A DNA stretch of 30,436 nt from a virus: positions 1-30,436 of IMG/VR virus record IMGVR_UViG_3300010160_000162, one strand, 5' to 3'. The translations under genes were made by a program, and so were the position numbers. Positions 1 to 30,436 of this stretch are shown in pieces (within the stretch, counting starts at the first letter, position 1; the number at the start of each line of letters is the position of its first letter). The notes beneath the pieces were generated by a model, which saw nothing but the letters and a program-made list of their open reading frames with translations, ran no database searches and was not told the origin of the DNA.

Positions 1-360
1 GGTGCACAAGGTATTCAAGGTATTCAAGGTCCTACAGGGGATCAAGGTATACAAGGTATTCAAGGTCTTACAGGTATTCAAGGTATACAAGGCGTAACAG
101 GACCAACAGGACCCACAGGTGCTCAAGGTATTCAGGGTGTTACAGGACCTACAGGTGCTCAGGGTATACAAGGTATTCAAGGTGATATTGGACCAACAGG
201 TTCTCAAGGTATTCAAGGTATTCAAGGTATTCAAGGTATACAGGGTGTTACTGGACTTACAGGACCTACAGGTACTCAAGGTACTCAAGGTGTAACAGGA
301 CCTACAGGACCTACAGGTACTCAAGGTACTCAAGGTGTGACAGGACCTACAGGTGCTACA
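1..360 (+). repeat. Collagen-coding DNA repeats (GIQ/GPT/GAQ triplets)
   Basis: This is a run of 9-base units of the form ggt-att-caa (Gly-Ile-Gln) mixed with gga-cct-aca (Gly-Pro-Thr). Up to four GIQ units stand in a row near 208-243. The same units recur at about 544-1280, 1501-1878, 2059-2895 and in shorter tracts up to 3830. All copies keep the reading frame. Confidence 0.9.
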
Positions 361-3300
361 GGACTTGGTTTTGCAATAGCTAAAACTTATTTAAGTGTAG
401 CTGCATTAACAGCGGATACGTCGCCTACAGGAATTATAGCAGGACAGTTTGCCGTTATAGATACGGGCAATGTTGAAAACGCGGAAAATTCTAGATTATA
501 TTTATGGAACGGTACTAGTTATACATATACTAGCGATTTAAGTGGTGCACAAGGTATTCAAGGACCAACAGGTTCACAAGGTATTCAGGGTGTTCAAGGA
601 TCAACAGGTTCACAAGGTATTCAAGGTATCCAAGGTCCAACAGGCCCTACAGGTTCACAAGGTACGCAAGGTATTCAAGGACCTACAGGTTCGCAAGGTA
701 TTCAAGGTGTACAGGGTATTCAAGGGGTTACAGGCCCTACCGGTGCTCAAGGATCTCAAGGACCTACAGGTGCTGACTCCACAGTAGCAGGACCTACAGG
801 CTCACAAGGTATCCAAGGTATTCAAGGTATTCAAGGTATTCAAGGCGTTACAGGACCTACAGGACCTACAGGTTCACAAGGTATTCAAGGTGTTATAGGA
901 CCTACTGGATCTACAGGTGCTGATTCTACAGTAGTAGGTCCAACTGGTTCACAAGGTATTCAAGGTGTACAGGGTATTCAAGGTGTACAGGGTATTCAAG
1001 GTGTTACAGGACCAACAGGTTCTCAAGGTATTCAAGGCGTTACAGGACCTACAGGTTCTCAAGGTGCTGCATCAACAGTAGCTGGCCCAACAGGTGCTCA
1101 AGGTGTTACAGGACCAACGGGTGCTGCATCAACAGTAGCCGGACCCACAGGTGCCACAGGTGCCACAGGTCTTACAGGACCTACAGGAGCTGCATCAACA
1201 GTAGTAGGCCCTACAGGTGCCACAGGCCCTACAGGTGCTCAAGGTGCTTCAGTTACAGGACCTACTGGCCCTGCAGGAATTGGATCTCCTTTTATAGTTA
1301 CCACAGAAAAATTTACTGGTAATGGTACTACAACCGCATTTACTATTAATACTGGTTATAGTGTTGATAGTGTGCTAGTAATATTAAATGGAGCATTATT
1401 AAACCCAACTGTTGACTATACAGTCGTTGGAACTGCACTAACATTTACAATAGCACCGGCTACAGGCGATGAGATTGTAGTTCGTGAAATGATGGGCGAT
1501 GGTCCCACAGGTTCTCAAGGTGTTGCAGGCCCAACAGGTTCTACAGGTATTCAAGGGCCCACAGGTTCTACAGGTGATATAGGCCCAACTGGTTCACAAG
1601 GTATTCAAGGTATTCAAGGTGTACAAGGTGTTGTAGGAGCTACAGGCCCTACAGGATCACAAGGTATTCAAGGTATCACAGGCCCAACAGGTTCTCAAGG
1701 TATTCAAGGCGTTACAGGACCTACAGGTAGTACAGGTGCTGCATCAACAGTAGCGGGACCTACAGGTTCACAAGGTATTCAAGGCGTTACAGGACCAACA
1801 GGTAGTACAGGTGCTGCATCAACAGTAGCTGGACCAACAGGTTCAACAGGTGCTACAGGCCCAACAGGTTCAACAGGTCTTGGGTTTGTAATAGCTAAAA
1901 CTTATGTAAGTGTTGCTGCATTAACAGCTGATACAGCTCCTACAGGAATTATAGCAGGACAATTTGCTATAATTAATACTGGTAATGTAGAAAACGCAGA
2001 AAATTCTAGACTATATCTTTGGAACGGTACTGCTTACACATATGTAAGTGATCTTAGCGGTGCACAGGGTATTCAAGGTGCTACAGGCCCAACAGGTTCT
2101 ACAGGTGCTACAGGAGCCGCTTCAACAGTAGCTGGACCAACAGGTAGTACAGGTGCTGTAGGTGCTACAGGGCCAACAGGTTCAACAGGTGCTGCTTCCA
2201 CAGTAGCTGGTCCAACAGGCCCAACAGGATCGCAAGGTATTCAAGGTGTTACAGGACCAACAGGTACTACAGGCAATACAGGTGCTGCAGGTCCTACAGG
2301 TTCTACTGGTAGTACTGGTGCTGCAGGTCCTACAGGATCTCAAGGCGTACAAGGTATTCAGGGCGTACAAGGCATATCAGGTCCAACAGGATCTACTGGT
2401 AGTACTGGTGCTGTAGGTCCAACAGGTGCTCAAGGCAATACAGGTGCTACAGGACCAACAGGTTCTACAGGTGCTCAAGGTGTTACAGGCCCTACAGGTG
2501 CTCAATCAACAGTAGCTGGTCCAACAGGGCCACAAGGTACAGCAGGTACAATTGGAGTAGACGGAGCAACAGGTCCAACAGGTCCACAAGGATTATCCAT
2601 AACAGGTCCAACAGGTGCTGCATCAACAGTAGTCGGACCAACAGGACCACAAGGTAATGTAGGTCCCACAGGTCCTGCCAATGGGCCTACAGGACCAACA
2701 GGTGCAGCAGGAACTATTGGTATAGATGGTGCCACAGGACCAACAGGTCCACAAGGTGCTTTTGGAGGACCAACAGGTCCAACAGGTCCAGCAGGAACTA
2801 ATGGACTTGTAGGCTCAAATGGAGCAACAGGACCAACAGGACCACAAGGTGCTTTTGGAGGACCAACAGGACCAACAGGACCGCAAGGCATTGGTATTCT
2901 ATTTGAAGTAGTAACAAAAACATTTACTGGTAATGGTACTACAACAGCGTTTACTATAGATGCTGGATATAGTACAGACAGTGTACTTGTTATAGTTAAT
3001 GGTGTAACTTTAAGTCCCACTTCTGATTATACAGTTTCAGGAACTACACTAACTTTTGCAGTTGCTCCAAAAACTGGTCAACAAATTTCTGTTAGAGAAT
3101 TAAAGGGCGATGGCCCAACAGGACCACAAGGTATAGTAGGACCAACAGGAGCATTTGGCGGCCCAACAGGACCACAAGGTATTCAAGGTGTTACAGGACC
3201 AACAGGTCCAACAGGGCCTAAAGGCGATACTGGTATAGGTTTAGCATTTACTGTACAAACTCAGACATTTACTGGAAACGGTACAACTACAACAGTTACA

Positions 3301-4107
3301 ATTCCAGCTGATTATACTACTGCAAGTTTGTTAATTATTGCCAACGGCTCAGTATTAACTCCCTCAGAAGATTATTCAGTAAGCGGAACTACACTAACAT
3401 TTACTACTGCTCCAGATGCTGGACAAGAAGTAATTATCAGAATGATGCGTGGTGACGGACCCACAGGACCTACTGGAGCATTTGGTGGACCCACAGGCCC
3501 ACAAGGTGTTACAGGACCCTCAGGCCCTTCAGGTGCAATTGGTTACCCTTTTGTTATAAACACATTAAACTTTACGGGTAATGGTACTACAACTAACTTT
3601 ACAATAGACAGTGGTTATACTACTGACAGTGTATTAGTTATTGCTAACGGTATTGTATTAAAACCAGTAGCAGATTATTCTGTTACTGGAACAACCTTAG
3701 CTTTTGCTATTGCTCCAGGCTCTGGACAAGAAATTGTTGTCAGAGAAATGAAAGGTGACGGACCCACAGGACCAACAGGTGCTAGTGGATCAAATGGAAG
3801 TACTGGACCAACTGGACCTACAGGGCCAATGTCGGCAGTACAAGAATATATAGCAACCCAGGGTCAAACTGCTTTCGGCGTATCTAATGGATACGTTCCA
3901 GGATCGGTCTTGGTATATCTTAATGGTAGTTTACTACGTACTAGTGCTTACACTGCTACGGACGGTTACATTGTTACATTAACTAATGCTTGTATAGTAA
4001 GTGACGTTGTTAGAATAGTATCTAGTGTTGGCTCAACTGCGCTAACAAATATAACTAACTATTCTAAATCAATAAGTATTGCAATGAGCGTAGCATTGAG
4101 CACATAA
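1..4107 (+). CDS. Collagen-like phage tail fibre/adhesin (5' partial)
   Basis: The frame is open from base 1, so the true start lies left of the window and at least 1368 residues are present. An internal ATG at 337 sits in the middle of the G-X-Y repeats and is not the start. Long collagen-like tracts ([30 protein letters not shown]) alternate with globular modules. One module of about 60 residues (LYLWNGT motif) occurs at 364-543 and 1879-2058. A second of about 72 residues (FTGNGTTT...LVI.NG...DYTV motif) occurs near 1285, 2896, 3241 and 3544, with a diverged fifth copy at the C-terminus (about 3838-4035). Collagen-like triplets are common in phage fibres, where they form trimeric stalks, so this is probably a trimeric virion fibre. 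It has Gln/Thr-rich Y positions rather than hydroxyproline sites. The role as an adhesin is inferred; the collagen-like composition is seen directly. Confidence 0.9.
364..543 (+). repeat. LYLWNGT module, copy 1, inside the collagen-like fibre
   Basis: This 60-residue non-collagen insert contains [18 protein letters not shown] and [11 protein letters not shown]. It aligns without gaps to the copy at 1879-2058. The W-N-G motif near its end resembles short tryptophan motifs repeated in the fibre at 19660 (IETWNGTTW, LYVYNTSSW). Confidence 0.85.
1285..4035 (+). repeat. Dispersed FTGNGTTT modules (five copies) in the collagen-like fibre
   Basis: Copies begin near 1285, 2896, 3241, 3544 and (diverged) 3838. 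Each is about 72 residues long with a core of FTGNGTTT, then a D/YxxxSVLVI.NG strand pair, then DYTVxGTxLTF, and ends in VRE(M/L)(K/M)GDGPTG. In the first two copies the distance from FTGNG to GDG is 183 bases in both. Short collagen linkers separate copies 2 to 5, so the C-terminal part of the fibre is an alternation of beta-rich knobs and collagen stalk. No function is known to me for the module. Confidence 0.8.
1879..2058 (+). repeat. LYLWNGT module, copy 2, inside the collagen-like fibre
   Basis: This is the second copy of the 60-residue insert, identical in length (180 bases) to that at 364-543 and very similar in protein sequence ([29 protein letters not shown]). Many differences are at third codon positions, so the duplication is not recent. 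Confidence 0.85.
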
Positions 4108-4124
4108 GATTAGAGAGAATAAAT

Positions 4125-7025
4125 ATGGCAAAAACCCTAGTAAGACAATATGTATTTACTCCTGGAGCTGCAGGTGCTGGCACCATTGTAGTTCCAGGTA
4201 ACATACAATTAGAACAATTACTATTAATTACAAATATAACAAAAAACGTTATCTTATATAACTTTGCTGACACAAGTTATACTGGAACTAGCTGTAGTTT
4301 TAGCACAGGTAATATACCTACAATAAGTACTGCACTAACACAACGAGCTGATGGCTACACTACTATTACCCTTGGTGCTAGTAGTGTTGGCATGACTGGT
4401 GATAAGCTACAAATCTTTTTTGAAGAAACTCAATATGGTGTAACTATTCGCCCTTGGGCGTTTGGTACTGACGCTATTGAGCGTATGCGTGTGTCAACTC
4501 CACAGTCAATGATTGACGCTGACTTTGAGTATGGATTACAACCTACAAAATGGGCAGGTTATGGATTGATGCGAGGATATCCTTCAATTTATGAATTTAC
4601 CAGTGTTGATTTAATTGCTCAAACTATTACAACTGACTATACGACTACTAGCACTACAAATAGTTTAATTACTTTAACTACTACTGCGGTTCATGGTATT
4701 ACTGCTGGACAAGCGGTAAACGTAACTGGTTTAAATCCAGGAATAGCAGGATTTAGTCGTGCTGCTGGTAACTTTGTTGTGTTTGATGTTCCTACTACAA
4801 CAAGTGTAAGATACTTTGCAAATGGTTTAGTTGGTACTGCAGCTAGCCAAAATTTATTAACAGATACTACGCTAGTTAAACGTGCTGCGCTATATACAGG
4901 TGCTTCGTTAAATACCAATGTTGCCACAAGTAATGGTGCTAATCCTAGTGTTATTACTATTACGTTTAACTCAAATCATGGATTAGTACCTGGTGTACCA
5001 ATTTATGTATCTATGAGTGGTGGTACTAATCCTAATAACGCTACTGGTCAATTTTTAGTTGAATCTGTACCTAGTTTAACTTCAATTACATTTACAGCCC
5101 GAAGCGGTTTAATAGTTACTCCAGGTACTCCACAAGTATTTGCTATGTCAAACAGTTCTATTGTACATAGACCTTATGATGGCGGCGTTATTATTAACTG
5201 TAAAACTCCTAGTTTTGGCGCTAGTACAATTCGTGTAACCAAAAAGTATTTCCGTTATCAATCTGGTAAAGGTTTGTTGTGGTCTACTGGTACATTATTT
5301 AAACCTAACTATGATATACAAAGTATAACTGCATCTGGTACAGGGGCAAATCAAACTGTTACATTAAAAACAGATGATATAGACCACGGATTTCAAGTAG
5401 GTGCAGTTATAACAGTTAGTGGAGTTAATACAGCTGGATATAATGGTACTTTTACAGTAGTTTCAATCGTAGATGATTTTACATTTACTTATAATTCTGG
5501 TTCAAACGTTATTGCTGCAACAACAGGTGTAATGGCAGTTACTTGTAAAGTTGTGCTAACTAGTTGGCATGGTGCAGTTGTTAGAGCGGGTCCTTTTGAT
5601 GACCAAAATGGCATGTTCTGGGAGTACTCAGGCGGTACTTTAGCAGTTGTTAGACGTAATGCTACACAACAACTAACTGGTACTATTGCTATTAATTCTA
5701 ATTCAAATACAATTATTGGAACTAATACTAGATTTACACAGCAATCCCGAGTTGGTGATAAAATTTCTATTCGTGGTATGACACACTATGTTACACAAGT
5801 AACTAGTGATACTTCAATGAGTGTAAATCCTGATTATCGTGGTACAACTAATATTAGTGGTGTCAAGGCTAGCTTAGTACAAGAAACACGTGTACCACAA
5901 AGTCAATTTAATATTGATAAATTAGACGGAACTGGTCCGAGCGGATTTACTATTGATTTAAGCAAAATGCATATGATGGGTATTCAATATACTTGGTATG
6001 GTGCTGGCTTTATTGATTTTATGGCTCGTGGTAGTGATGGTAATTGGGTATTTGCACATCGTATTAAAAATAATAACGTTAATACTGAAGCTCATATGCG
6101 TTCAGGTAATTTACCCGTTAGATACAGTGTAGATAATGATGGTAGCCCTGCGTTATGTTTTTTAACTGCTGATCCTAATACTAACGGTACTACTTTGAAT
6201 GTAAGCGATAACTCTTACTTTCCAACCGCAGGTACTTTATACATAGATAATGAATTAATTAGCTATACTGGTAAGGTTGGTACCACACAATTTACTGGGT
6301 GTACCCGAGCTGCAACACTAAATCAATATGCATTGGGGTCTACGCGAAGTTTTACAGCTGGGTCCGCATCAACACATACAGTAAATACCGGAGTACTATT
6401 AGTATCTAATACTGCTAGTCCTACACTAAGTCACTGGGGTAGTGCATTAATATGTGATGGATTATTTGATAATGATCGCGGATACATCTTTAACTATCAA
6501 CGACCAGGCTTAGCAATTACAACAACAACACAAACAGCATTTTTAATCCGATTAGCACCTAGCGTATCAAGTTCACAAATTGGTGATCTTGGATCAAAAG
6601 ACTTATTAAATAGATCTCAATTACTATTAAATCAGATTGCGGTTTCTAGTTATAATGCATTAACAACACCAGGTAGTATTATTGTTGAGGGAGTACTTAA
6701 TCCTTCAAACTATTCAAGTGCAACATGGCAAGCTTTAAATTTAACATCATCTGGTGGTCAACCAAGCTTGGCACAAGTGGCTACCACAGTGGTTTGGTCA
6801 AGTGGTACATTTGCACAACCTGGTGAACAGGTGTTTGCGTTCTCTGGTATACCAAGCGGTGATCAAGCGCAAGATTTAACACAATTGAAAGAACTTACTA
6901 ATAGTCCTTTTGGCGGTGTTGGTGCATATCCAAACGGACCAGACATTTTGGCAGTTAACGTCAGGATTGTCTCAGGTACTGCAAACTCAACGATTCTATT
7001 ACGTTGGGGCGAGGCACAAGCCTAA
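4125..7025 (+). CDS. Putative virion structural/tail protein with repeated beta modules
   Basis: This is a 966-residue protein starting at ATG 4125, 17 bases after the collagen-like gene, with only a weak purine-rich site (AGAGAG). There is no signal peptide or transmembrane segment. Composition is Thr/Ser/Asn/Gly-rich and beta-predicted, like phage structural proteins. A segment near residue 120 (RMRVSTPQSMIDADFEYG) and one near 475-510 (GMFWEYSGGTLAVVRRN) resemble sequences I associate with uncharacterised structural proteins of aquatic phages. Three related modules begin near residues 177, 270 and 402; each has an IT(F/L) strand, an HG(I/L/F) turn, a V.VSG-like strand and a final strand ending in F(T/N)Y or similar. 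Another module near 690-740 has LYIDNELISYTG. Its position between two fibre genes suggests a tail or fibre-base protein. Enzymatic function is not evident. Confidence 0.65.
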   Translation: MAKTLVRQYVFTPGAAGAGTIVVPGNIQLEQLLLITNITKNVILYNFADTSYTGTSCSFSTGNIPTISTALTQRADGYTTITLGASSVGMTGDKLQIFFEETQYGVTIRPWAFGTDAIERMRVSTPQSMIDADFEYGLQPTKWAGYGLMRGYPSIYEFTSVDLIAQTITTDYTTTSTTNSLITLTTTAVHGITAGQAVNVTGLNPGIAGFSRAAGNFVVFDVPTTTSVRYFANGLVGTAASQNLLTDTTLVKRAALYTGASLNTNVATSNGANPSVITITFNSNHGLVPGVPIYVSMSGGTNPNNATGQFLVESVPSLTSITFTARSGLIVTPGTPQVFAMSNSSIVHRPYDGGVIINCKTPSFGASTIRVTKKYFRYQSGKGLLWSTGTLFKPNYDIQSITASGTGANQTVTLKTDDIDHGFQVGAVITVSGVNTAGYNGTFTVVSIVDDFTFTYNSGSNVIAATTGVMAVTCKVVLTSWHGAVVRAGPFDDQNGMFWEYSGGTLAVVRRNATQQLTGTIAINSNSNTIIGTNTRFTQQSRVGDKISIRGMTHYVTQVTSDTSMSVNPDYRGTTNISGVKASLVQETRVPQSQFNIDKLDGTGPSGFTIDLSKMHMMGIQYTWYGAGFIDFMARGSDGNWVFAHRIKNNNVNTEAHMRSGNLPVRYSVDNDGSPALCFLTADPNTNGTTLNVSDNSYFPTAGTLYIDNELISYTGKVGTTQFTGCTRAATLNQYALGSTRSFTAGSASTHTVNTGVLLVSNTASPTLSHWGSALICDGLFDNDRGYIFNYQRPGLAITTTTQTAFLIRLAPSVSSSQIGDLGSKDLLNRSQLLLNQIAVSSYNALTTPGSIIVEGVLNPSNYSSATWQALNLTSSGGQPSLAQVATTVVWSSGTFAQPGEQVFAFSGIPSGDQAQDLTQLKELTNSPFGGVGAYPNGPDILAVNVRIVSGTANSTILLRWGEAQA

Positions 7026-7046
7026 TATATTTACTTAAGGAATACT

Positions 7047-10000
7047 ATGAGTATAGCAGCTTATTTAGCAAAATTATCTGAGGGCGTTAACAGCTCAGGT
7101 ATATTAACAACTTCTAAAGGTGGTACTGGTACTACCTCTGGAGGTGCTTTTCCCACAATTACTAGTATTAGTTATGGCGGGGATGAAAATGATACTGCTA
7201 CAGATACTGCAGGCGGCAAAACCGTCACCATTACTGGTGCAAACTTTGCCGCAAACGCTAAAATACTCATCAATGGTGTTGCTGCACCAGTTGTATCAGT
7301 TGTTAGCGCAAGTACAATTACATTTACTACCCCCGCTATGGCGGCGGGTACGTATGTGTTGTATATGGTTAATGCTGATGGAAGCACTGCAATTGCGGTG
7401 CCCGGTATTTCATATAGCGGAGTACCTGCTTGGTCAACGGCCGCAGGTACTGTTGCTACTGTTACAGAAACAACAGCAATTAGCGCATCATTAGGTGTTA
7501 CAAGTAATAGTGCAACTACAGTTAGTGTACTAAGTGGAGCACTACCCCCTGGAGCTGTTTTAAACTCCAACGGCACAATTTCGGGCACTAGCCAAATTAC
7601 AGCTAGTCCCACAACTTATACATTTACAGTACGCGCAACCGACCTAGAACTACAAGACACAGATCGTCAGTTTAGTATTGTAATTAATCCTGAAATAGTA
7701 ACTTTTTCAAATCCCACAAACGGTGGTACTGTACTTGCTTACTCAAATCTTTATAATACAATTAATTTAAGCGCTATAGGTAACGCAGGCAATGCTATAT
7801 CAAGCTATAGCGCAAACACTTTACCCGCAGGACTTACACTAAGCGGTAGTACAATTACAGGAACTGCTGCCAGTGTAGGCACAAGTTCAACTACATTAAC
7901 AGCAACTACTGCTAACACTAATAGAAGTACTCAAATTACTTTTAACTGGAGTGTTACTGTTAGTGGAGATTTATACTGGAGAAATACTCCGCTATTGTTA
8001 AGCGGAACTTCCACTGCAAATAGTTCTCTTAGTGATTATTTAATATTAAATAATCAGCTTATACCTATTGGAGATACGCGTACTAGCAATTTTAATCCTT
8101 ATCAAGCAGGGTATTATTCAAATCAATTTGCAGTTAGTGCAGACTATATTACTACTCCAGTAACCACATTGAATAGTGGTTTTGGCACAGCAGATTTTAC
8201 AGTTGAAGCATGGATATATCCAACTGTAGCACAATCAACAACTATTGTATCTTCAAACTATAGTTATGGTACAGCAGCAGGTAACTGGGCATTTTATACT
8301 ACGGTTGGGTCTGCTAATACCATATATTTTAACGGCGGTAGCGCTAGTACAGCTGGAGCAAATCATGCTTCAAGTGCAACTACTACAATACCAATTAATC
8401 AATGGACACACATAGCATATTCTAAAATATCCAATGTTGGGTACTTTTTTATAAATGGAGTCCAACTTGGAACAGGCGTTGCTGATACTACAAATTATGC
8501 AGGTGCTACAGGAACATTATATGTAGGACGACAAGCTGATGGAACTGGGTTTTTAACTGGATACATAAGCAATTTACGTATTGTAAAAGGCACAGCTGTA
8601 TACACCACTAACTTTACGCCTGCCACAGCGCCACTAACTGCAGTCACAAACACAACCCTATTAACATGCCGATCAAATCAGTTTACGGATGCTGGCCCAA
8701 ATAATTTTACAATTACAACTGCTGGTACACCAAGTGTTCAACAATTTAACCCATTTGGAATTCCTGCATCCGCTACTACAAATAATTTGTATAGTGCTTA
8801 TCTTACTAGTGCAACTGATTCAAGATTAACAGTTCCCGCAGGTACTGCTTTTGCGTACGGTACAGGAGATTTTACTGTAGAAGGTTGGTTTTTTGTACCT
8901 ACAATGACGGCAACAAATTCACCGATTATATTTTCGCAAACAGTAAGCGGAACAAATTATTTTTGGAATGGTCTTCAATCAATTTCTTCAGTGCTTACTG
9001 GAAAAGTATCGTTTATTGGCACCGGTAGCGGTGGCGGTACTGAGATACTAAGTGGCTCAAATTTATTTACGGCTGGTACTTGGAATCATTTTGCAGTTTG
9101 CCGTGTAAGCGGTATGATAACTGTGTACTTAAACGGTCAGGGTGGCACACCTACAGCAAATGCAACTGATTTTTCAAACACAAGTTATGTGCCTACAATT
9201 GGCGGATACACTCATGCCGCAGCAAATCTTTTTAATGGGTATATATCAAACTTACGTGTTGTTAAAGGCACGGCTGTTTACACCACCAATTTTACGCCTG
9301 CAACCACCAACTTAACAGCTATTAGTGGTACAAGTTTATTAACTTTTCAAGATGCAACGATTCGCGACAACTCAGCTAGCGCACTTACTATTACTAATGT
9401 TGGTACTGCCCGTTTAGTTGCACAATCACCGTTTACCCAAACAACTAGCACAATTGCATTAGCTAATGTTGGTAGCACTTATTTTGACGGTACTGGAGAC
9501 GCAGCATATATTGCTGGAGACGGTAATGTTGTAAATTTTGGTAATGGTGATTACACTATTGAGTGTTGGATTTATCATATTGGTGGAATAGGTTGGATGG
9601 ACACATGTCCTGGTGGAACTGTAACTCCTACAAATAGAATACAGTTATATATGAATAATGATGGTTCGTGTACTTATATAACATATCAAGGTAATCAAAC
9701 TCTTATTGCTACTGCAACAGGACTTGGTCCCCCTCGACAGTGGAATCATATGGCTTTAGTTAAGTACAATAACCAAACCAGAATATACGTAAACGGTGTT
9801 CAAGGTGGTAGTACTTACGCAGATACTTTAACTATGCCTTCACAATCAAATCGACCCTTTATAATGGGTAATGGTTATGACGGTAGTCAAGGCGGCACAG
9901 CTTACCTTAGTAATTATCGTATTACCAAAGGTGTAGCGGTTTATACTACACCATTTGCATTACCTACTGCACCTTTTACTGTAGGTAAAGGTACTCAAGC

Positions 10001-13000
10001 ATTATTTTACCAGACTTCACAAGCACCAAACAATTCACAATTTGTTGATAATTCACCAGCAAGCAACCCAATTACGCGTTTTGGTAATACCTCACAAGGT
10101 ACGTTTGCGCCGTATGGAGCTAATTGGTCTAACTACTTTGATGGTACTGGTGATTGGATAACTACAACTGCTAGTACAAAATATCAATTTACTGGTGATT
10201 ACACTCTTGAAGCTTGGATTTATGTTACTGTGTTAACAGATGGATTAATATTTGGCACTGCCACTGCTGGTGGCGCTACTGACCAGTTTGGTTATTCATC
10301 TACTGGTCAATTATATTTTGCTAATGTACTAACTGCAGCTGGTCTTATTACAACAAATAATTGGATTCATGTCGCGGCTTCAAGAAGCGGTACAACGCAA
10401 AAACTATTTATAAATGGCGTAGTTCAATCAACAGCAACTGTCTCAGGCACAATTGGTCAAAATTTAGCTGGGTATATTGGTAGAAGGGCCGACACTTTTA
10501 GTCCAGTTAACGGTTATATTTCAAATCTACACCTTGTAAACGGCACTGCTCTTTACACAGCTAACTTTACTCCACAAATCACTCCACTAACACCTGTTAC
10601 AAATACAGTACTATTAACTTGTCAATCACCTGGATTTGTTGACAATAGTGCCAATAATTTTGTTGTGTCAAACGTTGGCGATACAAAAACACAACGCTTT
10701 TCACCATATGGTGCAACAATTCAAACTCCTACATCATACAGCGTACAGTTTAACGGTAATACCAACGCTTTTACTACACCATATAACGTGGCTTTAAATC
10801 TTTATCAATCTGTTTGTACAGTTGAATGTTGGGTTTACCTTACTAGTTTTCCTATTACTAATAGTGCTGTTATTTATGGACATACTGCATGGGATGGTAC
10901 TAATACATATACAGGATTAAATATAACTACTGCTGGCAATCTTCAGTATATGACTAGAAATATGTCAGCGGGTAACTATGTTACTTCTACTAGTACCGTA
11001 CCATTAAATCAATGGGCTCACATAGCTTGGGTTAGAAGCGGTACACTAGGCGATACTTGGACATATTACATAAATGGAGTTGCAGCAGGCACTGGTTCTT
11101 GGACTGGAAGAGGCGAAGAGGCGTGGAATACTTCTATGGCTGTTGGAACAGGTAATTTTAATAATGATAGAACTTTTCCTGGATCAATTTCAAATCTACG
11201 AGTAGTTAAAGGTGTGGCAGTTTATAGTGGTGCATTTACACCACCCACAGCACCATTAACTGCAGTTCAAAGTTCAGGAACTAACATTGCTGCTATTACT
11301 GGTACCGCAACAAGTTTATTAACTTGTCAAGATTCTACAGCTAAAGATAGTTCCACAAACGCATTTTCAATCACAGCAACTGGTAGTTTAGCCCTTAGAA
11401 AATTCAACCCATTTGGTTACACAAACACACAAGGTTCAGCATATACTCCTGCGCTATATGGTAGTTCAGCATACTTTGATGGTACTGGGGATTATTTAAG
11501 CGCTCCAAGTATGCCAACATTAGGCACTATTTTTACAGTTGAATTTTGGATGTACGGTACAACTACTGCTAGTCCACAAACACCTGTATATTTAAACGGT
11601 AATACTAGTGGTTTTGCCGCAGTTAATTTTAATTATAATGGTAGTACTGGTGCTATCACTTTATTTGCCAGTACAAGTGGAGCAGCATGGCAAGTAAGTG
11701 GTTCAGCAGCTGGAACAATGGTAATTAATGCGTGGAATCATTATGCAATTACTTATGATGGAACTAACTTTAGACCTTATGTTAACGGAGTTGCAACAAC
11801 TGCAATTGCATTAACGGGTCCGTTAATGGCAGGAACAGTTAATTATATTGGGCAGTATTACACTGCACAAAATTTTACAGGTTATATTTCAGATGTTAAA
11901 ATTACAAAAGGTCAAGTACTTTATAGCTCAAACTTTGTACCACCACAAACACCATTAACAGCAACAAAAAATACTACGCTCCTACTCAACATGGACAAAG
12001 GTGCTCTTGTAGACTATACCAAGTCAGTTAATCTAGAAACAGTTGCTGATACTAAGATTAATAACGAAAGTGCACTAAACGGTGGTTACTATTCAAATTA
12101 CTTTGATGGTAGTGGTGATACGTTTTCTACTCCTGCAGGTTTAAGTACCGCAATGGGCACAGGATTTGCAGGTAATATTCTTTCTTTTGAGTGCTGGGTA
12201 TTTCCACAAAACCATAACTTTGGTGCATATGCACAGATGATTGCAGGAGCATATGCAGCAGTTGCAGCAAATGGACGTTGGTATATTGGTTTTGATAAAA
12301 CAGCTAATGCAACTACTCAATTAGTATTTGGATGGACTACAAGTAGCGGTTCGCAAACAGGTGTAACAACTACCGTATTTCCTATTACTCACGGTCAGTG
12401 GAACCATATTGCTGTTACCGTTGATGCTACCACAGCAGCTAGCAGTACTATTAAATTGTTTGCAAATGGACTACTATTAAATACATTTACAGCACAAGAT
12501 ATGTCTTCACAAACAGCGTACTATCAACCTACGCAAATAGGCGGTTGCGGTTCTACTACTTATACTTCTGAATTTCACGGATATATTTCAAACTTCCGTA
12601 TATTAAAAGGCTCACTGGCATATACTACAAACTACACTGTACCAACTGCTCCATTAACAGCAATTACAAACACAGTGTTATTAACTTGCCAAGGAAATAC
12701 TTTTAAAGATAATTCAATTGGTAATTTTGCATTAACACGTAATGGTGATGTAGCAGTCCGTTCATTTAACCCATTTAGACGTAATACCTCCACAAGTATG
12801 TATTTTGACGGAACTGGTGATTATTTATCAATACCCGTAAATCCAGCATATGGTTTTGGTACTGGCGATTTTACTGTTGAATACTGGATGAATCAAACTG
12901 CAACAATGACAGGTGAGTATGCAATTATTGAAACTCAAACCACTAATGCTTTTGTAATATATAAAATAAGCGCTAGTGGGGCATTGAGCTGGAGAGGTTA

Positions 13001-13298
13001 TGCTTCTGCGAATGATCAAACTCTTTTAACTCATGCTAATATTGTTATAAATACTTGGTATCATATTGCTGTTAGCAGAGCATCTGGTGTTACTAAAGGA
13101 TTTGTTAATGGTGTTCAAGTGTTTAGTGTTGCTGATACACTTAATTACGCAATACCAACTGTTGTAACTACAGTTGGTGGAAGAAATGGTGGAACAAATG
13201 GTTTCCCAGGTTACATAGAAGACTTACGCGTAACAAAAGGTTATGCCAGATACACGGCTAATTTTACACCAACAACAACAAAGTGGCCATCTAATTAA
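7047..13298 (+). CDS. Giant LamG-repeat adhesin A (TIG, Ig-like x2, LamG x8)
   Basis: This protein has 2083 residues; the start at 7047 follows AAGGA at 7037-7041. Residues 1-24 form a segment shared with three other fibre genes, followed by the fibre motif SKGGTGTTS. An IPT/TIG domain follows at about 36-123 (VTITGANF, ILINGV, ITFTTPA). Two putative-Ig (He_PIG-like) domains cover about 126-306 with LPPG...GTISGT signatures. From residue 355 there are eight LamG/concanavalin-like repeats of 204-242 residues. Each starts YFDGTGDY-like, continues F(T/S)(V/I)E.W, W.H.A and INGV, and closes with GYISN(L/F)R.(V/T)KG.A.YT. Between repeats lies a linker of the form LLTCQ...DNS...IT..G...NPF. LamG-like domains in phage virions are thought to bind surface glycans, so this is probably a receptor-binding or capsid/tail decoration fibre. 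It is a paralogue of the next gene. The exact ligand is unknown. Confidence 0.88.
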   Translation: MSIAAYLAKLSEGVNSSGILTTSKGGTGTTSGGAFPTITSISYGGDENDTATDTAGGKTVTITGANFAANAKILINGVAAPVVSVVSASTITFTTPAMAAGTYVLYMVNADGSTAIAVPGISYSGVPAWSTAAGTVATVTETTAISASLGVTSNSATTVSVLSGALPPGAVLNSNGTISGTSQITASPTTYTFTVRATDLELQDTDRQFSIVINPEIVTFSNPTNGGTVLAYSNLYNTINLSAIGNAGNAISSYSANTLPAGLTLSGSTITGTAASVGTSSTTLTATTANTNRSTQITFNWSVTVSGDLYWRNTPLLLSGTSTANSSLSDYLILNNQLIPIGDTRTSNFNPYQAGYYSNQFAVSADYITTPVTTLNSGFGTADFTVEAWIYPTVAQSTTIVSSNYSYGTAAGNWAFYTTVGSANTIYFNGGSASTAGANHASSATTTIPINQWTHIAYSKISNVGYFFINGVQLGTGVADTTNYAGATGTLYVGRQADGTGFLTGYISNLRIVKGTAVYTTNFTPATAPLTAVTNTTLLTCRSNQFTDAGPNNFTITTAGTPSVQQFNPFGIPASATTNNLYSAYLTSATDSRLTVPAGTAFAYGTGDFTVEGWFFVPTMTATNSPIIFSQTVSGTNYFWNGLQSISSVLTGKVSFIGTGSGGGTEILSGSNLFTAGTWNHFAVCRVSGMITVYLNGQGGTPTANATDFSNTSYVPTIGGYTHAAANLFNGYISNLRVVKGTAVYTTNFTPATTNLTAISGTSLLTFQDATIRDNSASALTITNVGTARLVAQSPFTQTTSTIALANVGSTYFDGTGDAAYIAGDGNVVNFGNGDYTIECWIYHIGGIGWMDTCPGGTVTPTNRIQLYMNNDGSCTYITYQGNQTLIATATGLGPPRQWNHMALVKYNNQTRIYVNGVQGGSTYADTLTMPSQSNRPFIMGNGYDGSQGGTAYLSNYRITKGVAVYTTPFALPTAPFTVGKGTQALFYQTSQAPNNSQFVDNSPASNPITRFGNTSQGTFAPYGANWSNYFDGTGDWITTTASTKYQFTGDYTLEAWIYVTVLTDGLIFGTATAGGATDQFGYSSTGQLYFANVLTAAGLITTNNWIHVAASRSGTTQKLFINGVVQSTATVSGTIGQNLAGYIGRRADTFSPVNGYISNLHLVNGTALYTANFTPQITPLTPVTNTVLLTCQSPGFVDNSANNFVVSNVGDTKTQRFSPYGATIQTPTSYSVQFNGNTNAFTTPYNVALNLYQSVCTVECWVYLTSFPITNSAVIYGHTAWDGTNTYTGLNITTAGNLQYMTRNMSAGNYVTSTSTVPLNQWAHIAWVRSGTLGDTWTYYINGVAAGTGSWTGRGEEAWNTSMAVGTGNFNNDRTFPGSISNLRVVKGVAVYSGAFTPPTAPLTAVQSSGTNIAAITGTATSLLTCQDSTAKDSSTNAFSITATGSLALRKFNPFGYTNTQGSAYTPALYGSSAYFDGTGDYLSAPSMPTLGTIFTVEFWMYGTTTASPQTPVYLNGNTSGFAAVNFNYNGSTGAITLFASTSGAAWQVSGSAAGTMVINAWNHYAITYDGTNFRPYVNGVATTAIALTGPLMAGTVNYIGQYYTAQNFTGYISDVKITKGQVLYSSNFVPPQTPLTATKNTTLLLNMDKGALVDYTKSVNLETVADTKINNESALNGGYYSNYFDGSGDTFSTPAGLSTAMGTGFAGNILSFECWVFPQNHNFGAYAQMIAGAYAAVAANGRWYIGFDKTANATTQLVFGWTTSSGSQTGVTTTVFPITHGQWNHIAVTVDATTAASSTIKLFANGLLLNTFTAQDMSSQTAYYQPTQIGGCGSTTYTSEFHGYISNFRILKGSLAYTTNYTVPTAPLTAITNTVLLTCQGNTFKDNSIGNFALTRNGDVAVRSFNPFRRNTSTSMYFDGTGDYLSIPVNPAYGFGTGDFTVEYWMNQTATMTGEYAIIETQTTNAFVIYKISASGALSWRGYASANDQTLLTHANIVINTWYHIAVSRASGVTKGFVNGVQVFSVADTLNYAIPTVVTTVGGRNGGTNGFPGYIEDLRVTKGYARYTANFTPTTTKWPSN
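8111..13298 (+). repeat. Array of eight LamG-like repeats in adhesin A
   Basis: Repeat starts, judged from the YFDGTGD-like strand, are near 8111, 8787, 9469, 10123, 10734, 11459, 12081 and 12792. Each repeat ends in a GYISNLRIVKG-like strand and an inter-domain linker. The last repeat lacks the linker and ends the protein (KWPSN). Confidence 0.85.
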
Positions 13299-13301
13299 GG
13301 A
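13297..13301 (+). promoter_or_regulatory. Shine-Dalgarno site of adhesin B
   Basis: AAGGA lies 6 bases before ATG 13308 and overlaps the last bases of the preceding stop region. The same leader form (AAGGAATA followed by the start) occurs before 7047 and before 23950, suggesting copied leader sequences within the fibre cluster. Confidence 0.7.
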
Positions 13302-13307
13302 ATATCA

Positions 13308-16300
13308 ATGAGTATCGCAAAATATTTAGCTAAATTAGCACAAGGCGTTGATTCTCAAGGACAATTAAGTAATACTAAAATATCGGGGGGTTATGATACA
13401 ACTCCTACTATTACTGGTATTGCTTATCCAGGAGACGATACAGCTGCTGATACAGCTGGCGGGCAAACTATTACCTTAACAGGTAATAACTTTGCCAATG
13501 GCGCACAGGTTATTATTAACGGAATAACTGCAAGTGTTGTAACAGTTGTGTCAACAACTCAGCTTACATTCACAGCACCAGCTGTTGCAGCTGGTAGCTA
13601 TATATTGTATGTAGTAAACACTAATGGTGGTACTGCTATTGCGGCTCCTGGTATTCAGTATTCTGCATTACCTGTATTTACAACCGCAGCTGGTACTTTA
13701 GGTACTTTGTATGAAACACAAGCAGTTAGTGCTATTACTTCATCTACTAGTGATTCTACAATTACTTACTACTTACAAAGTGGAACTTTGCCTCCTGGCG
13801 TTACCCTAAACAGTGCATCAGGAGTTATTAGCGGTACGTCGTCTGCTACTGCAGCTTCGACTACTTATACATTTACTGTTCGCGCAACTGACGGCCAACA
13901 ACAAGACGGAATCCGTCAATTTTCATTAACTATTAATCCTGACATTATTACATGGACTAATCCAACAAGTGGTGGTACATTAAGTGCTTATCAAGGCGTT
14001 GCAACAGTTATTCCAATTACCTCTGCCACAGGCACAGGCACTAACGTAGTTTACTCAGCTACTAATACTCCTCCTGGCATGGTACTTGCTGGTGATATAT
14101 TTACAGGCACACCAACTACCATAGGTAATACCAGTGCTACACTAACTGGTACAACAGTTGCTACTGCACGTACTGCACAAATTAATTTTACTTGGTCTAT
14201 TAGCGTACAAGGCGACACATACTGGCCGCAAACCACAGTGTTATTTCAAGGCACTGCTACAAGTGGTGTAGATCATTTTGCTACCGATACGAGCCCAAAC
14301 AATAACTTTGTTACCATTGTAGGCGATACTCGCCCCAGCAAACAAAATCCTTATCAAGCTGGGTATTACTCCAATCAATTTGATGGAACAGCTACTAGTC
14401 CTATAGGTACTTTTACTGGTCCTACTATCGGCACAGGTGATTATACTATTGAGTTTTGGGTAAATCAAGTTACTTTAACAGGTGATCAAGATTATTATCA
14501 AACATATTCTGGATCACTTACTCAAATAATGCTAGAATGGGATGGTACTGCTCAAAGAATTCGTCATAGATTAGGTAATGATGCGGGCACAAGTAACTTT
14601 GATTATAATAGTACAGTTGCACTTGTTGCTGGTCAGTGGAATCATTTAGCATTTGTTGTAAATGGTGCAACAGCATATACATTTATTAATGGTGTACAAA
14701 GCGGAACAGCCGCAGTTACAGGTTCTAGAACATCAACTTTTACTAATACTTTATTTGGTTGTTTATATAGTAGTAGTAGATTTTTTAATGGAAATATATC
14801 AAATTTTCGTTTTGTAAAAGGTACTGCGCTCTACACTACTGGATTTACGCCATCTACTGCTCCGTTAACTGCTATTACTAATACAGCAATGTTAACATTT
14901 CAGTCCGCTAGACTTGTTGATAATTCAATAAATAAATATAATATTAGTGGTGGTGGAACTACCAATCGTATAGTACCATTCAACCCATTTGGCGTACCTG
15001 CTACTACAACTGTAAACACTCGTTATAGTACCTACTTTGACGGTACTGGCGATTATATTACGGCAACACCAGCCGCCATTGGCACATCACAGTTTGGCAT
15101 AGAAGGTTGGTTTTATACATCCGACGTAACCACACTAAGATTTATTACTTCGCTTGGTTACAACAATAACAACAGTTTGTTTTTAGCAGTTAATAATAAT
15201 CAAGTTCAATTAAGTGTACAAGACAACGCAGGAGCATTTCCGCTTAATAATGTCAACATAGGCACACCAGTTGCTAATAGCTGGAACTACTTTTACGTTG
15301 GTCGCGGTGCGACTACGTCGGGAAGTGCAACTTGGTACTATGGTTTAAATGGTACTGTTAGCAGCCAAGCTGCAGCTAGCCCAACATTTCCTAGCAGAAA
15401 CTTTGAATTGGGTTATGCTGCCACACGTGCACTAGCAGGTTCTTACTTTCTGGGTTATATTTCAAATGTTCGTTTAATAGTTGGCAGTACGCCTTATACT
15501 ACCAGTTTTACCCCCGCTACAACACCATTAACAGCAGTTACAAATACTCAATTACTGGTTTGTCAAGACGCTACACTACGCGATAATTCCACAAACGCAT
15601 CCGTAGTAACAAGTTTTGGTGATGCACGTCCAGTTGCTGTTAGTCCGTTTACTTTGGCAACTAGCTCAGTTGCACTAGCTAACATAGGTAGTACATATTT
15701 TGATGGTACTGGGGATTATTTACAGCTTGCAAATAATTCTGCAATTTGTAATTTAAATGGATCTAATTTTACAGTCGAGTGCTGGGCATATGCTACAAGT
15801 ACAGCATCTAATTCATGTTTGATGGCTTGTTCAGCAAATCCAAGTCTTGTAGGTTTTGCAATTTTTATCCTAACCGGAAACTTAACTGTTTACGTAAATA
15901 ATGGTAATACAGTAATTGGATCCGTTACGTTTCCTATAAATACATGGAATCATGTAGCGTTTGTTCGTAATAATACTGTTTGTACATTATATTTAAATGG
16001 TGTTACTGTTGCTTCTGCTACAGTTGACATTACAAATCCTGCCGCAACTCAACCTTTTGTTATTGGCGGTATTACTAGTACAAGTGGTTGGAATAGTAAT
16101 TTATTTTTTACTGGATACATACAAGATGCACGTGTTGTCAAAGGTACAGCACTTTACACAGCAAACTTTGAAGTACCAACTCAACCATTAACAGCAGTTA
16201 CAAACACTCAGTTATTGACGTGCCAAACTTGGCAACCCACAAACAACAGCATGGCTGTTGACAACGGCCCGGCCGCTAATTTAGCTACTCGTTCAGGAAA

Positions 16301-19300
16301 TGTTTCACAAAGCTCATTTAGCCCGTATGGTAGTGGGCATAGCATGTATTTTAATGGCGGTGGCAGTAGTGGTTATTTATTACCTAATGGCTTATATTCA
16401 AAAACTGGTAATGTTAACAGCGGAAGCATAAATCTTCCGGGCGCGTTTACTTTTGAGTGCTGGGTTTATTTAACTGCTGGTGGCAGACATTGTATGATGG
16501 GTAGTCCAAATGGTTGGGCTTATTCAACCGACTGGGGTATTGCCATTTTGGACACTACAAATGGAGCTAGTACTAGTTATAATCCTGGTTTTTGTTTTAT
16601 ACGAACAGGTACTAGTGGATATGGTAGTAATTTTCTATATGCCACAAATTTTGGTTACCCAACACTAAATACTTGGCATCATCTTGCTATGTGTCGCGAT
16701 TCAAGCAATGGTTGGCATATGTATATGGATGGTGTAAAAGGCATAAATGCTAATCTTAATTCTATTGTCCATGCTTATGTACAATATGACGCTAACAGTG
16801 GTCCAAGCGGAACACTTGCTTTCTATCCTGCTGTAGCTAATTTAAATGGTATAATTGGTGGAGGTAACGGTACTGCAGCTCCTTCTGGTTTTAATGGTTA
16901 TATCAGTGATATGCGTTTAATTAATGGTACTGCACTTTATACAGGTGCTTCATTAACAATGCCAACTCAGCCACTATCACCAGTTGCAGGTACAGTTATA
17001 TTAGTAGGTCAAGACGACAAGTTTACAAACTTTGCTGATGACAAAGGAGTTAGGTATACCCATGAATACGCTAGTGCCAATAATTTTCGTGCAGAAAAGT
17101 TTAGTAAATTTAATACTGCAGACTCTCCAAAATTACCCATTAGTTATTCAAACTACTTTGACGGTACTGGTGACTATTTAAGTACCGCAGTATCAACAAG
17201 TACTCCAGGCTGGAACCTTATGGCTCCAAGTGGTAGTGGAGGTGGTACTGTAGAAGCTTGGATTTATGTAAACAGTGCTACTAGACGTATTATATGTGGT
17301 TGTTTAAATATTGGAGCATCTTATACTGGATGGTATCTTAGCATAAGTGCTACAGGACAACTAGCCGTAGAAGGTTATACTAGTGGTAATGCTGCAGGTC
17401 CGGCAATTAATTCTGGACTTGGATTAGTTGCACTTAATACATGGACACATATTGCTGTTAGTTGTGTAAGTGGAGTAGTTACTTTTTATATTAATGGCGT
17501 TGGTTACACTAGCGCAACATCAATACCGGCTACTTGGCAAATTAATAACACAGCTACTGCTACCATGGTTGGTGAAGCTTATACACCTTGGAACATACCT
17601 TTCTTAGGCTATATTAGTAATTTGCGAATGATTAATAATGCGGCATTTTATACGGCTGCAAGTTTAACAGTTCCAACTGTACCGCTAACAACTACAGTAA
17701 ACACTACACTATTAACTTGTCAAAATGCGACTCTTAAAGACAATTCCCAAAATGCTTATGCCATAACAGCTTTTGGTAATGCAATGCCTGCACTAGCAAA
17801 TCCATTTGGATTTACTGTAACAACAGGTACTCAATTTACTCCTCAAATTAAAGTTGGTTCAGCATTTTTTGACGGAACTGGTGATTATATAACTGTTCCG
17901 CATAGTCCTGCACTTGATCTTAACTGTGATAACTGGACCGTTGAAGCTTGGGTTAATCCTACTGGCACTGCGGAAATGGGAGTTATAGGTAAACGAGGTA
18001 ATGCTAATTATACTAGTTGGCTTATTAATATTAGAAATCAACGATTATATATTCTTGGATCTAGTAATGGTACTAGTTGGACTTTAAATAGTGGAGCAGC
18101 TGATGGTGTAACACCCGTAACACCAGGTTGGTGGACACATATTGCTGTGGTTAAAAGCGGAACCACAGTGTATTGTTTTGTAAACGGTAAACTTGATCAA
18201 ACTTATACCGGTATTGCTAATATAGCCGCTAATACCAATGCTTTAACAATTGGTGCAAGTTCAGTGGGTCCAGAAAATCTTTATACCGGGTATATTTCAA
18301 ACCTTCGTGTTATAAAAGGCCAAGCATTATATACTCAAGCATTTTCACCTCCAACTGAACCACCTGCTGCAAACAAAAACACAGTACTACAAATGGATAT
18401 GGACAAAGCACCAATTGTTGATGCTACATCAAGTCGTCCAGCGGAAACCGTTGGTGATGCTAGATTAGTTACTGAAAGTGCTTATAATACCACTTACTAT
18501 TCAAATTATTTTGATGGTACTGGTGATTATCTAAATGCGCCTTCTAGTACTAATTTAAATCTAACAGCTGACTTTACAGTTGAAACGTGGGTAAATGCTA
18601 CTGCAACAACAAATGCAGCCGACCAAGTTTTTAACTATGGTAATTATATTTTTATGTTGTATCACGTTGGTACGACATGGACTGTTGAAGTTGGTAATGG
18701 TACTAGTAATTTCTTTACATTAAGTGGTACTGCAAGTTTAAATGCTTGGCATCATTTTGCAATTACAAGAAGTGGTAATACATATACATTTTGGATAGAC
18801 GGAGTATCAGCAGCAACTACTACTAATACTAATGCACCTTCTACATCTGCGGCAACATTATATATTGGCAGACGTTCAAGTGTTAATGATCAATATTTTA
18901 CTGGATTTATATCTAATTTCCGTATAGTTAAAGGCACTGCGCTTTATACAACAGCGTTTACGCCTTCAACAACTCCATTAACAGCTGTAACAAACACTCA
19001 ATTATTAACTTGTCAGTCAAACAAGTTTGTTGATAATTCAGTTAATAACCTCGCAATTACTCGTACTGGTGACGTAGTAGTTCGTTCTGTAAACCCATTC
19101 AAACGCAATACTCAAACAAGTATGTATTTTGATGGTACTGGTGATTACATTTATACTCCAACAAATGCTTCGTATGGTATTGGTAGTGCTAATAACTTTA
19201 CTATAGAAGCATGGGCATATCCTATTATAACTACAGCAGGTAAGGGGATATTCCAAATATCTGCAACTGCTGGTGGATTACAAGCCTCAGTATCAACTAC

Positions 19301-19649
19301 TCTTGCTATTGCAATAACGGCAACTAACGCAGTAGAAATGTACGCAAATGGAACAACTTATACTACAGCTGCTGCTAAAGTACCTCTTGGTGTTTGGACA
19401 CACCTTGCAATTGTTAGGTTAAGCGGAGTAACTAAACTGTATATTAACGGTGTATTAGAAACAAGTATAGGTACAGCAGGTTCTATTACAGATACAACCG
19501 CTTATCCTAATACAAGTTTAGTAGTTGGTGGGTATTATAGTACAAGTTATTTGTGGAATGGTTACATAGAAGACTTCCGTATAACCAAAGATGCTGCTCG
19601 TTATACAGGTACGTTTACACCTCCAGCATTTAAACTTGCTAACAGATAA
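13308..19649 (+). CDS. Giant LamG-repeat adhesin B (paralogue of adhesin A)
   Basis: This protein has 2113 residues and begins 9 bases after the previous stop, behind AAGGA at 13297-13301. Its layout matches the preceding gene. It has a shared N-terminal segment (MSIAKYLAKL...G), a TIG domain at about 32-123 (ITLTGNNF, VIINGI, LTFTAPA), two Ig-like domains to about residue 303 (LPPGVTLNSASGVISGTS; TPPGMVLAGDIFTGTP), and eight LamG-like repeats from about residue 352. Repeat-specific oddities occur at the same ordinal position in both paralogues: the insert before SPYG after repeat 3, the MDK linker after repeat 6, and the linker-less repeat 8. The whole gene was therefore duplicated after the array had formed. 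Probable role: virion adhesin or decoration fibre binding surface carbohydrates, inferred from the LamG and TIG families. A shift in host specificity between A and B is plausible but untested. Confidence 0.88.
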   Translation: MSIAKYLAKLAQGVDSQGQLSNTKISGGYDTTPTITGIAYPGDDTAADTAGGQTITLTGNNFANGAQVIINGITASVVTVVSTTQLTFTAPAVAAGSYILYVVNTNGGTAIAAPGIQYSALPVFTTAAGTLGTLYETQAVSAITSSTSDSTITYYLQSGTLPPGVTLNSASGVISGTSSATAASTTYTFTVRATDGQQQDGIRQFSLTINPDIITWTNPTSGGTLSAYQGVATVIPITSATGTGTNVVYSATNTPPGMVLAGDIFTGTPTTIGNTSATLTGTTVATARTAQINFTWSISVQGDTYWPQTTVLFQGTATSGVDHFATDTSPNNNFVTIVGDTRPSKQNPYQAGYYSNQFDGTATSPIGTFTGPTIGTGDYTIEFWVNQVTLTGDQDYYQTYSGSLTQIMLEWDGTAQRIRHRLGNDAGTSNFDYNSTVALVAGQWNHLAFVVNGATAYTFINGVQSGTAAVTGSRTSTFTNTLFGCLYSSSRFFNGNISNFRFVKGTALYTTGFTPSTAPLTAITNTAMLTFQSARLVDNSINKYNISGGGTTNRIVPFNPFGVPATTTVNTRYSTYFDGTGDYITATPAAIGTSQFGIEGWFYTSDVTTLRFITSLGYNNNNSLFLAVNNNQVQLSVQDNAGAFPLNNVNIGTPVANSWNYFYVGRGATTSGSATWYYGLNGTVSSQAAASPTFPSRNFELGYAATRALAGSYFLGYISNVRLIVGSTPYTTSFTPATTPLTAVTNTQLLVCQDATLRDNSTNASVVTSFGDARPVAVSPFTLATSSVALANIGSTYFDGTGDYLQLANNSAICNLNGSNFTVECWAYATSTASNSCLMACSANPSLVGFAIFILTGNLTVYVNNGNTVIGSVTFPINTWNHVAFVRNNTVCTLYLNGVTVASATVDITNPAATQPFVIGGITSTSGWNSNLFFTGYIQDARVVKGTALYTANFEVPTQPLTAVTNTQLLTCQTWQPTNNSMAVDNGPAANLATRSGNVSQSSFSPYGSGHSMYFNGGGSSGYLLPNGLYSKTGNVNSGSINLPGAFTFECWVYLTAGGRHCMMGSPNGWAYSTDWGIAILDTTNGASTSYNPGFCFIRTGTSGYGSNFLYATNFGYPTLNTWHHLAMCRDSSNGWHMYMDGVKGINANLNSIVHAYVQYDANSGPSGTLAFYPAVANLNGIIGGGNGTAAPSGFNGYISDMRLINGTALYTGASLTMPTQPLSPVAGTVILVGQDDKFTNFADDKGVRYTHEYASANNFRAEKFSKFNTADSPKLPISYSNYFDGTGDYLSTAVSTSTPGWNLMAPSGSGGGTVEAWIYVNSATRRIICGCLNIGASYTGWYLSISATGQLAVEGYTSGNAAGPAINSGLGLVALNTWTHIAVSCVSGVVTFYINGVGYTSATSIPATWQINNTATATMVGEAYTPWNIPFLGYISNLRMINNAAFYTAASLTVPTVPLTTTVNTTLLTCQNATLKDNSQNAYAITAFGNAMPALANPFGFTVTTGTQFTPQIKVGSAFFDGTGDYITVPHSPALDLNCDNWTVEAWVNPTGTAEMGVIGKRGNANYTSWLINIRNQRLYILGSSNGTSWTLNSGAADGVTPVTPGWWTHIAVVKSGTTVYCFVNGKLDQTYTGIANIAANTNALTIGASSVGPENLYTGYISNLRVIKGQALYTQAFSPPTEPPAANKNTVLQMDMDKAPIVDATSSRPAETVGDARLVTESAYNTTYYSNYFDGTGDYLNAPSSTNLNLTADFTVETWVNATATTNAADQVFNYGNYIFMLYHVGTTWTVEVGNGTSNFFTLSGTASLNAWHHFAITRSGNTYTFWIDGVSAATTTNTNAPSTSAATLYIGRRSSVNDQYFTGFISNFRIVKGTALYTTAFTPSTTPLTAVTNTQLLTCQSNKFVDNSVNNLAITRTGDVVVRSVNPFKRNTQTSMYFDGTGDYIYTPTNASYGIGSANNFTIEAWAYPIITTAGKGIFQISATAGGLQASVSTTLAIAITATNAVEMYANGTTYTTAAAKVPLGVWTHLAIVRLSGVTKLYINGVLETSIGTAGSITDTTAYPNTSLVVGGYYSTSYLWNGYIEDFRITKDAARYTGTFTPPAFKLANR
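14361..19649 (+). repeat. Array of eight LamG-like repeats in adhesin B
   Basis: Repeat starts are near 14361, 15016, 15685, 16332, 17141, 17853, 18494 and 19113. Repeat 4 is the longest (about 809 bases) because of an insertion in the middle of the domain and an unusual linker (ILVGQDDKFTNFADDKG). The remaining repeats are 619-712 bases. Confidence 0.85.
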
Positions 19650-19659
19650 AGGGGAAATT

Positions 19660-21075
19660 ATGACTTTAGCAGTAAACTTAGCAAACTTAGTTGACGGATT
19701 AAGTGCAGACGGAACTATTGCTGACCCTAAATCGGTAAGTGATAAAGCCAATACCAGTACGGGGTATTTTGATTTGCCTTCGGGGACTACGGCACAACGC
19801 CCAGCATCTCCTAACACAGGTATGGTTCGTTATAATTCTAGCCTAGGACTTATTGAAACTTGGAACGGCACTACATGGACAGGACTAGGAGGCAGTGCTA
19901 CAATTAGTGGCACTGCTCCTGCAAGTCCCACAGATGGTGCATTATGGTTTAATAGTACAACAGGGTATTTATACGTCTATAACACAAGTAGTTGGGTATT
20001 ATCAGGTTTTAGTGGAAGTTACACTGACCTTACTAACAAGCCATCACTTTCAGCAGTAGCTACTAGTGGTAGTTATGCTGATTTATTTAATAAACCAGCA
20101 ATTACACCTACAGCAGTTAGTGATCAAGCAAATACAAGCACAGGATATTTTGGTGTACCTACTGGTACAACAGCACAACGTCCAGCATCTCCAACCACTG
20201 GTGCAACTAGAATAAATACTACTACAAATTATATTGAAATGTACTATGGAGGTTCCTGGGTTAATGTAATATACATAGGTTTAGTAACTTTAAGCTATAC
20301 TGGAACACCAACAGTTACATCTGTGGGTAACTATAATACATTAACATTTACTGGAACAACTGGATCTATTACAGCTACTAATGTACCAAGTGGCGCGCTT
20401 ATAGAGTATTTACTTGTAGCTGGTGGTGGCGGTGGTGGTAATACAATGGGCGGTGGTGGCGGTGGTGGCGGTGTACTATATGGTACTATTAACCCCACAG
20501 TAAACACTCAATACTCATTTACTATTGGTCCTGGCGGAGCTGGTGCAACAAGCCGAGCTGCTAATGGTCTTAACGGCACTGCTACTACTGCATTTGGCTT
20601 AACTGCTGTTGGTGGTGGAGGTGGAGCCAGTTGGACACCTGTTACTGGAAGTGCAGGTGGTTCAGGCGGTGGAGGTTCAAGCGGTAGTGGTGCAGGCGGT
20701 GCAGGCACCAGTGGACAAGGATTTGCAGGAGCTACCGCAACTGGATCAGGTGGAGGTGGTGGTGGAGCTGGAGGCATTGCACCTGCAGGTACTGCAGGCG
20801 TTGCTGGTTCAGGTGGGCCAGGATTTAATTGGCAAAGTTTTGGTACATTTTACGGCGGCGGTGGCGGAGCGGGTAGCGGTAGTGGCTATAGCAGTAACAT
20901 TAATGCTCCAGGCGGTACAGGCGGAGGTGGTTCAGGCGGCACACATTCCACAGCGGGTAATCCAGGAACTCCAAATACTGGTGGCGGTGGTGGCGGTGGT
21001 GGTTACGGAGCAGCAGACTATAACGGTGGCCTAGGTGGTAGTGGTGTAATATTAATTAGATATAGGTTTCAATAA
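19660..21075 (+). CDS. Tail fibre protein with C-terminal polyglycine domain
   Basis: This protein has 471 residues. ATG 19660 is chosen because it follows AAAGGGG at 19648-19654 with a 5-base gap and aligns to the N-termini of the other fibres; the frame stays open upstream inside the previous gene. Residues 1-24 (MTLAVNLANLVDGLSADGTI...K) match the shared fibre N-terminus. Two modules with TAQRPASP (about residues 44 and 170) and tryptophan motifs (ETWNGTTW, YGGSWVNV) follow, with a middle copy (PTDGALWFNSTTGYLYVYN) and Y.DL.NKP linkers typical of phage fibres. From about residue 246 to the end is a glycine-rich domain. It opens YLLVAGGGGGG, has several runs of five to eight glycines, and closes GGSGVILIRYRF. 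This matches the glycine-rich domain family and recalls the polyglycine-helix receptor-binding tips of T-even-like adhesins. Receptor binding is inferred. Confidence 0.87.
   Translation: MTLAVNLANLVDGLSADGTIADPKSVSDKANTSTGYFDLPSGTTAQRPASPNTGMVRYNSSLGLIETWNGTTWTGLGGSATISGTAPASPTDGALWFNSTTGYLYVYNTSSWVLSGFSGSYTDLTNKPSLSAVATSGSYADLFNKPAITPTAVSDQANTSTGYFGVPTGTTAQRPASPTTGATRINTTTNYIEMYYGGSWVNVIYIGLVTLSYTGTPTVTSVGNYNTLTFTGTTGSITATNVPSGALIEYLLVAGGGGGGNTMGGGGGGGGVLYGTINPTVNTQYSFTIGPGGAGATSRAANGLNGTATTAFGLTAVGGGGGASWTPVTGSAGGSGGGGSSGSGAGGAGTSGQGFAGATATGSGGGGGGAGGIAPAGTAGVAGSGGPGFNWQSFGTFYGGGGGAGSGSGYSSNINAPGGTGGGGSGGTHSTAGNPGTPNTGGGGGGGGYGAADYNGGLGGSGVILIRYRFQ
20395..21072 (+). repeat. Polyglycine-coding tract
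   Basis: GGT/GGC/GGA-rich DNA encodes repeated glycine runs that are regularly spaced by short non-glycine turns. It is distinctly richer in G than the rest of the window. The frame is maintained throughout. Confidence 0.8.
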
Positions 21076-21077
21076 TT

Positions 21078-21731
21078 ATGGGTATAGCACGATATTTATC
21101 AAAACTAGGTTCTGTGTTAAGCGCAGAAGGTGTAGTACCCGTTTCCAAAGGTGGAACAGGCTCTTCAACAACTAGTGGTGCAAAAACTGCACTTGGGTTA
21201 GTAATTGGAACAGATGTTTTATCACCAACTGGATCAGCAGCTAGTCTTACAAGTTTTCCAACTTTTAATCAAAACACAACTGGAACTGCTGCAGGTTTAT
21301 CAACCACTTTAGTTGCAGCTTCAGGTGGAACAGGTATTACTAGCCCAGGAGCTTCCGGAAACATATTAGTTTCTAATGGTACAGCTTGGTTAAGTGCTGC
21401 TAGTGCTACTAGAGTAGTGGCTTTAGCTGATGCAACAACAGCTACTATTAACGCTGATACTACGGATATAGCTACGCAAGCTAATACTCAAGCAACAGGA
21501 ACATTAACCATAGCAGCACCAACTGGAACGCCCACAAACGGACAAAAAATAATTTTTAGATTACAATCAACTAATGTGCAAACTTTTAGCTGGAATGCAA
21601 TATTTACAGGTTCAACTGATTTAGCTCTTCCAACTACTTCAACTGGTACAAGCAAGTACGATTATGTGGGTTTTATGTATAATTCAACAGCTGCAAAATG
21701 GCAGTTGTTGGCTAAAAACTTTGGGCATTAA
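21078..21731 (+). CDS. Short tail fibre protein with shared N-terminus
   Basis: This protein has 217 residues. ATG 21078 lies 2 bases after the previous stop, with no good Shine-Dalgarno site (only AGG further upstream), so translation is probably coupled. Residues 1-24 (MGIARYLSKL...G.....K) match the N-termini at 7047, 13308 and 19660. Then comes the classic phage fibre motif VSKGGTGSSTTSGAKTALGL and a related SGGTGITSPGASGNILVSNG near residue 95. The C-terminal half (residues about 115-217) has ADATTATINADTTDIATQ and ends F.GSTDL.LP...KYDYVGF.YN...KWQLLA, which looks like a small beta-sandwich head domain. Probable minor fibre or head-decoration protein; its ligand is unknown. Confidence 0.8.
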   Translation: MGIARYLSKLGSVLSAEGVVPVSKGGTGSSTTSGAKTALGLVIGTDVLSPTGSAASLTSFPTFNQNTTGTAAGLSTTLVAASGGTGITSPGASGNILVSNGTAWLSAASATRVVALADATTATINADTTDIATQANTQATGTLTIAAPTGTPTNGQKIIFRLQSTNVQTFSWNAIFTGSTDLALPTTSTGTSKYDYVGFMYNSTAAKWQLLAKNFGH

Positions 21732-21733
21732 AT

Positions 21734-23929
21734 ATGGCAAACCGATATTGGAGAGGCGGTAGCGGTACTTGGGGCAGTACTACTACTAACTGGTCTGCCA
21801 CAGCTGGTGGGGCTGGAGGTGCATCAGTTCCTGTAGCTGGAGACTCAGTATTTTTTACCTTAGGAACTACATATACAGTAACCTTTGCCGCCGGAACAAA
21901 TTTTAGTGTTACTGATTTTACAGTATCTGGAGGAACTGTTACATTTGTACAAGCTGCTAGTATGGTTTTAAATGTAAGTGGTAATTTTTCAATACTTTCA
22001 AATACTGTGTTCAGCGCAGCAGGTGGAACTGGTACTCTTAACTTTTTTAATACTGGCGGCAAAACTGCAGGTACAAATGGCGCCGCAGTTGGTCTTAATG
22101 TTATTTTTGGTAATTCAAGTAGTAGTAGTATTACATTAAGTAGTGCATTTAATGTAAAATCTCCAGGAACTACTACATTAACCTCTGGTACTTTAAACTT
22201 AAATGGATTTAATCTTACTACATCCTATTTTGATTCAAGCAATACAAATACCAGAACTTTAGCTTTTGGAAGCGGAAATATTACAACTCCATACCTTTAC
22301 TGTGCTAATGTTAGCAATATGACTTTAACTAAAACTACTGGTGCTGTTATATGTGATACGCCAGGTAGTTATTATAATTTTGGTAATAGTAGTACCGGCG
22401 GTTATACTGCAGGCACTAGTGGAGCTCCTAATCTTACTTTTACAGGAGCAGGTAGTACTACAATTAGTACAACTATCTCCAGTAATACAACTGCATATTA
22501 TTATGCTTATTGGGATACTATTGATTTTGGAAGTACTGCTGCAAAAATTACTACAGGATTAGATAATCAGAGTATGCAGATCTACCCTGGTTGGCCCATA
22601 CTTTGTAAAAGTTTAATTTTAAATTCAAGTGTTGATACTACTACTAATAATATAGGATTTACTCAATATAATACTGGTACTATTACTAGCAATGGCGGTA
22701 CACTTTACACCTTGTCCATGAGTTCAAACTCTAATTTAACATTATTAGACTCTTTAACTTGTGGTTGGTATGGCTATTTTAATCATGCAGGTACGTTAAA
22801 TTTAAATGACTTTAATATAATTACGCCAAAATTTTATAGTAATGGTACTAGTACTCGTACTATAAATTTTGGTACAGGTAATATTGAACTTACAAACGGT
22901 ACTGGAACAGGTACTGTAGTAGCACTTGATTGTACAACTGCTACTGGATTTACTTGGACAGGTACTGGTGGTTTTACAGTTGGGGCATTAACTAGTGGTA
23001 TTACAAGAACGTTTACATTTGGCACAACCGGTGGTTCAACTAGTAACGCTCCTAACTTATCTGTCACATCTGGATCAATAGGCCCTACACTAACTTCCGG
23101 CAGTTGGTTTAATGTATTAAATTTTACAGGTAGTACTGCTGGCGGTTATACAACATCTTTAAATCTTAATGGTTTAGTGTTGGGTAGCGGAACGTACACT
23201 AGTTTAACACCAACTATGAGAGGTACTGGTACTATTACAAGTAATGGTAAAACGCTTCCTAGTCTCACAATTAATAGTTCCGGAACTACTACTTTAGGCG
23301 ATGCATTAACCACAACAGGTGCTACAACAATAACTGCTGGGACGTTGGATTTAGCAGGATTTACAATGACTACACCTAGTGTTACTTCTGCGTCTACTTC
23401 TGCCAGATCAATTACTGGAGCAGGCACTATTAACGTAAGTGGAGCTTGGACAATTAGTAATGGAACTAATTTTACAGGTTCTAACTATACTATAAATATG
23501 ACTAGTGCTTCTGCTAAAACATTTGCGGGCGGTAGTGGTTCATATGGAAGTTTAGTTCAAGCAGGAGCTGGTATTTTAACAATATCTGGTTCTAATGCAT
23601 TAGCAAATATTAGTGCAACCACTCGCCCTTCTACTATAACTTGTACGGCTGGAACAACTCAAACATTAGCAAATTTTACACTGTCTGGAACGTTAGGTAA
23701 TTTAGTAACAATTAATAGTTCTACTGTGGGTACACAATTTACCCTAACAAAACCCACAGGTACTGTAGCACCCAATTATTTAAGTATAAAAGATAGTAAT
23801 GCTATTGGTGGTGCAACATGGAATGCATATAATATTGCTGGTACTAATACAGATGCTGGTAATAACACTGGTTGGATATTTATTTCAACAACAGCTCCAA
23901 TTACTGGTCAATTCATGGCTTTCTTTTAA
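21734..23929 (+). CDS. Beta-solenoid-like fibre/adhesin protein
   Basis: This protein has 731 residues; ATG 21734 lies 2 bases after the previous stop with a weak ribosome site, so coupling is likely. The N-terminus (NRYWRGGSGTWGSTTTNWS) is a motif seen in phage and surface proteins with repetitive beta-structure. The body is built of short beta strands rich in T, G, N and S. A unit resembling GTLNLNGF..TT...S..T.TRT..FG.GNI recurs near residues 150, 352 and 534, and an ITSNG.TL strand unit precedes the second and third copies, giving a period of about 180-200 residues. No signal peptide, autotransporter barrel or catalytic motif is visible. It fits a virion fibre or decoration protein with a beta-solenoid or stacked beta fold; this is inferred from repeat pattern and neighbours. 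Confidence 0.72.
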   Translation: MANRYWRGGSGTWGSTTTNWSATAGGAGGASVPVAGDSVFFTLGTTYTVTFAAGTNFSVTDFTVSGGTVTFVQAASMVLNVSGNFSILSNTVFSAAGGTGTLNFFNTGGKTAGTNGAAVGLNVIFGNSSSSSITLSSAFNVKSPGTTTLTSGTLNLNGFNLTTSYFDSSNTNTRTLAFGSGNITTPYLYCANVSNMTLTKTTGAVICDTPGSYYNFGNSSTGGYTAGTSGAPNLTFTGAGSTTISTTISSNTTAYYYAYWDTIDFGSTAAKITTGLDNQSMQIYPGWPILCKSLILNSSVDTTTNNIGFTQYNTGTITSNGGTLYTLSMSSNSNLTLLDSLTCGWYGYFNHAGTLNLNDFNIITPKFYSNGTSTRTINFGTGNIELTNGTGTGTVVALDCTTATGFTWTGTGGFTVGALTSGITRTFTFGTTGGSTSNAPNLSVTSGSIGPTLTSGSWFNVLNFTGSTAGGYTTSLNLNGLVLGSGTYTSLTPTMRGTGTITSNGKTLPSLTINSSGTTTLGDALTTTGATTITAGTLDLAGFTMTTPSVTSASTSARSITGAGTINVSGAWTISNGTNFTGSNYTINMTSASAKTFAGGSGSYGSLVQAGAGILTISGSNALANISATTRPSTITCTAGTTQTLANFTLSGTLGNLVTINSSTVGTQFTLTKPTGTVAPNYLSIKDSNAIGGATWNAYNIAGTNTDAGNNTGWIFISTTAPITGQFMAFF

Positions 23930-23939
23930 AGTCAATAAC

Positions 23940-23944
23940 AAGGA
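23940..23944 (+). promoter_or_regulatory. Shine-Dalgarno site deciding the 23950 start
   Basis: AAGGA lies 5 bases before ATG 23950. It supports this codon over the upstream in-frame ATG at 23872. Confidence 0.7.
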
Positions 23945-23949
23945 ATATT

Positions 23950-24438
23950 ATGACAACTTTAGTAAAAGCCGCAACAATTGAATCTTCACTATATAATAGT
24001 TTGGCTACCCTTACAGGTACTCAAACTTTAGCAAATAAAACAATTAAAACGGTTAAAGAAAACGTAACAATTGTAGCAACAGCACCCCCAACCATAGTTA
24101 ATTTTGATGTTGCCACACAACCTATTCTGTGGTATAATTCCAATACTACTGCAAACTTTACTATAAATATTCGTGGAGAAGGTACAACACCTACTACATT
24201 AAACTCCTTATTAAGTGTTGGCGAATCCATAACTGCAAATTTGTTTGTTCAAAACGGCACCACTCCTTATTATCCTACTGCTTATCAAATTGACGGAGTA
24301 GCAGTAACTCCTTTATACCAGGGAGGCATACCATATACAACTGGTAGTCAATTTGCTACTGATTTGTATGTAATATTTATAATTAAAACAGCAGCTTCTA
24401 CGTATAAATTGTTTGTTTCACAAACTAAATTTGGATAA
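23950..24438 (+). CDS. Conserved aquatic-phage fibre-associated protein
   Basis: This protein has 162 residues. ATG 23950 is preferred over an ATG 78 bases upstream because that one is inside the preceding gene and AAGGA at 23940-23944 precedes this one. The N-terminus carries the phage fibre motif LTGTQTLANKTIK. The rest reads as a single beta domain: NFDVATQPILWYNSNTTANF, then NSLLSVGESITANLFVQNG, then IDGVAVTPLYQGG, ending FVSQTKFG. I recall this sequence pattern from structural proteins of marine phages, including cyanophages, where it is a free-standing or fibre-terminal domain. Likely role: virion protein at the distal tail; no enzyme motif. Function is not experimentally known to me. 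Confidence 0.75.
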   Translation: MTTLVKAATIESSLYNSLATLTGTQTLANKTIKTVKENVTIVATAPPTIVNFDVATQPILWYNSNTTANFTINIRGEGTTPTTLNSLLSVGESITANLFVQNGTTPYYPTAYQIDGVAVTPLYQGGIPYTTGSQFATDLYVIFIIKTAASTYKLFVSQTKFG

Positions 24439-24447
24439 GGACAATAA

Positions 24448-25611
24448 ATGCCATTATCTTTTTCATCTGGTGCAAGTAAATCTTTTGGATTTGCTGGAGG
24501 CAACGTATATATACCAGAAACTTTAAAATTTCCAGCAAGTTCATTGATTCCATACTATGGTGCTACGACAGATGCAGGATTAGGAGATTGGGAACGTTAT
24601 ACTACTGCAGATGGTAAATATCTTTTATCAGCTACAACTCAAGCACAAATAGGGGTATCTTCTGCAGTTATTGCTGGTGGCAGTAGCATTTCAGGTTCGC
24701 TAACTAGTGGAGGTTCTCACAGTGGCTCAACGGTAACACAAAACATATACAGCTCAGGTAGTGTTTACAGACAAACACTTAGTGGCGGTAGTCACAGTCA
24801 TACAGTAAGTGGCGCATATTATTCATCTATGGTTTTAACTACTCAAAATATTTTACTATTACGAGCAATTAGAAGTACAAGGTATTTACCTGCCAATGCA
24901 TTAAGTATAAAACAAACTCAACCAAATAGTTCAACTGCATTTGTTAGTTCTTCATCGGGAAATACTTACTTAGCAGGCGCCAATAATTTAACTTTTACAG
25001 CTGGCAGTAATCTTAGTCTATCTTATAGTGTTGGTAGTAACACTTCTGGCGGTCATGACCATAGTAGTACAGGTACAGGAACTTATATACCTGCAGGTCA
25101 ACGATATTACTCATATAATGTGGGGTACGATGCAGCAGCACATAGCCATAGTGTGTCCGCAACTTTTACACAATCAGTAATAACAAGTAAATTAGTTAGT
25201 CTTTGGAAACATACTGCAGCAATTATACCTCAAACAGACCTTATAATAATGTATGTTGGTACGTTAGCATCATTACCTGATACCTGGAAATTGTGTGATG
25301 GTTTAAATAATACTACTAATTTAGGAGGCTACGTTATTGGATATAATAATAGTAGCTTGACTTGGAATGTTATTCGAACTGCTGATCCATCAACTGCATT
25401 AGGCGGTGTAACTACTGGATACGTTTCTCACAACCATGCCAGCAGCATGACAGGCTCTAATTTAGTACAAAGTAGTTATAGTAATGTAGCAACTGGAGCT
25501 CAACATAGTTCATTAGGTTGGTCACACGGCCACACCGCCTCTGTAACTACTAGTAATACAACTTACGTACCACCTAGAATTGGTGTTGCATTTATACAAT
25601 ATAAAGGATAA
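24448..25611 (+). CDS. Tail-collar-type fibre tip with HxH metal-binding motifs
   Basis: This protein has 387 residues; ATG 24448 follows AAGGA at 24437-24441. Two halves each resemble a phage tail collar domain. The first (residues about 29-60) has SSLIPYYGA...WERYTTADGKYLL; the second (about 261-300) has DLIIMYVGT...PDTWKLCDG...NLGGYVIGYN, as in the P.GW..CDG signature. Five HxH pairs are present (H116/118, H203/205, H232/234, H328/330, H360/362). In T4 gp12 and gp37 such pairs bind metal ions along the trimer axis. The C-terminus (YVPPRIGVAFIQYKG) matches the usual PPYxxxxFI ending of collar-domain fibres. It is probably a short tail fibre or receptor-binding tip, and sits directly before the likely assembly chaperone. 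The number of metal sites is inferred. Confidence 0.85.
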   Translation: MPLSFSSGASKSFGFAGGNVYIPETLKFPASSLIPYYGATTDAGLGDWERYTTADGKYLLSATTQAQIGVSSAVIAGGSSISGSLTSGGSHSGSTVTQNIYSSGSVYRQTLSGGSHSHTVSGAYYSSMVLTTQNILLLRAIRSTRYLPANALSIKQTQPNSSTAFVSSSSGNTYLAGANNLTFTAGSNLSLSYSVGSNTSGGHDHSSTGTGTYIPAGQRYYSYNVGYDAAAHSHSVSATFTQSVITSKLVSLWKHTAAIIPQTDLIIMYVGTLASLPDTWKLCDGLNNTTNLGGYVIGYNNSSLTWNVIRTADPSTALGGVTTGYVSHNHASSMTGSNLVQSSYSNVATGAQHSSLGWSHGHTASVTTSNTTYVPPRIGVAFIQYKG

Positions 25612-25615
25612 TATA

Positions 25616-26128
25616 ATGATTAACACTATAGTTAGTCTAGATTTTTATAACTCTAACTTTTTTATTAAACTGGATGGAAAAGAACACTATTGGAACGATG
25701 TATCTAAACTTACTTCTGACATTAATTATCCATATTCAAGTACCATAGGATTATTAGCCTATGAACCTAGCAGAGAAATTTATAACGTTGAATTTTTAAA
25801 CAAAGACTTTAAAATAGGCTTAGATTTACCAGAAATTAAATGGTTTGTAGATAATAAATCAGAGTTAATTAATAAAATTAATGCTTTAAACCAAGCGGCA
25901 ATAGTAATAATTACACTAGAAATGACTAGAAATCAAAAATTAGCCGAACTTGATTGGATTGTACAGCGTCATCAAGAGCAGTTAGCTTTAAATATTGCTA
26001 CTACTTTAACAAATGAACAATACCTAACGGTATTAGTTTACAAACAACAATTACGTGATTTAACTAATACTTATTCTAAAACTACTCCAACTGAACAAGT
26101 CACTTGGCCCACTAACCCACTTAATTAA
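25616..26128 (+). CDS. Probable tail fibre assembly protein/chaperone
   Basis: This protein has 170 residues. ATG 25616 lies 4 bases after the fibre-tip stop, with AAAGGA at 25603-25608; an earlier in-frame ATG (25580) overlaps the previous gene and has no ribosome site. The C-terminal third carries the signature of phage tail-assembly chaperones: R(N)QKLAELDW, then LTNEQYLTVLVYKQQLRDL, then VTWPTNP, comparable to the usual R..LL..DW...YR..LRD...WP..P pattern. The N-terminal part (DFYNSNFFIKLDGKEHYW; GLLAYEPSREIYNVEF) is unassigned. Gene position immediately after a fibre tip is typical for such a chaperone, which folds or trimerises the fibre in the host cytoplasm and need not be in the virion. 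Confidence 0.7.
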   Translation: MINTIVSLDFYNSNFFIKLDGKEHYWNDVSKLTSDINYPYSSTIGLLAYEPSREIYNVEFLNKDFKIGLDLPEIKWFVDNKSELINKINALNQAAIVIITLEMTRNQKLAELDWIVQRHQEQLALNIATTLTNEQYLTVLVYKQQLRDLTNTYSKTTPTEQVTWPTNPLN

Positions 26129-26139
26129 AATAATAAAAA

Positions 26140-27186
26140 ATGAAAATAGCAGTATACGCTATAAGCAAAAACGAAGAGCAATTCGTTAAAAGATTTTGTA
26201 AATCCGCAATAGACGCTGATCTTGTTTTAATTGCGGATACTGGTTCTACAGATGCAACAGTTGCTGAAGCCAAAAAATACGGTGCAACTGTATATGAAAT
26301 TTCTGTTAAACCTTGGCGGTTTGATAAAGCGCGCGATACGGCACTAAATTTAATCCCTGGGGATTACGACGTGTGCATTTCGCTAGACTTGGACGAAGTC
26401 TTAGAGCCAGGCTGGCGAAAAGAAATTGAACGAGTATGGGCCGCAGATACAACCCGTTTACGTTACAAGTTTGATTGGGGCAGTGGTATTAGCTTTTTCT
26501 ATGAAAAGATTCATCATAGAACAGGCTATCACTGGCATCACCCAGTGCATGAATACCCACAACCAGATAATCGTACTCGAGAAGTATATGCACAAACTGA
26601 CATGCTGTTAGTTAGTCATCACCCTGATAACTCTAAATCTCGTGGACAATATATGCCACTTTTAGAATTAGCAATTGCTGAAGATCCTAAATGTCCTCGT
26701 AATGCTTTTTATCATGCTCGTGAACTGACTTTTTATAGTCGCTGGGAAGACGCCATTTTTTACCTAAACAAGTATTTAGCAATGCCTGAAGCCAATTGGC
26801 AAAATGAGCGTTGTTATGCATACAGACTATTAGGCAAATGTTATTCAGAACTTGGTAACTGGGAACAGTCGGTAAAAATGTTTCGCTTAGCTATTGCTGA
26901 AGCGCCTGGTACTCGTGAGCCTTGGGTAGGCTTAGCAGAAGTTTGTTATCGTTTAGCAAGATGGTTAGATTGTTATTCAGCTTGCAAATCTGCGCTAGCA
27001 ATTCAAAACAAAGAGTTAGTATATACTATGGACCCTAATGTTTGGGGTGCTCTGCCGTATGATTTATGTTCTATAGCAGCTTGGCAATTAGGTTTTAAAG
27101 AAGAAGCAATTGATTTAGTCAAAAAAGCACTTTTATCAGATCCTAATAATGAACGTCTTTTAAATAATTTAAAGAGTATGATATAA
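26140..27186 (+). CDS. Family 2 glycosyltransferase with TPR-like C-terminus
   Basis: This protein has 348 residues; ATG 26140 has no recognisable Shine-Dalgarno site (A-rich leader). Residues 1-130 are a GT-A fold: KIAVYAISKNEE at the nucleotide-sugar-binding start, IADTGSTDATV at 31-41, FDKARDTAL at 61-69, and the metal-binding D-x-D as SLDLDEVLEPGW (DLDE at 83-86). A histidine-rich stretch HWHHPVHEY (131-139) follows where the acceptor loop is expected. Residues about 185-345 form helical TPR-like repeats (W.DAIFYLNKYL; YRLLGKCYSELGNWEQSVKM; WLDCYSACKSAL; GFKEEAIDLVKKAL). This two-domain layout is known in phage and bacterial family 2 transferases. The acceptor is not identifiable. Ser/Thr-rich fibre proteins just upstream or host surface glycans are the obvious candidates. 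It is not a classic beta-glucosyltransferase of T4. Confidence 0.85.
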   Translation: MKIAVYAISKNEEQFVKRFCKSAIDADLVLIADTGSTDATVAEAKKYGATVYEISVKPWRFDKARDTALNLIPGDYDVCISLDLDEVLEPGWRKEIERVWAADTTRLRYKFDWGSGISFFYEKIHHRTGYHWHHPVHEYPQPDNRTREVYAQTDMLLVSHHPDNSKSRGQYMPLLELAIAEDPKCPRNAFYHARELTFYSRWEDAIFYLNKYLAMPEANWQNERCYAYRLLGKCYSELGNWEQSVKMFRLAIAEAPGTREPWVGLAEVCYRLARWLDCYSACKSALAIQNKELVYTMDPNVWGALPYDLCSIAAWQLGFKEEAIDLVKKALLSDPNNERLLNNLKSMI

Positions 27187-27593
27187 TGTGGCTATTACAA
27201 TACTTACCTAACTGGATATTTCCTGCAGTATTTTTTGCAGGAATAATCCTATACTTAGTTACCAAAACTATTTCGTTTTTACCTCAAGCAAAATTATTTC
27301 AAGCAATTGCAGCTGCATTAGTTTTCTTTGGTACTTATATGACAGGCGCTATTTCAAATAATGATACCTGGCTAAAGCGTGTTAATGAATTACAGCTTCA
27401 AATTTCTAAATTAGAAACCAAGTCTCAAGAAACTAATACAAAAATAGTTACAAAAGTACTAACTAAGCGTGAGTATTACCGTGAACAAGGCACAGAAGTA
27501 ATCAAGTATGTTGACCGTGAAATTGTTAAGTATGACGAATCATGCAAAATTCCACAAGAAGTAGTTGAAGCACATAACAAGGCTGCTAAATGA
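27186..27593 (+). CDS. Putative inner-membrane spanin (i-spanin, Rz-like)
   Basis: This protein has 135 residues; its ATG overlaps the previous stop by one base (TAATG). It has two hydrophobic segments (about residues 8-26 and 37-57), then a charged, predicted coiled-coil stretch (WLKRVNELQLQISKLETKSQETN, shown as 62-84), then a basic/acidic tail (KREYYREQGTEVIKYVDREI) ending HNKAAK. The gene overlaps the next one, a lipoprotein, by four bases (ATGA), as is typical of i-spanin/o-spanin pairs. Spanins fuse inner and outer membranes in the last step of Gram-negative lysis. Most i-spanins have one N-terminal segment; the two here are unusual and would put the N-terminus in the periplasm if the coiled coil is also periplasmic. 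Function is inferred from topology and context. Confidence 0.72.
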   Translation: MWLLQYLPNWIFPAVFFAGIILYLVTKTISFLPQAKLFQAIAAALVFFGTYMTGAISNNDTWLKRVNELQLQISKLETKSQETNTKIVTKVLTKREYYREQGTEVIKYVDREIVKYDESCKIPQEVVEAHNKAAK

Positions 27594-27847
27594 AAAAATA
27601 TTTATTAATTTTACTACTAAGTGGTTGTTCTACTGTAGTACCTGTGGCTCAAAAATTTCCACAAGCACCAGAAATATTGCAACAGCCGTGTAAGCCACTA
27701 AAACCAGCAGAAGCCAACATAAGTTTATCGCAATTAACTAAAACCGTAGTAGAAAATTATACTGAATATCATCAGTGTAGCGGTTTAGCAGATGCTTGGC
27801 GTGAGTGGTATACTCAACAAAAGAAACTATTTGAGGAGTTAAAATAG
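27590..27847 (+). CDS. Putative outer-membrane spanin lipoprotein (o-spanin, Rz1-like)
   Basis: This protein has 85 residues. ATG 27590 overlaps the previous stop (ATGA), with AAGG at 27579-27582. The N-terminus is a lipoprotein signal: MKKYLLILLLSGC with lipobox L10-S11-G12-C13, so mature protein starts at Cys13. A proline-rich stretch (PQAPEILQQPCKPLKP) follows, typical of o-spanins, and then a helix with SLSQLTKTVVENY, YHQC and WREWYTQQKKLFEEL. The Cys pair (C33, C60) might form intermolecular disulfides as in other spanins. It acts with the preceding i-spanin to disrupt the outer membrane. The lipobox is seen directly; the pairing is inferred. Confidence 0.82.
   Translation: MKKYLLILLLSGCSTVVPVAQKFPQAPEILQQPCKPLKPAEANISLSQLTKTVVENYTEYHQCSGLADAWREWYTQQKKLFEELK
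27833..27838 (+). promoter_or_regulatory. Strong Shine-Dalgarno site for the GTG start of the endolysin
   Basis: GAGGAG lies 8 bases before GTG 27847. It supports translation from this GTG, which overlaps the o-spanin stop codon by one base, as no ATG stands in a better place. Confidence 0.7.
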
Positions 27848-28461
27848 TGGAATTAACCTTAGACCAACTAAAACAAATTGTTGAAAAAAATCCTCACATC
27901 GAATACTGGCATAATGCACTTGTTCAACTATTACCAGACTACGAAATTAATACTCCTCAACGTATGGCGGCTTTTCTAGCTCAGTGTGCACATGAATCGG
28001 GGGGTTTTCGTGCAATCAAAGAAAACTTAAATTATCGTGCAGTTACCCTACGCAAGATTTTTGGTAAATATTTTCCAACCGATGAATTGGCACAACAATA
28101 TGCAGGAAAACCTCAAGCAATTGCAAATAAAGTATATGCTAACCGAATGGGTAATGGCCCTGAGGAGTCTGGAGACGGTTATCGTTACTGTGGTCGCGGT
28201 CTTATTCAATTAACTGGCAAAGATAATTATTTTTGGTTTGCAGCTTCCTTAGAAATTTCACCTGAAGAAGCTAGTGAATACATGGAAACTTTTGAAGGTG
28301 CTGCACAGTCGGCTTGTTGGTTTTGGGAAACAAATAAGCTAAATCAGTGGGCAGATGCCGATGACATTTTAACATTAACTAAACGTATCAACGGTGGTAC
28401 TATTGGCTTAGAAGATCGTATAAAACACTATGAGCATGCTAAGCATGTACTAGGAGCTTAA
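27847..28461 (+). CDS. Endolysin, glycoside hydrolase family 19 (chitinase-like lysozyme)
   Basis: This protein has 204 residues with a GTG start at 27847 supported by GAGGAG upstream; its first base is the last base of the o-spanin TAG. The catalytic core is visible. MAAFLAQCAHESGGF (about 40-54) contains the first catalytic Glu (E50), and NRMGNGPEESGDGYRYCGRG (99-118), followed by LIQLTGKDNY, contains the second acidic residue (E106 or E107). KRINGG and a C-terminal RIKHYEHAKHVL match the family end. Length of about 200 residues is normal for a single-domain phage GH19 endolysin, with no N-terminal peptidoglycan-binding domain and no signal peptide, so release should need the holin. It hydrolyses peptidoglycan glycan strands from the cytoplasm side at the end of infection. 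Confidence 0.9.
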   Translation: MELTLDQLKQIVEKNPHIEYWHNALVQLLPDYEINTPQRMAAFLAQCAHESGGFRAIKENLNYRAVTLRKIFGKYFPTDELAQQYAGKPQAIANKVYANRMGNGPEESGDGYRYCGRGLIQLTGKDNYFWFAASLEISPEEASEYMETFEGAAQSACWFWETNKLNQWADADDILTLTKRINGGTIGLEDRIKHYEHAKHVLGA

Positions 28462-28599
28462 ATGGCTGCTTTCATCCTTTATGTTGTTTTAATTGCTACT
28501 CCCCCTAAATACGAGTGTGTTAGATGGACGTGGACTGGTGATGTTTACAACAGAAAGGTTTATTGTCTTGAATGGAAAAAACTAGATGATAAAAGGTAG
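28462..28599 (+). CDS. Small phage protein (45 aa), hydrophobic N-terminus with CVRWTW motif
   Basis: ATG 28462 comes directly after the endolysin stop, within the same late operon. The N-terminus is hydrophobic (MAAFILYVVLIATPP), a possible cleaved or anchoring signal, followed by a charged tail KYECVRWTWTGDVYNRKVYCLEWKK. The two cysteines flank paired W/Y-rich strands, suggesting a small disulfide-linked beta hairpin outside the cytoplasm. The pattern is familiar to me from small proteins of other aquatic phages, but I know no function. Upstream sites are weak (GGAG at 28453-28456), which gives moderate support. Confidence 0.6.
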   Translation: MAAFILYVVLIATPPKYECVRWTWTGDVYNRKVYCLEWKKLDDKR

Positions 28600-28602
28600 C
28601 TT

Positions 28603-29220
28603 ATGGATCCTATTACAATTGGCCTTGCTTTTGCAGCTGCACAAAATGCTGTTGGTTACATTAAACAAGCAGTTGCCTTAGGTAAAGACATTAATAGCCT
28701 AGTAGGTCAATTTAGTAAATTTTTTGAAGCTTCAGATGCAATTCATCGTGAACGATCAAAGGTAAAATCTAAAGCAAGCAGGCTGGGTAAAACAGACGCA
28801 GAATTAGGCAAAGAAGCTCTTGAAATTGCAATGCACAGTGATGCATTACGTCAAGCTGAACGTGAATTAAAAGACATGATAGTATGGACTTTAGGTAAGC
28901 CTGAAGTCTGGGAACGTATGACTAAAGAACGTGTACGTTTATTTAAAGAACGTGCAGAGGCAGAATTAGAAGAAGAAAAACGTGTACTAGCACATAAGAA
29001 AAAAATGGCTGATCAATTTATGTTTGCTATGTATTTCATAGGATTTTCCGCTTTTTTATTTTGTTTTATAATGGCAGGTATTGGCGTATACGGGTTAATA
29101 GAAGAGCAAAAAATATACGAAAAGAAAGTTGCTGAACGAGCAGCCATAATACGACGTCAAAATAAAGAGCGTGAAGCAAAAGAACGTGAAGCCCGAGATA
29201 AAGCAATTGGCGGAGGGTAA
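28603..29220 (+). CDS. Conserved phage membrane/coiled-coil protein, unknown function
   Basis: This protein has 205 residues; ATG 28603 has AAAAGG 6 bases upstream. Residues 1-45 are a hydrophobic-amphipathic helix (DPITIGLAFAAAQNAVGYIKQ). Residues 45-135 form a long charged helix rich in K/R/E (ERSKVKSKASRLGKT; ERELKDMIVWTLGK; RLFKERAEAELEEEKR). Residues about 138-165 are a clear transmembrane helix (FAMYFIGFSAFLFCFIMAG), and the tail after 166 is a charged helix (KKVAERAAIIRRQNKERE). I recall this layout as a recurrent protein of aquatic phages, usually near structural or lysis genes. It may be a virion, ejection or membrane-remodelling protein; the sequence does not settle this. Confidence 0.65.
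   Translation: MDPITIGLAFAAAQNAVGYIKQAVALGKDINSLVGQFSKFFEASDAIHRERSKVKSKASRLGKTDAELGKEALEIAMHSDALRQAERELKDMIVWTLGKPEVWERMTKERVRLFKERAEAELEEEKRVLAHKKKMADQFMFAMYFIGFSAFLFCFIMAGIGVYGLIEEQKIYEKKVAERAAIIRRQNKEREAKEREARDKAIGGG
29212..29217 (+). promoter_or_regulatory. Shine-Dalgarno site for the 37-aa membrane peptide gene
   Basis: GGAGGG lies 6 bases before ATG 29224, inside the last codons of the preceding gene. It is among the strongest ribosome sites in the window and is the main evidence that the tiny gene at 29224 is real. Confidence 0.65.
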
Positions 29221-29223
29221 CCT

Positions 29224-29337
29224 ATGTATTTTAATATAGTCATTACAACAAATGATTTTATATTCTTGTTGTCTACAATTCCTTTAGTAATGATATTTTT
29301 AGTAATGTTCAAAGATTGGTTAAAAAACCGACATTAA
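29224..29337 (+). CDS. Small single-pass membrane peptide (37 aa)
   Basis: Reading from ATG 29224 gives 37 residues: a short N-terminus (MYFNIVITTND), a strongly hydrophobic segment (FIFLLSTIPLVMIFLVMF) and a basic end (KDWLKNRH). The strong GGAGGG site supports translation. Positive charges after the hydrophobic segment suggest the C-terminus is cytoplasmic. Its place in the lysis cassette suggests a holin-associated or antiholin-like role, but no family is recognisable, so this is a guess. Confidence 0.55.
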   Translation: MYFNIVITTNDFIFLLSTIPLVMIFLVMFKDWLKNRH

Positions 29338-29354
29338 TTTTAATTGGAGAATTT

Positions 29355-29681
29355 ATGATAGAAGAAAACGCAAAAGGTGCATTTATAGAGAAATTACTCT
29401 TTGCACTATTACCACTGATTATTGCAGGTGTAGGTTACTTACTGTCAGCAGTTGGCACACTAGCACATCAAGTTACTATACTAGAAGGTAAAATGAGTTT
29501 AGTTGTAACTAGTGATAATAAACAAGCATCAAATACAAGTAGTGAACTTGCTTGTGAACGACTACGTCAAGATTTAACTGCTGAGATTCAAAAGAATCGT
29601 GACTCAATTCAAGATAACAGACAAGCAATTAGTATTCATGAAGAAAAACTTCGTCAATTGCAAAAGCAGGCTGCTAAATGA
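29355..29681 (+). CDS. Membrane-anchored coiled-coil protein of the lysis region
   Basis: This protein has 108 residues. ATG 29355 follows GGAGA at 29346-29350; an earlier in-frame start (29316) overlaps the small membrane gene and lacks a ribosome site. It has one transmembrane helix (about residues 13-35, LLFALLPLIIAGVGYLLSAVG), then a long heptad-like helix (LTAEIQKNRDSIQDNRQAIS, ending LRQLQKQAAK). It resembles XhlA-like or i-spanin-like topology: an N-terminal anchor and a C-terminal coiled coil. Its end overlaps the next gene by ATGA with a 13-base junction identical to that at the i-spanin/o-spanin overlap. Function uncertain; possible lysis accessory or membrane-bound virion protein. 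Confidence 0.65.
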   Translation: MIEENAKGAFIEKLLFALLPLIIAGVGYLLSAVGTLAHQVTILEGKMSLVVTSDNKQASNTSSELACERLRQDLTAEIQKNRDSIQDNRQAISIHEEKLRQLQKQAAK

Positions 29682-30118
29682 CCAAACATAAGCAAAAACC
29701 TGCAGAAGATTGGATAACGTCAAAATGGCGTCCAATGATGGCCGTAATGTATATGTGTGTATGCATATGCGATTTTATACTATTCCCAGTAGGTTTTACA
29801 ATAGTACAATTTTGGGAAACACAAGCAGTTAATGATGCTTTTCGCCAGTGGCAACCAATGACCCTACAAGGTGGTGGATTATATCATATGGCTATGGGTG
29901 CTGTGCTAGGCATTACTGCTTGGTCGCGAGGACAAGAAAAGATGGCGGGCGTTACACAAACTACGCAAAATTATGCACCTTTGGCGCCACCACAAAATTA
30001 CGCTACAAACTATCAACCAACTGGATTTAACGGCACTTCTGCACAAGATTTCCAACAAGTTCGTACAGGTTACGGTGGTAAACTAGCTCCACCACAATAC
30101 CCACAACCTTTAATTTAA
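29678..30118 (+). CDS. Putative holin (multi-span, 3TM holin-like)
   Basis: This protein has 146 residues; ATG overlaps the preceding stop by four bases. Residues 1-19 are basic and contain the DWITSKWRP motif. Hydrophobic segments at about 20-46 (AVMYMCVCICDFILFPVGF, continuing to IVQFW) and 66-83 (GGLYHMAMGAVLGITAWSRG) are separated by ETQAVNDAFRQW. The KWRP(M/A).A..Y...C.FD.(I/V).FP pattern and LQGGG are typical of a family of 3TM-type phage holins (also found with gene-transfer-agent release genes). The tail after residue 90 is Q/N/P-rich and probably cytoplasmic. A holin would release the signal-less GH19 endolysin; gene order places it downstream of the endolysin. Three segments are only partly clear. 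Confidence 0.78.
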   Translation: MTKHKQKPAEDWITSKWRPMMAVMYMCVCICDFILFPVGFTIVQFWETQAVNDAFRQWQPMTLQGGGLYHMAMGAVLGITAWSRGQEKMAGVTQTTQNYAPLAPPQNYATNYQPTGFNGTSAQDFQQVRTGYGGKLAPPQYPQPLI

Positions 30119-30125
30119 GGAGTTT

Positions 30126-30293
30126 ATGAAAAAAATTATTTTAACTTTAATTACTGCGTTTGCACTAACAGCAGTTTTTGCTGAAACTAAAAAGGTTTGT
30201 AATATTAAACCTGATGGTAAAAAAGAGTGTAAGAATGTTAAAATCCATAAAAAACTTGAAAGCACTAAAGTAGAAGATGTTAAAAAGAAGTAA
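30126..30293 (+). CDS. Small secreted lysine-rich peptide (55 aa)
   Basis: Reading from ATG 30126 gives 55 residues; AAGGAG at 30117-30122 precedes it. The N-terminus is a typical Sec signal (MKKIILTLITAFALTAVFA, cleavage expected after Ala19). The mature part of about 36 residues is very basic (13-14 lysines) with a Cys-X9-Cys loop (VCNIKPDGKKECKNVKI) that could form one disulfide. Too short to be an enzyme. It could be a periplasmic peptide acting on the envelope or a superinfection-related factor. The call of a secreted peptide rests on the signal sequence; any role is speculative. Confidence 0.6.
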   Translation: MKKIILTLITAFALTAVFAETKKVCNIKPDGKKECKNVKIHKKLESTKVEDVKKK

Positions 30294-30335
30294 AGTATTT
30301 AATGCAATTATTTGATTAACTTAACAAGGAAGTTT
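30294..30335. other. Intergenic spacer, no hairpin seen
   Basis: This 42-base AT-rich spacer is the longest gap between genes in the window. It ends with AAGGAAG, the ribosome site of the next gene. I see no stem-loop with a T-tract and no convincing phage late promoter in it. Confidence 0.6.
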
Positions 30336-30436
30336 ATGGCAAGTGGTAAAAGAGCAAGACGCGACAATGTAGTTCAGTTGGAACGTAATCCAGTAGAATA
30401 TGGTTTTACTGATGTAAAACCACTAAACTTTATACA
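30336..30436 (+). CDS. Unidentified gene, 3' truncated by the window edge
   Basis: ATG 30336 follows AAGGAAG (30326-30332) with a short spacer. The 33 visible codons read MASGKRARRDNVVQLERN then PVEYGFTDVKPLNFI, a basic N-terminus. The frame is open at the edge. Short basic N-termini followed by an L-F-x-D-like segment occur in several phage nucleic-acid enzymes, and PhoH-like ATPases often lie near here in aquatic phages, but nothing visible proves this. Confidence 0.6.
   Translation, partial: MASGKRARRDNVVQLERNPVEYGFTDVKPLNFI

Follow-up and report, generated by a model that had tools for sequence, protein, structure and literature searches.

A short N-terminal segment on the fibre proteins of an uncultured phage is probably a virion-attachment module

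A 30,436-base window, which is the whole of an IMG/VR record, carries the tail-fibre end of the genome of an uncultured phage. Four consecutive genes in it encode fibre proteins whose first 24 residues are related segments, set on bodies of differing kinds. We assign a probability of about 0.68 to the reading that this segment is an N-terminal virion-attachment module, and comparison of the sequences indicates that it is likely a subfamily of a wider fibre-start module of the MTQAFNLSQLANNLNTSGQL and MTQAFNLSQLANN type.

The genes concerned are all transcribed in the forward direction. A gene for a collagen-like protein (coordinates 1 to 4107), which is truncated by the contig end and contains five small 'DYT' domains, is followed by that for a phrog_5838 virion structural protein (4125 to 7025), lying directly 5' of the first fibre gene. 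Fibre 1 (7047 to 13298; 2083 residues) carries the segment MSIAAYLAKLSEGVNSSGILTTSK at 7047 to 7118, after which come a GGTG motif (7119 to 7130), an IPT/TIG-like stretch and eight Laminin_G_3 domains; fibre 2 (13308 to 19649; 2113 residues) carries MSIAKYLAKLAQGVDSQGQLSNTK at 13308 to 13379 and also has eight Laminin_G_3 domains. The segment of fibre 3 (19660 to 21075; 471 residues), MTLAVNLANLVDGLSADGTIADPK at 19660 to 19731, is the weakest of the four, and it is followed by two TGYFDLPxGTTAQRP stretches and then a Gly_rich_2 domain. The start of this gene is an internal ATG within a longer open reading frame that opens at 19591, and purine-rich, ribosome-site-like sequence lies 5' of the ATGs at 7047, 13308 and 19660. 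Fibre 4 (21078 to 21731; 217 residues) begins with MGIARYLSKLGSVLSAEGVVPVSK at 21078 to 21149 and ends in a 107-residue domain (21408 to 21728) that is a widespread fibre-end module. We note also that coordinates 26140 to 27186 encode a predicted protein, MKIAVYAISKNEEQFV, which by eye is glycosyltransferase-like and which is located between the tail genes and the endolysin in most of the segment-bearing contigs.

The sequence-only reading had proposed that the four N-termini form one gap-free alignment of 24 residues in which L7, L10, G18 and K24 are shared; the alignment holds for the genes starting at 7047, 13308, 19660 and 21078, and M1 and A4 are likewise identical in all four. Over residues 2 to 24, three strong segment pairs have BLOSUM62 scores of 67, 46 and 39, compared with a shuffled all-pairs maximum averaging 10.9 (95th percentile 21, highest 32), this comparison having used a gene list without the 19660 start. 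Leave-one-out HMM searches over the 163 open reading frames of the window recover the starts at 7047 (E 1.8e-6), 13308 (E 9.5e-6) and 21078 (E 0.0068), and the 19660 segment falls short of significance when only the window is used (E 0.77). It does score at E 2.7e-4, in the correct register, against a family HMM from whose training set both 19660-type sequences were left out, and its counterpart in contig G001, MTLAVNLANLVDALGTDGTITDAK, occupies the identical position in the gene order. PHROG tail-fibre profiles match the lysine at position 24 together with the GGTG after it, a motif that is generic to fibres, and K24 is therefore weak as evidence for docking. The specific signal sits in residues 1 to 20, and the KGGTG part is best seen as a linker. 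A search of the PDB with the segment profile gave no match.

A search among relatives, using the four segments and then an HMM, yields a family of 35 matches in 14 contigs, all at the starts of fibre open reading frames, with five copies in contig G001 and four each in G002, G003, G008 and G014; at E 0.017, one of the G002 matches is weak. When 2.9 million viral contigs are scanned with a strict degenerate DNA pattern, about 14 match, again those of this small group, and the pattern is absent from 85,000 prokaryote genomes; the confinement of the pattern to so small a group indicates that the exact form of the segment is clade-specific. The sequence-only reading had asked whether the segment recurs in related phages on different adhesins, and it is present in close relatives, in up to four or five copies per contig, on bodies that are unrelated to one another.

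Within the window, the bodies of fibres 1 and 2 from residue 25 onward are homologous (37% identity, E 0), and the claim that the 19660 and 21078 bodies are unrelated is upheld, such that no pair beyond 7047 and 13308 reaches E 0.01 over this part. In the relatives the segment is found on laminin-G, glycine-rich and collagen-like bodies and on small beta domains; near-identical segments occur on unrelated bodies and, conversely, homologous bodies occur under differing segments. Segments of the MGIARYLSKL type, for instance, head fibre 4, collagen-like proteins and a short fusion in G001. A clean natural swap of recent date is seen between the genes at 8884 in L008 and 536 in L015, whose bodies are about 98% identical but whose N-termini differ, with DNA identity rising from about 50% to 96-100% at K24-GGTG (codon 24); the GGTG of fibre 1 corresponds to this breakpoint between N-terminus and body in the relatives. 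The proposal of a modular segment carried on differing bodies is thus well founded, since the segment is kept in relatives while bodies are swapped at its C-terminal edge, and this retention suggests that the segment is under selection. At L010 11041-11229 (contig G001), a segment MGIARYLSKLGSVLSAEGIVPVSK is joined at K24 to the 39 final residues of a protein resembling that encoded at 21734-23929, next after fibre 4 in the window, and this join is either a natural fusion or deletion, or an assembly error.

Exchange is also apparent at the other end of fibre 4, whose C-terminal 107 residues recur at about 70-87% identity behind a wide variety of N-termini, in at least 80 other contigs. A distant relative of this domain is present under another start, MSVASQLSFGNAA, in L020 and L054, where the gene concerned is a small open reading frame immediately 3' of the phrog_5838 gene. 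No Pfam, NCBIfam or PHROG model covers the domain as searched in fibre 4, and Foldseek matches it in many predicted phage fibres.

It might be supposed that the segment is a relic of recombination or of translation starts, in which 5' ends have spread by helping expression or by homologous exchange and have no structural role. Ala4 is encoded by GCA (at 7056-7058 in fibre 1, for example) in all but one of the 35 members and the third positions of codons 7 to 9 are nearly fixed, and A-ending codons are generally enriched at gene starts (0.61 versus 0.39), all of which would suit such an origin. We regard it as highly improbable, as L7, L10 and G18 are kept in the protein while the third positions of the G18 and GGTG codons vary freely, and as the tags inside one genome are strongly different. 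The same freedom at third codon positions led us to reject KGGTG as a DNA-level recombination signal and indicates that its conservation is at the level of the protein. At codons 4 and 7 to 9 of the segment genes the bias is stronger than the preference for A-ending codons that gene starts of these phages show in general.

Within any one genome the segments have a mean identity of only 0.41, and the best match of a tag has a mean identity of 0.48 in its own genome and of 0.84 in another. This bears on the proposal that one docking peptide serves several fibres: attachment remains the best explanation of the segment, but a single peptide does not fit, and similarity that is lower within genomes than across them is better described by a set of related tags. 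One such class, 'AR-L', is found in 10 of 15 contigs, never more than once in each, and is always last or next to last. On the nearest relatives of the tags the claim is limited to the difference in identity, because a shuffled-label test of whether nearest tags avoid their own genome is at chance (1/39, not below chance, P 0.38). A more elaborate system, in which four to five co-assembled fibres bear slot-specific helix tags that each dock on their own copy of a small repeated domain of a collagen-like mast, we consider unlikely; its address tags would be conserved by slot across genomes regardless of the adhesin body and, if it were true, adhesins could be swapped while keeping their place on the tail.

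The tags also bear on whether the four starts simply arose by duplication of one fibre gene followed by replacement of the bodies, in which case their similarity would reflect descent and be uninformative as to joint assembly. Fibres 1 and 2 are clear paralogues (37%), and the nearest relatives of the tags are in other genomes, both in favour of this view. Docking and descent are compatible, however, and the segment has stayed in place through exchange of the bodies, which suggests selection, so we take descent alone to be an improbable account.

A relaxed pattern extends the putative attachment module well beyond the window clade, to at least 108 members at start codons (for example MTQAFNLSQLANNLNTSGQLDATDGLTGAVPVANGGTG) with 15 body clusters in more than 100 further contigs. 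Matches to a 'MSVAMNLDKFAEFF' pattern, which fall on methionines inside another protein, were excluded from this set. The wide module is not covered by any Pfam model and PHROGs match only the linker, and tblastn of N-terminal peptides of 33-52 residues against phage records returned nothing or P19250A alone, queries this short being weak. Among the matches listed, the wide module is single-copy in 104 of 106 loci, whereas the window clade often has four to five copies, and in 84 of 104 wide loci with a readable neighbour the gene directly upstream, of the tail-tip J type, encodes a long protein ending in LxQQTFARxGA[A/V]. A scan of newly fetched loci with the tail motif only, and hence independent of the fibre sequence, shows that 54 of 55 readable next genes start with the wide module (L334 is the exception); a strict regular expression called 47 of these 54, and the rest, differing at about one position, were read by eye. 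Starts selected in this way by the tail align with the window-clade profile in hhalign over 22 ungapped columns (probability 92%, E 7e-7), and 19 of 65 tail-selected next genes match that profile at E<0.01, the best background value being 1.3. Homology between the window clade and the wide family is therefore likely, although over a helix of 20 residues the similarity may instead represent convergence.

Among phage records matched by the short-query searches, the wide module is known in one isolate record only, that of the Methylophilaceae phage P19250A. Its fibre APC43905.1 begins MSNAFNLSQLANNVDTSGILNTSGGGTG, which the segment HMM matches at residue 1 (E 0.0021), and follows a J gene (annotated as host specificity protein J) whose product has the tail QQTFARYGAA. 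Like fibre 4 of the window, the P19250A fibre has a C-terminal domain related to that of fibre 4; it differs from the window clade in having a single copy of the module in the region read and in its J protein with the QQTFARYGAA tail. The J-type protein of the window clade is without a QQTFAR tail, and the segment genes there do not lie directly 3' of a J gene ending in QQTFARxGA[A/V]. In L221 and L259, the fibres upstream of the fibre gene start MALRKNRAIAKLVANVNNQGQV and MAFERKNRRIAKLVASITVEGQV, respectively, and look like the segment lengthened at its N-terminus; these loci may be another multi-tag array.

The type of tail distinguishes contigs with the segment from those that share only the upstream gene. 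All six long contigs that carry the segment encode a J-type tail protein, and none of the six has a T4-type sheath. Of 29 contigs that have phrog_5838 but not the segment, none encodes the J-type protein and 17 clearly have the sheath. This split fits an N-terminal part that is matched to the tail and a remainder that is exchangeable, although the co-occurrence with J-type tails may reflect common ancestry alone. The phrog_5838 protein itself is common to T4-like cyanophages (48% to S-CAM1), yet the related contigs indicate a J-tailed, non-sheathed phage; its presence there is a case of tail-gene mosaicism.

The collagen-like protein has DYT domains at residues 431-497, 968-1034, 1083-1149, 1184-1250 and 1281-1338, that is five copies, and its counterparts in four relatives have five to eight. 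The domain occurs in 59 of 59 J-type proteins tested, and in the wide family it lies near the C-terminus of these proteins. A one-to-one correspondence between DYT domains and fibres was rejected, as the ratios are 5/4, 6/5, 5/4 and 5/4 but also 8/4, 5/1 and 5/2. That the collagen-like protein acts as a docking mast is speculative, and it remains so because DYT copy number does not track the number of fibres.

In the structure that AlphaFold2 predicts for fibre 4, residues 3-13 form a helix (pLDDT 81-86), residues 30 to 109 are disordered and residues 112-217 make up a beta domain (about 90); for fibre 2 it predicts a low-confidence helix at residues 3-11 (pLDDT about 50). The helical hydrophobic moment of the segment is 0.52 compared with 0.27 for shuffles, and residues 3-14 would form an amphipathic helix with A4, L7, L10/A11 and L14 on one face, presumably ended by G18. 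Such a helix followed by a linker, and the heptad-like spacing of A4, L7, A11 and L14, are what would be seen if the segment were only a trimerisation coiled coil, the folding nucleus of each fibre, with attachment made elsewhere. A generic coiled coil, though, would not require the strict G18, A4 and (in the wide family) N12/N15; the neighbouring tail is conserved in 54 of 55 loci, and the tag classes are kept across genomes regardless of the body, which together make this alternative doubtful. On the preferred reading of an attachment module, the helix probably packs within the trimeric fibre and plugs it into a socket at the tail tip, with a flexible KGGTG-type linker that would bear the exchangeable body. 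In the wide family the module would most likely partner the QQTFARxGA C-terminal tail of the J-type protein encoded just upstream; in the window clade this one-to-one pairing with J would have been lost and the module multiplied into an array of up to four or five fibres with distinct tags, which may be assembled together on one virion.

Among known systems, the segment comes closest to a short conserved peptide on the secondary receptor-binding proteins of Klebsiella phages. Short conserved N-terminal docking peptides are described for these proteins in the KP32 and KP34 phages and in K1-5 and G7C (Latka et al. 2019, PMC6872550); they are 7-29 residues long, conserved by group, placed on unrelated bodies and proposed to link additional fibres to an anchor, and the KP34 consensus MALxxLV is, like the segment, a short hydrophobic start (PMC6872550). 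The segment is likewise a short N-terminal peptide that is conserved within a phage group and followed by divergent bodies. In those systems, however, it is the added protein or proteins that bear the peptide and the anchor has a T4gp10-like domain, whereas here distinct but related tags are on four to five fibres of a J-tailed phage. A search of eight contigs with PF07880, which covers the gp9/gp10 N-terminal domain only, found no gp10-like anchor over the cut-off, with two weak sub-threshold matches in G009 and G010.

Two other systems invite comparison. The Ackermannviridae have a branched complex of four tailspikes, TSP1-4, with XD/TD domains (PMC11414711), in which, as in the window, several adhesins combine a conserved N-terminal part used for assembly with a C-terminal part that can be exchanged, there on one virion. 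They use large folded XD/TD domains, in contrast to the 20-residue helix here, and the window tags do not appear to be gp10 homologues; fibres 1-4 have no Pfam match to a gp10-like XD domain, and between the fibre 4 C-terminal domain and the N-terminal part of TSP4 (residues 1-335) the folds match only weakly (E about 2e-3, TM about 0.3). The LtfA and LtfB proteins of the siphovirus DT57C form branched lateral fibres, and the N-terminal 45 residues of LtfB are conserved with phiEco32 gp15 and are thought to dock on another fibre (PMC4728585); DT57C differs from the window in having two fibres only, and its conserved start is longer and different.

Short fibre-tail tags determine which adhesins a phage can swap, and they are known from few cultured groups. 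The wide module described here is widespread in uncultured phages and lacks a model in Pfam or PHROGs, and its main form comes with a candidate partner, the conserved C-terminal tail of the neighbouring J-type protein, in an isolate whose host is in culture, such that docking is directly testable. The multi-fibre clade to which the window belongs would show one type of socket turning into a multi-adhesin tail.
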